From Bacteroidales bacterium (GTDB taxonomy: Bacteria; Bacteroidota; Bacteroidia; Bacteroidales; F082), in assembly GCA_017539045.1 (NCBI GenBank), contig JAFYHS010000021.1, positions 43,952 to 107,951 of the forward strand: DNA of 64,000 nt. The letters are read 5' to 3'. The notes beneath the pieces were generated by a model, which saw nothing but the letters and a program-made list of their open reading frames with translations, was not told the DNA's origin and did no database searches. This document shows, one piece after another, positions 1-64,000 of the stretch. Within the stretch, counting starts at the first letter, position 1. Each line of letters starts with the position of its first letter. The position numbers and the translations under genes are program-made.

Positions 1-69
1 ATAACATAGTATAAACCAAAGCATTAGCTATTATTTCGCGTTTACCGAAGCCCACCAAATTTATCGGAA

Positions 70-275
70 ATAAAACACAGAAATAATTAGTGAAGGATTA
101 GCCGTAAATGGATGATTCTTTTACCCAGTTGTAATAAGTAATGCTCATGCCTACGGGTGTGAGTACTTATTTGGGTAAAAGGTTTCCGTGGTGGGCAACC
201 TTGGTAAGCGCAATAAGGAAAGCACCTTTTCTTTATGCGCTGTGATTGATGGCAATGCAAAAACTATCAATCATA
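70..275 (+). ncRNA. Hairpin-rich leader upstream of methyltransferase
   Basis: No gene is visible in the first 275 bases, but the stretch is full of inverted repeats. Arm 119-127 pairs with 172-180 (TTTTACCCA/TGGGTAAAA), continued by 133-140 with 164-171 and 144-147 with 160-163. GGTT 181-184 can pair with AACC 197-200. Arm 207-222 pairs with 227-241 (AGCGCA/TGCGCT at the base). TGATTGAT 243-250 pairs exactly with 266-273, ending two bases before the ATG at 276. Such stacked stems suggest a structured RNA or a control leader for the methyltransferase. I do not recognise a family. A retron was considered, but no reverse transcriptase is visible. Confidence 0.4.
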
Positions 276-1337
276 ATGGCAGGAAACATCAATCTTCATG
301 CTGCAAATAAAGCCAAAAAAGACGAGTTTTATACTCAACTTGTTGATATTGAGAACGAGTTGAGACATTATAAAGAGCATTTTAAAGGTAAAACGGTGCT
401 TTGTAATTGCGACGACCCGCGTGTGAGCAACTTTTTCCACTATTTCAGCTTCAACTTTGAGCAACTTGGACTGAAAAAGTTGATCACGACTTGTTACAAA
501 AACCAAAACCGCGACTTGTTCAGTCAAAACGATGCCGAGCAAGCCATTTGGTTGGAGTATTTCGGCGACCGCAACGGCAACCGTGTGCCTGACCCAGAAG
601 AAATAGGCATCCATTATTTCAAAGGCGATGGGGATTTTCGTTCCCAAGAGTGCATCGACTTGCTGAAAGAAGCCGATATTGTGGTGACCAATCCGCCATT
701 TTCCTTGTTTCGTGAGTATGTGGCGCAGTTAATAAAGTATGAGAAGAAGTTTGTGATTATTGGGAACCAAAATGCAATTACGAACAAGGATTTCTTCCCG
801 CTAATCAGAGATAACAAGTTGTGGCTTGGTTATGGCTTTAAGGGTGGAGCCGGTCATTTTTATAGTAAATACGAGGATGTTGCAACCGCTGGCGACCACC
901 GCAAAGGTATGATTCGTGTTTCTGGCGTTAATTGGTTCACAAATTTGGAAATACAAAAACGACACGAAGATATCATTTTATTCAAAACATATAATCCCGA
1001 GGAGTATCCAAAATATGATAACTATGATGCAATTAACATAGATAAAACTTCTGACATTCCGATGGATTATAATGGTTTTATGGGTGTGCCGATTACATTT
1101 ATGGATAAGTACAATCCTGAGCAATTCGAGATATTGGGCATTTGCGCAGGAAACAGTAGATTAAATAAATTCTATGGTATTGTGCCATATTCGCCACATC
1201 CCGAAGACAGGGGAGGATGCGCTGTGTTGAATAATAAAAGAGTATATAGCCGTATCCTCATCCGTCGCAAGCAAAAGCCAATAGACTACGCTTCGATAGA
1301 ACCGACGGTCTCGATGGCGGCAGAAGGAACTGAATAG
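276..1337 (+). CDS. EcoRI-type adenine-specific DNA methyltransferase
   Basis: Predicted SAM-dependent N6-adenine DNA methyltransferase of the EcoRI methylase family (353 aa). The catalytic motif IV is NPPF at residues 139-142, within VVTNPPFSLF. Near residue 45 is the family's CNCDDP stretch, followed by SNFFHYF. A longer frame could begin at TTG 246 or ATG 249, but those lie inside a hairpin (243-273). ATG 276 gives the family-like N-terminus MAGNINLHAANKAKKDEFYT. It is more AT-rich than the nuclease gene that follows 94 bases later. In restriction-modification systems such enzymes protect host sites, and the DUF262-HNH protein is the natural candidate partner. It could also be a solitary methyltransferase. 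The target sequence cannot be read from the protein. Confidence 0.88.
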   Translation: MAGNINLHAANKAKKDEFYTQLVDIENELRHYKEHFKGKTVLCNCDDPRVSNFFHYFSFNFEQLGLKKLITTCYKNQNRDLFSQNDAEQAIWLEYFGDRNGNRVPDPEEIGIHYFKGDGDFRSQECIDLLKEADIVVTNPPFSLFREYVAQLIKYEKKFVIIGNQNAITNKDFFPLIRDNKLWLGYGFKGGAGHFYSKYEDVATAGDHRKGMIRVSGVNWFTNLEIQKRHEDIILFKTYNPEEYPKYDNYDAINIDKTSDIPMDYNGFMGVPITFMDKYNPEQFEILGICAGNSRLNKFYGIVPYSPHPEDRGGCAVLNNKRVYSRILIRRKQKPIDYASIEPTVSMAAEGTE

Positions 1338-1349
1338 CAGTAGTAGGCC

Positions 1350-1396
1350 CGTCCCGGAGGGACGATAAGCGAGTAACCGTAGGTCGTGACTACGGT
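1350..1396. repeat. Two adjacent hairpins between methyltransferase and nuclease
   Basis: CGTCCC (1350-1355) pairs with GGGACG (1359-1364). ACCGTAG (1376-1382) pairs with CTACGGT (1390-1396). Neither is followed by a T-run, so they look more like REP-type palindromes than a terminator. They could still affect expression of the downstream nuclease. Confidence 0.55.
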
Positions 1397-1431
1397 AGCA
1401 CCCCGGCAGGACAACAAAACAACGATACAAT

Positions 1432-2523
1432 ATGAACATAGAACTACACAAAATCACCGTCCGCGAGCTGACCAAAGGCTACGTGGACAACAACGAAAAC
1501 GGCGTCCGCGCCTACGGTGGTCGCCTCGACGTGCGCCCGCCCTACCAGCGCGAGTTCGTCTATAAGGAAAAACAGCGCGATGCCGTCATCGACACGCTCA
1601 CCCAAGGCTTCCCGCTCAATGTGATGTATTGGGCCGTGCGCGACGACGACACCTTCGAGATCATCGACGGGCAGCAGCGCACCATCAGCATCTGCCAATA
1701 CGTCAACGGCGACTTCGCCTTCAACTTCCGCTATTTCCACAACCTCCAGCCTGATGAGCAGGAGCAAATCCTCAACTACGAACTGCAAATCTACATCTGT
1801 AGTGGCACCGACAGCGAGAAGCTGAAATGGTTTCGCACCATCAACATCGCGGGTGAGGCGCTTACCGAGCAGGAGCTGCGCAACGCGGTGTACGCAGGCA
1901 GTTGGGTGAGCGACGCCAAACGCTATTTCAGCAAGAACGGTGCACCTGCCGCAAAAATCGGTAGCGACTACCTCAACGGCTCTGCCATCCGTCAGGACTA
2001 CCTCGAAACCGCCATCGACTGGATTTCCGATGGCAACATCGAGGTTTACATGTCGAACCACCAGCATGATGCCAGTGCCGCACCGCTGTGGCAGTTCTTC
2101 CAGTCGGTCATCACGTGGATTGAGACTTCGTTCCGACCAACCAAGGAACGCAAGAAGATCATGAAAGGCGTGGAGTGGGGGATGCTCTACAAGCAATACA
2201 AAGACCAAGTGTTTGACTACAAAGCCATTGATGAAGAAGTGAAACGCCTCATCCTCGACGACGATGTAACCAAAAAGACGGGCATCTATCCCTATATCCT
2301 CACGCGCAAGGAGAAATACTTGTCAATTCGAGCTTTCACCGATGCGCAGAAACTGTCGGCCTACGAAAGGCAGATGGGTTTTTGCGCCGATTGCGGTCAA
2401 CACTTCGAGCTATCGCAAATGGAAGCCGATCATATCACGCCGTGGCATTTGGGCGGGAAGACCATCGCGGAGAATTGTCAGATGCTCTGCAAGGATTGTA
2501 ATAGACGGAAGAGTGGGAAATAA
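1432..2523 (+). CDS. DUF262 protein with C-terminal HNH endonuclease domain
   Basis: A 363-aa predicted nuclease. The N-terminal DUF262 (ParB/Srx-like, GmrS-type) domain carries the signature DGQQR at residues 79-83, preceded by a PPYQREFVY segment. In GmrSD-type enzymes this domain binds and hydrolyses nucleotides. The C-terminus is an HNH domain with two cysteine pairs, C318/C321 and C353/C356. Between them lie D333-H334 and N348, the metal- and phosphate-contacting positions of the fold. All key residues are present, so the nuclease looks intact. It follows an EcoRI-type methyltransferase on the same strand, suggesting a restriction or anti-phage role. That role is inferred from context. 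It is clearly more GC-rich than the methyltransferase, so the pair may have separate histories. Confidence 0.88.
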   Translation: MNIELHKITVRELTKGYVDNNENGVRAYGGRLDVRPPYQREFVYKEKQRDAVIDTLTQGFPLNVMYWAVRDDDTFEIIDGQQRTISICQYVNGDFAFNFRYFHNLQPDEQEQILNYELQIYICSGTDSEKLKWFRTINIAGEALTEQELRNAVYAGSWVSDAKRYFSKNGAPAAKIGSDYLNGSAIRQDYLETAIDWISDGNIEVYMSNHQHDASAAPLWQFFQSVITWIETSFRPTKERKKIMKGVEWGMLYKQYKDQVFDYKAIDEEVKRLILDDDVTKKTGIYPYILTRKEKYLSIRAFTDAQKLSAYERQMGFCADCGQHFELSQMEADHITPWHLGGKTIAENCQMLCKDCNRRKSGK

Positions 2524-2554
2524 ACTGCCAAAAGTCGGTTTACCACCCAAAATA

Positions 2555-2576
2555 GTGGTAAGCTTACCACCTTTTT
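2555..2576 (+). terminator. Terminator of the DUF262-HNH gene, also a GTGGTAA palindrome
   Basis: A perfect 16-bp palindrome, GTGGTAAGCTTACCAC (2555-2570), is followed by C and a run of T. It matches an intrinsic terminator 31 bases past the stop codon. The same word flanks the fic gene on both sides, so it may double as a protein-binding site. Confidence 0.6.
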
Positions 2577-2620
2577 TAGAAAAATAATGCGCTAATCCCA
2601 TGCAATTCAGCAAAAATTTG

Positions 2621-2628
2621 TATTTTTG
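2621..2628 (+). promoter_or_regulatory. Predicted promoter -7 box of fic
   Basis: TATTTTTG fits the Bacteroidota -7 consensus TAnnTTTG. The expected start site, near 2634, would sit immediately before the palindromes at 2638-2670. No clear -33 TTTG at the usual spacing. Confidence 0.5.
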
Positions 2629-2637
2629 TCGCCAAAA

Positions 2638-2670
2638 TGGTGGTAATGTTACCACCAAATTTGGTGGTAA
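2638..2670. promoter_or_regulatory. Overlapping GGTGGTAA palindromes, putative fic operator
   Basis: Bases 2638-2657 form TGGTGGTAA-TG-TTACCACCA. The overlapping stretch 2649-2670 is a perfect 22-bp palindrome with arms TTACCACCAAA and TTTGGTGGTAA. Three half-sites of one word thus lie directly downstream of the predicted promoter, the classic position of a repressor operator. The repressor could be the Fic protein itself through its C-terminal winged-helix-like region (inference). Confidence 0.6.
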
Positions 2671-2688
2671 ATGTAAATCTTTGTACTG

Positions 2689-3759
2689 ATGGAAGCGAAA
2701 AAACTGCAAGCAGCATTGGAGAAATGGAACGCCATTCAACCCTTGTCGGAGAAAGACCGAGAAAGGTTGAGTCGGAAGTTTTCCGTTGATTTCAACTATA
2801 ACAGCAATCATATTGAAGGCAATACTCTGACATACGGTCAAACCGAATTGCTTTTGTTGTTTGGGAAGGTCATCGGTGAGGCTGATTTTCGGGAATATGA
2901 GGAGATGAAAGCGAGCAATGTGGGACTGAAAATGATGACCGTTGAGGCTGTCGACCAAGACAAGCCACTCACTCAAAACTTTATTCGGACTCTGCATCGT
3001 ACGTTGCTACGTGAGGATTACACAGTATATAGAACGCTCCCTGGGGGCGTGCAGACCAGTTATGTCATTCATGCGGGGCAGTACAAAACCCGTCCTAACA
3101 GTGTAATTACTCGCTATGGTGACCGTTTCGACTATGCTTCTCCCGAAGAGACGCCCGCGTTGATGGCTGAGTTGGTGGATTGGTATAATCAAACGGAACA
3201 AAGCGGTACTTTGTCGCCTGCCGATTTGGCCATTTTATTTCACTATCGCTACATACGTATTCACCCGTTTGAGGATGGCAACGGACGCATAGCCCGACTT
3301 CTGATGAATTTCATCCTTTCAAGGCATGGTTATCCGATGATTGTGGTGCGAAGTCGACAAAAGCAGCAATATCTTGAAGCCTTGCATCGCTCGGATTTGA
3401 AGGTGGGAAGTGGGCCGTCGGTGGGCGCCAAAGCCACTATTCAGCAAATCAAGCCTTTCCAAAAGCACATGACAGACCTCATGGCGCATGAGATAGAGAT
3501 GGATACGCTTTTCGTGACGGAGAAATCGGAGGATTTGTGGTGGTATGACGGACAAAGAATCATGTTCCGTACGCCTACCTACGGAAAAATCCTAAACGAA
3601 TTGCTAACTGATAGTCATCCTACATACGCAACTTTGCAGGAAGCGACTGGGGTCAACCGCTCGGCTCTTCAGAAAATGATACAAACCATGATTGAAAAGG
3701 GATATATCGAACGTGATGATGAGGGTGGCTGGCGCGTGTTCATCACCTCATCTATGTAA
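2689..3759 (+). CDS. Fic family protein (predicted AMPylase) with C-terminal HTH-like region
   Basis: Fic proteins usually transfer AMP from ATP to hydroxyl groups of target proteins. This 356-aa protein has the full active-site motif HPFEDGNGRIAR at residues 192-203, including catalytic H192. It also carries the N-terminal inhibitory motif S39-xxx-E43-G44, expected to keep the enzyme self-inhibited. After the Fic core, roughly residues 280-350 look like a winged-helix DNA-binding domain (TYATLQEATGVNRSALQKM), as in many stand-alone bacterial Fic proteins. The gene is flanked on both sides by GTGGTAA-nn-TTACCAC palindromes, which fits autoregulation. It sits just after a methyltransferase/nuclease pair, so it may belong to an accessory cassette. 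Its target is unknown. Confidence 0.92.
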   Translation: MEAKKLQAALEKWNAIQPLSEKDRERLSRKFSVDFNYNSNHIEGNTLTYGQTELLLLFGKVIGEADFREYEEMKASNVGLKMMTVEAVDQDKPLTQNFIRTLHRTLLREDYTVYRTLPGGVQTSYVIHAGQYKTRPNSVITRYGDRFDYASPEETPALMAELVDWYNQTEQSGTLSPADLAILFHYRYIRIHPFEDGNGRIARLLMNFILSRHGYPMIVVRSRQKQQYLEALHRSDLKVGSGPSVGAKATIQQIKPFQKHMTDLMAHEIEMDTLFVTEKSEDLWWYDGQRIMFRTPTYGKILNELLTDSHPTYATLQEATGVNRSALQKMIQTMIEKGYIERDDEGGWRVFITSSM

Positions 3760-3807
3760 AATGTTGGCTAAATAGTGGTAATCTTACCACCTTTTAGCCA
3801 ACATTTT
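3758..3807. terminator. Long hairpin terminator of fic containing a GTGGTAA palindrome
   Basis: AAAATGTTGGCTAAA (3758-3772) pairs exactly with 3793-3807, and inside it GTGGTAA-TC-TTACCAC (3775-3790) pairs with itself. The stem starts inside the fic stop codon. It ends in TTTT with A's on the opposite side, so it can act in both directions, separating fic from the convergent ATP-grasp gene. Confidence 0.7.
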
Positions 3808-3850
3808 GTTCGGAACGTCTCGCGTCCCTTGTCTGATAGTCCCGCGTCTA

Positions 3851-5002
3851 TTATACCATAAACTCTTCCAAAGAAGAGAACAGGATTTCTTTCAATTCCT
3901 CTTTGTGCTCGGGCGTGGTCTGTGTGAACAGGAATCCCCAGATGCTCATGGCGGGGTTCATGATGTCGCGGGTCTCCAAAACGCCGTGGAAGTGTCGCTT
4001 GATGCGCTCAAAGTCCAAGGCACGGTTGGTGTCGTAGGGCTTGTCCAGGACGATGAAGCTGAACACGTCGTTCTCGATGCCGTTCCACATGGTGGCATAG
4101 TTGGGATGTGTGCCTTCGAAGTAAGCCTGCACGGGCAGCAGGTGGCAGGTGTGACGCGTCAAGTCGTTGAGGCACATGCCGGCAAAACGTAGCGGGTTGA
4201 CTTCGATAGGGATGGCGCGACCCGTATGCTTGTCGACGCGGAACTCCACATGCATTGGGAAGTTCTTCAGTCCGAGCACGCCGTTCAAGTCGATGCAGAA
4301 TTGGTTGAAGGCCGGATAGTTGGCCTCGAAGATCTGCTTGCTCATACAATAGAGGCGGTCGCTGACGTCGGTCTCGTTCTTGAAGATGTGGTGGAAGATG
4401 TTGATGATGTTGGGCTTGCCCTCGGCGTCATAGTAGGCATCCACGGCATATTCCTCACCTTCGATGAACTGCTCCAGCACAAACATCTCGCTGCGCACCA
4501 CGGTCTCAGGGAACACGGCGCATTGCTTGGCGAAGTTTTGGTCGATGTCGTCCAATGCGGCTTGCCATTCGGTCTTATTGCGGACGATATACACGCCCAC
4601 GCTGAGGAAGCCGACAGCTGGCTTCAGCACCAATGGCAACGGCAACTCGTCAGGGTTGAGGCTGCGCAAGGCTTTCATCTCCACCTCTTTATAATAGAAG
4701 TCGGGATAGATCTGCTGGCAGATGCGACGGAAAGCGGCCTTGTCCTTCAGGATCTTGACCTTTTTCACCAGCTCCGACTCAGGCAGCTGGGCATAGAGCC
4801 ACACCAAGGCGTTCTCGGAGACGGCATACAACTGATGGCTTTGCTCGTATTTCTCAACGAAAGCCTTGTCGTCCAAAAGATTTAGGTGATGGCCTTGGCT
4901 TTTCAGCACCTCGGCCATGTCGTTATTCAAAACGGGGATTTGTTTCTCTTCCAAATACGCCACCAACGGGGCGGAAACGTATGGTTTTTCTAAAATGATC
5001 AT
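3851..5002 (-). CDS. ATP-grasp domain-containing protein
   Basis: A 383-aa ATP-grasp enzyme, a family that joins a carboxylate to an amine, thiol or similar group through an acylphosphate. The glycine-containing ATP-binding segment LKPAVGFLSVGVYIV lies near residues 126-140, with the expected lysine K128. Further on, an acidic metal-binding stretch reads PIEVNPLRFAG, typical of the fold. The substrate cannot be told from sequence. Its start codon overlaps the stop codon of purA by four bases, implying translational coupling in a fur-purA-ATP-grasp operon. Purine ATP-grasp enzymes (PurD, PurK, PurT) were considered, but the sequence does not look like them. It is the last gene before the convergent fic terminator. 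Confidence 0.8.
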   Translation of the reverse strand: MIILEKPYVSAPLVAYLEEKQIPVLNNDMAEVLKSQGHHLNLLDDKAFVEKYEQSHQLYAVSENALVWLYAQLPESELVKKVKILKDKAAFRRICQQIYPDFYYKEVEMKALRSLNPDELPLPLVLKPAVGFLSVGVYIVRNKTEWQAALDDIDQNFAKQCAVFPETVVRSEMFVLEQFIEGEEYAVDAYYDAEGKPNIINIFHHIFKNETDVSDRLYCMSKQIFEANYPAFNQFCIDLNGVLGLKNFPMHVEFRVDKHTGRAIPIEVNPLRFAGMCLNDLTRHTCHLLPVQAYFEGTHPNYATMWNGIENDVFSFIVLDKPYDTNRALDFERIKRHFHGVLETRDIMNPAMSIWGFLFTQTTPEHKEELKEILFSSLEEFMV

Positions 5003-6276
5003 CTCAAAATGTTTTGTGTCCTGTCGGGACCGTATGAAACGAATTTAATCGGCACGCCGACGTAATTCTCAATGAATTTGATGTAGTCTTCCAACTTCTG
5101 TGGAATCTTGCCCTCTATCTTCTGTTGCCAGCCAGGAATCTCGGTGTAGACGGGTTCCATGGTCTCAGTGCAGGCAGCAAAAGGCAGGTGCTTGGTCTCT
5201 TGTCCGTTGTAGCGGTAAGCAGTGGCGACTTTCAGGGTGGCGAAGTCGTCCATCACGTCGGACTTCATCATCATCAGGTCAGTGACGCCACTGAGCATGA
5301 CGGCATATTTCAGCGCAGGTAGGTCGAGCCAGCCGCAACGGCGCGGACGACCCGTGGTGGCACCGAACTCGTGTCCGTTTTGGCGGAGCATCTCGCCTGT
5401 CTCGTCAAACAACTCGGTGGGGAAGGGACCTGTACCCACGCGGGTGCAGTAGGCCTTGAAGATGCCGTACACCTTGCCCACACGACTTGGGGCGACGCCC
5501 AAACCAGAGCAGACGCCAGCGGCGATGACATTCGATGAGGTCACGAAAGGATAGCTGCCGAAGTCCACGTCGAGCATGGAACCTTGGGCGCCTTCGGCCA
5601 GCACTTTCTTACCGTTGTCAAGGGCTTCGTTGATGAAGTACTCGCCATCGACAAACTGATATTGCTTCAGGTATTCGATGCCTTCGAACCATAGCTTCTC
5701 GTACTCAGCGAAATCGAGGCCGTCGAGTTGGAAGCCCTGCATCTCGAAGCCCAAGCCAGCGATTTGTTGGAGATGGGCTTTCTTGAGGTTTTCGTATTTC
5801 TCGCGGAAGTCGGGCGAGTTGATGTCGCCGATACGGAGGCCTCTGCGGGCGGTCTTGTCGGTGTAGGTCGGGCCGATGCCTTTCAAGGTGGTGCCTACTT
5901 TCATCTTGCCCAAAGCCTTCTCGTTGGCGGCGTCCATGGCGCGGTGGGTGGGCAGGATGAGATGGGCACGGTTGGCGATCATCAAAGTCTTACGCAGGTC
6001 GAATCCGGCTTCGCGCAGGCCTTCGATCTCACCTTTTAATATATGCGGCTCGATGATGACGCCGTTGCCGATGAGGTTGATGCAACCTGGGGTGAGCACG
6101 CCCGATGGGATGTTGTGCAACACGAATTTCTTGCCTTCAAACTCAATGGTATGACCAGCATTGGGTCCGCCTTGGAAGCGGCAAACGATGTCATAATTCG
6201 GGGTGAGGGCATCGACCACCTTGCCTTTGCCTTCATCGCCCCATTGTAAACCTAAAAGAATGTCTATTTTGTTCAT
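4999..6276 (-). CDS. purA: Adenylosuccinate synthetase
   Basis: PurA joins IMP and aspartate using GTP to make adenylosuccinate, the first committed step from IMP to AMP. The 425-aa length is normal. The signature GDEGKGK is at residues 13-19 (LLGLQWGDEGKGK), followed by the GGPNAGHT substrate loop. The longer open frame to 6513 runs through fur and codes for unrelated residues. ATG at 6276 gives the standard N-terminus MNKIDILLGLQWG, so that start is chosen. The gene is 25 bases downstream of the Fur-family regulator and overlaps the ATP-grasp gene by four bases, so the three are probably co-transcribed. Together with guaB at 58692 the window contains both IMP branch enzymes. Confidence 0.97.
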   Translation of the reverse strand: MNKIDILLGLQWGDEGKGKVVDALTPNYDIVCRFQGGPNAGHTIEFEGKKFVLHNIPSGVLTPGCINLIGNGVIIEPHILKGEIEGLREAGFDLRKTLMIANRAHLILPTHRAMDAANEKALGKMKVGTTLKGIGPTYTDKTARRGLRIGDINSPDFREKYENLKKAHLQQIAGLGFEMQGFQLDGLDFAEYEKLWFEGIEYLKQYQFVDGEYFINEALDNGKKVLAEGAQGSMLDVDFGSYPFVTSSNVIAAGVCSGLGVAPSRVGKVYGIFKAYCTRVGTGPFPTELFDETGEMLRQNGHEFGATTGRPRRCGWLDLPALKYAVMLSGVTDLMMMKSDVMDDFATLKVATAYRYNGQETKHLPFAACTETMEPVYTEIPGWQQKIEGKIPQKLEDYIKFIENYVGVPIKFVSYGPDRTQNILR

Positions 6277-6301
6277 TATAAATATATTATCTATTAAACT
6301 T

Positions 6302-6745
6302 TCAACTCTTCTTGTGTCCATAAAAAATAAGTGAATGATGGGTGATCTCCACTCCAAGCTGCTCCTCAATCGATCTTTGGATCTCAAGCAAACGCGGGTC
6401 GCAAAACTCCATGACGGTCTCCGTCTCCAAGTCGATGAAATGATCGTGTTGGCGGAATTTGTAGGAGCGCTCGTATTGTGCGCAGTTGTGCCCAAACTGG
6501 TGCTTGATGACAAGCCCGCAGTCTAAGAGGAGGTCGATAGTGTTGTATAGTGTGGCCCTACTGACGCGGTACTTGTTGTCTTTCATCTGATTATACAGCG
6601 AGTCGATGTCGAAGTGCCCGTTAGTCGAGTAAATCTCCTTCAGTATGGCAAAGCGCTCGGGGGTCTTGCGCAACTTCCTCCGCTGTAGGTAATCGATGAA
6701 TAACTTCTTGACAGCCAGATAGGTATTGTCAAATGAGTCTTTCAT
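6302..6745 (-). CDS. Fur family transcriptional regulator
   Basis: A 147-aa Fur-type protein. The N-terminal winged helix includes RRKLRKTPERFAILKEIY and SRATLYNTIDLLLDCGL, the helix-turn-helix and wing region. The C-terminal dimerisation part has metal-ligand residues (HDHF, and H/E side chains), but no CxxC pair for a structural zinc site. Which metal or signal it senses is unknown; iron, zinc and peroxide sensors all belong to this family. It is the promoter-proximal gene of the run that continues into purA and the ATP-grasp gene, and lies just downstream of rel. A TATCTTTG promoter box lies 23-30 bases upstream of the start codon. Confidence 0.9.
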   Translation of the reverse strand: MKDSFDNTYLAVKKLFIDYLQRRKLRKTPERFAILKEIYSTNGHFDIDSLYNQMKDNKYRVSRATLYNTIDLLLDCGLVIKHQFGHNCAQYERSYKFRQHDHFIDLETETVMEFCDPRLLEIQRSIEEQLGVEITHHSLIFYGHKKS

Positions 6746-6767
6746 TTTTCTAGTCGTGATGTTGGCG

Positions 6768-6775
6768 CAAAGATA
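6768..6775 (-). promoter_or_regulatory. Predicted -7 box for fur-purA
   Basis: Read on the minus strand this is TATCTTTG, a match to the Bacteroidota TAnnTTTG box, 22 bases from the fur start codon. No good -33 element found. Confidence 0.55.
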
Positions 6776-6815
6776 AGTATTTTTTCAGAACAATTCTAAA
6801 TAATACCCATTATTT

Positions 6816-9008
6816 TTAATTGTTCTTACGCACCACTTTCTGTATCTCCTTCAGCTGGTTCAGTTTGGCCATCAGGTCGTCGAGTTCTTTGGTGTTGTGC
6901 ACATAGATGGAGATGGTGGCTTCCACCACGTCTTGTTTGGCTTCCATGTGGAGCATGTGCAGGTTGAGTTTCATCTCGTTGGAGAGCAGGTTGGTCATGC
7001 GGTGGAGCAGTCCAGCCGAGTCTAAAGCGGTGATTTTCAGGTCGGCAAGGAAGGCAATCTCACTCTTGGGTTGCCATTTGGCTTTCACGATGTTGTTGCC
7101 GTAGCGGGATGACAGTTGTATGGCCTTGGGGCAGTTGCTGCGGTGGATTTGTAGTGGCTCGCCAGGGAAGTTGAAGGCGATGACGTCGTCACCGGGGATG
7201 GGGTTGCAGCAGGTCGACACGTTGAAGTCGAACTCGCCCGAGGTGGTGATGGACGGTGTCGTGTCTTTGTCTTTGCTGCTGTTGCCCAAGAGGCCGAAGG
7301 TGAGGTAACGCACGAAGCTGCCGTTCGACTGAGGCTTCAGCACGCTGCGGATGAGGCGTTCGTCGATTTTGTCGGTGGCAACGTTATAATAGAAGTCGAT
7401 GGAGCTGGTGAGGTTCTCGGCCGTCATCACTTGGTTGCGGTTGGCTTTCGAAGGCTCCATGTCGAGTTTTTTCATGATGGCCTCAAACTTCTGCTCGCCT
7501 TCTTCGCGGAAGCCGCGGCGGTATTCCTTGATGCCGCTCTTAAGTCTTGATTTGGCGGTAGCAGTGGCCAGAAACTCGAACCATTTCTCCTGCGGGTGTT
7601 GCGACTCGGAGGTGATGATCTCCACCTGGTCGCCCTTGATAAGCTTGCGGTCGAGTTGCGCCAGTTGGTTGTTGACGTTGGCTGCGATGCTGTGGTCGCC
7701 AATCTCACTGTGGATGTTGTAGGCGAAGTCGAGCACGGTGGAGCCCTTCGGCAGTGTGATCATCTTGCCTTGCGGGGTGAAGACATAGATCTCGTCAGAG
7801 AAGAGGTCGAGCTTGAAGTTGTCGACAAACTCGATGGCGTTGTCGGAGTCGCCTCCGATGAGGTCCTGGGCCTTCTTCAGCCATTCATCGAAGCCGCTCT
7901 CGGTCGTATCGTTGTCGGTCTTGTATTTCCAGTAAGCGGAGAAGCCCTTCTCGGCAATTTCCTCCATACGTTGGCTGCGAATTTGCACCTCCACCCAGTT
8001 GCCTGTCTGGCCCATCACCACGGCATGAAGGCTCTCGTAACCATTGGCTTTCGGGAACGAGATCCAGTCCTTCAGCTTCTTGGTGTAAGGGCGGTAGCAG
8101 TTGGTCAACACGGCGTAGATCTTCCAGCACTCCATGCGTTCTTGCTCTTTCGGGCAGTCGGTGATGAGGCGGACGATGAAGGAGCCATAGAGGTCCTCAA
8201 AGGCCAACTCCTTGTCCATCATGCGTTTCCAAACCGAATTAACTGAACGTTCCTTGATTTCCGCTCTTGCCTTGATGCCGTTTTTCGCCAATTCAGCCTC
8301 GATGGGGGCGATGAAGTCGCGCAACTCACCCATGCGTTTTCCCCGCACGTCGTCCATGCGCTTCCGGATGTTGTTGTAGATGGTGGGGTTGGTGTATTTG
8401 AAGGACAGGTCTTCCAACTCGATTTCGATGGCATGCAGACCGAGACGATAGGCGAGTGGGGCATAGATATAGGTGGTCTCCGAGGCGATCTTCAGCTGCT
8501 TGTGCTTGGGCATCGAGTCCAAGGTGCGCATGTTGTGCAGACGGTCGGAGAGTTTGATGAGCACCACGCGGATGTCGTACGACAGCGAGGAGATGACCTT
8601 CTTGAAGTTCTCGGCTTGAGCGCTCTCGGCACCTTCCAGGTTGGCGAACTTGGTGAGCCCGTCCACCACACGCGACACCTTCTCGCCAAACATCTCACGG
8701 ATGTCGTCGAGGGTGTATTTCGTGTCTTCCACCACGTCGTGGAGCAGGGCGCAGATGATGGAGGTTCGGCCCAATCCGATGTCGTGGGCGGCGATGGTGG
8801 CCACTTCGATGGGATGGTAGATATAGGGCTCGCCTGAGCGTCGACGTTGGTCCTTGTGAGCCTCCACGGCGAAATAAAACGCCTTGTCGACTTCGGCCAA
8901 GTCCTGGGCTTCCTTTCGTGTCTGCCAAGCGTCAATCAGGCGCTGGTGTCGTCGCTCGATTTCTTCTTTCTCTTCTTTGGAATAGGTGTCGGGTAAAATG
9001 GGCGTCAT
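6816..9008 (-). CDS. rel: Bifunctional (p)ppGpp synthetase/hydrolase Rel
   Basis: RelA/SpoT homologue of 730 aa controlling the stringent-response alarmone (p)ppGpp. Domains in order: HD hydrolase (H90-D91 in LLHDVVEDT, intact), synthetase ([12 protein letters not shown], then [18 protein letters not shown]), TGS ([28 protein letters not shown]), a zinc-finger-like segment ([14 protein letters not shown]) and a C-terminal ACT domain. With an intact HD site it probably both makes and degrades (p)ppGpp. The longest frame starts at TTG 9014, but ATG 9008 (MTPILPDTY) is a better start. Divergent from lepA with an 91-bp shared promoter region. Confidence 0.95.
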
Positions 9009-9031
9009 AGGCAATCTTCTTTTTCAGACTG

Positions 9032-9039
9032 CAAAATTA
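9032..9039 (-). promoter_or_regulatory. Predicted -7 box for rel
   Basis: Minus-strand TAATTTTG, a TAnnTTTG match 23 bases upstream of the chosen rel start. The long rel frame from TTG 9014 would nearly abut it, supporting the ATG at 9008. Confidence 0.5.
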
Positions 9040-9083
9040 TGCATAATCCTTTTTTATGCGTCAAGGAACGAGGATTTTTTTTG

Positions 9084-9091
9084 TATTTTTG
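9084..9091 (+). promoter_or_regulatory. Predicted -7 box for lepA
   Basis: TATTTTTG directly upstream of ATG 9100. With transcription starting about five bases after the box, the leader would be only a few bases long. This argues against the longer frame that begins at 8986. Confidence 0.55.
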
Positions 9092-9099
9092 CGCCCATA

Positions 9100-10887
9100 A
9101 TGAAAAACATCCGAAATTTTTGCATCATAGCCCATATCGACCACGGCAAATCGACCTTGGCCGATAGGCTTTTGGAACTAACACATACACTCAACTCCAA
9201 GGAATTGGTCGACCAAGTGCTCGACGATATGGACCTCGAGCGTGAGCGCGGCATCACCATCAAGAGCCATGCCATTCAGATGAAATACAACTACAAGGGC
9301 GAGGAGTATACTCTCAACCTTATTGATACTCCTGGCCACGTCGACTTCTCCTACGAGGTGTCGCGCAGCATCGCGGCATGCGAAGGTGCCTTGCTGGTGG
9401 TAGATGCCACGCAAGGTATTCAGGCCCAGACGATTGCCAATCTCTATTCCGCTCTCGAACACGACCTCGAAATCATCCCCGTGATGAACAAGATCGACAT
9501 GGACAGCGCCATGGTCGACATCGTGGAAGACCAGATGGTGGACCTCCTGGGCTGCGACCCGAGCGAGATTCTGAAGGTCAGTGCCCGAACAGGCGAAGGT
9601 GTGCCTGCTGTGCTCGACGCCATCGTGGAGCGCATCCCCTGCCCGAAGGGCGACCCCGAAGCACCGTTGCAAGCCCTTATCTTCGACTCGGTGTTCAACT
9701 CGTTCCGCGGCATCATCGCCTATTTCCGCATTATGAACGGCACCATGCATACCAACGACTTGGTGAAGTTCTTCGCCACGGGTAAGGAATACAACGCCGA
9801 CGAGATTGGTGTACTGCAGTTGAAGCAAGTGCCTAAGCAGGAACTCTCTGCAGGCGATGTGGGCTATATCATCTCGGGCATCAAGACCTCAAAGGAGGTC
9901 AAGGTGGGCGACACCATCACGCATGTCGAACGCCCCTGCGCCGAGCCTGTGGAAGGTTTCGAGAATGTGAAACCTATGCTGTTTGCGGGTATCTATCCTG
10001 TCGACGCGGACGACTACGAGGAGCTGCGTGCTTCGTTGGAGAAGCTGCAACTCAACGATGCTTCCTTGGTTTGGGAACCAGAGTCGTCGGCCGCACTGGG
10101 CTTCGGCTTCCGTTGCGGCTTCTTGGGCCTCTTGCACATGGAGATCGTGCAGGAACGCCTCGACCGCGAGTTCGACATGGATGTCATCACCACGGTGCCC
10201 AACGTCTCGTTCAAGTGCTTCAAGACCGATGGCGAGATGATCGAGGTGCACAACCCCAGCGGCTTGCCCGAGGTGACGAAGATTGACCATATCGAGGAAC
10301 CATACATCCTTGCGCAAATCATCTCGAAGAACGAGTTCACCGGACCCATCATGACGCTCTGCATCGACCGTCGAGGCGTGCTGAAGAACCAGGTCTACCT
10401 CTCCACCGACCGTGTGGAGCTGACCTTCCAGATGCCGCTGAGCGAAATCGTCTTCGACTTCTACGACAAACTGAAATCCATCTCGAAGGGCTATGCCTCC
10501 TTCGACTATCATATTGCTGGCTATCAAGATGCCGACTTGGTGAAATTGGACATTATGCTCAACGGCGAGTCTGTCGACGCCTTGTCGACTTTGATTCACC
10601 GCGGCCATGCCTACGACTTTGGTCGTCGCATGTGCGAGAAGCTGAAGGAATTGATTCCTCGTCACCAGTTCGATATCGCTATCCAAGCGGCCATCGGCGC
10701 GAAGATCATCGCCCGTGAGACGGTGCGGCAGGTGCGTAAGGACGTGACGGCGAAGTGTTACGGCGGCGACGTTTCCCGTAAACGCAAACTGCTCGAGAAA
10801 CAGAAGGCCGGTAAGAAACGCATGCGTCAGATCGGCAACGTCGAGGTGCCGCAGTCAGCGTTCCTTGCTGTCCTGAAACTGGATTGA
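9100..10887 (+). CDS. lepA: Elongation factor 4 (LepA)
   Basis: LepA is a ribosome-binding GTPase related to EF-G, implicated in back-translocation or ribosome biogenesis. The 595-aa protein has the GTPase P-loop AHIDHGKS at residues 11-18, the switch II DTPGH motif, NKID for guanine binding, and the LepA-specific C-terminal domain ending [17 protein letters not shown]. The longest frame starts upstream at 8986 inside the promoter region. ATG 9100 gives the conserved [18 protein letters not shown]. It is divergent from rel and is followed 37 bases later by dprA. Confidence 0.97.
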
Positions 10888-10896
10888 CCATTCTTT

Positions 10897-10923
10897 CAAC
10901 TCTAAACTCTAAACTCTAAACTG
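10897..10923. repeat. ACTCTAA heptamer repeat upstream of dprA
   Basis: Three to four head-to-tail copies of a 7-bp unit (ACTCTAA) end a few bases before the dprA start codon. A similar array precedes the gene at 21737. No matching inverse arm is nearby. It may be a mobile or slipped repeat, or leader sequence of unknown role. Confidence 0.75.
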
Positions 10924-10924
10924 A

Positions 10925-12022
10925 ATGCCTCCCCTGCAGTATCAAATCGCTCTAACCCTCCTACCTGGTATCGGTGATATCAGCGGGAAGAAGTTCGTGC
11001 AGTATTGCGGCAGCGCCGAGGCCATCTTCAAGGAGAAACGCAAGTCGTTGGAGAAGATCTCGGGCATGCGTGAGGCCTCCATCGACGCTATCTGCAAGCC
11101 CAAGGAATACTTGAAAAGGGCAGAGGAGGAGATTGAGTTCGTCGAACAAAACGGAATACAGCCTTTATTTTTTCTTGATTCGGACTATCCGCGCCGACTG
11201 TCGCAATGCGACGACGCCCCGATGATGCTGTATTACAAAGGCAAGGCCAACCTCAACGCCAACCGCGTGGTGGCCATCGTCGGCACTCGCAACATCACGG
11301 AATACGGCAAGGAAAACTGCAACCAGTTGGTGGAGGATTTGAAGGATGACAATGTGCTGATCGTAAGCGGATTGGCATACGGTGTAGACACCTGTGCACA
11401 CAAGGCCTCTGTGAAGCATGGCATCCCTACTGTAGGTGTGATGGGCAGCGGCATGCAGCAGATCTATCCTGCGCCGAACAAGAAGCTGGCTACCGACATG
11501 GTTGAGCAGGGAGGTGGCTTACTTACGGAGTGCATGAGCGGCACCTTGCCCGACCGCGAGAATTTCCCACGCCGTAACCGTATCATCGCGGGTATGGCCG
11601 ACGCCGTGGTGGTCATCGAGTCGGCGATGAAAGGCGGCTCGTTGATTACGGCCGACTTGGCCAACTCTTATAGCCGTGATGTGTTTGCCTATCCCGGTCG
11701 TGTGATGGACATCTACAGTCAAGGCTGCAACTACCTCATCCGCACCAACAGGGCCCACCTCATGGAGAGCGTGCTCAACCTGCGTTATATCATGCGCTGG
11801 GACTCTGAGTCGAAGGCGGAGAAACAAACGGCTTTGTTCCGTGAGTTCAGCGAGGAGGAAAAGCTAATCATGGACTGCTTCGGCACAAATGCCGTCATCA
11901 GTCTTGACGACATCATCGTGAAGTCGGAACTACCGACCACTAAGATAGCAGCTTTGTTATTGAATTTGGAATTCGACGGCGTGCTGATGGCATTGCCGGG
12001 AAAGCGATATCAGAAATGCTAG
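10925..12022 (+). CDS. dprA: DNA-processing protein DprA
   Basis: DprA/Smf (365 aa) binds incoming single-stranded DNA and loads RecA during natural transformation. The Rossmann-like core shows VAIVGTRNITEYG, then SGLAYGVDTCAHK and GVMGSGMQQIYPAPNK, followed by a winged-helix-like C-terminus (MDCFGTNAVISLDDII). An N-terminal helical region includes the GIGDISGKKF stretch. It overlaps rsgA by seven bases, so the two are co-transcribed, probably with lepA. DprA is widespread even in species not known to be competent, so it is not proof of competence here. Confidence 0.95.
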   Translation: MPPLQYQIALTLLPGIGDISGKKFVQYCGSAEAIFKEKRKSLEKISGMREASIDAICKPKEYLKRAEEEIEFVEQNGIQPLFFLDSDYPRRLSQCDDAPMMLYYKGKANLNANRVVAIVGTRNITEYGKENCNQLVEDLKDDNVLIVSGLAYGVDTCAHKASVKHGIPTVGVMGSGMQQIYPAPNKKLATDMVEQGGGLLTECMSGTLPDRENFPRRNRIIAGMADAVVVIESAMKGGSLITADLANSYSRDVFAYPGRVMDIYSQGCNYLIRTNRAHLMESVLNLRYIMRWDSESKAEKQTALFREFSEEEKLIMDCFGTNAVISLDDIIVKSELPTTKIAALLLNLEFDGVLMALPGKRYQKC

Positions 12023-12954
12023 GCAAGGTCATCAAATCGACGGGCAGCTGGTATATCGTCCTCGACGAACAGGGACGGCAGTGGGAGTGTCGTCTGCGCG
12101 GCAAGATCCGTTTGGACGGCATACGTTCCACCAATCCTGTAGCCGTGGGTGACAACGTGGAGTTTGAGCAGGAACCCGGCAAGGACACAGGTGTCATCAA
12201 GAAGATCGAGCCGCGCGATAACGTGATTGTCCGTCAGTCAGTCAACTTGAGCAAGGCCTCGCACATCATTGCCGCCAATGTCGACTTGGCCATCGTGGTG
12301 GCCACCATCGCCCAGCCACGCACCTCCACTGGCTTCATCGACCGTTTTCTGGTAACCGCCGAAGCCTACCATATCCCCGCTGCCTTGATCTTCAACAAGT
12401 GTGACCTCTACACCGACGAGCAGATAGGGGAGATGTGCGTGCTGATGGAATACTACCAAAGCCTTGGTTACACCTCGTTTGGCGTTTCGGCTAAGACGGG
12501 CTTCCAGATCGATCAACTGAAAGCTTTAATGCAGGACAAGATATGCCTGTTCTCGGGCCATTCCGGCGTGGGCAAGTCGGCCCTCGTGAATGCCCTCGAC
12601 CCTGCGTTGAATGTCCGCATTGGAGCCATCTCCGACTACCACGAAAAAGGCAAGCACACCACCACCTTTGCCGAGATGCATCATCTCGATTTCGGTGCAT
12701 GGATTGTGGACACGCCTGGCATCAAGGAGTTTGTACTGTACGACCTCGAGAAAGAGACCTTGGCTCAGCGTTTCCCCGAAATGCGCAACTTGATGAGCGA
12801 GTGCCGTTTCGCCAACTGCACCCATACCCACGAGCCTGGCTGCGCGGTAAAGGAAGCCGTCAAAAACGGCGATATCGCCGACTGGCGTTATGTGAATTAC
12901 ATCCGCATGATGACTGGCGAGAGCCATGATTCAGTAAAAGAAGAAGGATCGTAG
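12016..12954 (+). CDS. rsgA: Ribosome small subunit biogenesis GTPase RsgA
   Basis: RsgA (YjeQ) is a circularly permuted GTPase that checks late maturation of the 30S subunit. The 312-aa protein has an N-terminal OB-fold, then guanine motifs in permuted order: NKCDLY (G4), GHSGVGKSAL (G1, P-loop) and DTPGIKEF (G3). A C-terminal zinc-binding segment reads CRFANCTHTHEPGC. Everything expected is present. The start overlaps the end of dprA. The gene is followed by a three-copy palindromic repeat before nadK. Confidence 0.97.
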   Translation: MLGKVIKSTGSWYIVLDEQGRQWECRLRGKIRLDGIRSTNPVAVGDNVEFEQEPGKDTGVIKKIEPRDNVIVRQSVNLSKASHIIAANVDLAIVVATIAQPRTSTGFIDRFLVTAEAYHIPAALIFNKCDLYTDEQIGEMCVLMEYYQSLGYTSFGVSAKTGFQIDQLKALMQDKICLFSGHSGVGKSALVNALDPALNVRIGAISDYHEKGKHTTTFAEMHHLDFGAWIVDTPGIKEFVLYDLEKETLAQRFPEMRNLMSECRFANCTHTHEPGCAVKEAVKNGDIADWRYVNYIRMMTGESHDSVKEEGS

Positions 12955-12955
12955 G

Positions 12956-13026
12956 GACGCATCGCATGCGTCCTGTAAAAATGACGCATCGCATGCGTCC
13001 GGTAATAATGACGCATCGCATGCATC
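12956..13026. repeat. Three tandem 27-bp palindromic repeats
   Basis: Copies of GACGCATCGCATGCGTC lie at 12956-12972, 12983-12999 and 13010-13026, exactly 27 bases apart; the third has one substitution. Each is a palindrome, GACGCAT-CGC-ATGCGTC. The word resembles the palindrome arms inside the gene at 27240 (GTAGGGACGCACCGC...), suggesting one dispersed REP-like family. Three copies with short spacers are too few and too self-complementary to be a CRISPR array. Confidence 0.85.
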
Positions 13027-13042
13027 CGAAAAACGAACGAAT

Positions 13043-13918
13043 ATGAAAACCATCGCCCTATTTGGAAAGACCATCGCCCCGGAGAATGGGGAATTTATGC
13101 GACAATTGTTCAAGGAACTGGCTGACAACCATCTTGAAATTGTTGTCTACAAGCCATTTGCCGACATCGTCGCCGCCTATGTCCCCGTAGGCGTGCACTA
13201 CACAACCTTCAACTCGCATGAAGACTTGAAAGCCGACCTGTTGTTCTCCATCGGCGGCGACGGCACCATTCTCGACACGGTGCCCTTCGTCCTCGACTCG
13301 GGCATTCCCGTGGCGGGCATTAACATGGGCCGCCTGGGCTTCCTCTCCAGCACCTCCAAAAACGAGATCGCCATGGCGGTGCACAGTGTGGTCACTGGTG
13401 ACTATACCGTCGAGCAGCGCACCCTCTTGGAGCTGGTCTCACCAGAGAAGGTCTTCGACAATGTGAAATATGCCCTTAACGAGCTGAATGTCATCCGTAA
13501 CCCTGAGCATAGCCTTCTGGCTATCAAGGTGTTTGTCGATGATGTCTATCTCAATACCTATTGGGGCGACGGCATCCTGCTGGCCACCCCGACGGGCTCC
13601 ACTGCCTACTCGCTGAGCGCTGGCGGCCCCATCATCGCACCCAATGCGAAGAACTTCGTCATCACGCCTATCGCCACACACAATCTGACGGTGCGTCCCG
13701 TGGTCATCCCCGACGACAGCACCATCCGCATCCAGGTGGAGGGACGCGAGAAGAAATTCGTCTTCAGTATGGACTCAAGGAGCTGTACGTTAGATACTTC
13801 CGTGCAACTGGAGGTGCGTAAGGCAGGCTTCTGCCTCAACTTGATCAGGATGCGCGGCGAGGACTTTTTCGGCACCATCCGCAACAAGTTGATGTGGGGA
13901 AAAGACAATAGAAATTGA
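13043..13918 (+). CDS. nadK: NAD kinase
   Basis: NadK phosphorylates NAD to NADP using ATP or polyphosphate. The 291-aa protein has the signature GGDGTIL (in SIGGDGTILDTV) and NMGRLGFLSS. It also has the nucleotide-binding TPTGSTAYSLSAGGP region, which is diagnostic of the family. Length and order are normal. It starts 17 bases after the palindromic repeat array. The following DUF6089 gene has its own promoter box, so nadK probably ends the lepA-dprA-rsgA run. Confidence 0.97.
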   Translation: MKTIALFGKTIAPENGEFMRQLFKELADNHLEIVVYKPFADIVAAYVPVGVHYTTFNSHEDLKADLLFSIGGDGTILDTVPFVLDSGIPVAGINMGRLGFLSSTSKNEIAMAVHSVVTGDYTVEQRTLLELVSPEKVFDNVKYALNELNVIRNPEHSLLAIKVFVDDVYLNTYWGDGILLATPTGSTAYSLSAGGPIIAPNAKNFVITPIATHNLTVRPVVIPDDSTIRIQVEGREKKFVFSMDSRSCTLDTSVQLEVRKAGFCLNLIRMRGEDFFGTIRNKLMWGKDNRN

Positions 13919-13946
13919 TTTCTGACGTTTTCATTAGAAAATTTCA

Positions 13947-13954
13947 TACCTTTG
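13947..13954 (+). promoter_or_regulatory. Predicted -7 box for the DUF6089-uppS-bamA cluster
   Basis: TACCTTTG, a TAnnTTTG match, with ATG 13967 only 12 bases further on. The longer frame beginning at TTG 13952 would start inside this box and is rejected. Confidence 0.6.
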
Positions 13955-13966
13955 CACGATAAAATT

Positions 13967-14806
13967 ATGTGGAGAAAACTTCGTTTATTATTGATAGTCA
14001 GCTGTTTGGCTATTGTTTTTAATGCCAATGCCCAGTTTGACGACCCCAAAACACTGGAAATCGGTCCCCATGGTGGCGTGAGTTATTATATGGGCGACCT
14101 TAATCCTTTGTTGCCTTTTGCCATGGCTGACCTGCAGTATGGTGGTATAGTGCGTTTCAATGAGAACAGCCGTTGGACCTATCGTTTGGATTACACCCAC
14201 GCCACTGTCAAGGCATCGGATGAGCAGATCAAATGGCGTCCTGAGCGTGGCTTGAATTTCCTGACCAAGATCAACGACGTGAGTTTGGTCGTTGAGTTCA
14301 ACTTCTTGGAGTATTATACGGGTAATCCCAAACGTAACGTGTCGCCTTATATCTTCGGCGGCATCTCCGTGTTCCAGTACACACCGTTTATGCAGGTGGG
14401 CGACACCTTGGTGAATCTGCGTAATCTTGCCACCGAGGGTCCTGAGGGCGAGGTCAAATGGTATGACAAACTCTCTGTGAAGTCGAGCCCAGTGGGTCTC
14501 TCCATCCCCTTCGGCTTTGGCGTCAAGTTGGCCTTGTCGCGTCACATCGCAGCCACGATGGAGTGGAGGATGCAGAAGACCTTCACCGACTATCTTGACG
14601 ATGTGGCCACGGTTTATCCTGAAGAGCATGCCACCGTTGAAATCGGTGAGACGACATACGACTTAAGCGACCCCTCGGGTAATTATTTAGCTGGACAACA
14701 GCGCGGCAACTCTGCCTTCAACGATTGGTTTGGCATGGCACGCGTGTCGTTGACCTGGAAAATCAACCTCCCCGACGGAAGGGGCTGCAACCTTAGCAAA
14801 TTCTGA
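13967..14806 (+). CDS. DUF6089 family outer membrane beta-barrel protein
   Basis: A 279-aa exported protein. The first about 20 residues (MWRKLRLLLIVSCLAIVFNANAQ) form a signal peptide ending at AQ. The rest has alternating hydrophobic and polar strands, including VSYYMGDLNPLLP and an aromatic-rich tail, as expected of a small outer-membrane barrel. The family is typical of Bacteroidota and commonly sits upstream of uppS and bamA, as here. Its specific role is not known. It is separated from uppS by only two bases, so the two are co-transcribed and likely belong to one envelope-biogenesis operon. Confidence 0.75.
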   Translation: MWRKLRLLLIVSCLAIVFNANAQFDDPKTLEIGPHGGVSYYMGDLNPLLPFAMADLQYGGIVRFNENSRWTYRLDYTHATVKASDEQIKWRPERGLNFLTKINDVSLVVEFNFLEYYTGNPKRNVSPYIFGGISVFQYTPFMQVGDTLVNLRNLATEGPEGEVKWYDKLSVKSSPVGLSIPFGFGVKLALSRHIAATMEWRMQKTFTDYLDDVATVYPEEHATVEIGETTYDLSDPSGNYLAGQQRGNSAFNDWFGMARVSLTWKINLPDGRGCNLSKF

Positions 14807-14808
14807 AC

Positions 14809-15567
14809 ATGGAACTCAAGGAACAGTTGAAGCAACAAATCGACATGGCGCGCCTGCCGCAGCACATTGCCATCATCATGGACGGCAACGGACGTTGGGC
14901 CAAGGAACGCGGCAAGCAACGTATCTTCGGCCATCAGAGCGCCATCCAATCGGTGCGTGAGGTGTCCGAAGCCTGCGCCGAACTCGGTGTGTCGTACCTG
15001 ACTTTGTATGCTTTCTCCACCGAGAACTGGAACAGGCCGCTCGCCGAAGTCACGGGACTGATGACGCTGCTGGCCCAGACCATCAAGGCTGAGACTGCCA
15101 CCTTGAACAAGAACAACATACGCCTCAACGCCATCGGCGATTTGGGGAGCCTGCCCAAAGCCAACTATGAACAGCTGATGCAAGCCATCGACGGCACCAG
15201 CCATAACACCCGCATGACCTTGACCTTGGCGTTGAGCTATTCGGGCCGTTGGGACCTCACCCAGGCCTCGCGCCGCATGGCACAGGAAGTGGCCGCAGGC
15301 CGTCTAGTCCCAGAGGCCATCACGGATGCCACCTTGGCGTCCTACCTCTCTACGGCAGGCATGCCTGACCCCGAGCTGCTGGTACGCACCAGCGGTGAGG
15401 AGCGCATCAGCAACTTCCTGTTGTGGCAGCTGGCTTATTCCGAACTCTATTTTACCCCTAAATACTGGCCTGACTTCCGCAAGGCGGACCTTTATGAGGC
15501 CATCCTCAACTACCAACACCGCGAACGCCGGTTTGGCAAGACTAGCGAACAAGTAACCAAACAATGA
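14809..15567 (+). CDS. uppS: Undecaprenyl diphosphate synthase (isoprenyl transferase)
   Basis: UppS builds the C55 polyprenyl carrier used in peptidoglycan and LPS assembly by adding eight isopentenyl units to farnesyl diphosphate in cis. The 252-aa protein has the signature DGNGRW at residues 25-30, then FSTENWNRP near residue 70, and the late RTSGEERISNFLLWQ segment that holds the conserved arginines. All fit cis-prenyltransferases. It is part of the DUF6089-uppS-bamA-ompH cluster; the bamA start lies 15 bases downstream. Confidence 0.97.
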   Translation: MELKEQLKQQIDMARLPQHIAIIMDGNGRWAKERGKQRIFGHQSAIQSVREVSEACAELGVSYLTLYAFSTENWNRPLAEVTGLMTLLAQTIKAETATLNKNNIRLNAIGDLGSLPKANYEQLMQAIDGTSHNTRMTLTLALSYSGRWDLTQASRRMAQEVAAGRLVPEAITDATLASYLSTAGMPDPELLVRTSGEERISNFLLWQLAYSELYFTPKYWPDFRKADLYEAILNYQHRERRFGKTSEQVTKQ

Positions 15568-15582
15568 TTGAAAGATAGAACT

Positions 15583-18225
15583 ATGCGATTGAGATATATT
15601 CCTTTACTACTGCTTACAGCACTGCTGGGATTTGGGAGTGTTGCCTTTGCCCAGATTCAAATTGGCGACGACCTCTCGGAGATCGATTATTCCAGCCCTC
15701 GCGAATATGAGATTGGCGGTATTGTCGTTGATGGCGCCAAATATGTCGACGGCTCCATGCTGAGCATGATTGCCGACTTGAGGGTGGGCAACACCATCAA
15801 GATTCCGGGCGACGACATCAGCCGTGCCATCCGCAAGATTTGGGAGCAGGGCCTGTTTGAGGATGTGTCAATCAATGCCACAAATTTTGTGGGCAACAAG
15901 GTGTTTCTGCAGATTTGTATCAAAGAGCGTCCCCGTGTCTCGAAGTTCTCTTTCAAAGGCATCAAAAAGAGCGAGGCCGATGACATCCGCAATAAGATCA
16001 ACCTGTCGCGTGGCGACATTGCCACCGACCACCTCCTGACGAAGACCACCCGCATTATCGAAGGCTATTATTTCGAGAAAGGCTATAACAACGTTGATAT
16101 CGATATCCAGCAAGTGGCCGACACCGCTCGCGAGAATTATATCGATATGCAGATCTATATCAACAAAGGGCCGAAAGTGAAGATTGGGAAGATCAACGTG
16201 ATGGGCAACGAACATCTCGCTGACGGGCAGATCCTGGCAGCCATGAAAGACACCAAGCAACGTGGTCATTTCGATCCGCTGTCGCCTCTGGGTCCCCTCG
16301 TGGTGAACACGGTGGCCGATGTGATCACGCTGAAGCCGCTGAGGGCCATCACGGGCGTGGAAGAATACTTCTACGACAACTATCGTCCGCGTATCTTCAA
16401 GGCTTCGAAGTTCCTCGAGAGCAATTACGTTGACGACAAGCAGCATATCATCGAGAAATACAATGCGAAAGGCTATCGTGATGCACGTATCGTCAGAGAT
16501 TCGGTCTACCGCATTGACGACAAGAACTTGGGTATCGACCTCGTCATCGACGAAGGCAACCGCTACCATTACCGCAACATCAACTGGACGGGCAACACCA
16601 AATACTCCGCCGAGACCCTCAATTCCATCTTGGGTATCAAGCCGGGCGACGTTTATAATAAGGAGCTGCTCGACAAGAACCTGAACTATAGCGAGACCAA
16701 CCTCGACATCAGTTCGCTGTATATGGACGACGGTTACCTCTTCTTCCGTGTCGACCCCGTGGAGGTGGCTGTGGATAACGACTCCATCGACCTGGAGATA
16801 CGTCTTACCGAAGGCAAGCAGGCCCGTATCAACAACGTGACGCTTATCGGTAATACCAAGACCTACGACCATGTGGTGCTGCGCGAACTGTACACCCGTC
16901 CGGGACAGCTCTACAGCCGTAGCGACGTCGTCCGTTCCATCCGCGAGCTGGCCACGTTGGGCTTCTTCAACCAGGAGAGCATCAAGCCCGATGTGCAGCC
17001 CAATTTCACCGACAACACTGTCGACATCATCTATTCCGTTGAGGAAGCCGCTGCCGACCAGATCCGTTTTTCGGCGGGTTATGGTGCTGGTTTCTTAATG
17101 TTGGAGGCAGGATTGCAGTTCTCCAACTTCTCGATGCGCAACATCTTCAACAAGAAGGCCTGGAGGCCTCTGCCCATGGGCGACGGCCAGAAGCTCTCAC
17201 TCAACGTCACCACTTATGGCACGCATTATATCTCCTATGGCCTCTCGTTCACGGAGCCTTGGCTGGGCGGCCGTAAGCCCAATGCTTTGACGGTTTCGCT
17301 CTACCAGTCCTATTACTCAAAATTTGTTGAAAGAACCTCCCCTGACTGGGGTTGGTTCAAGATGACGGGTGGCACCATCGGTTTGGGACGTCGTTTGACC
17401 TGGCCTGACGACTACTTCAGCCTGTATCAGGGCATCAATCTGAAACGTTATAATCTGAACAACTACCAAACCGGTTATCTGAATGTCGGCGACGGCAATG
17501 GCCAGTTCAACCTCATCAGCTACAACTTCGTCCTGTCGCGCAACTCGGTGAGCCAGCCCATCTATCCGCGCAACGGCTCCGAGTTCCAGCTGGGACTTGA
17601 GATCACACCGCCTTATTCCCTCCTTTCCAGTAAGGATTACAGCAGCCTCGAAGAGAACGAAAAATACAAGTGGATCGAGATGCACCGCTGGAGCTTCAAG
17701 GCAGCATGGTATACCGAACTCTACGACAAGCTCGTGATGATGACCCGTGTGCGCTTTGGCTATCTGGGCCACTTCAACAGTCAGATCGGTCCCACGCCGT
17801 TCCACCGTTACTATCTCGGTGGCGATGGCTTGAACAACATCTCCATGGACAGCCGTGAGTTGGTGGGTATGCGTGGTTACGGCAACAACGCCCTCACCCC
17901 GGGCTATTATAACAACTCCAGCTCGGGAGGCACGGGCGGTAACCTCATGACCAAGTACACCTTGGAGATGCGTTATCCGCTCTCGTTGAATCCGCAGGCC
18001 ACCATCTATGCCTTGACCTTCCTCGAGGCAGGTAACTGCTGGCTTGGCTTCGAAAACTTCAACCCCTTCGAAGTGAAACGCTCCGCAGGTCTCGGCGTAC
18101 GTATCTTCCTGCCTATGTTCGGCCTGTTGGGTCTCGACTGGGGCTATGGCTTCGACGACGTCTATGGTACCACGGGTGAGAACCACAGCCAGTTCCACTT
18201 CTCCATCGGCGGATCTATCGACTAA
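15583..18225 (+). CDS. bamA: Outer membrane protein assembly factor BamA
   Basis: BamA folds and inserts beta-barrel proteins in the outer membrane. The 880-aa protein has a signal peptide (MRLRYIPLLLLTALLGFGSVAFA) and a long POTRA region of about five repeats to about residue 440. Phrases such as IRKIWEQGLFEDVSI and GFFNQESIKPDV mark POTRA units. A C-terminal 16-strand-type barrel contains MRGYGNNALTPG, like the conserved VRGF loop motif of the family. ATG 15583 is preferred over TTG 15568. Followed by two ompH genes, whose chaperone products deliver its substrates. Confidence 0.95.
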   Translation: MRLRYIPLLLLTALLGFGSVAFAQIQIGDDLSEIDYSSPREYEIGGIVVDGAKYVDGSMLSMIADLRVGNTIKIPGDDISRAIRKIWEQGLFEDVSINATNFVGNKVFLQICIKERPRVSKFSFKGIKKSEADDIRNKINLSRGDIATDHLLTKTTRIIEGYYFEKGYNNVDIDIQQVADTARENYIDMQIYINKGPKVKIGKINVMGNEHLADGQILAAMKDTKQRGHFDPLSPLGPLVVNTVADVITLKPLRAITGVEEYFYDNYRPRIFKASKFLESNYVDDKQHIIEKYNAKGYRDARIVRDSVYRIDDKNLGIDLVIDEGNRYHYRNINWTGNTKYSAETLNSILGIKPGDVYNKELLDKNLNYSETNLDISSLYMDDGYLFFRVDPVEVAVDNDSIDLEIRLTEGKQARINNVTLIGNTKTYDHVVLRELYTRPGQLYSRSDVVRSIRELATLGFFNQESIKPDVQPNFTDNTVDIIYSVEEAAADQIRFSAGYGAGFLMLEAGLQFSNFSMRNIFNKKAWRPLPMGDGQKLSLNVTTYGTHYISYGLSFTEPWLGGRKPNALTVSLYQSYYSKFVERTSPDWGWFKMTGGTIGLGRRLTWPDDYFSLYQGINLKRYNLNNYQTGYLNVGDGNGQFNLISYNFVLSRNSVSQPIYPRNGSEFQLGLEITPPYSLLSSKDYSSLEENEKYKWIEMHRWSFKAAWYTELYDKLVMMTRVRFGYLGHFNSQIGPTPFHRYYLGGDGLNNISMDSRELVGMRGYGNNALTPGYYNNSSSGGTGGNLMTKYTLEMRYPLSLNPQATIYALTFLEAGNCWLGFENFNPFEVKRSAGLGVRIFLPMFGLLGLDWGYGFDDVYGTTGENHSQFHFSIGGSID

Positions 18226-18232
18226 AGGCGAA

Positions 18233-18257
18233 GGTCCCTGAGCCCGTCGAAGGGCCG
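18233..18257. repeat. GGTCCCTGAGCC-type repeat, copy 1
   Basis: A 25-bp unit beginning GGTCCCTGAGCC and ending GTCGAAGGGCCG, just after the bamA stop. Near-identical units are at 20758-20782 and, inverted, at 49207-49231. A dispersed intergenic repeat family. Confidence 0.8.
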
Positions 18258-18335
18258 ACTTATTATAGGCCGTTCTAATTTTGGAACGATTATTGATATA
18301 GCAAACAAGAAAGCAATTAGAAATACTATAAGACA

Positions 18336-18977
18336 ATGAAAACATTTAAAGCTTTGATTTTGACCGCTGCCTTGGTGTGTGGCGGTATCATGACTGCCAA
18401 CGCACAGCTTGGCGGTGGACAGAAGATCGTCTATGTGGATTCGGAATACATCATGGAAAACATTCCGGAATACGGCGACGCTCAGGAAGAGTTGAATTCC
18501 CTCTCGACGAAATGGCAGAACGAGGTGAAGGCCTTGTATGACAAGGTGTCGGAGATGTACAGCAAGTATCAGACCGAGATGCTCCTGCTTTCTGAGGACC
18601 AGAAGCGCGCCCGCGAGCAGGCCATCATCGACAAGGAACAGGAAGCCAAGAACCTGCAGATGCAGTATTTCGGCGCCGAAGGCCAGCTCTATCAAAAACG
18701 CACTGAGTTGATCCAGCCTATCCAAGAGAAGATCTACACTGCCATGAAGGAAGTGGCTCAGTCAAAGAATTACGCCTTCGTGCTCGACCTGGCCTCAGGC
18801 ACCTCGGTGCTCTATGCCAACGACAAGAACGACATCAGCGACGACGTGCTCGACCAGCTTGGTAACGTGATGCAGACCGTGCGCCGTGAAGACCGCCGCA
18901 AGGCTACCAACGCTATGGGTGGCTCAACGGGTGGCAGCACCGGTGGCAGATCCGGCAACGTGAAACCTAGGAAATAA
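18336..18977 (+). CDS. OmpH/Skp family periplasmic chaperone, copy 1
   Basis: A 213-aa exported protein with signal peptide ending near residue 22 (MTANAQ) and a long alpha-helical, charged region typical of Skp's tentacles. The segment QKIVYVDSEYIMENIPEYGDAQEEL matches the family's N-terminal strand. Skp-like chaperones hold unfolded outer-membrane proteins in the periplasm for BamA. The C-terminus has a glycine/serine/threonine-rich tail (residues about 192-213), absent from copy 2. A TAATTTTG box at 18276-18283 may give it its own promoter downstream of bamA. Confidence 0.9.
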   Translation: MKTFKALILTAALVCGGIMTANAQLGGGQKIVYVDSEYIMENIPEYGDAQEELNSLSTKWQNEVKALYDKVSEMYSKYQTEMLLLSEDQKRAREQAIIDKEQEAKNLQMQYFGAEGQLYQKRTELIQPIQEKIYTAMKEVAQSKNYAFVLDLASGTSVLYANDKNDISDDVLDQLGNVMQTVRREDRRKATNAMGGSTGGSTGGRSGNVKPRK

Positions 18978-19011
18978 TGCCGCTTAAGGCAATGGAATGC
19001 AAAAAAAACCG

Positions 19012-19019
19012 TATCTTTG
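19012..19019 (+). promoter_or_regulatory. Predicted -7 box for ompH copy 2
   Basis: TATCTTTG, a TAnnTTTG match, 49 bases before ATG 19069. It excludes the longer frame beginning at 18997. Confidence 0.55.
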
Positions 19020-19068
19020 CAGCTTGATTCGCATAAAAAAGAGAGTTAAATTATTAAAATTCAATAAA

Positions 19069-19584
19069 ATGAACAAATTATTCAAAGTTATGTTCTTGGG
19101 TGTGGCCCTCTTCGTGATGAGTGGTATTGCCAATGCTCAAGTGAAGATCGCACACGTCAACACGGCTGAAATCCTCGATGCCATGCCTGACAAAGCCAAG
19201 GCTGAGAAGAGCTTGGAGAAGTACTATGGTGAGTTGCAGAGCCAACTCGAGACCATGGCCAAGGAATATCAGACCAAGATGCAAGACTACGAGGCCAACC
19301 AAGCCACTATGTCGAACCTGGTGAAGCAGTCGAAGGAAAAGGAAATCGTCGACCTGCAGACTCGTATCACCCAGTTCCAGGCTAACGCTGAGAACGAATT
19401 CGAAAACAAGCGCGCCGAGCTTCTGAAGCCTATCCTCGATAAGATCCAGAACGCCATCAACGCCGTGGGTAAGGAGAAGGGTTACACCTATATGCTTGAC
19501 CTCGCGACGGGCGCTGCCGTTTATGTTGGCGACAATGCCATTGATGCCACCAAGGATGTGAAGTCCAAACTCGGTATCAAATAA
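19069..19584 (+). CDS. OmpH/Skp family periplasmic chaperone, copy 2
   Basis: A 171-aa exported Skp-like chaperone, paralogous to the preceding gene. The signal peptide ends at ANAQ (MNKLFKVMFLGVALFVMSGIANAQ). The mature protein starts VKIAHVNTAEILDAMPDKAKA and is then mostly helical and coiled-coil, with a conserved end (MLDLATGAAVYVGDNAID). Tandem skp/ompH genes after bamA are common in Bacteroidota. The open frame extends upstream to 18997, but those residues are basic and lie across the promoter box, so ATG 19069 is chosen. A strong hairpin terminator follows. Confidence 0.93.
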   Translation: MNKLFKVMFLGVALFVMSGIANAQVKIAHVNTAEILDAMPDKAKAEKSLEKYYGELQSQLETMAKEYQTKMQDYEANQATMSNLVKQSKEKEIVDLQTRITQFQANAENEFENKRAELLKPILDKIQNAINAVGKEKGYTYMLDLATGAAVYVGDNAIDATKDVKSKLGIK

Positions 19585-19600
19585 TAACGGTTAAACAATG

Positions 19601-19635
19601 AAAAAAAGCCGACTCATTTGAGCCGGCTTTTTTTG
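19601..19635. terminator. Bidirectional terminator between ompH and the VOC gene
   Basis: An A-run, a stem GCCGACTCA/TGAGCCGGC (19608-19616 with 19619-19627, one mismatch) and a T-run. It serves both convergent transcripts. Confidence 0.85.
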
Positions 19636-20703
19636 TTATTTGATGCTCTCGCGCTTGACTTTCGCGAAGCGTAGCAGCTTCAGTATGCCCAAAGGCTTGT
19701 AGTCGTCTTTGTTGGCCAGGTTGAGATAGAGCCCGAACTTCTTCGCGATCGGGATCTTGAAGGTCTCGACGAACTCAATGAGGGTGCCGTCGGGGTCTTC
19801 CACGTAAGTGAAATGGCCGTTGGCATCGCCCATGTCGAAATCAACGCCACTATCGCAAACGAAAGGATGTCCCATGAGCTCGGCTTCCTCTTGCACGGCG
19901 CTCATGTTGCGCACGTCGAAGCAGAGGTGGATGAAGCCGGGGTCGCCCCAATAACGGCCTTCATAGAGCTTTTTGCCGGGGCCATCGACGCTTTGGATGA
20001 GCTCGAGGTGCGACGTGCCCATGATGCGGCTCAACGGTCCTTCGATGGGCTTGCTGCGTTGGAGGATGACACGGCGCAACCTTCCTTCACCGCCAGGGAG
20101 ACATTTCAGGTCGTCGAAGACGCCGGTCTGGTCGAAGACCACCTTGTCGTATTCCAACAGCTGCGTATAGAAGGGGAGGGAGCGCTCGATGTCGCTCACG
20201 CCGATGACGGCACCGTTGGCACCGCCCGTGGTCTTCTTCTCGTTGATGAAGACGTAGTCGTCTTGCTCAAGCTGGAAGAGGTTGCCATAGGGGTCTTTCA
20301 TGAAGAACTCTTTCTGTCCGGCCGGCGAGGTCGTGACAGGGCTGATGACGTCAAGGCCTTTATTAATGAAGGTGTTGTAGGCCGTTTCGATGTCGGGGGT
20401 CTTCACCTTGGCGATGAGGATGCCGAGGTCGCCCAAACGAACAGGCTCTTTCAGGTAGTTGAGTTCACGCCCTTTGGGTTGCCATATCTCGAAGCCGCCG
20501 CCGCCACGGATGTTGACGGCGATGCCCGAACGACGCGGCTGGGGCTTGCCGCCTGTGTAGGGGAGCATACGCTCCGCCACGCCTTCGTCGTCGACGATCT
20601 TGACCTCGAAGCCGAAGTTGTCGTAATACCATTTCCAGGCCTCCACGAAGTCGTTGACTCCGATGCCCACTTGCTGTATGCCGCAGATAACTTTTTCTTT
20701 CAT
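19636..20703 (-). CDS. Two-domain VOC (glyoxalase/HPPD-like) protein
   Basis: A 355-aa protein made of two vicinal-oxygen-chelate units, about residues 5-150 and 165-315. The second unit keeps the usual metal-ligand positions: H in SHLELIQSV, H in FIHLCFDV and E in LIEFVETF. The first unit begins GIQQVGIGV, with Q where a histidine ligand is often found. The layout resembles 4-hydroxyphenylpyruvate dioxygenase, but the sequence is not a clear HPPD and the reaction is unknown. It is transcribed with the SDR upstream (87-bp gap carrying a repeat pair), next to the SPT-like gene. A role in lipid or amino-acid metabolism is possible but not shown. Confidence 0.75.
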   Translation of the reverse strand: MKEKVICGIQQVGIGVNDFVEAWKWYYDNFGFEVKIVDDEGVAERMLPYTGGKPQPRRSGIAVNIRGGGGFEIWQPKGRELNYLKEPVRLGDLGILIAKVKTPDIETAYNTFINKGLDVISPVTTSPAGQKEFFMKDPYGNLFQLEQDDYVFINEKKTTGGANGAVIGVSDIERSLPFYTQLLEYDKVVFDQTGVFDDLKCLPGGEGRLRRVILQRSKPIEGPLSRIMGTSHLELIQSVDGPGKKLYEGRYWGDPGFIHLCFDVRNMSAVQEEAELMGHPFVCDSGVDFDMGDANGHFTYVEDPDGTLIEFVETFKIPIAKKFGLYLNLANKDDYKPLGILKLLRFAKVKRESIK

Positions 20704-20725
20704 GGGTGTTCTTTTTATGTCGGCG

Positions 20726-20782
20726 TTTCGACAGGCTCAACGACCTTAGCTTATGCAGGTCCCTGAGCCTGTCGAAGGGCCG
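20726..20782. repeat. GGTCCCTGAGCC-type repeats, inverted pair (copies 2a/2b)
   Basis: TTTCGACAGGCTCA at 20726-20739 is the inverse of the core of the unit at 20758-20782, so the pair can form a 13-bp stem (20727-20739 with 20764-20776). It lies between the SDR and VOC genes. The same unit occurs at 18233 and 49207. Confidence 0.85.
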
Positions 20783-20790
20783 TCCTTAAT

Positions 20791-21582
20791 TTATGTCGCT
20801 GAAATTTTTCTCGATAGTTTATAATACAAAGGTAAGCAATACTTATGGATGTACGCCATCAGTAGTTCGGTGCGACCGATGAGTTTACGGTGCTTCTGCC
20901 GCTTGATGGCACGTACGGCGATGGCACCACATTTGTCGACATCTAGGCCGTTGGCTTGTCCCGCGTCCATCTTGGCGTGGGCCGTGCCATCGCCCATCAG
21001 CGCGCTCTTGCTGATTTGCGTGTTGATACGGCCGGGGATGAGGAAGGTGACGTTGATGTTGTCATATTCCAATTCCAACGACTCGTAGAAGCCGAACAAG
21101 GCGTGTTTGGCGGCGCAATAGGCCGAACGCAACGGGAAACCGAACAGACCCGACAGGGAAGTGGTCACGCTGAACTGCACGTGCTCCTTGGCCTTGATCA
21201 TCTCCTTGAATTTCTTCACGAGATAGACACCGCTCATGAAGTCGATTTTCAGGATTTTCTCGTCGACGCTGAAATCGGTGTCCAAGGCCTTCTCGCGCTG
21301 TGAGATGCCTGCGTTGAGCACGAAGAGGTCGATGCTCAGGCCTTGCCCTATGACGTAGTCGTAAAGGCGGTCGATGGAGGCGTAGTCGTCTAACTGCGTC
21401 TCGATGGCATAGGCCCTCACGCCCAGCTGCTCGCAGAGTCCCTTGGTCTTGTTGAGGTCGTCAATGCCCAAGCCTGTCAGCACGAGGTGGCAGCCTTCCT
21501 GCGCCAGATGAAGCGCGATGCTCTGCCCGATGCCTGTGCCTCCTCCAGTGACGAGGGCGGTTTTGTCTTTGAGGTTTAACAT
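20791..21582 (-). CDS. Short-chain dehydrogenase/reductase
   Basis: A 263-aa SDR. The Rossmann motif TGGGTGIG is at residues 12-19, NAG at 90-92, and the catalytic pair Y155-xxx-K159 (SAYCAAKH) with an upstream serine (TTSLSG), so it should be active with NAD(P)H. It ends in a basic, hydrophobic tail (YIHKYCLPLYYKLSRK) that may contact the membrane. It is divergent from a serine-palmitoyltransferase-like gene. A 3-ketosphinganine reductase would be the next pathway step, so that role is an attractive inference, but the SDR fold alone does not fix the substrate. The expected sphingolipid genes may also lie elsewhere. Confidence 0.8.
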   Translation of the reverse strand: MLNLKDKTALVTGGGTGIGQSIALHLAQEGCHLVLTGLGIDDLNKTKGLCEQLGVRAYAIETQLDDYASIDRLYDYVIGQGLSIDLFVLNAGISQREKALDTDFSVDEKILKIDFMSGVYLVKKFKEMIKAKEHVQFSVTTSLSGLFGFPLRSAYCAAKHALFGFYESLELEYDNINVTFLIPGRINTQISKSALMGDGTAHAKMDAGQANGLDVDKCGAIAVRAIKRQKHRKLIGRTELLMAYIHKYCLPLYYKLSRKISAT

Positions 21583-21601
21583 AAGATTTGTTTCTACGCT
21601 G

Positions 21602-21609
21602 CAAAGATA
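21602..21609 (-). promoter_or_regulatory. Predicted -7 box for the SDR gene
   Basis: Minus-strand TATCTTTG, 19 bases upstream of the SDR start codon. Confidence 0.55.
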
Positions 21610-21648
21610 AAAATAATTCCTTCATGTTGGGATAATCAATATATTTAC

Positions 21649-21656
21649 TAATTTTG
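21649..21656 (+). promoter_or_regulatory. Predicted -7 box for the SPT-like gene
   Basis: TAATTTTG, with GTTG 19 bases upstream as a weak -33 element. The resulting leader (from about 21661) contains the palindrome 21681-21699 and the heptamer repeat array before the ATG. Confidence 0.5.
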
Positions 21657-21680
21657 TGGCATCAATCATCATGGTTGAAA

Positions 21681-21733
21681 GGGCAGACATTGTCTGCCCC
21701 AACTCTAAACTCTAAACTTTAAACTCTAAACTA
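21681..21733. repeat. Palindrome plus CTCTAAA heptamer array in SPT-like leader
   Basis: GGGCAGACA (21681-21689) and TGTCTGCCC (21691-21699) form a perfect hairpin. It is followed by four to five copies of an ACTCTAA-type 7-bp unit up to about 21733, three bases before the ATG at 21737. The dprA gene has the same kind of array at the same place. Confidence 0.8.
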
Positions 21734-21736
21734 AAT

Positions 21737-22996
21737 ATGGACATTTTCGAAAGAATATCAAAGGATTCCGGTGGCCCGATTGGGCAATACCGCGAACGCG
21801 CCGACGGTTATTTTGCATTCCCTCGTCTGGAAGGCGAACTGGGACCGCGCATGACCTTCAACGGCAGGGAGGTGCTCTGCTGGAGCTTGAACAACTATCT
21901 GGGTCTGGCCAACCACCCCGAGATTCGTCGCGTGGATGCCGAAGCCGCTGCCAAATACGGCCTCGCCGCCCCCATGGGCGCTCGTATGATGACGGGCCAC
22001 ACCCGCATGCACGAGCATTTCGAGCATGAACTGGCCGACTTCGAGAAGAAGGAAGCCGCCTACCTCTTCAATTTCGGCTACCAAGGCATTGTGTCGACCA
22101 TCGACACGCTGACCAGCCCCCACGATGTGATCGTCTACGACAACGAAGCCCATGCCTGTCTGCTCGATGGTATCCGCCTGCACATCGGCAACAAATACAA
22201 ATATCGTCACAACGATATGACCGACCTCGAGAAGAAGCTGAAGGTCGCCACTGAGGTGGTGGCCAAGACGGGTGGCGGCATCCTCGTCATCACCGAGGGC
22301 GTGTATGGCATGACGGGCGCCTTGGGCGACCTCGCCGGCATCGTGGCCCTGAAGAAGAAATACAGCTTCCGTATCCTCATCGACGACGCCCACGGTTTCG
22401 GCGTGATGGGTCCCAGCGGCCGCGGTACCTCCGAGCACTTCGGCGTGATGGACGACATCGACATCTACATCGGTGCCTATGCCAAGGCCATGGCCATCAT
22501 CGGCGGCTTCGTGGCTGGCCCGAAATACGTGATTGAATATTTGCGCTACAACATGCGTTCGCAGATGTATGCCAAGAGCCTGCCGCTGGCCATCGTCGAA
22601 GGCTGCGAGAAGCGTCTCGAGATCATCCGCAGCGCCGAGGGCGATGCCCTTCGTGCCCAGCTGTGGAAGGTGACCCGTGCCTTGCAGAAGGGTTTCCGCG
22701 ACCTGGGCTTCGACATCGGTCCCGCCGAGGCATGCGTGACGCCGGTGCACGTGCAGGGCGACGTGGTTCAGGCCACCAATATCGCCATGGACCTGCGCGA
22801 GAACTACAAGATCTTCTGCTCGGTCATCACCTATCCCGTCATCCCCAAGGGCATGATCATCTTCCGCATCATCCCGACGGCAGCCCACACCATGGACGAC
22901 GTCAACTACACGTTGAACGCCTTCGCCGAGGTGCGGCAGAAGCTCGACAAGGGCTACTACGACGGCACTGAGGTCCCGAATATGAGGATCGAATAA
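21737..22996 (+). CDS. Serine palmitoyltransferase-like PLP enzyme (alpha-oxoamine synthase family)
   Basis: A 419-aa PLP-dependent enzyme of the alpha-oxoamine synthase group, which condenses an acyl-CoA with an amino acid and releases CO2. The predicted PLP lysine is K250 in GAYAKAMAIIGGFVAG. Other family marks are SLNNYLGLANHPE, the D-x-A/H pair in LIDDAHGFGVMG and TEGVYGM. In Bacteroidota the close relatives are serine palmitoyltransferases, the first step of sphingolipid synthesis. The alternative, glycine C-acetyltransferase, cannot be excluded. The gene is divergent from an SDR and is followed by a terminator and a MarR regulator. Its leader is unusually repeat-rich. Confidence 0.78.
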   Translation: MDIFERISKDSGGPIGQYRERADGYFAFPRLEGELGPRMTFNGREVLCWSLNNYLGLANHPEIRRVDAEAAAKYGLAAPMGARMMTGHTRMHEHFEHELADFEKKEAAYLFNFGYQGIVSTIDTLTSPHDVIVYDNEAHACLLDGIRLHIGNKYKYRHNDMTDLEKKLKVATEVVAKTGGGILVITEGVYGMTGALGDLAGIVALKKKYSFRILIDDAHGFGVMGPSGRGTSEHFGVMDDIDIYIGAYAKAMAIIGGFVAGPKYVIEYLRYNMRSQMYAKSLPLAIVEGCEKRLEIIRSAEGDALRAQLWKVTRALQKGFRDLGFDIGPAEACVTPVHVQGDVVQATNIAMDLRENYKIFCSVITYPVIPKGMIIFRIIPTAAHTMDDVNYTLNAFAEVRQKLDKGYYDGTEVPNMRIE

Positions 22997-23014
22997 TCGT
23001 CACCAATAGCAAGT

Positions 23015-23043
23015 AAAAGAGCGGCATAGCCGCTCTTTTTTTG
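23015..23043 (+). terminator. Terminator after the SPT-like gene
   Basis: GAGCGGC (23019-23025) pairs with GCCGCTC (23029-23035), with A's before and eight T's after it. The last T-run also supplies the TTTG -33 element of the next promoter. Confidence 0.9.
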
Positions 23044-23071
23044 CATCATCCAAATATTATCCCTATATTTG
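23040..23071 (+). promoter_or_regulatory. Full Bacteroidota promoter of the MarR gene
   Basis: TTTG (23040-23043), 20 bases, then TATATTTG (23064-23071). This is the clearest full match in the window to the -33/-7 consensus TTTG-N19..21-TAnnTTTG. Confidence 0.7.
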
Positions 23072-23110
23072 CACTTTCATAAAGCAAGATAATCCCAAAA
23101 ACTGGATAAT

Positions 23111-23533
23111 ATGATACTCGTAAAACAAGCAGGTGTTTATGTCAACATCTTGAATTGCAAGCTTAAGAAGTACCTTGCAGAAGTCTTCAAGAAGAACAAT
23201 GTCAACCTGACGGCGGAGCAATACCTCGTCATGGATACCCTGTGGAACGAAGGCACGCTTACTCAACAAGAGATCGCTTTCATCATCCAAAAGGACAAGA
23301 ACTCGGTCACCCAGTTTATCGACAACCTGGAGAAGAAAGGCCTCGTCGCCCGCTCCGTGTCGAAAGAAGACCGCCGTGTGAACAACATTGTCGTGACCAA
23401 AGAAGGCATGGCACTCAAGGACTCCACCAAGCAGCTGGCCATCGAAACGATGAACAAGGCGCTCGAGGGCATACCGGAAAAGGATGTGCTCGTCTTTGTG
23501 GACGTGCTGAAGAAAGTCTGTGCCAATATTTGA
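23111..23533 (+). CDS. MarR family transcriptional regulator
   Basis: A 140-aa winged-helix regulator. The recognition region reads TLTQQEIAFIIQKDKNSVTQFIDNLEKKGLVAR, followed by the wing SVSKEDRRVNNIVVTKEG, both standard for MarR. Such proteins usually repress nearby genes and release DNA on binding a small aromatic or lipophilic ligand. Here it follows the SPT-like gene and has its own consensus promoter, so it is not co-transcribed. It might regulate the lipid genes or itself. The ligand is unknown. Confidence 0.93.
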   Translation: MILVKQAGVYVNILNCKLKKYLAEVFKKNNVNLTAEQYLVMDTLWNEGTLTQQEIAFIIQKDKNSVTQFIDNLEKKGLVARSVSKEDRRVNNIVVTKEGMALKDSTKQLAIETMNKALEGIPEKDVLVFVDVLKKVCANI

Positions 23534-23604
23534 CAGTTTTCAAGGTTCTTATGGCATTTGGTATGATAATTGGTTGAAAAACCACGTAAAAAAAGTGAAA
23601 TACA

Positions 23605-23612
23605 TATTTTTG
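23605..23612 (+). promoter_or_regulatory. Predicted -7 box for the lipoprotein gene at 23633
   Basis: TATTTTTG, 20 bases before ATG 23633. It rejects the longer frame beginning TTG 23570. Confidence 0.5.
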
Positions 23613-23632
23613 TTCCTCAATTTTTCAATGAA

Positions 23633-24349
23633 ATGAATAGAATGACAAGATTATTGATGGCTTTGCTCGCGCTGGCTTTGCTCATGCCTTCGTGCAACAA
23701 AGGTCCAGGTGAAGGCGGCACGGGAACGGTGCAAGGCATGGTGAAGCTTGTGCATCATCCCGACGATGACTATACCTTGACTCCCGATACCATGGTGGCT
23801 GCCAAGACTGATGTCTTCATCATCTACGGTGATGAGGCCTATTTCGGCAACGATGTGGAGACCAATGCCGATGGCTTGTATAGGTTTGAGTATCTGCTGC
23901 CCGGCAGCTATACCGTGTTTTCCTATTCCACGCTGCCTTCGGGCGAGAAGGTGGCGGTGAGCGAGACGGTCGAGCTGCAGCGCGGCGCGGTGGCCCAAGT
24001 GCCTACGCTCTATATCCACGATGGTAAGGCCTATGGCACTTCCGTGGTGAAAGGCCGTGTGCATGCGTCCTACTACCATAACGGCAGCTGGCGTGGCGAA
24101 GGCTGGGCCTACGAGCACCGTGTCTACATCCGCAGAGCAGGCGACGACATCCCCTTCGACGACACCCGCGTGGGTCCCGATGGCTACTTTGCCTTCCAGA
24201 AGCTTCAACCTGGCGAATACGAAGTCTTTACGGCATCCGACGACATCGCAACGGAGATTCCCGACTTTGTCTTCCAATCCATCGTAGTGGATGAAGCAGG
24301 ACAGGTCTATGAGCTTCTTGAACAATTTGAAGTGATTATAAATGTGTAA
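23633..24349 (+). CDS. Putative lipoprotein with two carboxypeptidase-regulatory-like domains
   Basis: A 238-aa (or 235-aa, from ATG 23642) predicted lipoprotein. The signal ends in LLMPSC, a lipobox with the cysteine near residue 20. The mature part contains two beta-sandwich-like repeats, each with a DGLYRFEYLLPGSYTVFSY or DGYFAFQKLQPGEYEVFTA phrase. These are typical of carboxypeptidase-regulatory or transthyretin-like domains, which bind or present substrates on the cell surface. No enzyme motif is seen. The start is chosen downstream of the TATTTTTG box. It overlaps or abuts the following small gene. Confidence 0.75.
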   Translation: MNRMTRLLMALLALALLMPSCNKGPGEGGTGTVQGMVKLVHHPDDDYTLTPDTMVAAKTDVFIIYGDEAYFGNDVETNADGLYRFEYLLPGSYTVFSYSTLPSGEKVAVSETVELQRGAVAQVPTLYIHDGKAYGTSVVKGRVHASYYHNGSWRGEGWAYEHRVYIRRAGDDIPFDDTRVGPDGYFAFQKLQPGEYEVFTASDDIATEIPDFVFQSIVVDEAGQVYELLEQFEVIINV

Positions 24350-24353
24350 ACAA

Positions 24354-24788
24354 ATGAATATGAAAAAGTTAGTTTTGGCTTTGACGTTTCTTGCCATAAG
24401 CGTTGCAAGCTTCGCTCAATCGGTATCCGACGCCACTATTGCCAAGCGTGATAACCGCAGGGGCATGGTGCTGAAGGAATGGAACACAGCGGCGGGCGAC
24501 AAGCGCGCCTTCCTCGACCGTGTGACGACCTACGATGAATTGGGCCGTAAGATTGAGGAGATCGAATATGCCAGCTATGGCCAGAAGTGGCGTGTGGTGT
24601 TTGAGTATCCTGAGAACAGCGACATCACGGCCAAGGTGTTGCGTGAGATCGAGTACAACGACCGTGATAGGGTGACCCGAATCAAGAAGTACGAGTACAA
24701 CGAAGACGGCTCCAAGAAATGCCAGAAGAACTATTATCCGAACGGCAAGCTGGAGTCAGTGAAGACCTACGAGTACGTCCCAAAATAA
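24354..24788 (+). CDS. Small exported protein of unknown function
   Basis: A 144-aa protein with a signal peptide (MNMKKLVLALTFLAISVASFAQ). The mature part has repeated YDELGRKIEEIEYASYG and YNDRDRVTRIKKYEYNEDGSKK phrases, resembling the short beta-hairpin repeats of MORN- or RHS-like tails, but I do not recognise a family. The frame can begin at ATG 24342, overlapping the previous stop, but ATG 24354 or 24360 gives a cleaner signal peptide. It is followed eight bases later by the VTC-domain gene. Confidence 0.6.
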   Translation: MNMKKLVLALTFLAISVASFAQSVSDATIAKRDNRRGMVLKEWNTAAGDKRAFLDRVTTYDELGRKIEEIEYASYGQKWRVVFEYPENSDITAKVLREIEYNDRDRVTRIKKYEYNEDGSKKCQKNYYPNGKLESVKTYEYVPK

Positions 24789-24795
24789 GGCCAGC

Positions 24796-25563
24796 GTGGA
24801 AGAGATCCTCGGCATAGTGCAAGGCATGAAGCCTATCACGCTCGACGAGATGAGCGGCGTGAAGCTGATGAACCGCATCGACACCAAATATGTCGTGACG
24901 GAGGCGCAGCTCAAGGCCATTTTGTCGGCGATTTGCGACCATTACTATGCCCAGGAGGTGGAAGGCCATCGCTTCTCGCCCTACAGCACGGTGTATTACG
25001 ACACGCCCGAGCTGACGATGTACCTCATCCACCACGACCGTCATCTGGTGCGCGACAAGGTGCGGGTGCGTACCTATGTCGACTCCCACCTGACCTTCTG
25101 CGAGGTGAAGCATAAGAACAACAAGGGCCGGACCAAGAAGAAGCGCATCGCCGTGGAACCCATCCCCAACATCATCGACAACCCCGAGGCAGCGGCGTTT
25201 TTGGCGGAGAAGCAACCCTACGAGGTAAGCACTTTGAGCCCGCATCTCGTCACCGCTTTCGATAGGATTACCTTGGTGAACTACGACAAGACGGAACGCC
25301 TCACCATCGACTGCAACCTGCGCTTCGAGAACCTGCGCAGCGGCAACAAGGCCGCGATGACGCCCCTCGTCGTGATGGAGTTGAAGCAGGACGGACGTGC
25401 CCATTCATTGCTGAAGGACGTGCTCTTTGAAATGCGTATCAGACCCTTTAAGGTCAGCAAATACTGCATCGGCACCTGCCTGACCCGCCCCGAGGTGAAA
25501 CAGAACCGGTTTAAGAAAAAGTTGAGAAGAATTGAAAAGCTTAAAACTATGGCCTATGGCTAA
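24796..25563 (+). CDS. VTC domain-containing (polyphosphate polymerase-like) protein
   Basis: A 255-aa protein of the VTC family, the triphosphate-tunnel fold that in yeast makes polyphosphate. Basic and acidic strand residues lining the tunnel are visible: NRIDTKYVV, YYDTPELTMYL, KVRVRTYVD, CEVKHKNNKGRTKKKR and VVMELKQDGR. In bacteria this domain is often found with DUF4956 membrane proteins, as here. Whether the enzyme makes polyphosphate or hydrolyses other triphosphates is not shown by sequence. The stop lies within a GGCCTATGG repeat stretch, so the final residues AYG are repeat-encoded. Confidence 0.85.
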   Translation: MEEILGIVQGMKPITLDEMSGVKLMNRIDTKYVVTEAQLKAILSAICDHYYAQEVEGHRFSPYSTVYYDTPELTMYLIHHDRHLVRDKVRVRTYVDSHLTFCEVKHKNNKGRTKKKRIAVEPIPNIIDNPEAAAFLAEKQPYEVSTLSPHLVTAFDRITLVNYDKTERLTIDCNLRFENLRSGNKAAMTPLVVMELKQDGRAHSLLKDVLFEMRIRPFKVSKYCIGTCLTRPEVKQNRFKKKLRRIEKLKTMAYG

Positions 25564-25624
25564 TGGCCTATGGCTGCCTCGACGTGAGGGCAAGCCATTG
25601 GCCATTGACTATTGGCCATAAGCC
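25547..25624. repeat. Inverted GGCCTATGG-type repeat after the VTC gene
   Basis: Left arm (about 25547-25577) repeats TATGGC/AATGGCC units. The right arm (about 25591-25624) is its imperfect inverse, so a stem-loop of about 30 bp per arm can form. It lies partly in the last VTC codons. Not followed by a T-run, so a terminator is unlikely. Confidence 0.7.
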
Positions 25625-25661
25625 TAGTAAACAACAATTAAACAATCAATAAAACGACAAT

Positions 25662-26390
25662 ATGAACCTATTACAAATCAACATGCAGGACTTTGATCCT
25701 GACATCGCGCGCGAGTTTGGTGGCGACGTCTCGGCGATGGACTTCCTCGGTGTGCCGCTTTTCGACGCCCATAGCCTGTGGACGACGCTGATCCGCTTTG
25801 TGTTCAACTTCCTCGTCTGCTGGATTATCATCCATTGCTTCTACTACAAGAAGGCCAACCGCAAGGACTATTACTTCACCTTCCTCATGTTTGCCGTGGT
25901 CATCTTCCTTATCATCTCGCTGATGGAGAACATGAAGATGAACATCGCCTATGCCTTGGGCCTCTTCGCCATCTTCGGCATGATACGTTACCGAACGGAG
26001 ACCATCAAGATACGTGAGATGACTTACCTCTTTGTGGTGATGGGTCTGAGCATCGTCAACGGTATGGCTCTCTCGACGAGTTATGCGGAGCTCGTCTTGG
26101 TCAACCTGCTGACCATACTGATTGTGTGGCTGCTTGACGGCACGAAACTGTTGAAACACACTGCCACGAAGATCATCCTCTACGACCGCATCGAGAACAC
26201 CAAGCACGGCAGGGAAGAGGAGCTGAAGGCCGACCTCGTGGAACGCACGGGCCTCGACATCTCTAAAGTGGAGGTGGGGCATATCGACTACTTGCGCGAC
26301 GTGGCCTACGTGAAGGTGTACTACAAGCCTATTGACGGCGAGGTGAATACGATCGATACGGTGACCAAACTGAAAGATTTTGATGTTTAA
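25662..26390 (+). CDS. DUF4956 membrane protein
   Basis: A 242-aa integral membrane protein with about four helices between residues 45 and 165 (FVFNFLVCWIIIHCFYY, FTFLMFAVVIFLIISL, IAYALGLFAIFGMIRY, LVLVNLLTILIVWLL). The phrase FAIFGMIRYRTETIKIREM, between the third helix and the loop, is a mark of DUF4956. The C-terminal 80 residues are soluble. This family often accompanies VTC-domain proteins and is thought to be part of a membrane complex with them. That link rests on genome context, here a 98-bp gap downstream of the VTC gene. Its function is unknown. Confidence 0.85.
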   Translation: MNLLQINMQDFDPDIAREFGGDVSAMDFLGVPLFDAHSLWTTLIRFVFNFLVCWIIIHCFYYKKANRKDYYFTFLMFAVVIFLIISLMENMKMNIAYALGLFAIFGMIRYRTETIKIREMTYLFVVMGLSIVNGMALSTSYAELVLVNLLTILIVWLLDGTKLLKHTATKIILYDRIENTKHGREEELKADLVERTGLDISKVEVGHIDYLRDVAYVKVYYKPIDGEVNTIDTVTKLKDFDV

Positions 26391-26392
26391 TG

Positions 26393-26529
26393 TCACAAAA
26401 CCGACAAAACCTTCAAAACTCTTTTGGTTGAGGATAGCGGCGCGCAACCGCGTCGCCGCTGGAAAGCGTGCCGGTTGGCCGCTTTCCAACCGAGCATTGA
26501 AAGTTTTGTGAGTTTTGTAGGTTTTGTGA
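26393..26529. repeat. Cloverleaf-like intergenic palindrome element
   Basis: Outer arms 26393-26420 and 26502-26529 are inverse copies with about four mismatches, built from iterated ACAAAAC/GTTTTGT units. Inside, GGTTG (26426-26430) pairs with CAACC (26487-26491). Two further hairpins are AGCGGCG/CGCCGCT (26436-26442 with 26454-26460) and GGAAAGCG/CGCTTTCC (26461-26468 with 26480-26487). The element fills nearly all of the gap between the DUF4956 and DUF2490 genes. It looks like a mobile repeat or a structured RNA, not a simple terminator. Confidence 0.7.
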
Positions 26530-26539
26530 GAAAAAGGAT

Positions 26540-27217
26540 ATGAAGAGGCTATTACTCATATTATTGTTGTTGGTTTCGGTTAGCATCTTCGCGCAGAGCG
26601 AACGTACGACCGACTTCGGCGGCATCGTCTCGGCTGAGGCTGAGGTGGGCTTGGGTGGACCTTGGGGTCTTTCGGCAGAGGAGGAGCTGCGCTTCGACCA
26701 CGACTTCACGCAGTTCGACCGATGGCTCAACTCGGTGGGGGTGAACTATAACTGCCTGCACAATAGGATGAACATCGGTCTCTTGGCCGACTACATCCGT
26801 CGCCACAACGACAGAGGTTACTATGAAAACCGTGGCCGTTTGGGCGTGCAGGTCACCTATGTTGAGGAGTGGCGCCGCTTCAAGTTCCAGGTGCGTAGCA
26901 AGGCCATCGGCACCTTCTACGACGAGCGCACGGGCGAGCATCGTGTCAATCCCAAGTTGTATTGGCGCAACCGTTTGAAGGTGACCTACCAGCCGATGAA
27001 CAGCCGGTGGAAATATGCCCTTTCCACCGAATTGTTCTGGCTCACCAACGACCCCAAGAAAGGCGGCCTCGACAACCTGCGCACCGTGCTCTCGGTTGAC
27101 TATCGCCTTTCGAGACGCTATTACCTCTCCGCCTTTGCGCGCATGGACAATGACCTCTGGGTGAACGAACCTGTAGACAGATTCTATTTTGGCTTGACGT
27201 TTAAGGCGAAGTATTGA
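26540..27217 (+). CDS. DUF2490 family outer membrane protein
   Basis: A 225-aa exported protein. The signal peptide is MKRLLLILLLLVSVSIFAQ. The mature part has alternating strands (ELRFDHDFTQFDRWLNSVGVNY, RLGVQVTYVEEWRRFKFQVRSKAIG, RNRLKVTYQPMNSRWKYALSTELFW). It ends in a strand with terminal aromatics (FYFGLTFKAKY), typical of a beta-barrel recognised by BamA. DUF2490 members are small barrels of unknown role. The gene follows the VTC and DUF4956 genes, and these three together recur in Bacteroidota as far as I recall, so a shared surface or polyphosphate role is conceivable (inference). Confidence 0.85.
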   Translation: MKRLLLILLLLVSVSIFAQSERTTDFGGIVSAEAEVGLGGPWGLSAEEELRFDHDFTQFDRWLNSVGVNYNCLHNRMNIGLLADYIRRHNDRGYYENRGRLGVQVTYVEEWRRFKFQVRSKAIGTFYDERTGEHRVNPKLYWRNRLKVTYQPMNSRWKYALSTELFWLTNDPKKGGLDNLRTVLSVDYRLSRRYYLSAFARMDNDLWVNEPVDRFYFGLTFKAKY

Positions 27218-27226
27218 TTTTATTCG

Positions 27227-27234
27227 TACCTTTG
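27227..27234 (+). promoter_or_regulatory. Predicted -7 box of the TPR regulator, near-leaderless
   Basis: TACCTTTG ends five bases before ATG 27240. Transcription would begin close to the A of the ATG, so the mRNA may be leaderless. Confidence 0.45.
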
Positions 27235-27239
27235 CAGGT

Positions 27240-29186
27240 ATGAAGCGCATTGTCCCGATAGTATTATGGGTCCTCGTAGCCTTGTTGGCTGCTTGCACTC
27301 CGTCAGTTGAGGCTTCACGATGCCTCGAAGGACCGACCCAAAGATTGTCGGCCATCGACAGCCTGATGTGGCAGCGCCCCGACAGTGCGTTGACCCTATT
27401 GTTGCCCTGGTTTGACGACTGTAGAGACGTTGCGTGCAACGTCTACACGGAAAACGACAACGGTAATTCGGAAGACGTAGCACGCTACGTCTCTGCTGAC
27501 GCAGAATACGACCGCCATTACGCCAACCTGTTATTGTCAGAGTTGTTGTACAAAAACGATTCCGCCCAGACCAATCGCCAAGAATTGTTGCAGGCTGTGG
27601 CCTATTTCGATTCGTTGTCGGCGGGCACACGCGGTGCGTCCCTACAGGTATTCTGCCGTAGGGACGCACCGCGTGTGTCCGCCAATAGGCCATCCATCGC
27701 CTTCCTCTCCGCCCGTTCCCACTACATGAACGGCGTAGGCTACTACGAAAACGACAGCGTGGTGCCTGCCTGCCAGGAATACATGAAGGCCTTGGATATC
27801 ATGCAAGACCATTTTGAGGAAAAGGAGCTGGTGGGACATAAGGCGCAGTTTATGGCATTAGTCTACACAAGATTAACCGATCTTTTTTCCAGACTTTACC
27901 TTCATGAACAAACCGTTTATTTTTCAAGACAATCATTGTCGTATTACAAAAAACAAAATGTTCCAATATGGTATTTGTCTCGGATGTTATGTGAGATAGG
28001 TGCTCAATATGACATGTTGGAGCAGTTGGATAGTGCTGACATCTATTATCAAAAAGCGGTTTCCTTATTAAATGACACAAATTGCTTATTATACAAAGAC
28101 CTTGCAGCGAGGCAGTCTTTTTTATCATATAAAAAAAGGAACACTACAGAGAATTCCTTGAAACAATTATACAAACTGATTGGATTGGCAAATAGCGAAA
28201 TGGAGTATTTGTCAAGATGTTTAACTATCGGTGGAGTATTCTATTATGAAAAGCGGTATGATTCTGCCTTTTTATATTTGGACAAGGTGTTTCATGAGAC
28301 TACAAATGATGCTTCAAAAAAACAAGCAACAGAGTGGTTGGTTGAAATCTGTAAGATAGAAGGTCGAGGTGAACAGGCATTCGAATATGCTGAATACTTG
28401 GCTCCTTTTGCCAATCAGGAAGAGAATCAAAGTGCGATAAAATCACAATTAACGGAACTCTATAAAAACTATAGTCAGAATAATCTAGAGCAGATCCATA
28501 AACAAGAGAAAAAGAAAAGCCAAAAATGGGCTGTTCCAATTGTCGGAGGACTCCTTACTTTGATATTGATTTTAATACTCTTTCTTCATAAGAACAAAAA
28601 AAGGAAAAAGCGTCTTGAAGTTCAAATCAAGGAAGAACAATATACTCATGACGTTCAACAGAAAGCCCTGTCTGGTAGGCTAAAAAAGAGCAATGAGACG
28701 CTGCGAGAGGCCTTAAAACAGATTGAGAAGCATGAGGATAGACTGGAAAACAATAAGCATAGTCAAGAGGCATGTATAGGCAGAGAGCAGTATGCCGCTT
28801 TTATAGAGGCCCCCATTTGCCAAGAGATTCTAGGCCGAGTTGATCAGCTGCATTCAGACAAAAGAACAGCGATTAAGACCGACTCGGACATTTCGGAGTA
28901 TAAGGCTTTTGCCCTATCAGCAACGCAACTGGTTGTTCTTTCTAAAACTGTTGATGAGTTTTTCCCTTGTCTATACCCTTCGTTAAAGAAAAAACACCCA
29001 GACATAAACCAAAAAGATTGGAGATTCTGCCTCTTATATCTTTTGCAGCTGGATAAAATGAGTATTAGTATAATGCTACAGGAATCATACCATACCTGCC
29101 GGCGTTATACTTTGAAGTTGGAACGGGTCTTCCAATGCAAGCATGGCTTGACTGCTTTTCTTCTTGAAGAAGCGAAAGCTCTTTAA
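27240..29186 (+). CDS. Lipoprotein-signal TPR protein with membrane helix and cytoplasmic C-terminus
   Basis: A 648-aa protein of a type common in Bacteroidales. The N-terminus has a lipoprotein-like signal (LVALLAACTPS). Residues about 30-420 look like TPR helices (for example ARSHYMNGVGYYENDSVV and ADIYYQKAVSLL). One membrane helix is near 430-452 (WAVPIVGGLLTLILILILF), then a coiled coil and a C-terminal part (FCLLYLLQLDKMSISIMLQES) that may bind DNA, as in related sensor-regulators. The first about 600 bp are GC-rich with neighbour-like codons and carry three palindromes in frame (27421-27682). The rest, from about 27845, is clearly AT-rich. Downstream genes of the DUF3244 type often accompany such regulators. 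Confidence 0.75.
   Translation: MKRIVPIVLWVLVALLAACTPSVEASRCLEGPTQRLSAIDSLMWQRPDSALTLLLPWFDDCRDVACNVYTENDNGNSEDVARYVSADAEYDRHYANLLLSELLYKNDSAQTNRQELLQAVAYFDSLSAGTRGASLQVFCRRDAPRVSANRPSIAFLSARSHYMNGVGYYENDSVVPACQEYMKALDIMQDHFEEKELVGHKAQFMALVYTRLTDLFSRLYLHEQTVYFSRQSLSYYKKQNVPIWYLSRMLCEIGAQYDMLEQLDSADIYYQKAVSLLNDTNCLLYKDLAARQSFLSYKKRNTTENSLKQLYKLIGLANSEMEYLSRCLTIGGVFYYEKRYDSAFLYLDKVFHETTNDASKKQATEWLVEICKIEGRGEQAFEYAEYLAPFANQEENQSAIKSQLTELYKNYSQNNLEQIHKQEKKKSQKWAVPIVGGLLTLILILILFLHKNKKRKKRLEVQIKEEQYTHDVQQKALSGRLKKSNETLREALKQIEKHEDRLENNKHSQEACIGREQYAAFIEAPICQEILGRVDQLHSDKRTAIKTDSDISEYKAFALSATQLVVLSKTVDEFFPCLYPSLKKKHPDINQKDWRFCLLYLLQLDKMSISIMLQESYHTCRRYTLKLERVFQCKHGLTAFLLEEAKAL
27421..27444. repeat. 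Intragenic palindrome 1 in TPR gene
   Basis: AGACGTTGC (27425-27433) and GCAACGTCT (27436-27444) form a hairpin within the reading frame. It resembles short Bacteroidota REP-type palindromes. Confidence 0.75.
27473..27492. repeat. Intragenic palindrome 2 in TPR gene
   Basis: AGACGTAGC (27473-27481) pairs with GCTACGTCT (27484-27492), a second in-frame hairpin about 30 bases after the first. Confidence 0.75.
27621..27682. repeat. Intragenic 25-bp inverted repeat in TPR gene
   Basis: Arm 27621-27645 is the inverse of 27658-27682 with a single mismatch, separated by a 12-base loop. The right arm begins GTAGGGACGCACCGC, close to the repeats at 12956. It encodes residues around SAGTRGASLQVFCRRDA of an otherwise intact frame, so it looks like an in-frame repeat insertion. 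Confidence 0.85.
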
Positions 29187-29220
29187 GTGCTGGTTTTCAA
29201 ATTATTGTATAAATAACTAT

Positions 29221-29242
29221 AAAAATTGCAAAAGCAATTTTT
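29221..29242 (+). terminator. AT-rich hairpin after the TPR gene
   Basis: AAAAATTGC (29221-29229) pairs with GCAATTTTT (29234-29242), ending in T's. A weak intrinsic terminator 35 bases past the stop. A further inverted pair, TGTTGTAATT (29248-29257) with AATTACAACA (29279-29288), sits before the next gene and could be an operator. Confidence 0.55.
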
Positions 29243-29296
29243 CACTTTGTTGTAATTAAATGCCATATTATTGCAACAAATTACAACACAAAACTT

Positions 29297-29674
29297 ATGC
29301 GACACATAAAAAACAAACTACTCGTTTTGCTGTTGGGTATCATTTCCCCAACAGTATGGTGTGGTGCCAATGTTATTACTCAATTTGATGGTTATAGTCA
29401 TATAATAATCAAGGAGGGGATATTGCAGGGTTTTCCCAAAGGTTCCACCATCAATGCCACTATCAGTGGCCATCTTCTCACAGTATCGTTCACACAAAAC
29501 ATCGGCCAAGTAGAGGTGGAAATCACCACAGACACTGGAGCCACGGTGGATTGCGTCAACACAAGTACTCCAACGGGCTTTCAGTGCTACATTCTCGATG
29601 CAGGAGATTATGTTGTCACCTTTACCTTGTCTAATGGTGATGAGTATTATGGTGAATTTACAGTTACAGATTAA
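29297..29674 (+). CDS. DUF3244 domain-containing exported protein
   Basis: A 125-aa secreted protein with a signal peptide (KLLVLLLGIISPTVWCGA). The mature part is a small beta-sandwich: LLTVSFTQNIGQVEVEI, then QCYILDAGDYVVTFTLSNGDEYYGEF. That is the pattern of DUF3244, common in Bacteroidales beside TPR-type regulators such as the preceding gene. No catalytic motif. AT-rich, like the genes around it. Function unknown. Confidence 0.8.
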   Translation: MRHIKNKLLVLLLGIISPTVWCGANVITQFDGYSHIIIKEGILQGFPKGSTINATISGHLLTVSFTQNIGQVEVEITTDTGATVDCVNTSTPTGFQCYILDAGDYVVTFTLSNGDEYYGEFTVTD

Positions 29675-29727
29675 TTTGTCATTTATCTATTAATCATTAT
29701 TACAAACAATTTAAAAACACAATCATC

Positions 29728-30780
29728 ATGACGAAAAAAAGATTTACCCTGTTTGCCATCGTTATGGCAGCATTTGTCCTTTTTGTAGGATGCAAGAAAG
29801 AAAAAGAGCTGTCTACTTTGCGCCCAAAACAACAAATGCTCAAATTTGAGTCTTTTGAAGAGATTTTTCGGTATTTAAATGATAATACTAGATCATTTGA
29901 TACAGGATTTACTTCATATGGTTCCTTTATGGATAGCATATACTACTCCCTAAATATTGAAAACCGATTCAAAACCATAGAAGAAATAACAAAGTTTGTC
30001 AATGAAAACGACAGTTTGTTTCAATTGATACTATGTGATGATGGCTATTATATGTTTGAAACAATTCTTTTTGATCATCCATTTCGTAATGTTGCTAATA
30101 AAGATGGTATTTTTCAAGTCCGAGATTCTGTTTATAAGATAATTCAAGATGGGTTGATTTCAACATCAGCTGATAATATAGAAAGTTTATATACAGACAA
30201 TGTGTATTCCATTGATAATAATGAATTATTTAGAATCCACAAATTTGAAACAAAACAAACAAGTATAAATGAGTGTAAATCCTATATGTGTGGATGCACA
30301 ATTCTCTATGGTCTACCTAAAGAAAATGAGAGTATTAATGGTAATAATAAAACTTATGTAAAACTTACATTTTATTATAATCAGAACTATACAACTTTGG
30401 ATCTCGGAGCCACTTTCTTTGCCAAACCATATAAACGTACCGGGTTTTGGTTTGGCTGTTTTCGTACAATTTATGTTGAGTTTGATGCAAATATCCATTA
30501 TTATTCATATAATTGGGATCAATGCTATCATAGATTGCCATGTGATGGGGTCACATATGTTTCTACTTCGGGTGCGTCAACTACACGCTCAATTTATCAA
30601 ACAATCTATTCAGATCCTGAAAAAATAGGAGCAAAGCATATTGGGGCAGTTTTCGGGAGAGCAAGAACACCAGATACTGATTGGGCAACAATATCTTGGC
30701 GAGAAGAATATATTGAAGACTCTGGTGTTCAGTATCCCATACCTCATCCTCAGCCACCTGCGATACTACCCGCCTTCTAA
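29728..30780 (+). CDS. Predicted lipoprotein of unknown function
   Basis: A 350-aa exported protein. The signal ends VLFVGC with the lipid-anchored cysteine near residue 22 (MTKKRFTLFAIVMAAFVLFVGCKKEKE). The mature sequence is rich in N, D, Y, T and S, with a CKSYMCGC cysteine cluster in the middle and FWFGCFRTIYVEF later. It ends in a proline-rich tail (PIPHPQPPAILP). I do not recognise a family. It is AT-rich and in line with the DUF3244 gene, so the two may be co-transcribed in this accessory block. Confidence 0.6.
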   Translation: MTKKRFTLFAIVMAAFVLFVGCKKEKELSTLRPKQQMLKFESFEEIFRYLNDNTRSFDTGFTSYGSFMDSIYYSLNIENRFKTIEEITKFVNENDSLFQLILCDDGYYMFETILFDHPFRNVANKDGIFQVRDSVYKIIQDGLISTSADNIESLYTDNVYSIDNNELFRIHKFETKQTSINECKSYMCGCTILYGLPKENESINGNNKTYVKLTFYYNQNYTTLDLGATFFAKPYKRTGFWFGCFRTIYVEFDANIHYYSYNWDQCYHRLPCDGVTYVSTSGASTTRSIYQTIYSDPEKIGAKHIGAVFGRARTPDTDWATISWREEYIEDSGVQYPIPHPQPPAILPAF

Positions 30781-30849
30781 TTATATGCCAAGTTACAATA
30801 ATACAACAGCCATACAATGGAAATACAATAATGCTCATGGCTTGTCGTT

Positions 30850-30857
30850 TATTTTTG
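30850..30857 (+). promoter_or_regulatory. Predicted -7 box for the gene at 30896
   Basis: TATTTTTG, 38 bases before the ATG, a TAnnTTTG match in AT-rich DNA. The chance of a random match is higher here than elsewhere. Confidence 0.35.
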
Positions 30858-30895
30858 ATTTGTATTAACAACAAATAAAACCATACACAATTATT

Positions 30896-31564
30896 ATGAA
30901 CATTAGGATTTTTCTATTAGTAGTTCTTTTCTTGCCTCACGTTGCTTTTGCACAGGGCCAGTCAAAGCCTTTCAACAAAGGCAATTTCAAAATCGATGTG
31001 AGCTATTCCAGTTTGATGGAAAAAAACCTTAGTCGCACTTATCCTGATTTTTGTTTGAGTGTTAATTATGGCCTTACCGAATGGTTAGTTGCAGGTGTTT
31101 TCGGTAGCTATGGTAAGCTATCTTATTTATTAAGTGGCGGTAGAACGTCATGCATCGTTAGCATTCCTAATCCACAACCCGTCAAATATGATGGAGAAGT
31201 GGCGGAACGTTACTTTCACTATGGCTTCAATGTGGAGCTACATCCTCTTTCCATTTGGATGCCAAGCTTCCATTTAATAGATCCATACTGCCGCGGCGAA
31301 TTGGGCCTGAGAACCATTACAAAGCAATATGTTCCAGAAATAGAGGATTCTTATGCCGAACGTGTCCACAACAGTTTTCTCTATGGCGGAAGCATCGGCT
31401 TGGCCGTCAATCCTTCAAGGTATTTCGGTGCATTCTATGAGTTGGCTTATAATAACTTAAACAAGGAGATGATAGACTTTTTTGCAAATGAAATAAGAAT
31501 GAAGCCCATCCAGCGTTTCGGTCTCAACATCCGTTTCGGTGGACCGAAGAAATGGCAACGATAA
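30896..31564 (+). CDS. Predicted outer-membrane beta-barrel protein, tandem copy 1
   Basis: A 222-aa exported protein (signal LLVVLFLPHVAFAQGQ) with a beta-barrel look: alternating strands and a late FGLNIRFGGPKKWQ end. It is a paralogue of the next gene: both have FAQGQ(S/A)KPFNKG just after the signal, a conserved V(A)NPSRYFG(A/F)FYE stretch and the same RFGGPKKWQ terminus. The pair is a tandem duplication. No known family is recognised. Its job is unknown, possibly porin-like. The gap before copy 2 contains a palindrome. Confidence 0.65.
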   Translation: MNIRIFLLVVLFLPHVAFAQGQSKPFNKGNFKIDVSYSSLMEKNLSRTYPDFCLSVNYGLTEWLVAGVFGSYGKLSYLLSGGRTSCIVSIPNPQPVKYDGEVAERYFHYGFNVELHPLSIWMPSFHLIDPYCRGELGLRTITKQYVPEIEDSYAERVHNSFLYGGSIGLAVNPSRYFGAFYELAYNNLNKEMIDFFANEIRMKPIQRFGLNIRFGGPKKWQR

Positions 31565-31570
31565 ACACTT

Positions 31571-31599
31571 GTAGGGCTGTCACACCGTGGCAGCCCTAC
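31571..31599. repeat. Palindrome between the tandem barrel genes
   Basis: GTAGGGCTG (31571-31579) pairs with CAGCCCTAC (31591-31599). It shares the GTAGGG lead with the palindromes at 27658 and 12954 but has a different core. Confidence 0.8.
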
Positions 31600-31677
31600 A
31601 GCATTGATGCAATAAAACTATTTGGCTTTCGTTATGCCTTCAGTTCTGGAATACAAACATCACCATTAACAATCGTC

Positions 31678-32364
31678 ATGAGGAAAAGACGTTTTCTTTT
31701 TGTTTTACTACTATTGCCCTGCATGATTTTTGCGCAGGGCCAAGCAAAGCCTTTCAACAAAGGCAAAATTGTCCTGAATTTTGGATATGAGAAGCAGCCA
31801 GGAAGCGGCTTGAGAGGTGAAGCACCTAAAATTTGCTTCAGCGCTGGATATGGGTTCACGGACTGGTGTGTGGCAGGCCTCTATGCCAATTATGGGAGTG
31901 ACTTTATGGGTTATCATGCATATTCAATCAGTGGAAAAGATGAAAACGGGGCACCCATAAGCTTATATTGGCTAGAATTCAATAGCAACTATCTTGAATA
32001 TGGAACCCATGCCGAATTTCATCCTGTCAATCTGATGTTGCCGCAGTTTTATTTCGTGGATGTCTATGCTATTGTCCGTGTTGGGATGCATCATTTTATT
32101 TGCGATATCATAAGCGAGACAGGCTATGATGAAGTTCATGAAACTGAGTCTGGCTCATTGAAAAACTCCGCCACGCCCTACCTTGTCGGGGGATGGGGTG
32201 TGGCAATCAACCCGTCCAGATATTTTGGCTTTTTCTATGAAAGGACACATAACACACTCACTGACTTTTATGAAGTGTCGACTCCCTCTCTTAAACATCA
32301 TTTGTACCACCGCTTCGGCATCAACGTCCGTTTCGGCGGGCCGAAGAAATGGCAAAAACAATAA
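31678..32364 (+). CDS. Predicted outer-membrane beta-barrel protein, tandem copy 2
   Basis: A 228-aa exported protein. The signal is MRKRRFLFVLLLLPCMIFAQ, followed by GQAKPFNKGKI, then beta strands to INVRFGGPKKWQKQ. It is a paralogue of the gene at 30896. The longest frame starts at 31552, overlapping copy 1, but the residues before MRKRR do not look like protein and include a palindrome. ATG 31678 gives a clean signal peptide, so it is preferred. Four bases separate it from the DUF4249 lipoprotein gene, where base composition becomes GC-rich again. Confidence 0.65.
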   Translation: MRKRRFLFVLLLLPCMIFAQGQAKPFNKGKIVLNFGYEKQPGSGLRGEAPKICFSAGYGFTDWCVAGLYANYGSDFMGYHAYSISGKDENGAPISLYWLEFNSNYLEYGTHAEFHPVNLMLPQFYFVDVYAIVRVGMHHFICDIISETGYDEVHETESGSLKNSATPYLVGGWGVAINPSRYFGFFYERTHNTLTDFYEVSTPSLKHHLYHRFGINVRFGGPKKWQKQ

Positions 32365-32367
32365 ATC

Positions 32368-33324
32368 ATGAATAAACCCCTTTTTGTTTTCTTTTTGGCG
32401 GCGATAGCCTTCAGCGGCTGCCGCAAACAGGTCGGCGGCTACGACCGACCCGATTTCGATCCCCAACCCACTTTGAACGCCGTGCTGCAGCAAGGCCAAC
32501 CGGTGTGGGCACAGGTCTCCTTTGCCCGGTGCCTTGACTCGGTGCACCCTGCACCTTGCACCGATGCCGAAGTGCTGCTTTATGTGGACGGACAGCTTGC
32601 CGAAAGGCTGCAACACGAAGGCGACGGCATCTACATGGGCGAAACCCACGCCGAAGCCTTGCACGAATACGCCTGCAAGGTCGTCATCCCTGGCTACGAC
32701 ACGCTCTTTGCCCAAACCGAGATGCCTGGGACGCCCGTGGTGACGGGCGTTGAAATCATGGAAAACGCCACCGTTGACGACGAAGGCCGCCCTTGTCCCG
32801 CCTTCATGATTACCTTCAAGACCGACCCGCGTCAGGACTTGTATTATTGCTCCAATATATACGCGACTTTCCTCAATGAGTACTATGATACTGAGACCCA
32901 TGCCTACCTTGGCCACTCCATCGAATCAGGCACTATGAGTGGGTCCATCAACACCGACGACCCCGTGCTGCTCAACGAAGGCTCCGACCGCCTGCTGTTC
33001 AGCAACGAGATCATCAACGATACGACCTACACCATGAAGGTGAACGCCTGGTTCAGCAGCCACGGATGGGGAGGACAACACACGGGCGGCGTCATAGTGC
33101 GTACAGGTGAGGTGGTGGTCCGTTTGCATGGCCTCTCCGAGTCGGCCTACCGTTACCTGAAGAGCAAAAAAGAAGCCTACGAAGAGCTGGATGCCTACAC
33201 CAATCTTTTTCTCGGCGTCATCACCCCCGTCAGCCTATACAGCAATGTGGAGAACGGCAAGGGTGTTTTTGCCGCCATCGCCCCCATGACTTGCGACACC
33301 ATTTTCATCAACCCCGAAGACTAA
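32368..33324 (+). CDS. DUF4249 lipoprotein
   Basis: A 318-aa predicted surface lipoprotein: signal ending IAFSGC with the lipobox cysteine near residue 18. The family is typical of Bacteroidota and usually sits next to a TonB-dependent receptor, as here (the receptor begins six bases downstream). Strand-rich sections (AEVLLYVDGQLAERLQHE, YACKVVIPGYDTLFAQTEMPGTP) fit the domain. It may help the receptor capture a substrate, but the ligand is unknown. Confidence 0.85.
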   Translation: MNKPLFVFFLAAIAFSGCRKQVGGYDRPDFDPQPTLNAVLQQGQPVWAQVSFARCLDSVHPAPCTDAEVLLYVDGQLAERLQHEGDGIYMGETHAEALHEYACKVVIPGYDTLFAQTEMPGTPVVTGVEIMENATVDDEGRPCPAFMITFKTDPRQDLYYCSNIYATFLNEYYDTETHAYLGHSIESGTMSGSINTDDPVLLNEGSDRLLFSNEIINDTTYTMKVNAWFSSHGWGGQHTGGVIVRTGEVVVRLHGLSESAYRYLKSKKEAYEELDAYTNLFLGVITPVSLYSNVENGKGVFAAIAPMTCDTIFINPED

Positions 33325-33329
33325 GCGTC

Positions 33330-35672
33330 ATGAAAAAGATCGTTTTACTAATCTGCCTCTTCACTTCTCTCTTTGCCCAAGCCCAACAAACCCGTATCAC
33401 GGGCTTCGTCAGCGATGCCAACGACGGCGAACGCATCATCGGGGCCAACGTCTTCTTGCACGACCGCTCGAAAGGCGTGGCCACCGACCAAAAGGGCTAT
33501 TTCAACCTCGCGGTCGAGTTGCCTGCCACACTTTGCGTTTCATGCGTCGGCTACGAAGAAACCTGCCTCAAGGTGGACCATGCCGACCAACCGCTGCAAA
33601 TCCGTTTACAACCTTTGACCGAGACCCTTCAATCCGTCGATGTCAGTGCCAGCCGCATTGAACGAAAGACCAACTTCAACACCTTGACCCTCAATGCCAA
33701 GAGCATCGACCAACTGCCCACTCTCGGCAGTCGCCCCGACATCATCAAGGCAGCACAGCAACTGCCCGGCATCGAGGCTGCCACCGAGGCCTCCAGCCTG
33801 ATGATTGTGCGCGGCGGCAACCCAGGTGAAAACCTCTATTTGCTCGACAACGTTCCGCTCATCTATGTCAACCATCTCGGCGGCTTCATGTCGGTGTTCA
33901 ACTCCGAGATGATCAACACGATGGACATCTACAAAGGCGGCTTCCCTGCCCGCTTTGGCGGCAAGCTGTCGTCAATCGTCGACCTCACCACAAAGAAAGG
34001 CGACCCCTCACGACTGAAAGGCTCGCTCAGCGCAGGGCTCACCGACTTGGCCTTTGCCGTGGAAGGCCCAGGCGGACTGAAAAACTCCAGCTTTATCGTC
34101 ACTGGTCGCAAGACCCTTACCGAGGCATTGCTCTTTGCTGCAAGTAAAGTCAGCCAGGAAATGGGAGGACAAGACTACAATATGGCCTACGGCTTCCACG
34201 ACATCAACGCCAAATACACATGGGCTCCCGATGCCAAAAACAGCTTCGCTTTCAATGTGTATGAGGGTGACGACTACATGCGCATCTGGAAAAACAATGA
34301 GGAAAACGGCGACATCGAGCGCAACAGCGTCGGCAACATCTGGGGCAACCTGCTCGTCTCGGGGCAATGGAACAGCGCGGTTAGCTCACGATTGTTTATG
34401 GCTAATACGCTGTCGTTCACCCAATACCGCTTGAAGAACAACATGAAGGCTTACCTAAGAAACAGCATTGACACGACCGATTTCTTCGTCAAGACATCCT
34501 CACGCGTCAGTGACCTCTCGCTTCGCTCCGACTGGAAGCTCTTTGTCGGTAATGCCTACACCTTGGAATACGGCCTGCAAGGCTCCTACCTCACGTATCG
34601 CCCCAACCACTTCACCAGTAGCTTCTCGGAGGCCAGCCTACCTGACATTTCGAGCGTGCTCGACAACGCGTTTTATTTGGACAACAAGCTGAAGTTAGGC
34701 AGTTGGTTCATTGGTTCCATTGGACTAAGGTTGAATAGCTTCGTGAACAGCGGTTACCATCATCTTGCTTGGGAGCCGAGGATGAATCTCAGTTTCGGGA
34801 TAGGTGGTAGTACCATCAACCTGACCGCCATGCGTGTCACGCAGAACGCTCACCTGATGATGACGCCAGGCTCCATCATGAACAACGAGGTTTGGATTCC
34901 TGCCGATGCCCGCATCAAGCCCGCCACCTCCGACCAAGCCTCGGTGGGCTGGCAGCGCAGTTTTTGGCAAGGCCATGTCGACGTTGAAATCGATGCCTAC
35001 TACAAGCTGCTCCGCGACTTGGCCACCTACCGCGAGGGCTACAGCACCCTCCTCGGCGACTCCGACTGGCGCAGCAAGGTTGAAACAGGTGGCAAAGGCA
35101 AGTCGTATGGCATCGAGATGATGACCCGTTTCAACTTCAACCGCTTCGACGGCTATGTGGGCTACACTTGGTCGCACACGACGCGACAGTTCAACCAAAT
35201 CAACAACGGCAAGGAATACGTTTACGAATACGACCGCCCCCATTCCGTCAACATCAATGTGAATTATCAGCTAACGGAGCGTTGGTCGCTGAGCGCTTTG
35301 TGGACCTATCAGACCGGCTTGCCTTACACGCCCGTCATCGGGGTGCAGACTACACCTGTCATCACGCCCGAAGGCGATGTGGATTTTGAGCAAACCAACA
35401 TCTACGGTGAGCGCAACAGTGCCAGGATGCGCGACTACCACCGCCTCGACTTGGCCGCCAAGTTCAAGACCAAGACCGAAAAAGGCCGCAAAGCAGAGTG
35501 GACCTTCTCCATCTACAATGTGTATTGCCGACAGAACCCGTTCTATTACTACTACGGCGACCCGAAAGGCGACCCGTTGTATTGGAACCAGTTCCCCGAC
35601 GAACCGCAACAGCTCTGGCAGCGTTGTTTCTTCCCAATCATACCCTCGTTCTCTTATAAGGTGTGGTTCTAA
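33330..35672 (+). CDS. TonB-dependent receptor with carboxypeptidase-like N-terminal domain
   Basis: A 780-aa outer-membrane receptor. After the signal peptide (MKKIVLLICLFTSLFAQAQ) comes a carboxypeptidase-regulatory-like domain (TRITGFVSDANDGERIIGANV), a TonB plug (VDVSASRIERKTNF, then LMIVRGGNPGENLYLLDNVPL) and a C-terminal beta-barrel ending in IPSFSYKVWF. These import a substrate across the outer membrane using TonB energy. With DUF4249 upstream it is a two-gene uptake unit of unknown substrate, not an obvious SusC/SusD polysaccharide pair. The frame extends to 33291, but those residues are inside the previous gene. Confidence 0.9.
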   Translation: MKKIVLLICLFTSLFAQAQQTRITGFVSDANDGERIIGANVFLHDRSKGVATDQKGYFNLAVELPATLCVSCVGYEETCLKVDHADQPLQIRLQPLTETLQSVDVSASRIERKTNFNTLTLNAKSIDQLPTLGSRPDIIKAAQQLPGIEAATEASSLMIVRGGNPGENLYLLDNVPLIYVNHLGGFMSVFNSEMINTMDIYKGGFPARFGGKLSSIVDLTTKKGDPSRLKGSLSAGLTDLAFAVEGPGGLKNSSFIVTGRKTLTEALLFAASKVSQEMGGQDYNMAYGFHDINAKYTWAPDAKNSFAFNVYEGDDYMRIWKNNEENGDIERNSVGNIWGNLLVSGQWNSAVSSRLFMANTLSFTQYRLKNNMKAYLRNSIDTTDFFVKTSSRVSDLSLRSDWKLFVGNAYTLEYGLQGSYLTYRPNHFTSSFSEASLPDISSVLDNAFYLDNKLKLGSWFIGSIGLRLNSFVNSGYHHLAWEPRMNLSFGIGGSTINLTAMRVTQNAHLMMTPGSIMNNEVWIPADARIKPATSDQASVGWQRSFWQGHVDVEIDAYYKLLRDLATYREGYSTLLGDSDWRSKVETGGKGKSYGIEMMTRFNFNRFDGYVGYTWSHTTRQFNQINNGKEYVYEYDRPHSVNINVNYQLTERWSLSALWTYQTGLPYTPVIGVQTTPVITPEGDVDFEQTNIYGERNSARMRDYHRLDLAAKFKTKTEKGRKAEWTFSIYNVYCRQNPFYYYYGDPKGDPLYWNQFPDEPQQLWQRCFFPIIPSFSYKVWF

Positions 35673-35681
35673 TTCCAAATT

Positions 35682-35720
35682 AGCCCTTTTTCCATAGAAT
35701 ATTTGGGGAAGGGCTTTTTT
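35682..35720 (+). terminator. Terminator after the TonB receptor
   Basis: AGCCCTT (35682-35688) pairs with AAGGGCT (35709-35715), followed by six T's, with a 20-base loop. It separates the receptor from the alpha-2-macroglobulin gene. Confidence 0.75.
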
Positions 35721-35737
35721 GTTTCAAGTAGGTTTTC

Positions 35738-35745
35738 TATTTTTG
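35738..35745 (+). promoter_or_regulatory. Predicted -7 box for the alpha-2-macroglobulin gene
   Basis: TATTTTTG, 30 bases before ATG 35776, after the terminator. The longer frame beginning 35719 starts in this promoter region and is rejected. Confidence 0.45.
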
Positions 35746-35775
35746 CTTTTTGAAAATAACTCAAAAAGCTATGAT

Positions 35776-38700
35776 ATGAAAACCATGCATTATTTGAAAA
35801 GAATCAGCGGCATCAGCCTGGTTATGGGCTTGTTGCTGCTTGCCTTGTTGCCCTCGTGCGGCAAGAAGGGGAAGGACAACAATGTGTTTGTGGAACGCAT
35901 CAGCCAGTTGGATGAGTCCATGCTGGCCATGCTCGACAGCTACACCTCGGGCGTCATCGCCGCAGGCGAGCCCGTCGTGGTGCGCTTCAGCAACCCCGAA
36001 GACCTGAAGGTGAAATTCGGCGAGCCCATCCCCGCCAAGGCCTTCGAGTTCGCACCCGCCCTGAAGGGTAAGGCCATGTGGATCGACGAAAACACCGTCG
36101 GCTTCCAGTACGACAACATCGACAAGGACCAGAACTATGTCTGTCGGTTCAAGATGGCCGACTTCGTTGACGTCGCTCCCGACAAGGTGCTGGAGTTCGG
36201 CTTCGGCGTACGCCGCCAAAACTTCAGCCTCGTCACCATGCAGCCCATCTGCACCTCCAACGAGGAAATGAACTACAACATCCGTCTGGCGTTTGCCACA
36301 CCCATCGACCAGGCCGAGGCCGTCAAACTGTTCGACGAGTCCTTCCGCAAGGACCATCCCGTGGAGGTGAGTTACGTCGGAAACAATGTCTTCGATTTCC
36401 TCGTGCAAGGCCTGAAACGCGAGGCCTCCGACTATCAGTTGCCCCTGACGCTCGACGGCAAACCCATCGACTGCAAAGCCAAGATGCAACGCGAGCTGAC
36501 GGTCTATGCCAAGGACGGCTTCAAGCCCTTGCTGTTCGATGTCGACAAGGTCGCCAACAAAGCCTCCCTGTTCTTCTCGCAACCACTGAAAGAAGACCAG
36601 AACCTCGACGGCTTCGTCACCTTCAACAAGGCACTGGGCTACAAGGCCGATATCAAAGGCAACCAGATCGATTTCTATTTCGACAAGAGCTCACTCAACA
36701 ACTATGAATTGTCGGAGCTGAACATGACCGTGGGCAGCGGCATCCGTGCCGCCAACGGCATGCTCATGCAAAGCGACTATCCCTTCGACTTCGACCTTAC
36801 CGACAACCTGCCTAAGGTGCGTTGGACCGACGACGGCGTCATCATCCCTAAGGTGGAGGAGACCACGGTGTATTTTGACGCCATCTGCCTCAACGCGGTG
36901 ACGCTGAGAATCGTGCGTGTCTTCGACGACAATATCCTCTCTTTCATGCAGGACAACGAGTTGAGCGAGACCTACGGCATCCGTAAGGCAGGCCGTCTCG
37001 AGAAGAAGGTGAGGCTGGCCATCGACAATCCCTATGCCAACCAGTGGAAGACGTTCCCCATCGTCCTTTCCGACTACGTCAAGGTGGAGCCAGGCGCCAT
37101 GTACCAACTCAGCCTTAACTTCGGTCCCGCCGACTACACCTTCGCCTCTGAAGAGATGAAACAAGCCGTGGTTGAGAACGAAAAGCGTGAGGCCGAGTAT
37201 TGGGACGGCAACCGCTACGACTACAAGGAATACCGCTACGACGGCGAATGGAACGACCCCAACGGCTACTACTATTATAACTATGTGGAGCAGAAGAAGA
37301 ACATCGTCGTCAGCGACCTCGCAGTGACGGCCAAGATGGGCCGCGACGACCTCGTCGACGTGTATGTCTACCGCATCTCCGATGCCAAGCCCGCCACGGG
37401 CGCTCAGGTGACGGCCTACAACTACCAGAAGCAGGAGCTGGCCAAAGGCAACGTCGACGGCATGGGCCACGTGCAGCTGCAATGTGCCAACCGCCCCGCT
37501 TTCGTGGTGGCCTACAATAAGAAAGACGGCAAGTCAGTCATCAAGTTGAACGACGGCAATGCCTTGTCGTACAGCCGCTTCGATATCGCTGGCGAGCCCG
37601 TCGAAAAGGGCGTTTCCGCCTTCGCCTACAGTAATCGCGGCGTATGGCGCCCGGGCGATGAGTTGCAACTCAACCTCATGCTCAACGATTTGGATGCGGC
37701 CATCCCCGCTGACTACCCCGTCGTACTCGAGGTGATGGATGCCACAGGTCGCCTCTATGCCAAGCAGGTGAACAGCAAGCCTGTGAACGACATCTACTGC
37801 TTCACCGTGCCGACCAATGTGGCCGATGAGACCGGCGTGTGGCAAGCCCGTTTCAAGGTGGGCACAAGCACCATCACACAGTATCTGCGCGTGGAGACGG
37901 TGAAACCCAACCGCTTGGAAATCAAGATGGACCTGCCTGAGGTGGTTAGCCTGAAGCATAACGACCGCGTCAACCTGACTTCAAGATGGCTCAACGGTAT
38001 GAAAGCCAATGGCTTGAAGACCGAAGTGGATGTGAAGCTCCGCGGCGGTGAGACCACCTTCAAGGCGTATCCCAACTACACCTTCGTGAACGAGACCCAG
38101 AGCTTTGTCCCGCAAGAGTTGGCCCTCTATAGCGGCAACCTCAACGCTGAAGGCGTGGTCAATGTGGGCTTCGGTCCGCTGAAGGATATCTATGCCGCCC
38201 AGATGATGAACGGCACCTTCACGGTGAAGGTCTTCGAACAGGGTGGCGACTTCAGCATCGCTTCCTTCAAGTCGAAGCTCTCGCCATACGAGCGTTATGT
38301 GGGCGTCGACCTGCCTGAGACCGCCTCGAAATATGGCAGCTACTACGACACCGAGAAAGACTGGACCTTCAATATCGCCATAGTCAACGAGGACGGCACG
38401 GCCTGCAAGGCTTCCGTTGCCCTCGACTATGCCCTCTATAAGCTGGATTCCTACTGGTGGTGGTCGAGCGAGGACCAATACTCGTTGCAACGTTATGCCT
38501 CGGGTACCTATAAGGCCCCTGTGCAAAACGGCTCCTTGACCTGCAATGGCACCACCTCGGTGACCTTCAACATCCCGAACGACAAATGGGGCTGCTATCT
38601 CTTCGTCGTCGACGACAAGCAGGGTGGCAACACCTTTGCCAAGGTCATCAGCTTCGACTGGGGCTATGGCCATGCCTCGTCGGCCGCGGGCGCTCCTGCC

Positions 38701-41283
38701 CAACTCTCCATGAAGACTACGGCCGAAAGCTATCAGGTGCGTGAGAAGATCGTCGTCACCTTCCCGGCCAACGAAAAAGCCAAGGCACTGGTGACCGTGG
38801 AAGCCAACGACAAGGTGCTGCAAAACATGCTGGTGGAGAACCTCGGCCAGGAGGGTAAGGTGGAGATCACCGCTACCGAAGAGATGATTCCGAATGTCTA
38901 CGTCTATGTGGCCTTGATACAGCCGCACGATGTCGCCAACGATATGCCTATCCGTCTCTATGGCGTGGTGCCCGTGAAGGTGGAAGACAAGAAGCTGCAG
39001 CTGCAGCCTGTCATCCAAGTGCCCGAAACGGCCAACACAAAGAAAAAGGTGGAAGTGAAGGTGGCCGAAGCCAACAAGCAAGGCATGACCTACACCTTGG
39101 CCGTCGTCGACGAAGGCATCCTCGGCTTGACCAACTACAAGACGCCCAATCCTTACGGTTACTTCAACAGCAAGCAGGCTTTGAGCGTGCGCACTTGGGA
39201 CAACTACGCCAACATCGTCGATGCCTTCAGCGGCGAGCTGGGCTCCGTCTATGCCATCGGCGGCGACGGTATCCTCAACCAGGAGATCACCCTCGACAAG
39301 CGCTTCAAGGCCTTCGCGGTGACCTATGGTCCCTTTGAGTTGAAGGCTGGCGCTTCCAACACCCATACGATAGAAGTGCCGCAATGCTCTGGTGCCCTCC
39401 GCTTCATGGTGGTGGCCAAAGGCGACGGCAAGGCCTTCGGCTCGGCTGAGAAACAGATGAAGGTCTTCGACCCGATCAACCTCTATGCCTCGGCACCTCG
39501 TGTGGTGGCTCCCGGCGACGAGCTCAACCTCAAGGTGCAGGTGCAGGCTCCCACGATGAAGAACAAGACACTGGAGGTGAAGTTCGACAATAAGAACCTT
39601 GATGTCGTCGGCGCTCTACCCACCTCGGTGCAGATCGACGGCAACGGCGAGGGCCTCATCGTCGTCAAGACGAACATCCCCAAGACCATGGGCAACGCCG
39701 AAATGAACGTCAAGGTGACGGGCGAGGGCTATACCGCTGAATCGTCGACGGCCATGCCCATCCGTATGCCATACGCCGAACGTCGCAACACCATCACCAA
39801 GGAAATCGAAGCCGGACAGACGGTCAGCGTGCCGTTTGACCTGGCAGGCATGACGGGCACACAACAGGGCAACGTCACCATCTCTAACCTGCTTCCTGTC
39901 GATCTCTTCGGCCGCATCGACTATCTGACCGAGTATCCGCACGGCTGCCTCGAACAGGTGACGTCAAAAGCCTTCCCGCAGCTCTATCTGAACTACTTCG
40001 TCCAACTCGACGACAAGGCCAAGGAAGAGATGAGAGGTAACATCGATATGGCCATCAACAACCTGAAGGCCTACCGCAAGTCCGACAACTCGATGACCAA
40101 CTGGATCGGTGGCCGTTACACCGACCCGTGGACCGAGATCTATGCCTTGCATTTCCTGGTTGAAGCCCGCAAGCAAGGCTACAACGTGCACCAATATTTC
40201 ATCGACGGCCTGCTGAGATACCAAAGCGACCGAGCCAAGCAATGGCGCAACAACCCCGACTACAAGCAGGGTGAGACCATACAGGCCTACCGTCTCTTCG
40301 TGTTGGCTTTGGCCGACAAGGCTGAGATGGGCGCCATGAACCGCTTCAAGGAAATAGAGATGAAGTATGACCTCACCAAAGCTTTGGCAGCCGCTGCCTT
40401 TGCCCAAACGGGTAAGACCAGCATCGCCCAGAGCCTGCTACCTACTTTGGAAGATGGTAAGATGATGTCGGACTACTACACCTCCTTCGGCTCCCGCACC
40501 CGCGACCTCGCTTTCCTGACCTACGTGCAGATGCTCTGCGACGTGGACAAGCAGACGGTGCAAAACAACATCAACTCGGTGTGCGGCGTGCTGAGCGGCG
40601 ACGATTGGCTCGACACCCAAACTACAGCCTTCTCGCTCTTCGTGCTTGGCAAGTATGCCGAGAAGATGGGCCTCAACAATAGCAACCTCTCGGCCACCGT
40701 CAAGGTGAACGGCGAGGAACGTACTTTGAACACCAATATGGCCTCCGTCGGATACGGCTTCACGCCTAAACTGGGCGGCAACACCATCGAAATCAAGAAC
40801 AACACCAACCAGAAGATGGTGGCCCATGTCTTCACCAAGACTGCTGTGGCCGAATACGACATGAACGAGAGCGGCAACTTCATCAACATGACGGTGAACT
40901 ATACCGACAAGAATGGCAACCCGGTCAACTTGACCAACCTCACCGCTGGCACCGACCTCAAAGTGGAGATGACGGTGACCAACCCGAGTGAGTATCAAGT
41001 TACGGAGCTGGCCTTGTCGTACTACCTGCCTTCGGGTTGGGAGCTCGTCAACGACCGTCTGAACGGCGGCATGGCCGAGAACGAAGGCGCCAAGCACATC
41101 GACTTGCGCGATGACCGTGCTTACTTCTACTTCGACCTGATGCCGCGCTCGAAGAAGACCTTCACGCTGAAGGCCAACGCCACCTACGAAGGCAACTACA
41201 TGATTCCTGCCGTACGCTGCGAGGACATGTACAATAACGAGATTTTCTATCAGGTGCCGGCACGTGGGTGTGTGGTGAAATGA
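35776..41283 (+). CDS. Bacterial alpha-2-macroglobulin family lipoprotein
   Basis: A 1,835-aa giant exported protein. The signal ends LLALLPSC, a lipobox, so it is likely membrane anchored. N-terminal MG-like beta-sandwich domains fill the first half, the bait region and A2M core follow, and a helical toroid (repeats such as YLNYFVQLDDKAKEEM) leads to a C-terminal domain. The thioester motif C1391-L-E-Q1394 (HGCLEQVTSKAFPQLYL) is present, so it can trap attacking proteases covalently. In E. coli, yfhM lies next to pbpC. Here PBP1C is the next core gene but separated by a 5.6-kb insert. Confidence 0.93.
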   Translation: MKTMHYLKRISGISLVMGLLLLALLPSCGKKGKDNNVFVERISQLDESMLAMLDSYTSGVIAAGEPVVVRFSNPEDLKVKFGEPIPAKAFEFAPALKGKAMWIDENTVGFQYDNIDKDQNYVCRFKMADFVDVAPDKVLEFGFGVRRQNFSLVTMQPICTSNEEMNYNIRLAFATPIDQAEAVKLFDESFRKDHPVEVSYVGNNVFDFLVQGLKREASDYQLPLTLDGKPIDCKAKMQRELTVYAKDGFKPLLFDVDKVANKASLFFSQPLKEDQNLDGFVTFNKALGYKADIKGNQIDFYFDKSSLNNYELSELNMTVGSGIRAANGMLMQSDYPFDFDLTDNLPKVRWTDDGVIIPKVEETTVYFDAICLNAVTLRIVRVFDDNILSFMQDNELSETYGIRKAGRLEKKVRLAIDNPYANQWKTFPIVLSDYVKVEPGAMYQLSLNFGPADYTFASEEMKQAVVENEKREAEYWDGNRYDYKEYRYDGEWNDPNGYYYYNYVEQKKNIVVSDLAVTAKMGRDDLVDVYVYRISDAKPATGAQVTAYNYQKQELAKGNVDGMGHVQLQCANRPAFVVAYNKKDGKSVIKLNDGNALSYSRFDIAGEPVEKGVSAFAYSNRGVWRPGDELQLNLMLNDLDAAIPADYPVVLEVMDATGRLYAKQVNSKPVNDIYCFTVPTNVADETGVWQARFKVGTSTITQYLRVETVKPNRLEIKMDLPEVVSLKHNDRVNLTSRWLNGMKANGLKTEVDVKLRGGETTFKAYPNYTFVNETQSFVPQELALYSGNLNAEGVVNVGFGPLKDIYAAQMMNGTFTVKVFEQGGDFSIASFKSKLSPYERYVGVDLPETASKYGSYYDTEKDWTFNIAIVNEDGTACKASVALDYALYKLDSYWWWSSEDQYSLQRYASGTYKAPVQNGSLTCNGTTSVTFNIPNDKWGCYLFVVDDKQGGNTFAKVISFDWGYGHASSAAGAPAQLSMKTTAESYQVREKIVVTFPANEKAKALVTVEANDKVLQNMLVENLGQEGKVEITATEEMIPNVYVYVALIQPHDVANDMPIRLYGVVPVKVEDKKLQLQPVIQVPETANTKKKVEVKVAEANKQGMTYTLAVVDEGILGLTNYKTPNPYGYFNSKQALSVRTWDNYANIVDAFSGELGSVYAIGGDGILNQEITLDKRFKAFAVTYGPFELKAGASNTHTIEVPQCSGALRFMVVAKGDGKAFGSAEKQMKVFDPINLYASAPRVVAPGDELNLKVQVQAPTMKNKTLEVKFDNKNLDVVGALPTSVQIDGNGEGLIVVKTNIPKTMGNAEMNVKVTGEGYTAESSTAMPIRMPYAERRNTITKEIEAGQTVSVPFDLAGMTGTQQGNVTISNLLPVDLFGRIDYLTEYPHGCLEQVTSKAFPQLYLNYFVQLDDKAKEEMRGNIDMAINNLKAYRKSDNSMTNWIGGRYTDPWTEIYALHFLVEARKQGYNVHQYFIDGLLRYQSDRAKQWRNNPDYKQGETIQAYRLFVLALADKAEMGAMNRFKEIEMKYDLTKALAAAAFAQTGKTSIAQSLLPTLEDGKMMSDYYTSFGSRTRDLAFLTYVQMLCDVDKQTVQNNINSVCGVLSGDDWLDTQTTAFSLFVLGKYAEKMGLNNSNLSATVKVNGEERTLNTNMASVGYGFTPKLGGNTIEIKNNTNQKMVAHVFTKTAVAEYDMNESGNFINMTVNYTDKNGNPVNLTNLTAGTDLKVEMTVTNPSEYQVTELALSYYLPSGWELVNDRLNGGMAENEGAKHIDLRDDRAYFYFDLMPRSKKTFTLKANATYEGNYMIPAVRCEDMYNNEIFYQVPARGCVVK

Positions 41284-41305
41284 TTAGTAACGAAATGAAC
41301 ATCGT

Positions 41306-41331
41306 AGGGGCGGGCATGGATGTCCGCCCCT
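41306..41331. repeat. Palindrome after the alpha-2-macroglobulin gene
   Basis: AGGGGCGGGCA (41306-41316) pairs with TGTCCGCCCCT (41321-41331), one G-U-type pair, followed by GTTGTTTTGG. Lies just after the macroglobulin stop. It may act as a terminator or be a REP-type repeat. Confidence 0.75.
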
Positions 41332-41368
41332 GTTGTTTTGGAAAAAGCGAGTTTTATAATTTGCCAAG

Positions 41369-41416
41369 ATTTCGGGGTCAACAAGCATTTTGATGAAATA
41401 AATTTCGGGGTCAGCA
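41369..41416 (+). repeat. Direct repeats of ATTTCGGGGTCA upstream of the AAA ATPase
   Basis: ATTTCGGGGTCAaCA at 41369-41383 and ATTTCGGGGTCAgCA at 41402-41416 are 33 bases apart, followed by similar AT-rich tracts. They lie just upstream of the promoter of the ATPase, so could be regulator-binding sites or traces of insertion. Confidence 0.65.
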
Positions 41417-41436
41417 TGATTTTTCTTTGAAAAAAA

Positions 41437-41467
41437 TTGCGGGATAGAAATATTAATACTACTTTTG
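41437..41467 (+). promoter_or_regulatory. Promoter of the AAA-DUF4143 gene
   Basis: TTG at 41437-41439 (ATTG, near -33 consensus) and TACTTTTG at 41460-41467, separated by 20 bases. A good Bacteroidota promoter match, with ATG 41481 close behind. Confidence 0.6.
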
Positions 41468-41480
41468 CGTCGGATTTTCA

Positions 41481-42827
41481 ATGGATTATATTATGGATAA
41501 AGTGTTTAAGAGAAAAGTATACCATCAATTGTTGGAATGGAAAGAAACCGAAAATGGTCGTACAGCCATTTTGGTGGAAGGGGCACGGCGCGTGGGGAAG
41601 TCCACGATTGTGGAACTGTTCGCGAAACAAGAGTACGAGACCTATATCCTTATTGATTTCAATAAAGCAAGTAAGGCAATTGTCGCATTATGGGATGACT
41701 TGAATGATTTGAATGTGATTTTCCTCAAATTGCAACAAGAATATCGGGTGACACTTCATGAGCGCAAGTCTGTCATCGTTTTTGATGAGGTGCAGCATTG
41801 CCCGAAAGCACGCCAGGCCATCAAATATTTGGTGCAAGACGGCCGTTACGATTATATCGAAACAGGCTCGCTAATCAGCATTCACAAGAACACAAAGGAT
41901 ATTACCATCCCGAGCGAGGAGGATAGCATAACGATGTATCCGATGGATTATGAGGAGTTTCGTTGGGCAATGGGTGATACGGCCTCCATCCCGTTGCTGA
42001 AGCAGCAGTTTGAGAAACGCATTTCATTGGGCGATGACATCGCTCGCTCCAAGATGCGCGACCTTCGTTTGTATATGTTGGTAGGTGGTATGCCGCAAGC
42101 AGTAAATACTTATTTGGACACGAATAATCTGGGCTTGGTAGATAAAACCAAACGAGGAATTATAAAGTTGTATCTTCAGGATTTTCAAAAAATCGACGCT
42201 ACTGGAAATGCAGAACGTCTGTTTAAGAATATCCCTGCGCAATTAAGCAATAATGCTTCGCGGTATCAGCCATATACCGTGATTGGTCAACAGACGGAGA
42301 GCAAGATGGCGGAGTTGTTGCAGGACTTGGAAGAGAGTAAAACGGTGTTGTTTTGCCATCATTGCACAGACCCGAATGTGGGAATGTCATTGAATAAAGA
42401 TTTGAGCCGATACAAAATGTTTGTGGCCGATACAGGCTTGTTCGTTACACTTGCGTTTTGGGACAAACGTTACACCGACAATATCATTTATGATAAGCTG
42501 TTGAGCGACAAGCTGGAGGCTAATTTGGGCTATGTGTACGAGAATTTAGTGGCGCAAATGTTGGCCTCGGCTGGAAATGAATTGTATTACTACACTTTCG
42601 CCAAGGATGCGAAACATAATTACGAGATAGACTTTATATTGTCTCGGGGCAATAAGATTTGTCCGATAGAAGTTAAGTCGTCGGGATATAAAACCCACAA
42701 GTCCTTGGATGCTTTTTCTGAGAAATTTTCCTCGCGTGTAGGTGAGCGTTATCTTGTTTATACCAAAGACTTGCGCAAGGATGGTGAAACAACGCTGTTG
42801 CCGGTTTATATGACAGGGTTGATATAA
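41481..42827 (+). CDS. AAA ATPase with DUF4143 C-terminal domain
   Basis: A 448-aa P-loop ATPase of the AAA_14/DUF4143 type. The Walker A region reads GARRVGKSTIVELF near residue 35, and Walker B is VIVFDEVQHC. The C-terminal DUF4143 includes IEVKSSGYKTHKSLDAF, a PD-(D/E)XK-like segment sometimes present in this family. These ATPases are common and mobile across bacteria and archaea, but their job is not established. It is the first gene of the AT-rich block inserted between the macroglobulin gene and pbpC. The sequence shows no damage. Confidence 0.88.
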   Translation: MDYIMDKVFKRKVYHQLLEWKETENGRTAILVEGARRVGKSTIVELFAKQEYETYILIDFNKASKAIVALWDDLNDLNVIFLKLQQEYRVTLHERKSVIVFDEVQHCPKARQAIKYLVQDGRYDYIETGSLISIHKNTKDITIPSEEDSITMYPMDYEEFRWAMGDTASIPLLKQQFEKRISLGDDIARSKMRDLRLYMLVGGMPQAVNTYLDTNNLGLVDKTKRGIIKLYLQDFQKIDATGNAERLFKNIPAQLSNNASRYQPYTVIGQQTESKMAELLQDLEESKTVLFCHHCTDPNVGMSLNKDLSRYKMFVADTGLFVTLAFWDKRYTDNIIYDKLLSDKLEANLGYVYENLVAQMLASAGNELYYYTFAKDAKHNYEIDFILSRGNKICPIEVKSSGYKTHKSLDAFSEKFSSRVGERYLVYTKDLRKDGETTLLPVYMTGLI

Positions 42828-43158
42828 GGATTGCTTAGGGAAAGAAGTTGAAGGATTTTCCGGATGGTTTGTTATCAAGGGTCAAAAAGACGGGTTGGTA
42901 TTATATTGTAAACCCAGTTTGGGCGAATCCTTTGCATTGACGACACAGTTTATCATATTGGCGCATCGCTGAAGGATTTGGGGAAGAAATGGTTTGCGTT
43001 TGGACGCATGGAGATTGGAACTGATGCGCTGTTGCAGAAAATGTAGCAAAAGGAAAGAAACAAAGCCCCCTGATTTTTATTTGATGATTATTTGATTGGA
43101 AGTACAAAAACAGGAAATTCTTCTAATGGGTTTATGCAGTTTTTGATTGCACAAAACG
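42828..43158. other. Gene-free stretch with a coding remnant
   Basis: No intact gene is seen on either strand across 331 bases. Its main content is the remnant described at 42912-43046. The remaining part, 43047-43158, shows nothing recognisable. The compositional style is AT-rich, like the rest of the island. Confidence 0.6.
42912..43046 (+). pseudogene. Remnant of an ORF6N/PLD-like protein C-terminus
   Basis: Translated in the frame ending TAG at 43044-43046, the stretch reads ...RILCIDDTVYHIGASLKDLGKKWFAFGRM. That closely resembles the conserved end of ORF6N-type and similar proteins (HDRFLILD...YHIGASLKDAGKK), and is cut by a stop at 42909. No start, N-terminus or catalytic part is left. 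The family match is from memory of conserved phrases, so the identification is moderate. It suggests that a mobile gene was lost here. Confidence 0.5.
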
Positions 43159-43800
43159 TTATCCTTTAATTTGATTTCTGAATGATTTTCCAATATCCAT
43201 AATTAGTTCATCATATTTGTCTTTTGTCGCTTTGTTTTGTTGAATTGTGCTCTTTGTGTCTTCTACTGTAATTGTTTGAACAGATTCGCCATCTTCAAGT
43301 TGAGTTCTTATGTCAATTAGTTTTAATTTGCCAAATTGGAATTGCTCAAATTGTTCTATCAACTGAATTAGTTTGTTGTAATGCTCCTCTTCTATTAACA
43401 AAAGATTATCATTTATTGCTTTTCTTGTAAGCCTAATTTGTTCACTAAATGAAGGTATTTTAGAGGGATCTGCTTTTTGCCATAGCATGTCTGCCTGTTG
43501 TTTGGTATATAACAGGACTCTCCATAGATCATTATATAATTCAAATTGTTTTTCTGAATACCTTTCAAATTGCAATTTTGCTTTTTCCAATTCATTTTTT
43601 GTTTTTTCTAATTCATTAGCATATCTGTTTTTTAATGTTTCTAATTCATTTTCATGTTTGTTATTATAGGAATCAAGTAAACGATTAGACAAAAAGCCGC
43701 CAAACCATTTTGCTAATGCAACGATAATAACGCCAGAACCACCAACTGAAAGAAAAAACGCTGACGCCAACTTAAAATACTCAATCCATTTCATAATCAA
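43159..43800 (-). CDS. Membrane-anchored coiled-coil protein of unknown function
   Basis: A 213-aa protein. Residues about 8-34 are hydrophobic (LASAFFLSVGGSGVIIVALAKWF), a likely single membrane helix. They are followed by a charged coiled coil of about 50 residues (HENELETLKNRYANELEKTKNELEKAKLQFE) and a soluble helical part. I do not recognise a named family. The start overlaps the end of the upstream gene by four bases (ATGA), so the two are translated from one mRNA. The gene ends the operon. Located in an island with a PD-(D/E)XK protein, it could be a membrane effector (inference only). Confidence 0.65.
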   Translation of the reverse strand: MIMKWIEYFKLASAFFLSVGGSGVIIVALAKWFGGFLSNRLLDSYNNKHENELETLKNRYANELEKTKNELEKAKLQFERYSEKQFELYNDLWRVLLYTKQQADMLWQKADPSKIPSFSEQIRLTRKAINDNLLLIEEEHYNKLIQLIEQFEQFQFGKLKLIDIRTQLEDGESVQTITVEDTKSTIQQNKATKDKYDELIMDIGKSFRNQIKG

Positions 43801-44189
43801 TAATATAGATTGTTAAACTTCATCCATTCACTTATTTGGTTTGGATTGACACTTATATAAAGGAATTGATTTACTGTTAAATAACCGAATTTGTTTCCTC
43901 GCAAATAAATGGTAGGTGGTGTTGATGTATATGGATTAAAAGGACTTAATGAGGAATATTGACTTCCATATAAGGAAAACTTGTTGTTAATCGAAGTAGA
44001 AGAGTATGGATTTCCATATAAACCATAGGTATTCATTATAGATTCTGGATCATAAATGTTCAAGCAAAGTTTCCCCAAAAATTGTCCATCGTTTGCAACG
44101 ATGAAAGACTCACCTCTACTTGTTCTTAATCCCAATTCGTTTTTTGTCATATCAAATTCATTTTGTAATTCCTCATCAATCATCGGCAT
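43797..44189 (-). CDS. YGxYGSxYS-repeat protein, hypothetical
   Basis: A 130-aa protein with a repeat of NTYGLYGNPYSSTSINNKF and LYGSQYSSLSPFNPYTSTPP. It is introduced by ESFIVANDGQFLGKLCLN and ends YLTVNQFLYISVNPNQIS. I recall this YGxYGSxYSSxSPFNxY pattern from a widespread hypothetical family without a known function. There is no signal peptide or catalytic motif. It is the first gene of the two-gene minus operon, with a TATCTTTG box upstream (44246-44253), divergent from the IF2N-nuclease gene. Confidence 0.65.
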   Translation of the reverse strand: MPMIDEELQNEFDMTKNELGLRTSRGESFIVANDGQFLGKLCLNIYDPESIMNTYGLYGNPYSSTSINNKFSLYGSQYSSLSPFNPYTSTPPTIYLRGNKFGYLTVNQFLYISVNPNQISEWMKFNNLYY

Positions 44190-44245
44190 TATCTCCTTTC
44201 AAAAACAAATTAAAAGGCCTCAATTGCTGATACTATTTCAAATGA

Positions 44246-44253
44246 CAAAGATA
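44246..44253 (-). promoter_or_regulatory. Predicted -7 box for the YGxYGS/coiled-coil operon
   Basis: Minus-strand TATCTTTG, 57 bases upstream of the first gene's start codon. It is divergent from the box at 44296. Confidence 0.45.
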
Positions 44254-44295
44254 ACAAAAATATTTTGATTACTATTTTCCTAACACAATAATACT

Positions 44296-44303
44296 TATTT
44301 TTG
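44296..44303 (+). promoter_or_regulatory. Predicted -7 box for the IF2N-nuclease gene
   Basis: TATTTTTG, 19 bases before ATG 44323. No good -33 match. Confidence 0.5.
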
Positions 44304-44322
44304 TGCCAATAAAGCTGACATT

Positions 44323-46815
44323 ATGTCTGAAAAATCAAATATCACCATCCGATTGTCAAAAGCGGCAAAAGAATTTAATATAGGGAAGGATGCCATTGTG
44401 GAATTCCTTGCCAAGAAGGGTTTTCAGATTGATTCTGCACCCAATACAAAGCTTACGGCAGATATGTATGGACTACTTGCAAAAGAATTTCAAGGCGAGA
44501 AGGAAGTGAAAGAAGAGGCCAAGAGATTGGGCAACCTATCCTACAAGGGTGGTAGTGTTTCCGTTGATTCGGCCATAAAGACTCAAAAAGATATCATAGA
44601 TAATCGTATCAAAGAAAAAACGAATACTATTTCTAAAAAGAAAAGAAAAGAACAAAAGGTTGTCGAAATTGTCGAAAGAAAAGAAGAGATAAAAGAGAAA
44701 AGCCAAGAGAACATAGAACAAACAAAGATTGAGTATAATGCTACTTTTTCTGAACTAAAATTTGAGCAAGGTTATATCTCTTTAATTTACGATAAGAAGT
44801 ATTGCATTTATAGAGACTATAGAATAAGGGATTATGGTAAAACCTTAGAGCAGATATTCGGCAAGCTCTCTAAAAAGGGTAAGGAAGCCATTCAAGCCTC
44901 AATTATCAAGGTTGTAATTGATATTGAAACGGAAACTTTTGTTTTTAAGGACATAGACATCCTTATATTTGTCAACCGGCTAAAGGATATTTATTTGCCT
45001 GAAAATAATTCAGGGGAAACTAGCAATAAAAATGTCGAAAGAAAAAATGAACAAAATGAGAGTGGCAATGAAAATGAAGAGAAAGAGAAAACAAATAAAT
45101 TGTTCAAAACAAAGATTGAGCGTAAAGTTCTATTTAATACAATAAGATTTGGTCATGGCTTTGCCTCAATAACATACAAAAGGAGGAACTATTATTATAA
45201 AGACCCTAAAATCAGAAATTTCGACAAAACCATAAAACAGATATTTAGCAGGCTTTCAAAAGCAAGAAGGCACTCCCTTAACACCTTCTTTATTGAGGTG
45301 ATAATTGATATTCCTGCGGGAACTTTCACATTCAAAAACGTAGACATCTGCGAATATGTCAACGAACTAAAAGAAAGTAGTCTACCAGAAAACAATAAGA
45401 CAGAAAACCGTAACAGAATTCGACTGAATAAAGCGGCAAGAATGTTCAATGTTAGTAAAGATGCCATTGTAGGATTCCTTGCCAAGAATGGATTCATAAT
45501 CGTTAATCCACAGCCCAATACCAAACTCTCTGAGGAAATGTATAAGCTACTTGTGAAAGAGTATCAGGGAGGAATGGATGTGCCGCAAAAACCACCGACA
45601 ATATATGAGAAAATGAGTCTTGGGACTGGCAACATTCAATTTTTCAATGGATATTACTTGATTTTCCAAACAACCAATGGGAAGGTTGATAATTCTGTTA
45701 CTCCTTACAGAGTCAATGACCCAAATTCGCTTGAGATACTTAATCTTGTTCACAGTTATTTTGAGCGAAAGCTTGAGCAACTGAATATCATTGTCAAGAT
45801 TGACAAGACAGCCATACTTGAGCCATCAAAAATTGACCAATTTCAACTTAGTAATTATGTTAGATTCTTAAACCAGAATTTGAATGAAAAAGGTGGATGG
45901 TGGGAAGAAGTACAGAATTATCGCAAACCATCCTTGAAACAATGTCGTAGCGTTTCTGCAGAAGTCGCTAAAAAGAAGGTTTCGTTGAAAAATGGTTATC
46001 TTGATAGCCTTGTTAGTATGCAAAGCGAGATAAAACTGATTCCTGTCTATGAAGTAAACCTAAACCACGGAAAAGAAGAAGATGCTTTCATCTTTACAAT
46101 CAACATGTCTAATGACAGATGTGCGGTTATCTTTGAGAATGCGTCAAATGATGCTTCAACAACGACATGGGTTTTTGTGACAAAGAAGGAGAATTACGAG
46201 CCATGTATAAACTTAGTATTTGATTATTTCACGGATTATACTATTGCTAAGAAACGTTTAACCCTGAGGAATAAAACTGTTAATCTTCCAAAAAAGTTCA
46301 AGGCTGAGAGCTATACATTCATTGACCATGATGATTTAGGACAATGGCTAAAAAAGTTGAACAAGATTCTGGAGCAATCATCCGAGCCTTCTGATATTGC
46401 GTTTGTTCCAGGCCTCCACATTCCTGAAAGTTCCGAGTCTCGCACTGGTCATGACGACACAATCACCACAAAACACCTTCACAACCAACTTATGCGCAAA
46501 CTATATGACAGACTTTGCATTGAACACGGAAAAGATAATGTTGGTACAGAGATTCGAACAGGGACAAAAAGAATCGATTGCGTTGTTAAAGGTGATGACC
46601 ATTACGACATCTATGAAATCAAGACCGCTGAAAATCCTTTTGATTGTGTCACCGAGGCATTAGGCCAGTTATGCCGATATACCTATCTATACTGTCGTGA
46701 CAAAATTGGCAAGATGGTCATAGTAGGTGCATCTGAGACGAACAAAGAAGTTGAGCAATATCTGTCATGGTTTCGCAAGAACTATTCTCTACAGTTGTTT
46801 TATATGAAGGTATAG
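44323..46815 (+). CDS. Modular protein: two IF-2 N-terminal-like domains and a C-terminal PD-(D/E)XK nuclease motif
   Basis: An 830-aa protein of an architecture I do not recognise as described. Residues about 5-60 (ITIRLSKAAKEFNIGKDAIV) and about 364-420 (IRLNKAARMFNVSKDAIVGF) resemble the N-terminal helical domain of Bacteroidota initiation factor IF-2. Two similar alpha/beta modules lie at about 136-227 and 265-356, with comparable regions perhaps at 427-530 and 590-690. Lysine/glutamate-rich linkers join them. The C-terminus has D752, E765-I-K767 and Q782-xxx-Y786, the pattern of RecB-like PD-(D/E)XK nucleases. It could cleave nucleic acid. No N-terminal signal or membrane helix. Its AT-rich sequence and island position suggest acquired, possibly defensive, function (inference). 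Confidence 0.75.
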   Translation: MSEKSNITIRLSKAAKEFNIGKDAIVEFLAKKGFQIDSAPNTKLTADMYGLLAKEFQGEKEVKEEAKRLGNLSYKGGSVSVDSAIKTQKDIIDNRIKEKTNTISKKKRKEQKVVEIVERKEEIKEKSQENIEQTKIEYNATFSELKFEQGYISLIYDKKYCIYRDYRIRDYGKTLEQIFGKLSKKGKEAIQASIIKVVIDIETETFVFKDIDILIFVNRLKDIYLPENNSGETSNKNVERKNEQNESGNENEEKEKTNKLFKTKIERKVLFNTIRFGHGFASITYKRRNYYYKDPKIRNFDKTIKQIFSRLSKARRHSLNTFFIEVIIDIPAGTFTFKNVDICEYVNELKESSLPENNKTENRNRIRLNKAARMFNVSKDAIVGFLAKNGFIIVNPQPNTKLSEEMYKLLVKEYQGGMDVPQKPPTIYEKMSLGTGNIQFFNGYYLIFQTTNGKVDNSVTPYRVNDPNSLEILNLVHSYFERKLEQLNIIVKIDKTAILEPSKIDQFQLSNYVRFLNQNLNEKGGWWEEVQNYRKPSLKQCRSVSAEVAKKKVSLKNGYLDSLVSMQSEIKLIPVYEVNLNHGKEEDAFIFTINMSNDRCAVIFENASNDASTTTWVFVTKKENYEPCINLVFDYFTDYTIAKKRLTLRNKTVNLPKKFKAESYTFIDHDDLGQWLKKLNKILEQSSEPSDIAFVPGLHIPESSESRTGHDDTITTKHLHNQLMRKLYDRLCIEHGKDNVGTEIRTGTKRIDCVVKGDDHYDIYEIKTAENPFDCVTEALGQLCRYTYLYCRDKIGKMVIVGASETNKEVEQYLSWFRKNYSLQLFYMKV

Positions 46816-46888
46816 TATTTATCAAATAATGCCAATCGAATTGACACAAATACAAATGACATTGTTTCGGGAATAATTGAGGGAATAA

Positions 46889-49204
46889 ATGCGACCATCA
46901 CAAAACCATAAAAAACTGAAAATCACCCTGCTAATCATAGCGGTCCTTTTCATTGTCTTTTTGTGCATCCCCGTACCAAGGTTCGACAAGCCCTATTCCA
47001 CGGTGTTGACAGCCGAGAATGGCGAGTTGCTTGGCGCTAAGATTGCCGACGACGGGCAGTGGCGTTTCCCGGCCACGAACGACTATTCGCCGAAGTATGT
47101 CGCCTGCCTCTTGGAATACGAAGACCGTTGGTTTTTCTTCCATCCAGGCTTCAACCCTGTGGCTTTCGTGAAGTCGTTCATTGACAACATGAAGGCAGGC
47201 GAGGTGGTGCGTGGCGGCAGCACCCTTTCCATGCAGGTGGTGCGTCTGTCGCGCGACAACCCGCCGCGAACCTATGCCGAGAAGCTCTGGGAGGTGATCC
47301 TGGCCATGCGGTTGGAGCTTCGCTATTCCAAGCGTTCCATCCTCAATATGTATGCCGCCAACGCACCCTTCGGAGGCAACGTAGTCGGCATCGACGCGGC
47401 GGCATGGCGCTATTTCCACACCACACCCAACGAGCTCTCGTGGGCCGAGGCTGCGACGCTTGCCGTGTTGCCCAATTCACCTGCTTTGATCCATCCAGGC
47501 CGCTCTCGCGACCGCTTGCAGCGGAAACGCGACGGCTTGCTCCAACGTCTGCCCGATTCCAGAACCTTTATCCCGAGACGTTTTGCCGTACCTGAATTGT
47601 CGGTTGAGGACTGCGAGCTGGCCATGATGGAAAGCATCCCTGAAAGGCCCTACGATATGCCTATGTTGGCCTACCACTACCTCAGCGACCAGGACAAGCA
47701 GCATCATGGAGAACAGATCGCGTCCCATATTGACTATGATTTGCAACGTTCCGTGTTGGACATCATGCATCGGCACCATGAAAACAATGTGATGAATAGC
47801 ATCGATAACGCGGCAGTCTATGTGGTGGATTACCTGAAGGATGAGATTGTGGCCTATGTGGGCAACAACAGCGATGCCACTGATGCCGCCATGGTCGACA
47901 TGGTGAAGGCACAACGCTCCACGGGCAGCATCTTGAAGCCTTTCCTCTTTGCCGCCATGCTCGACGAGGGCACGCTGTTGCCCGAGATGGTCCTGCCCGA
48001 TGTCCCAATGAGCCTCTCGGGCTTTACGCCTAAGAATTACAGTGGCGAGTATTGGGGTGCGGTGCCAGCCGACAAGGCCCTGCAGAACTCGTTGAATGCG
48101 CCTTTCGTGCATCTGCTGCGCGAATATGGGCAGCAGCGTTTCCATGGCTTGTTGAAACAGTTGCCTTTGAGAGGTGTCGTCTTCGATGCGGAGCATTACG
48201 GTCTGTCGCTCATTGTGGGTGGAGCCGAGGCCTCGCTATTCGACATCACGAATGCCTATGTCAAGATGGGAAGGAAGCTCGCCTCTTATGTCAATGAACG
48301 TTTTGATGAGAAAGTAGACGCAAAAGAGACGCCATTCTCTGCCGAAGCCATCGCCGAGACCTTCCATGTGATGAAGGGCTTGGCGCGGCCAGTGAACCAG
48401 ATAGGGTGGGGAGGCTTCTCCTCATCGGTTCAGGTGGCATGGAAGACGGGTACCAGCCACGGTTTCAAGGACGCTTGGGCGGTGGGCTTGACCGACCGTT
48501 ATGCCGTGGGCGTCTGGGTGGGCAATGCCGATGGCGAGGGCCGCCCCGGACTGACGGGCGTGGCCGTGGCAGCGCCGATACTCTTCGATGTGGTGGGCAA
48601 GTTGAACGACAGCTACCGCTATCCTGCCAATACCATGGAGAGTCTTGAGATAGAGGTCTGTGCCGAGTCGGGCTATCCCAAGTCGGAGTATTGTCCGCAT
48701 ACCAAGAAGATTCGTGTGCCGCGGGTGGAGAACAAAACGGGTGTGTGCCCTTACCATAAGAAGGTGTTTTTGGATTCGACACGGCAATATCAGGTGCTTC
48801 CCGACTGCTATCCCGTCGACCAGAAGAATTATGAGGTGTATTATGTGTTGCCACCTGTGATGGAGTGGTTCTACAAGAAACACTCGCCTTTGTTCCGGCC
48901 TTTGCCAGCCTTCTATCCTGGGTGTGGCACTGCCCATCCCGATGAGGTGATGGCCTTCGTCTATCCCAAGAGCGACGCCAAGGTCAGCATCCCCATCGGC
49001 ATCCGTGGCGACCGACAGCAGGTCATCTTCGAGATCGCCCACCGCAACCCGCAGAAGACCATCTATTGGTCCCTGAATGACGAGTTCTTAGGCCAGACGC
49101 GCCTCAACCACCAGATGCCTATTGATGTGGCGAAAGGCACCTACCGTCTCCGTTGTGTTGACGAGGACGGGGTTGAATTGAATAGAAGGATTGTGGTGCA
49201 ATAA
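46889..49204 (+). CDS. pbpC: Penicillin-binding protein 1C
   Basis: PBP1C is a 771-aa inner-membrane peptidoglycan glycosyltransferase with a transpeptidase-like domain. An N-terminal anchor (ITLLIIAVLFIVFLCIP) precedes the glycosyltransferase domain (LEYEDRWFFFHPGFNP, GGSTLSMQVVRL) and the transpeptidase with S347-I-L-K350 (SxxK), SLN and KTGTS motifs. A C-terminal beta domain (BiPBP_C-like) ends the protein. In E. coli it lies beside the alpha-2-macroglobulin gene yfhM, and the two are thought to work together to repair breached walls. The alpha-2-macroglobulin gene here lies on the other side of the inserted island. Confidence 0.96.
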   Translation: MRPSQNHKKLKITLLIIAVLFIVFLCIPVPRFDKPYSTVLTAENGELLGAKIADDGQWRFPATNDYSPKYVACLLEYEDRWFFFHPGFNPVAFVKSFIDNMKAGEVVRGGSTLSMQVVRLSRDNPPRTYAEKLWEVILAMRLELRYSKRSILNMYAANAPFGGNVVGIDAAAWRYFHTTPNELSWAEAATLAVLPNSPALIHPGRSRDRLQRKRDGLLQRLPDSRTFIPRRFAVPELSVEDCELAMMESIPERPYDMPMLAYHYLSDQDKQHHGEQIASHIDYDLQRSVLDIMHRHHENNVMNSIDNAAVYVVDYLKDEIVAYVGNNSDATDAAMVDMVKAQRSTGSILKPFLFAAMLDEGTLLPEMVLPDVPMSLSGFTPKNYSGEYWGAVPADKALQNSLNAPFVHLLREYGQQRFHGLLKQLPLRGVVFDAEHYGLSLIVGGAEASLFDITNAYVKMGRKLASYVNERFDEKVDAKETPFSAEAIAETFHVMKGLARPVNQIGWGGFSSSVQVAWKTGTSHGFKDAWAVGLTDRYAVGVWVGNADGEGRPGLTGVAVAAPILFDVVGKLNDSYRYPANTMESLEIEVCAESGYPKSEYCPHTKKIRVPRVENKTGVCPYHKKVFLDSTRQYQVLPDCYPVDQKNYEVYYVLPPVMEWFYKKHSPLFRPLPAFYPGCGTAHPDEVMAFVYPKSDAKVSIPIGIRGDRQQVIFEIAHRNPQKTIYWSLNDEFLGQTRLNHQMPIDVAKGTYRLRCVDEDGVELNRRIVVQ

Positions 49205-49206
49205 AC

Positions 49207-49231
49207 CGGCCCTTCAACAGGCTCAGGGACC
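49207..49231. repeat. GGTCCCTGAGCC-type repeat, copy 3 (inverted)
   Basis: The inverse of the 18233 unit with a base change in the middle, just after pbpC and before the convergent kdsC-like gene. Confidence 0.8.
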
Positions 49232-49237
49232 TCGCTT

Positions 49238-49759
49238 TTACCAGGCATACGCCTCAGCCGTCATCCATTTTCCATGCACTTTGAGGGTCTGCTCGATGAG
49301 GTCGCGCACAGCGCCCTTGCCGCCGTTTCGCTCGCTGACGAACTTGCTGATGGCCTTGACCTCGGGCACGGCATCGGCAGGGCAGGCGGGGATGCCTACG
49401 CATTGCATCACGCGCAGGTCGGGGATGTCGTCGCCCATGAAGACAATCTCTTCGGGTTTCAGTCCCTTCTCTTGCATGTATTCCTTGAGCTTCAGCACCT
49501 TGTCGGGGATGCCAGTGAAGACATCAGTCACGCCTAGGCTGTTCATCCTGACCTCCATGGAGGGACAGATGGCACCCGAGATGACCGCCACATGGTAGCC
49601 GAGTTTGGAGGCCAGCTGTAAGGCATAGCCGTCCTTGACGTTGGTGGCCCGCCAGGGGTGCCCGTCATGGTCACTGAATACGGTGCCGTCGGTCATCACG
49701 CCGTCGTAGTCGAAGATGAAGGTCGTGACAGGTTTGAGTAGGTCGTTGGTATGCTGCAT
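49238..49759 (-). CDS. kdsC: KdsC-like HAD phosphatase (Kdo-8-phosphate phosphatase)
   Basis: A 173-aa HAD hydrolase of the YrbI/KdsC type. It removes phosphate from Kdo-8-P, an LPS inner-core sugar precursor. The nucleophile motif reads FDYDGVMTDGTVF (family DxDGV(L/M)TDG), and a late GDDIPDLRVM supplies the second metal-binding acid. The longest frame reaches 49804, but ATG 49759 (MQHTNDLLKPVTTF) fits the short family N-terminus. It is divergent from rsfS. KdsC is consistent with an LPS-bearing organism, but nearby Kdo genes are not in view. Closely related sugar phosphatases cannot be excluded. Confidence 0.82.
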   Translation of the reverse strand: MQHTNDLLKPVTTFIFDYDGVMTDGTVFSDHDGHPWRATNVKDGYALQLASKLGYHVAVISGAICPSMEVRMNSLGVTDVFTGIPDKVLKLKEYMQEKGLKPEEIVFMGDDIPDLRVMQCVGIPACPADAVPEVKAISKFVSERNGGKGAVRDLIEQTLKVHGKWMTAEAYAW

Positions 49760-49830
49760 GTCTCGAAAACGTTTGTTGGGGCAAAAATAGCGTTTTTTTG
49801 GCAAATGCCACTTTGTTACCCAAAAATGCT

Positions 49831-49838
49831 TAAATTTG
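49831..49838 (+). promoter_or_regulatory. Predicted -7 box for rsfS-ftsH
   Basis: TAAATTTG, 20 bases before ATG 49859. A minus-strand TATTTTTG at 49782-49789 may serve the divergent kdsC-like gene. Confidence 0.5.
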
Positions 49839-49858
49839 CACGCTATTTATATTCAATT

Positions 49859-50236
49859 ATGAGAGTAAGACATCAAACGGATAATGTAGAAGAGATTGTG
49901 GCCACTGCGATAGAGGCCATGGAAGCCGTCAAAGGCAAGGATATCGTCACCCTTGACCTGCGTGAGATCAACACTGCCGTGACGGATTATTTTGTCATTT
50001 GCCACGCACCTTCCAAGACCCAGGTCGACGCCATCGCCGACAAGGTGGAGGAAATGGTGCTTGAAAAGACGCATAACAAACCCTACCATGTGGAAGGCCG
50101 CGAAAATACGGAATGGATTTTGATAGACTTCGTGGATGTTGTCGTTCACGTGTTCCTGGAGTCGAAGCGTGAGTTCTACAAACTCGAGGAGCTTTGGGCC
50201 GATGCCGAGAGAATCGTGAATGCATCGGAAGAATAA
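49859..50236 (+). CDS. rsfS: Ribosome silencing factor RsfS
   Basis: RsfS (DUF143/Iojap, 125 aa) binds ribosomal protein L14 and blocks subunit joining under nutrient limitation. The family core is seen: VTLDLREINTAVTDYFVICHAPSKTQV, HVEGRENTEWILIDFVDVVVHVF and YKLEELWADAE. The longest frame from 49751 extends through promoter DNA and into the divergent gene region, so ATG 49859 (MRVRHQTDNVEEI) is chosen. It is followed by ftsH after 23 bases, a common Bacteroidota order. Confidence 0.95.
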   Translation: MRVRHQTDNVEEIVATAIEAMEAVKGKDIVTLDLREINTAVTDYFVICHAPSKTQVDAIADKVEEMVLEKTHNKPYHVEGRENTEWILIDFVDVVVHVFLESKREFYKLEELWADAERIVNASEE

Positions 50237-50259
50237 CTATTTTTAAATCAGTATTTTAC

Positions 50260-52290
<2,031 letters not shown>

Positions 52291-52295
52291 TCGCC

Positions 52296-52970
52296 ATGGC
52301 TTGGGACAACAAAGGAGAAAACACGGATGCCACCTTCAAGGAGCAGATGCTTGCCAGGGTGCGCAACGCCCTCATCGAACGTCAAGAGGCATTGTTTAAG
52401 GACATTGACCAACGTACTGAGACTTGGATCCCCATCAAGGAAGAAGACGGCACTGCCATCACCTTCGTGCAGAACTTCAAGGAACAGGGCGGTGTCTTCA
52501 TCTACTTGGAGAGCGAAGCCGAATTTGTTGAGTGCATCAGGCAGCTGGCACCCGAGAATGGCTGGGAGCCATTGTGGTGCACGAGTCCCGATATGCAGCG
52601 TCTTTTAGAGAAATACAACATCCCATATACAGAGAGCAAGGAACGTGAGCCCAAGCAGAAACTCGTCAGCCTGACAGGTTGCGAGTGCCTGGTGGCACAA
52701 ACGGGCAGCATCATCCTTTCCGACGCGATGACCCGTACCCGCGAAGCCTACGCCTTGCCCGACATCCTCTTGGTGTATGCCACAACGGAACAGATCGTTC
52801 CCGGCATGCGTACCGCTTTCCAGACCGTGAAACGGAAATATGCCAAAAGCAAGCCCTCGCAGCTAACGGTCATCACAGGGCCGAGCCGGAGCACCGACAT
52901 CGAGCAGACCTTGGTCATCGGTGCCAGTGGGATTAGGCAAGTGGCGGTGTTTCTCGTTGACGAAGAGTGA
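52296..52970 (+). CDS. LUD-domain protein (LutC/YkgG family)
   Basis: A 224-aa protein of the LUD family, whose best-known members (LutC) take part in lactate utilisation with iron-sulfur oxidases. Conserved pieces include TGCECLVAQTGSIIL and TVITGPSRSTDIEQTLVIGASGIRQ, the latter the family's nucleotide- or sugar-phosphate-like binding segment. No LutA or LutB partner is seen nearby. It starts five bases after ftsH and ends at a strong terminator, so it is the last gene of the rsfS-ftsH operon. A role in ftsH-linked stress, though not shown, is one possibility. Confidence 0.88.
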   Translation: MAWDNKGENTDATFKEQMLARVRNALIERQEALFKDIDQRTETWIPIKEEDGTAITFVQNFKEQGGVFIYLESEAEFVECIRQLAPENGWEPLWCTSPDMQRLLEKYNIPYTESKEREPKQKLVSLTGCECLVAQTGSIILSDAMTRTREAYALPDILLVYATTEQIVPGMRTAFQTVKRKYAKSKPSQLTVITGPSRSTDIEQTLVIGASGIRQVAVFLVDEE

Positions 52971-52971
52971 T

Positions 52972-53005
52972 AAAACAAAAGGGCTGCAGCTGCAGCCCTT
53001 TTGTT

Positions 53006-53007
<2 letters not shown>
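52972..53007. terminator. Perfect 36-bp palindromic terminator
   Basis: The 18-bp arms (AAAACAAAAGGGCTGCAG and its inverse) form a perfect hairpin with flanking A- and T-runs. It ends both the LUD gene and the convergent moxR gene, whose stop codon overlaps its edge. Confidence 0.93.
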
Positions 53008-53970
<963 letters not shown>

Positions 53971-53974
<4 letters not shown>

Positions 53975-55362
53975 TGAAATTTCCAATCGTAATAAAAGTC
54001 GTAGTCTTTAAAGCTGTCGTCGAGTCGGATATAGGCTTTGGCGGCTTTCTCGCTTACCCATTTGCCTAAGGCTTCCTGGCGCTTTTGGCTCATCGCCCAG
54101 TTCTGGATGAGGTTATAGTCGTCTTTGAGGTTGGCTTGGTGCGGCTCGGTCTTGCGCTTGACCATGATAAGACGGAAGGCGTCCTTGTTGTCGTTGGTCG
54201 TCATAGGCAAGGGGTCGCTGATCTCACCCACTTCGAGACGGTTGATGACGAAGGCCAAGTTCTTGTATTCCGGATAACTCTGTTCCAGCTCTTGCAGGTC
54301 TTTCATGCTGAGCCAGTTGCCTCCCGTGCCCATATTGGTGAGATAACCACCGTTGCTCCGAGAGTCGTCGTCGCTGTATTTCTTGCAGGCCTCTTCGAAG
54401 GTCATGTCGCCGTTACGCACCAGCTGAGCGACGGAGTCGAGCTCGTTTTGGGCCTTCTCCAAGGCTTCGACGGGCACCTTGGCGGTAAGCAGGATGTGGC
54501 GGCAGTTGATGGTCTCGCCACGACGCTCGATGAGTTGGATGATATGGAATCCGAATTCGGTCTCCACCACATCCGAGATCTCGCCATCGCGGAGGTTGAA
54601 GGCCACGTTCTCAAACTCGGTGGCATACACGCCCTTGCCGGCGAAGCCGAGCTCACCGCCTTGTCGCGACGAGCCTGGGTCCTCGGAATAGAGCACTGCC
54701 ATGGTGGCGAAGCTGCTCTCGCCGTCAAGGATGCGCTTACGGATCTGATAGAGGCGGTCTTTCACCTGCAGCTTCTCGTCGATGCTGACGGGCGGGCGTT
54801 TCACGATCTGCACGATCTCGTAGTCGGAATCGATCATCGGCAGGCTGTCGCGCGGGATGTCGCGGTAGAACTCTTTGACTTCTTTGGGCGTCACCACCAC
54901 GTTTTCCATGATTTTGGCCTGCACTTGCTCCTGCAGCATGTTGTCTTTGGAAGCCTGACGCACCTCGTCTTTGATTTCCGACATGCTCTTGCCGAACTGG
55001 GCCTCCATCTTCTCCTGGGAGCCGATGCGGGCGATAAACCATTGTATCCTCCTGTTCAGCTCGGCTTCCACCTGCTCGTCGGTGACGGTGATGCTGTCCA
55101 TCTCGGCCTGGTTGAGCATGAGTTTCTGAAGCAGCAGGTCTTCCAAGATACGGCCGCGCACTTCTTTTCCCGTGCCTTCCGCCATGCCTTGCATGCGGTA
55201 TTGGATGTATTGGTTCTCAATGTCCGACTGCAGGATGATGTTTTTTCCGACCACAGCCACCACCTTGTCAATCACTTGTGACTGGCGGTTCTGTGCCATC
55301 ATCGGCAGGGCTAAAAGCATGAGTGCTATGATAATCAGGTTTCTTTTCATCGTTGTAAACAT
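53971..55362 (-). CDS. SurA-like periplasmic peptidyl-prolyl isomerase
   Basis: A 463-aa exported chaperone. The signal peptide is at MKRNLIIIALMLLALPMMAQ. It has a SurA N-terminal helical domain (VVAVVGKNIILQSDIENQYIQYR) and two PpiC (parvulin) domains near residues 185-275 and 295-385. In E. coli, SurA carries unfolded barrels to BamA. It is the third of three PPIase-like or SurA-type proteins made in a row here, so it is probably part of the outer-membrane protein folding route. The start is ATG 55362 (TAATG overlap with the upstream stop) or 55350. Confidence 0.92.
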
Positions 55363-56243
55363 TAATCGTTGTTATATAACACGGGTGACCCGACATATAT
55401 TTCAAAGGCATGGTCTTTTTTTGCCTTTTCGTAGAGGTCAGTCTTCATCTTCTCCGTCAAGGCTTGCTTGCGGCGGGCCAGTATGATGCTCTTGATGTTG
55501 TCGTGTTCCATCTCCAATGGGGAGGTGCTTTCCTCCAACAGGTAGTCGACGAAACGCACCATATAGGTGTATTCGTTCATGTCGAAGCAGACGAACTTGT
55601 TCTTCTTCAAGAAACTCTCCGCGTTGAAAATCTCAATGGGGATGATTTTGGTAAGCTCGTCGAGACGCATCCATTGGTCGACGTCGAGATAGCTCTTGAC
55701 GGCATAGTAATTGGCCTGTACGTCTATGTTTTGAAGAAGCAGCGTGTCGCGATCGCTCAGCAGCTTCTGGAACGTGGCTTTTTGTTTGCTGTCTTCGTCG
55801 ATGATGACGTAGGCTGCACGCACCATGGTGTTACGGAGCTGGAAGTCTTCCTTGTGTTGCTCGTAGTATTCGGCGATCTCGTCGTCACTGACTATGGTGT
55901 CGAGCTTCTGGTTGATGAGATGGCTCTCGTAGGCATAAATGACGAGTGAGTTGCGGTATTCCTCAAGTTGTTTCTTGAGGTCGAGCTCTTCCTTGTCGAG
56001 GTTGTTCTCGGCTTGGTGCAGCAGCACCTGTCTCTTGACCCATGAGTCGATGAAGGTGCTGACGCGTTGGATGCTGTCCATGATGGAGGCACCTTTTGGG
56101 ACGATGCCTTCGAGGTCCGACTCATAGAGGTATTTGCCGTAACACTCGGCTACGACGACTTCCTTCGAGTTTTTCTCGAAGTAATCGCAACCTGCCAGCA
56201 TCATGAGGATGCTGACGCCGATGACGAGGCTCAATCGCTTCAT
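55362..56243 (-). CDS. SurA-N-like lipoprotein without PPIase domain
   Basis: A 293-aa predicted lipoprotein (signal VSILMMLAGC) with a SurA N-terminal-type helical pattern (VAECYGKYLYESDLEGIVPKG, LLHQAENNLDKEELDLKKQLEEYRNSLVIYAYESHLI). I see no parvulin (PpiC) catalytic segment. It shares the operon with two true PPIases, overlapping ppiD-like by four bases and the SurA-like gene by one. It may act as a non-catalytic holding chaperone. The family is a Bacteroidota one; the exact function is unknown. Confidence 0.7.
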   Translation of the reverse strand: MKRLSLVIGVSILMMLAGCDYFEKNSKEVVVAECYGKYLYESDLEGIVPKGASIMDSIQRVSTFIDSWVKRQVLLHQAENNLDKEELDLKKQLEEYRNSLVIYAYESHLINQKLDTIVSDDEIAEYYEQHKEDFQLRNTMVRAAYVIIDEDSKQKATFQKLLSDRDTLLLQNIDVQANYYAVKSYLDVDQWMRLDELTKIIPIEIFNAESFLKKNKFVCFDMNEYTYMVRFVDYLLEESTSPLEMEHDNIKSIILARRKQALTEKMKTDLYEKAKKDHAFEIYVGSPVLYNND

Positions 56244-58258
56244 TTATACAGCTTTCTGACTTTGTCCAATACCTTTTCGTTGATCTTAACAGGATAGCGT
56301 TCCTTCAGCGACTGCACCCATTTCTGTTCAAGTTCCACCTGATAGTCGGAGGTGACGAGGCCACGGGCTTCCCTGAGGGTCTTGGGCTCGGGCTTGCGCA
56401 CCTCTCTGATGCAGACGATGGTGGTCGACTGGTCGACGGTGGAGGGGATCTCGTTTCTCACGCCCACCTTCCATTCGGTCTGGTCGACAAACTGGTTGTC
56501 GCCCCTCTGGTAATAGCCTTTTCTGACGAAGGTATGGGTGATGGAGTCGCGTTGCAAGGCGGTTCTCAAGCTGTCGAGTTCGACGCCGCTGTCGAGGAGT
56601 GCCTTCACCTTGGGCAGCGACTCGGGCTTCGACACGGTGATGATGCTGGCCAACACACGGTCTTCCCACATGTATTTGGAGGCATTGCGCTCGTGGAATT
56701 CGGCCAAGCCAACGGTGTCTTTCACGGCCTTGTCCCACACTTCCTTGTCCATGAGGTCGAACAGCAGGATGCCGTCCTTGTATTCCTGGACCAAGGCCTT
56801 AAACTCGGGGTACTTCTCCTCGAGGTGGGCATCGGCATAATCCATCGTCGTCTCATTGGAGAAGGCCTCATAGAGTTGTGAGGCATAGGTGGCTGGGGTG
56901 ACGTATTTCTGAGGCGTCATGTTCTTCTTGATGTAGCTGACGAAGTCGCTCACTTTGGTGGGCTTGCCTTCCAGCGTGAAGAGGGTGGCGTTCATGTCGA
57001 CCTTGTCGGAAGGCTCGTAGGCCTTGCGCAGGATGGTGCTGTCGATGGTGGCCATGAAAGCCTCAAGGTTCTTGTCGTTCTGCTTGAACTTGTATTCGTT
57101 TCTGACCTGCTTGAGCACCACTTCTTCCGACTTCTTCGAGCGCATGTCTTTCTCGATGCGTTCGCTCAGGCCCTTGGACTCCTTCTCGAAGGTGCCGACA
57201 CCCGTCTTGCCCAACAGCTTGATGATGTGATAGCCGTACATGGTGCGCACGGGCTTGGCGATCTCGCCGATTTCCAGCGACTTGCAGGCTTCGATGAATT
57301 CGGGGACGATGCGGCTGACTGTGAACGACGACAGGGCGCCGTCGCGACCTACCGTGCCGCGGTCGTCGGAGTGTTGTTTGACCATCTCACTCCAGTTCTT
57401 GCCGTCTTTAGCCTTCAGTTCATTGTAGATGTTGTTGGCCTTTTGCTTCATGGCGGCTTCATCTTCTTCAGAGGCGCCGTAAGGCAGCTGCAGGAAGATG
57501 TGGGCGGCTTGGATGTTGCCCATGGCGTCGGTCACGCTCTGCACCTTGATGATGTGATAGCCGAAGTCGCTGCGCACCGGCATGGAGATGTCGCCTTCCT
57601 TGGTGTTGTAGGCGCCCGTCTCAAAGGGATACACCATGTCGAAGACAGTGAAATAGCCGAGGTCGCCTTTGTTGCCCGGACGGGCAGGGGCTTGTTCGGA
57701 GGCTGGCGTGTCCTTGGCCGAGGGGTCGTCGGAGTATCTCACGGCGAGGTCGCCGAAATCTTCGCCTTTCAAGGCACGCTTGCGGAGATCCATGGCTTTG
57801 TTGTAAGCTCTCAGCGTATCCGAAGGCAAGGCATTCTTGTCGCAACGGATGAGGATATGCGAGGCGCGGATATCTTTCAGCTTGCGCTGGTAGGCCTCTT
57901 CGACGAGCTCGTCGGTGATGTCGTCGCTGCTCATGAAAGGCTTAGCCAGTTGCTTGCGATAACCGGCCAGCTCTTTCTGGAACTTGGCGCTGGTGTCGAG
58001 CTTCAGGCGCTCAGCCTCCATGACCTTCATGCGGAAGGTGGTGAAGAGGTCGAGGTATTCGTCGACGGTCTTCTTCTCGATGACATCGCTCTTGAGGTTG
58101 TTCTTGTAATACACGTCGCAGAACTCCTTCACGGTGATGTCCTGGTCGCCGATGGTCATCATCACCTGTTTGTCGAGTTTCGACTGGGCACAGGCCATGA
58201 TGGCAGGCATCATCATGGATGCCAAAACAAACATTTTCAGAAAATTAAACTTCTTCAT
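56240..58258 (-). CDS. PpiD-like peptidyl-prolyl isomerase with two PpiC domains
   Basis: A 672-aa exported protein. The signal is MKKFNFLKMFVLASMMMPAIMACA. Its SurA N-terminal part (DVYYKNNLKSDVIEKKTVDEYLDLF) is followed by parvulin units at about 120-225 (IRASHILIRCDKNALPSD... FPFETGAYNTKEGDISMPVRSDFGYHI-like) and about 235-340 (NIQAAHIFLQLPYG, ARTMYGYHIIKL-like). The C-terminal third is helical. It is longer than SurA. It overlaps the next gene by four bases. It is part of the guaB-moxR run and likely helps fold outer-membrane or exported proteins. Confidence 0.9.
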   Translation of the reverse strand: MKKFNFLKMFVLASMMMPAIMACAQSKLDKQVMMTIGDQDITVKEFCDVYYKNNLKSDVIEKKTVDEYLDLFTTFRMKVMEAERLKLDTSAKFQKELAGYRKQLAKPFMSSDDITDELVEEAYQRKLKDIRASHILIRCDKNALPSDTLRAYNKAMDLRKRALKGEDFGDLAVRYSDDPSAKDTPASEQAPARPGNKGDLGYFTVFDMVYPFETGAYNTKEGDISMPVRSDFGYHIIKVQSVTDAMGNIQAAHIFLQLPYGASEEDEAAMKQKANNIYNELKAKDGKNWSEMVKQHSDDRGTVGRDGALSSFTVSRIVPEFIEACKSLEIGEIAKPVRTMYGYHIIKLLGKTGVGTFEKESKGLSERIEKDMRSKKSEEVVLKQVRNEYKFKQNDKNLEAFMATIDSTILRKAYEPSDKVDMNATLFTLEGKPTKVSDFVSYIKKNMTPQKYVTPATYASQLYEAFSNETTMDYADAHLEEKYPEFKALVQEYKDGILLFDLMDKEVWDKAVKDTVGLAEFHERNASKYMWEDRVLASIITVSKPESLPKVKALLDSGVELDSLRTALQRDSITHTFVRKGYYQRGDNQFVDQTEWKVGVRNEIPSTVDQSTTIVCIREVRKPEPKTLREARGLVTSDYQVELEQKWVQSLKERYPVKINEKVLDKVRKLYK

Positions 58259-58275
58259 TTTTTATTCCTCTGTTA

Positions 58276-58691
58276 TTATTCTTGCTTTTTCAGTGTTCCT
58301 TCCACTTCCAGGCCGTCGCTGAGCACACGCAGGTCGGAGACATCGATGGTGTCGAACACGCTTTTCACTTGCTCCAGCTCACCGAGATGCAGCATGAGGT
58401 GGCTGTCGGGACGTTTCTCTATCATCCCTGCCGGAATCTTGTCCTTCAGCAGGCTGAGGACGGTGGTGAGCAGGGTGTCGGTGCCCATGCCGGCCGAGAG
58501 CTGCACCAATAGGTCGCTCCCAATCACCTCTTTGATGATGAGGTTGGCGGAGATGTCTTTTTTGATGAAACCCAGGTTGAGCGGGTAGGTCACGCGGACC
58601 GTCCTGCCGTCGACATGGGAAAACGATATGTGCTGCTTGGCTTTCTCGGTGATGAGGTCCTGCAGTTCGGGGAAGGATATGGAGGCTTTCA

Positions 58692-58692
<1 letters not shown>
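58276..58692 (-). CDS. Hypothetical protein, 138 aa
   Basis: A soluble 138-aa protein with no signal peptide or membrane helix that I can see. It has alternating strands (ISFSHVDGRTVRVTYPLNLGFIKKDISANLIIKEVIGSDLLVQL), perhaps a beta-barrel-like or lipid-handling fold, followed by a helical segment. I do not recognise a family. It overlaps guaB by one base (TAATG), so it is co-translated with it, and lies 17 bases upstream of the ppiD-like gene. Context only: core operon, so probably a real gene. Confidence 0.6.
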
Positions 58693-60677
<1,985 letters not shown>

Positions 60678-60683
60678 ATGTAT

Positions 60684-60724
60684 ATAATTGAGAATTGAAA
60701 ATTGACAATTGATAATTTTGAGTT
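60684..60724. repeat. AATTGA-type repeats in the tmRNA leader
   Basis: A run of near-heptamer units (AATTGAGAATTGAAAATTGA...) lies just before the mature tmRNA 5' end. It is another short iterated repeat, as at dprA and the SPT-like gene, but with a different word. Confidence 0.65.
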
Positions 60725-60746
60725 GTCATCTTCAAAGAACGGGCTG

Positions 60747-60754
60747 CAAAAGTA
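60747..60754 (-). promoter_or_regulatory. Predicted promoter of tmRNA
   Basis: Minus-strand TACTTTTG, with TTG 20 bases further upstream (60775-60777) as a -33 match. Fits the Bacteroidota consensus. Confidence 0.6.
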
Positions 60755-60795
60755 CAGCAAATTTCGTTCCACCGCAAGGGGAGAGGTGCTATTTT

Positions 60796-61965
60796 TTAGT
60801 TCAGCGGGTTGCCAAATCGTACCACATCGTCCTTGGTGATGCTGTTTCCGCAGAGGATGACGAGGCGTTCCACGATGTTGTGCAGCTCGCGGATGTTGCC
60901 TGTCCATTGGTATTGCTGCAAAGCCTCGATGGCCTCCTGCTCGAAAGTGGGAGCGGCCTTGCCCATGTCTTGCGAGAGCGACTCAACGAAACTTTGTACC
61001 AGGAGCGGGATGTCGTCTTTGCGCTCGCGCAAGGGTGGCACTTGGATGACGATGACGCTCAAGCGGTGGTAGAGGTCTTCACGGAAGTTGCCCTTCTCGA
61101 TCTCGGCCTTTAGGTTCTTGTTGGTGGCGGCCACAATCCTTACGTTCACAGGGATTTCCTTCTCGCCGCCAACGCGCACGATCTTGTTTTCCTGCAAGGC
61201 ACGCAGCACCTTGGCTTGGGCCGAGAGGCTCATGTCGCCAATCTCGTCCAAGAAGAGGGTGCCGCCATCGGCCAACTCGAAGTCGCCCTTTTTCTGTTTG
61301 ATGGCTGAGGTGAACGAGCCTTTTTCGTGTCCAAACAGTTCGCTTTCTATCAATTCGGAAGGTATGGCGGCGCAGTTCACTTCGATGAAGGGACCGCTGC
61401 CGCGGGTGCTGAGTTCGTGCAATTGTCTGGCGACGAGTTCCTTGCCTGTGCCGTTCTCGCCTGTGATGAGTACCCTCGCGTTGGTGGGTGCCACCTTGGC
61501 GATCATGTCCTTGACCTCCAGCATGGGTGCCGACTCGCCAATCATCTGGTTTTGGATCTTGACGGCTTTCTTAAGGACCTTGTTTTCGGTGGTCAGGTTC
61601 TTCTTGTCGAGGGCGTTGCGCAGGGTGATGAGCAGGCGGTTCAGGTCGGGCGGCTTGGGGATGAAGTCGAAGGCGCCTTTCTTGATGGCTTCCACGGCGG
61701 TCTCGATGGTGCCGTGGCCCGAGAGCATGATGACGGGCACGTCCGACTCCTTTCGGATGGCTTCAAGGGTCTCTATGCCGTCCATCTCCGGCATCTTGAT
61801 GTCGCAGAAAATGGCGTCAAAGTCTTGCTCTTTAATATGTTGTAAGGCCTCCATGCCTGTTGAGGCATCGGCCACCTGATAGCTTTCGTTCTCGAGGATA
61901 TCGCGCAGCACCCTACGGATGGGTGCCTCGTCGTCGATGATGAGTATCTTGGTCATCTTTTTCAT
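60796..61965 (-). CDS. Sigma-54-type response regulator lacking Fis HTH
   Basis: A 389-aa NtrC-type response regulator. The receiver domain has D11-D12 and phosphoacceptor D55 (FCDIKMPEMDG). The AAA domain has GENGTGKE (169-176), LFLDE (237-241) and GSFTSA (216-221) where sigma-54 activators usually have GAFTGA. The protein ends shortly after the AAA C-domain (DVVRFGNPLN), with no Fis-type DNA-binding HTH. It may therefore act without a fixed upstream site, or need a partner. GSFTSA is known to me in other Bacteroidota, so it may be a lineage feature. A sensor kinase is not visible. Confidence 0.9.
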   Translation of the reverse strand: MKKMTKILIIDDEAPIRRVLRDILENESYQVADASTGMEALQHIKEQDFDAIFCDIKMPEMDGIETLEAIRKESDVPVIMLSGHGTIETAVEAIKKGAFDFIPKPPDLNRLLITLRNALDKKNLTTENKVLKKAVKIQNQMIGESAPMLEVKDMIAKVAPTNARVLITGENGTGKELVARQLHELSTRGSGPFIEVNCAAIPSELIESELFGHEKGSFTSAIKQKKGDFELADGGTLFLDEIGDMSLSAQAKVLRALQENKIVRVGGEKEIPVNVRIVAATNKNLKAEIEKGNFREDLYHRLSVIVIQVPPLRERKDDIPLLVQSFVESLSQDMGKAAPTFEQEAIEALQQYQWTGNIRELHNIVERLVILCGNSITKDDVVRFGNPLN

Positions 61966-61976
61966 TTAATTTTGCG

Positions 61977-61984
61977 CAAAAATA
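61977..61984 (-). promoter_or_regulatory. Predicted -7 box for the sigma-54 regulator
   Basis: Minus-strand TATTTTTG, 11 bases upstream of the start codon, with ATTG at 62006-62009 as a weak -33 at 21-base spacing. Confidence 0.5.
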
Positions 61985-62056
61985 GGCAAAAGAAATGAAC
62001 TATTGCAATTTTGTTGTTTTTGTGTGGCGTTTTGGTTGACTTGTTTTTGTTAACCG

Positions 62057-62099
62057 CGGCGGCAGAAGCGGTTGCTCGGTTGTAACGCTTGCCACCGCC
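62057..62099. repeat. GC-rich inverted repeat before the Rhs fragment
   Basis: GCGGCGGCAGAAGC pairs imperfectly with GCTTGCCACCGCCGC, with a loop of about 15 bases. A REP-like palindrome near the displaced Rhs piece. Another palindromic word, GGATTTGCAATCC, occurs just beyond (about 62138-62178). Confidence 0.6.
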
Positions 62100-62121
62100 G
62101 CTTTGAACATTTAGGGCATCT

Positions 62122-62310
62122 CTATCCCCGTTCCATCGGATTTGCAATCCGCTGGTGGTGAGCATGGGGATTTGCAATCTCCGAAATATGCGTTATGTTT
62201 TCCCATAACATATTGGTTTTATGGCCCAGCGGGTCATAGACAATCTGGCTGTGCGTCGTGCCAAGGTATATGTCGGTCAGGCGGTTCATCTTGTCGTATA
62301 AAGAAGTTTC
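62122..62310 (-). pseudogene. Displaced Rhs repeat fragment
   Basis: Translated on the minus strand it reads ...LYDKMNRLTDIYLGTTHSQIVYDPLGHKTNM..., an Rhs/YD-repeat, but short and cut off by stop at 62122 and by the immunity gene end at 62312. It has no start of its own and no toxin tip. It is probably a left-over from an older Rhs locus that was displaced by the current toxin-immunity pair. Confidence 0.7.
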
Positions 62311-62311
62311 T

Positions 62312-62914
62312 TCAATAATAACCTTCAAATACTAATTCTAGGCTGTCTGAGCTAAGGACTTTATATTTTCTACCTCTTGGCTCATAATACCAACCTGTCG
62401 CAAAATCAGAATTTTCATCAGGGAAGGACTTGGGAAAATCTGTATTCAGTTTGTTTTTATCGACAAGACTATTTGCACAATCACTTTCATATAAGAGATT
62501 GTTCATGTCTTTGGTGTTTTGTTGAGCCAATAGTTCGTAAAATGAGAGGTTGTCATTGGAAATATTGAAATAATAAACTACCATCTTGTCGTCAACTATC
62601 TGATAACCATTAAATAAAGTCGAAATATAAAACATGTTTGTCGACATAAAAACATAGCAATTGTTTCCATCATTGTCTATTTCAACAGAAACAACGCAAT
62701 CTAATTCATCAGTATAATCGTGTATGAATGATTTAATGGCGTTTAATAGGATGGGACAAAATGCAGATGTGTCTTTTTGAGGCAATGTGGTTAAGGTGCT
62801 GTCAAGACTATGGTTTTCTTTAGTCATACCATAGGTGTTTTCTTTGTTGTTAGATTGACAACACATTAGTAATACTAACAAAGTCAATAATAAGATAACA
62901 ATACTATTTTTCAT
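62312..62914 (-). CDS. Predicted lipoprotein, candidate immunity protein for the Rhs toxin
   Basis: A 200-aa predicted lipoprotein: the signal MKNSIVILLLTLLVLLMC ends in a lipobox (LLMCC). The mature part is acidic, with LSFYELLAQQNTKDMNNLLYESDCA, and strongly AT-rich. No family recognised. It starts two bases after the Rhs gene stop, so the two are made together. Proteins encoded directly after an Rhs toxin are usually its immunity factor, here consistent with a periplasmic location. That is inference. It is followed by the displaced Rhs fragment. Confidence 0.6.
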   Translation of the reverse strand: MKNSIVILLLTLLVLLMCCQSNNKENTYGMTKENHSLDSTLTTLPQKDTSAFCPILLNAIKSFIHDYTDELDCVVSVEIDNDGNNCYVFMSTNMFYISTLFNGYQIVDDKMVVYYFNISNDNLSFYELLAQQNTKDMNNLLYESDCANSLVDKNKLNTDFPKSFPDENSDFATGWYYEPRGRKYKVLSSDSLELVFEGYY

Positions 62915-62916
62915 TT

Positions 62917-64000
62917 TTAAAACCCTAAATTACGATATAAATCTTTATACGACTTGACTTTACGAATGTATATACTATTTTGGGTAGGTGTATAATAATA
63001 TAATACTGAAGTTGCATTATGATAGAGGTAGTGCGAAGGAAATTTTGACGTAATGCCATTATACACATGCCATTGATGAATGTCTTTCCCCTGAAATTGT
63101 TTTTCGTGTAAATCCATTATCATATTCATATCACCTCTTAATCTATCTCCACTTGCTCCTTTAGTTCCATCCGATAATGTGTGGTTATGCATTCGAAATA
63201 TTAGATTATAGTCAGAATAACATTTTAAAGTCGTTATTTGTTTGACCTTAGTGGGAAAATGCGTAGTATTAATGACATATTCTTTGGATTCATTTGTTCG
63301 AAAACCATTTATTTCCCATTCAACATTTGTGTTATGTGTCATAAAGTCGTACACTTTAAAAGCCTCATCAATACTTTCTGTTGCAGTGTAATTACCATAG
63401 CCGCCTTTACCATCGCCCCAACTCCAATAATCAAGTCTTTCCTCGGTCAAACCAGACAAAATAGATAAGTCATAAACAATCAATCCGTTGCTAAAATCAC
63501 CTGAATAAAAAGCGTCTGCACTATAAAGGACATCATAGGTCATGTTATTTCCTCCTTCGTTTCTCACATATCCTTTTGTATCAACAGTATAATTAGAACC
63601 ATGCAATCCATAATTCCCTTCTGTATACCCCGTGCTCGTAACCGCAGTTCCATTGATATACCCAGAGGAACTGTTTCCCCAAGGATGCACGCTCCTTCCC
63701 CATAGCACGTCGTTGGGGTCGTCGGAATGGTATCGGGCCGTGGGGTCGTAGCACTGCTGCTGGGGTTGGCGACCATATCCGTCGGGGGACCACCCCGTCG
63801 GGTCGGTGTAGCGCAACGGGTTATAGCCGCAATAGGCGTAGCGGTTGAAGGCTTGGGCGCTTGTCGGATCCTGCACGTAGGCGTCCACCGAGAGGAAGCT
63901 GCTCGTCAAGGGATCGTAGCAGCGGCCGTTCATGTTAATCAGGCCGAAGGCCGTCATGTGTTCGTGGCCTGTGAAGCCGCGGTCGAACATGGGCGTGCCA
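62917..64000 (-). CDS. Rhs repeat protein, C-terminal part with JAB-like toxin tip (incomplete)
   Basis: The 3' end of an Rhs gene that continues past the window end; residues run in-frame to the edge (GTPMFDRGFTGHEHM). The Rhs core end is clear: YDPLTSSFLSVDAYV, then NRYAYCGYNPLRYTDPTGW. The tip after it has H-N-H (MHNHTLSDG) and a later S-G-D (GASGDRLRGD), like a JAB/MPN-type metallopeptidase toxin. The core is GC-rich; the tip is strongly AT-rich, with the change near 63690. A candidate immunity lipoprotein follows two bases later. It would act as a contact-dependent or secreted toxin. Confidence 0.82.
   Translation of the reverse strand, partial: GTPMFDRGFTGHEHMTAFGLINMNGRCYDPLTSSFLSVDAYVQDPTSAQAFNRYAYCGYNPLRYTDPTGWSPDGYGRQPQQQCYDPTARYHSDDPNDVLWGRSVHPWGNSSSGYINGTAVTSTGYTEGNYGLHGSNYTVDTKGYVRNEGGNNMTYDVLYSADAFYSGDFSNGLIVYDLSILSGLTEERLDYWSWGDGKGGYGNYTATESIDEAFKVYDFMTHNTNVEWEINGFRTNESKEYVINTTHFPTKVKQITTLKCYSDYNLIFRMHNHTLSDGTKGASGDRLRGDMNMIMDLHEKQFQGKDIHQWHVYNGITSKFPSHYLYHNATSVLYYYTPTQNSIYIRKVKSYKDLYRNLGF

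Follow-up and report, generated by a model that had tools for sequence, protein, structure and literature searches.

Nuclease effectors are well known in bacterial immunity, while their triggers often are not. Card1 and Can2 are CRISPR ancillary nucleases of the PD-(D/E)XK superfamily that use a CARF sensor, and Can2 is described in PMC7969007 as degrading both DNA and RNA and as protecting against plasmids and phage. PD-T4-1 appears in PMC9519451, in passages that do not describe its fold. In translation initiation, IF2 of E. coli and of Geobacillus is anchored to the ribosome by its N-domain; in the E. coli factor, a compact subdomain spans residues 2-50 (PMC4611024).

In the 64,000-nt stretch of Bacteroidales DNA analysed here (the window), we characterized an 830-aa protein, P0001, that joins two IF-2 N-terminal-like (IF2N) domains to a predicted PD-(D/E)XK nuclease. 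The nuclease matches the Card1/Can2 fold at 6-12% sequence identity, but no CARF match to P0001 was found in Pfam or PADLOC. All of its parts are of known kinds; the combination, the infB-derived head and the family-specific modules match no library model that was tested. The original prediction knew of no characterised family with this domain order, and no model in Pfam, NCBIfam or PADLOC matched the full architecture. It had missed the infB origin of the first IF2N, the family-specificity and copy variation of the modules, and the recurrence of IF2N heads. The literature listings searched on IF2N, Tiamat with IF2, anti-phage decoys and IF-2-directed phage proteins showed neither this architecture nor a system said to monitor infection through IF-2.

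Domain architecture of P0001

The gene and its parts were delimited as follows.

44323..46815, plus strand: IF2N/nuclease gene (P0001), 830 aa, ATG start
44296..44303, plus strand: candidate -7 promoter TATTTTTG, exact consensus match, 19 nt before the P0001 ATG
44323..44580, plus strand: residues ~1-86, almost certainly a copy of the infB 5' end (IF2N and post-domain linker)
44581..44724, plus strand: charged Lys/Glu-rich linker, low model confidence
44731..45006, plus strand: alpha/beta (weakly OB-like) module 1, residues 137-228
45118..45393, plus strand: alpha/beta (weakly OB-like) module 2, residues 266-357
45412..45585, plus strand: second IF2N, residues 364-421
45610..46392, plus strand: conserved middle part, residues 430-690, low to medium model confidence
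46390..46812, plus strand: predicted PD-(D/E)XK nuclease domain, residues 690-830
46576..46623, plus strand: catalytic motif D752 ... E765-x-K767, invariant in 14/14 aligned domains

P0001 is a coding gene, with purifying selection in each of the three parts that were tested, and the architecture is not a chance observation. The Bacteroidota -7 promoter consensus is TAnnTTTG; because four exact matches occur on the plus strand across the 5.6-kb insert that carries the gene, TATTTTTG is a weak promoter candidate.

The presence of two IF2N domains was borne out. Pfam IF2_N matched residues 9-58 at 16.7 bits, against a curated cut-off of 25.3 bits. This cut-off is not diagnostic here, since the genuine N-terminal IF2Ns of genus IF-2s among the matches listed also miss it (17.5-21.9 bits); the N-terminal IF2N of most genomes, the window's own included, is absent among those matches. 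The two copies scored 115 and 101 bits against an IF2N profile that includes both, and the second is identical to the host IF-2 at 37/54 positions. Across the P0001 family, the number of IF2N units ranges from 1 to 3. PDB sequence searches returned no match for P0001 and no significant match for the IF2N profile (best E 0.21).

Between the IF2N domains lie the two copies of an alpha/beta module that had been proposed earlier, and their 41% identity (residues 137-228 versus 266-357) upheld that claim. A fold search with module 2 as its only query suggests that the modeled modules weakly resemble an OB fold, and the PDB sequence search with a module profile gave no match. The module was found only in the six-member P0001 family, where its copy number varies; hhalign gives weak support to a third copy, diverged in sequence, in G083, G070 and L051 (P 5.6e-4). 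Two more repeats within the middle part were not supported (hhalign P 0.19 and 0.075), although the strand and helix order at residues 573-684 of the AlphaFold2 model looks module-like.

The C-terminal residues D752, E765, K767, Q782 and Y786, previously read as a nuclease motif, are all present and are invariant in 5/5 P0001-family proteins and in 14/14 nuclease domains (3 from the P0001 family and 11 others). AlphaFold2 modeled the IF2N cores, the modules and the nuclease (721-830) at pLDDT 82-97 in ten-residue blocks. The nuclease took the aBBBaBaB topology of the PD-(D/E)XK core, so the absence of such a fold, named at the outset as a refuting outcome, did not arise. The model thus supports a predicted PD-(D/E)XK superfamily nuclease domain at the C-terminus. 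The "RecB-type" label attached to it comes from the QxxxY element. The best solved folds are AF1548, Card1/Can2, BsoBI and McrC, with LmuA also near, all at moderate scores. Matches to the nuclease domain prevailed in the structure search, whose DNA-binding resemblances had Z levels that are common by chance according to the tool. In the PDB sequence search with the nuclease profile, the best E of 0.2 was not significant. Foldseek against BFVD returned mostly endonuclease-like, KilA-N and unnamed proteins, and nothing informative.

Origin of the N-terminal head

Residues 1-126 of P0001 are 64% identical to the infB product of the same genome (E 1.5e-40), the sole other match to P0001 in that genome, whose completeness is ~81%. 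This infB is a 972-aa ORF with GHVDHGKT present and a NusA-like gene upstream, and it lies ~6.9 kb upstream of the window. The first ~90 residues share 76-80% identity with four genus IF-2s, through the post-domain linker KLGNLSYKGGSVSVDS, and the first IF2N is the counterpart of the first of two IF2N domains in these factors. Because of this level of identity with IF-2 N-termini of the genus and the same genome, linker included, residues ~1-86 almost certainly derive from the infB of the genus. The window head is identical to its own host's IF-2 at 69/89 positions and to those of other genus members at up to 72/89.

We assessed whether the heads reflect one capture or several using protein and DNA trees that were rooted for drawing only. 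The five P0001-family heads of the genus grouped with 29 other rows, most of which are genus IF-2s, and this set was separate from the IF-2s of G009, G011, G022 and G029 (100/100 protein, 100/99 DNA). A single capture of these five heads was not rejected (p-AU 0.373 protein, 0.411 DNA); holding all six together, with that of L051, cost 37.6 log-likelihood units (p-AU 0.087). The C-terminal half of L051 is 64% identical to the window protein and that of G084 61%, while the corresponding head identities are 43% and 76%. In the tree, the head of this distant member, L051, groups with the IF-2 of its own host (96/86), although the program warns that this placement may be a long-branch artefact. 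By global score it is closer to its own host's IF-2 (141) than to genus IF-2s (at most 115.5), and by local score the host's IF-2 ranks 9th of 65. Since the C-terminal half of L051 is about as near as that of G084, yet its head differs, one or more exchanges of the head with the infB of a host since the P0001 family arose are plausible from these comparisons.

Third-position divergence was similar or overlapping between head and tail in 9/10 pairs, so no ongoing refreshing of heads was seen; in the window-G075 pair it was higher in the head (0.49, 0.39-0.61) than in the tail (0.35, 0.30-0.39). Repeated capture from each host's IF-2 was therefore not adopted as a model, given that one clade was not rejected and that the L051 evidence is mixed.

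Genomic context and the A2M-pbpC insertion site

P0001 lies in an inserted segment with the following neighbors.

35719-41283: A2M (alpha-2-macroglobulin-type) gene, named by eye
41280..46906: low-GC insert between A2M and pbpC, 5.6 kb, delimited by blastn and GC
41481..42827, plus strand: co-inserted AAA_14/DUF4143 ATPase, Pfam 85 bits, PADLOC PDC-S01 E 4.4e-95
43159..43800, minus strand: co-inserted 213-aa ORF, no family above cut-off
43797..44189, minus strand: co-inserted 130-aa ORF, no family match above cut-off
46889-49204: pbpC, named by eye

The GC content of the inserted genes is 30-43%, compared with 56% in the flanking genes. The insert is absent from G004 and G066, which by pbpC are the two nearest relatives in the set of loci examined; there, 16 nt lie between the last codon of A2M and the start of pbpC, stop codon included. 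Blastn matches to both genomes end at 41279 and restart at 46907, with 95-97% DNA identity in both flanks. The co-inserted ATPase, which also has weak Csx1/CARF-PDDEXK matches in PADLOC, is probably an independent gene; a similar gene (by eye) occurs at the site without the nuclease in G051 and G084:C17.

We surveyed the site across the genus, in which 71/99 genomes gave a pbpC match with an E of 1e-60 or lower, using the best 30 loci. The distance from A2M to pbpC did not exceed 54 nt in 13/30 and was 145-1413 nt in 7/30, and the remaining 10/30, window included, had no A2M within the ~1.5-kb flank. Seven of these ten held defence-type genes: the window, G083, G075, G051, G020, G084:C17 and G024. 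P0001-family members occupy the site in G083 and in G075, the latter also with TIR, weakly NACHT-like and other genes. The G051 site (L174 3674-11487, plus strand) holds a PDC-S37/Hhe-type protein of 1826 aa together with a PARIS-like pair resembling AriA/AriB, and G020 holds type I R-M-like genes. The same R-M-like genes (by eye) accompany PDC-S31 at G084:C17, and G024 holds PDC-S02. The other three were G061 with REP-type transposase-like ORFs (by eye), G077 with no A2M in the part read there, and G069 at a contig end. The A2M-pbpC site is an insertion hotspot that often holds defence-type genes, and this setting favors the original suggestion of a possible defence protein.

Elsewhere, the P0001-family member of G084 lies on another contig (C60), and that of G070 adjoins a gene that looks by eye like an acyl-CoA dehydrogenase and another that is putatively for abortive infection (Pfam putAbiC). 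At G061 (L175 2658-4599, plus strand), two copies of the REP-type transposase-like ORF (by eye) accompany a partial second pbpC start, which is possibly a trace of DNA uptake at the hotspot. The window has a second low-GC stretch at 28001-32000 (35-38%) with lipoprotein-like and two similar ORFs (by eye), and at its edge an RHS-core-like ORF (62917-63990, minus strand, by eye) adjoined by a small ORF.

Distribution of the family and of its domains

The whole P0001 family was found in six genomes, comprising 5/173 family-level genomes and L051, and the named sources are MAGs of uncultured Bacteroidia/Bacteroidales. Whole-protein homologues are thus rare accessory genes and not the housekeeping genes that would have spoken against the original prediction; the IF2N domain by itself was found mostly in IF-2. 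A scan of genome contigs with P0001 alone found nothing, and the same scan with a profile recovered five loci: L051, and four whose contigs have the lengths of four of the five family-level members. No phage record matched P0001, and a viral-contig scan of limited sensitivity with two peptide patterns from its C-terminal half gave no confirmed match.

The nuclease domain was encountered more widely. It occurs without the rest of P0001 in four further family-level genomes, in three genomes of the order search (393 genomes) and, besides the window, as six solid matches in 296 phylum-level genomes, where G828, G585 and G821 matched weakly (E 2e-4 to 9e-4). It was also present on four plasmid records, from Vibrio (2), Pseudoalteromonas and Phocaeicola, the last doubtful as a plasmid. 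Its N-terminal partners include PD-T4-1-like heads (PADLOC 2.8e-33 for L064 and 2.3e-18 for L066; L111 and L113 by eye), a PtuA-like head (L065, PADLOC 2.5e-36) and at least two further head types without a family name in the libraries used. Among L108-L113 and L060-L066, we noted 'HEEWLFD' and 'NIG' head types on the nuclease, with no Pfam or PADLOC name where scanned. An order-search match in G248 falls inside an M23-peptidase-like protein by eye and was discarded as unrelated.

Some IF2N matches were traced to infB. The odd-length IF2N ORF of G387 is infB beside a NusA-like gene (by eye). Plasmid match H6 is annotated as infB beside nusA, and H5, which carries no annotation, was taken to be infB from its IF2N-only match; because these matches are infB, the H5 and H6 'plasmid' records may be chromosomal pieces.

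IF2N heads on other defence-type proteins

Three other very large defence-type proteins begin with this type of IF2N. In G082 (L036 2924-10168, minus strand; 2414 aa) it is followed by an OST-HTH match of 20.6 bits (cut-off 23.8), with a TmtA match at 2.2e-84, and the head of this Tiamat-like protein has its highest score against the IF-2 of its own host. In G072 (L037 9924-15515, plus strand; 1863 aa) it is followed by S1 (31.5 bits), with a sacsin domain and a TmtA match at 2.5e-90. Both adjoin an SF1-type helicase with a C-terminal PIN domain (L036 593-2920, minus strand; L037 15509-17761, plus strand). The G403 protein (L143 4825-12537, plus strand; 2570 aa) has a cold-shock-domain match of 26.9 bits (cut-off 27.0) after its IF2N, and further a DnaQ-like stretch (by eye) and DpdF/PsyrT-like and UvrD-type helicases.

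In all three giants the match after IF2N is of an RNA- or nucleic-acid-binding type. Together with the OB-like modules of the P0001 family, this pattern suggests a front end, made up of IF2N and a nucleic-acid-binding unit, that Bacteroidota defence proteins can reuse; it comprises four architectures and is not a statistical test. IF2N may also join housekeeping enzymes, since a short IF2N-like head at L142 (1021-1659, minus strand) sits on a phosphopantetheine adenylyltransferase-like protein (by eye). Further systems could be sought through the combination of IF2N with an RNA-binding-type domain, which recurs on different defence-type proteins, and the variable copy number of the front-end units lends itself to testing specificity directly.

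Proposed function and alternative explanations

We tentatively read P0001 as a stand-alone defence nuclease of the window's genus that is positioned or triggered through the translation-initiation contacts of its IF2N units, and give this reading, with its proposed trigger and substrate, a probability of roughly 40%. The IF2N units would dock P0001 on the target contacted by the IF-2 N-domain, and the OB-like modules would touch nucleic acid, probably RNA. Infection might then disturb initiation, or supply a recognised RNA or protein, and either event would release the nuclease. The released nuclease could then degrade DNA or RNA in the manner of Can2, either attacking the invader or bringing about abortive infection. 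Docking, nucleic-acid contact and release are proposed because the IF2 N-domain anchors to the ribosome and because Can2 provides a precedent. A sensor half from the host's translation initiation factor would tie phage defence to translation initiation.

Several observations could instead suit an integrated decoy, in which the copy of the IF-2 N-terminus baits an IF-2-binding or IF-2-modifying protein of a phage or rival element, and the nuclease is thereby switched on. The similarity to genus IF-2s extends beyond the fold through the linker KLGNLSYKGGSVSVDS, the number of IF2N copies varies from 1 to 3, the different IF2N of L051 sits beside the IF-2 of its host in the tree (96/86, with the long-branch flag) and has a higher global score with it than with genus IF-2s (141 versus at most 115.5), and the Tiamat-like G082 head likewise scores best with its own host. 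We nevertheless consider the decoy rather unlikely, though a serious rival: a literature search for phage proteins targeting the IF-2 N-terminus brought up none, one capture was not rejected (p-AU 0.37 protein, 0.41 DNA; 0.087 for all six), and the own host of L051 ranks only 9th of 65 by local score. The window head is also nearer to other genus IF-2s (72/89) than to its own host's (69/89), and the even third-position divergence in 9/10 pairs points away from ongoing refreshing. The infB origin of the first ~86 residues, strong in sequence and inclusive of the linker, also counts against a type IV-like restriction enzyme without a translation role, whose IF2N would be a winged-helix-like DNA binder, whose middle part would read foreign or modified DNA and whose nuclease would cut DNA. 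The DNA-binding resemblances that such an enzyme would call for have Z levels common by chance, and we regard it as rather unlikely, though likewise a serious rival.

A guard of host factors shares the IF2N grounds and the defence setting of the stand-alone defence nuclease, and the methods used do not distinguish the two. Its IF2N would bind an IF-2 partner (ribosome, fMet-tRNA complex, IF1/IF3) only when initiation stalls, making P0001 an abortive-infection sensor of translation shut-off and not an RNA-targeting nuclease, which we judge very improbable. The immune role of P0001 is a prediction from sequence and context, and an IF2N-like head does occur on the housekeeping-type enzyme of L142 (by eye), so that a fusion of housekeeping or neutral kind, playing no part in immunity, was also weighed. 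The rare and patchy family (5/173 family-level genomes), the low-GC insertion hotspot and the purifying selection in the parts tested all oppose such a fusion and leave it only a slight chance.

A broader proposal is that structurally different immune proteins, namely a PD-(D/E)XK nuclease, a Tiamat-like HSP90 ATPase and a multi-helicase giant, took up the host IF-2 N-terminus on more than one occasion to serve as a portable sensor or bait. We think this rather unlikely; if true, the IF-2 N-domain or its contact site would be an attack point of Bacteroidota phages, and IF2N-headed proteins would be the bacterial equivalent of the integrated-decoy immune receptors of plants.

Comparison with known systems

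P0001 resembles the IF-2 N-terminal domain over residues ~1-86, linker included. The GTPase motif GHVDHGKT, present in 26/26 IF-2 loci, is however lacking from P0001, as is the pattern G....GK[ST]. McrC and the LmuA of Lamassu are among its nearest nuclease folds, but no McrB- or SMC-type partner occurs among the genes of the insert, and the N-terminal half of P0001 differs. The PD-T4-1-type and PtuA-headed proteins (L064, L066 and L065; L111 and L113 by eye) carry a homologous C-terminal nuclease, whereas their N-terminal halves have no detected relation to P0001.

The Tiamat-like (TmtA) proteins of G082 and G072 and the helicase giant of G403 are like P0001 in having IF2N at the extreme N-terminus. 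The HSP90/sacsin-type ATPase of Tiamat is absent from P0001, which matched 0 PADLOC families and gave no such Pfam match. In the three giants, IF2N is followed by OST-HTH, S1 or CSD and then by an HSP90/sacsin-type region or helicases, whereas P0001 combines it with family-specific modules and a predicted PD-(D/E)XK nuclease.
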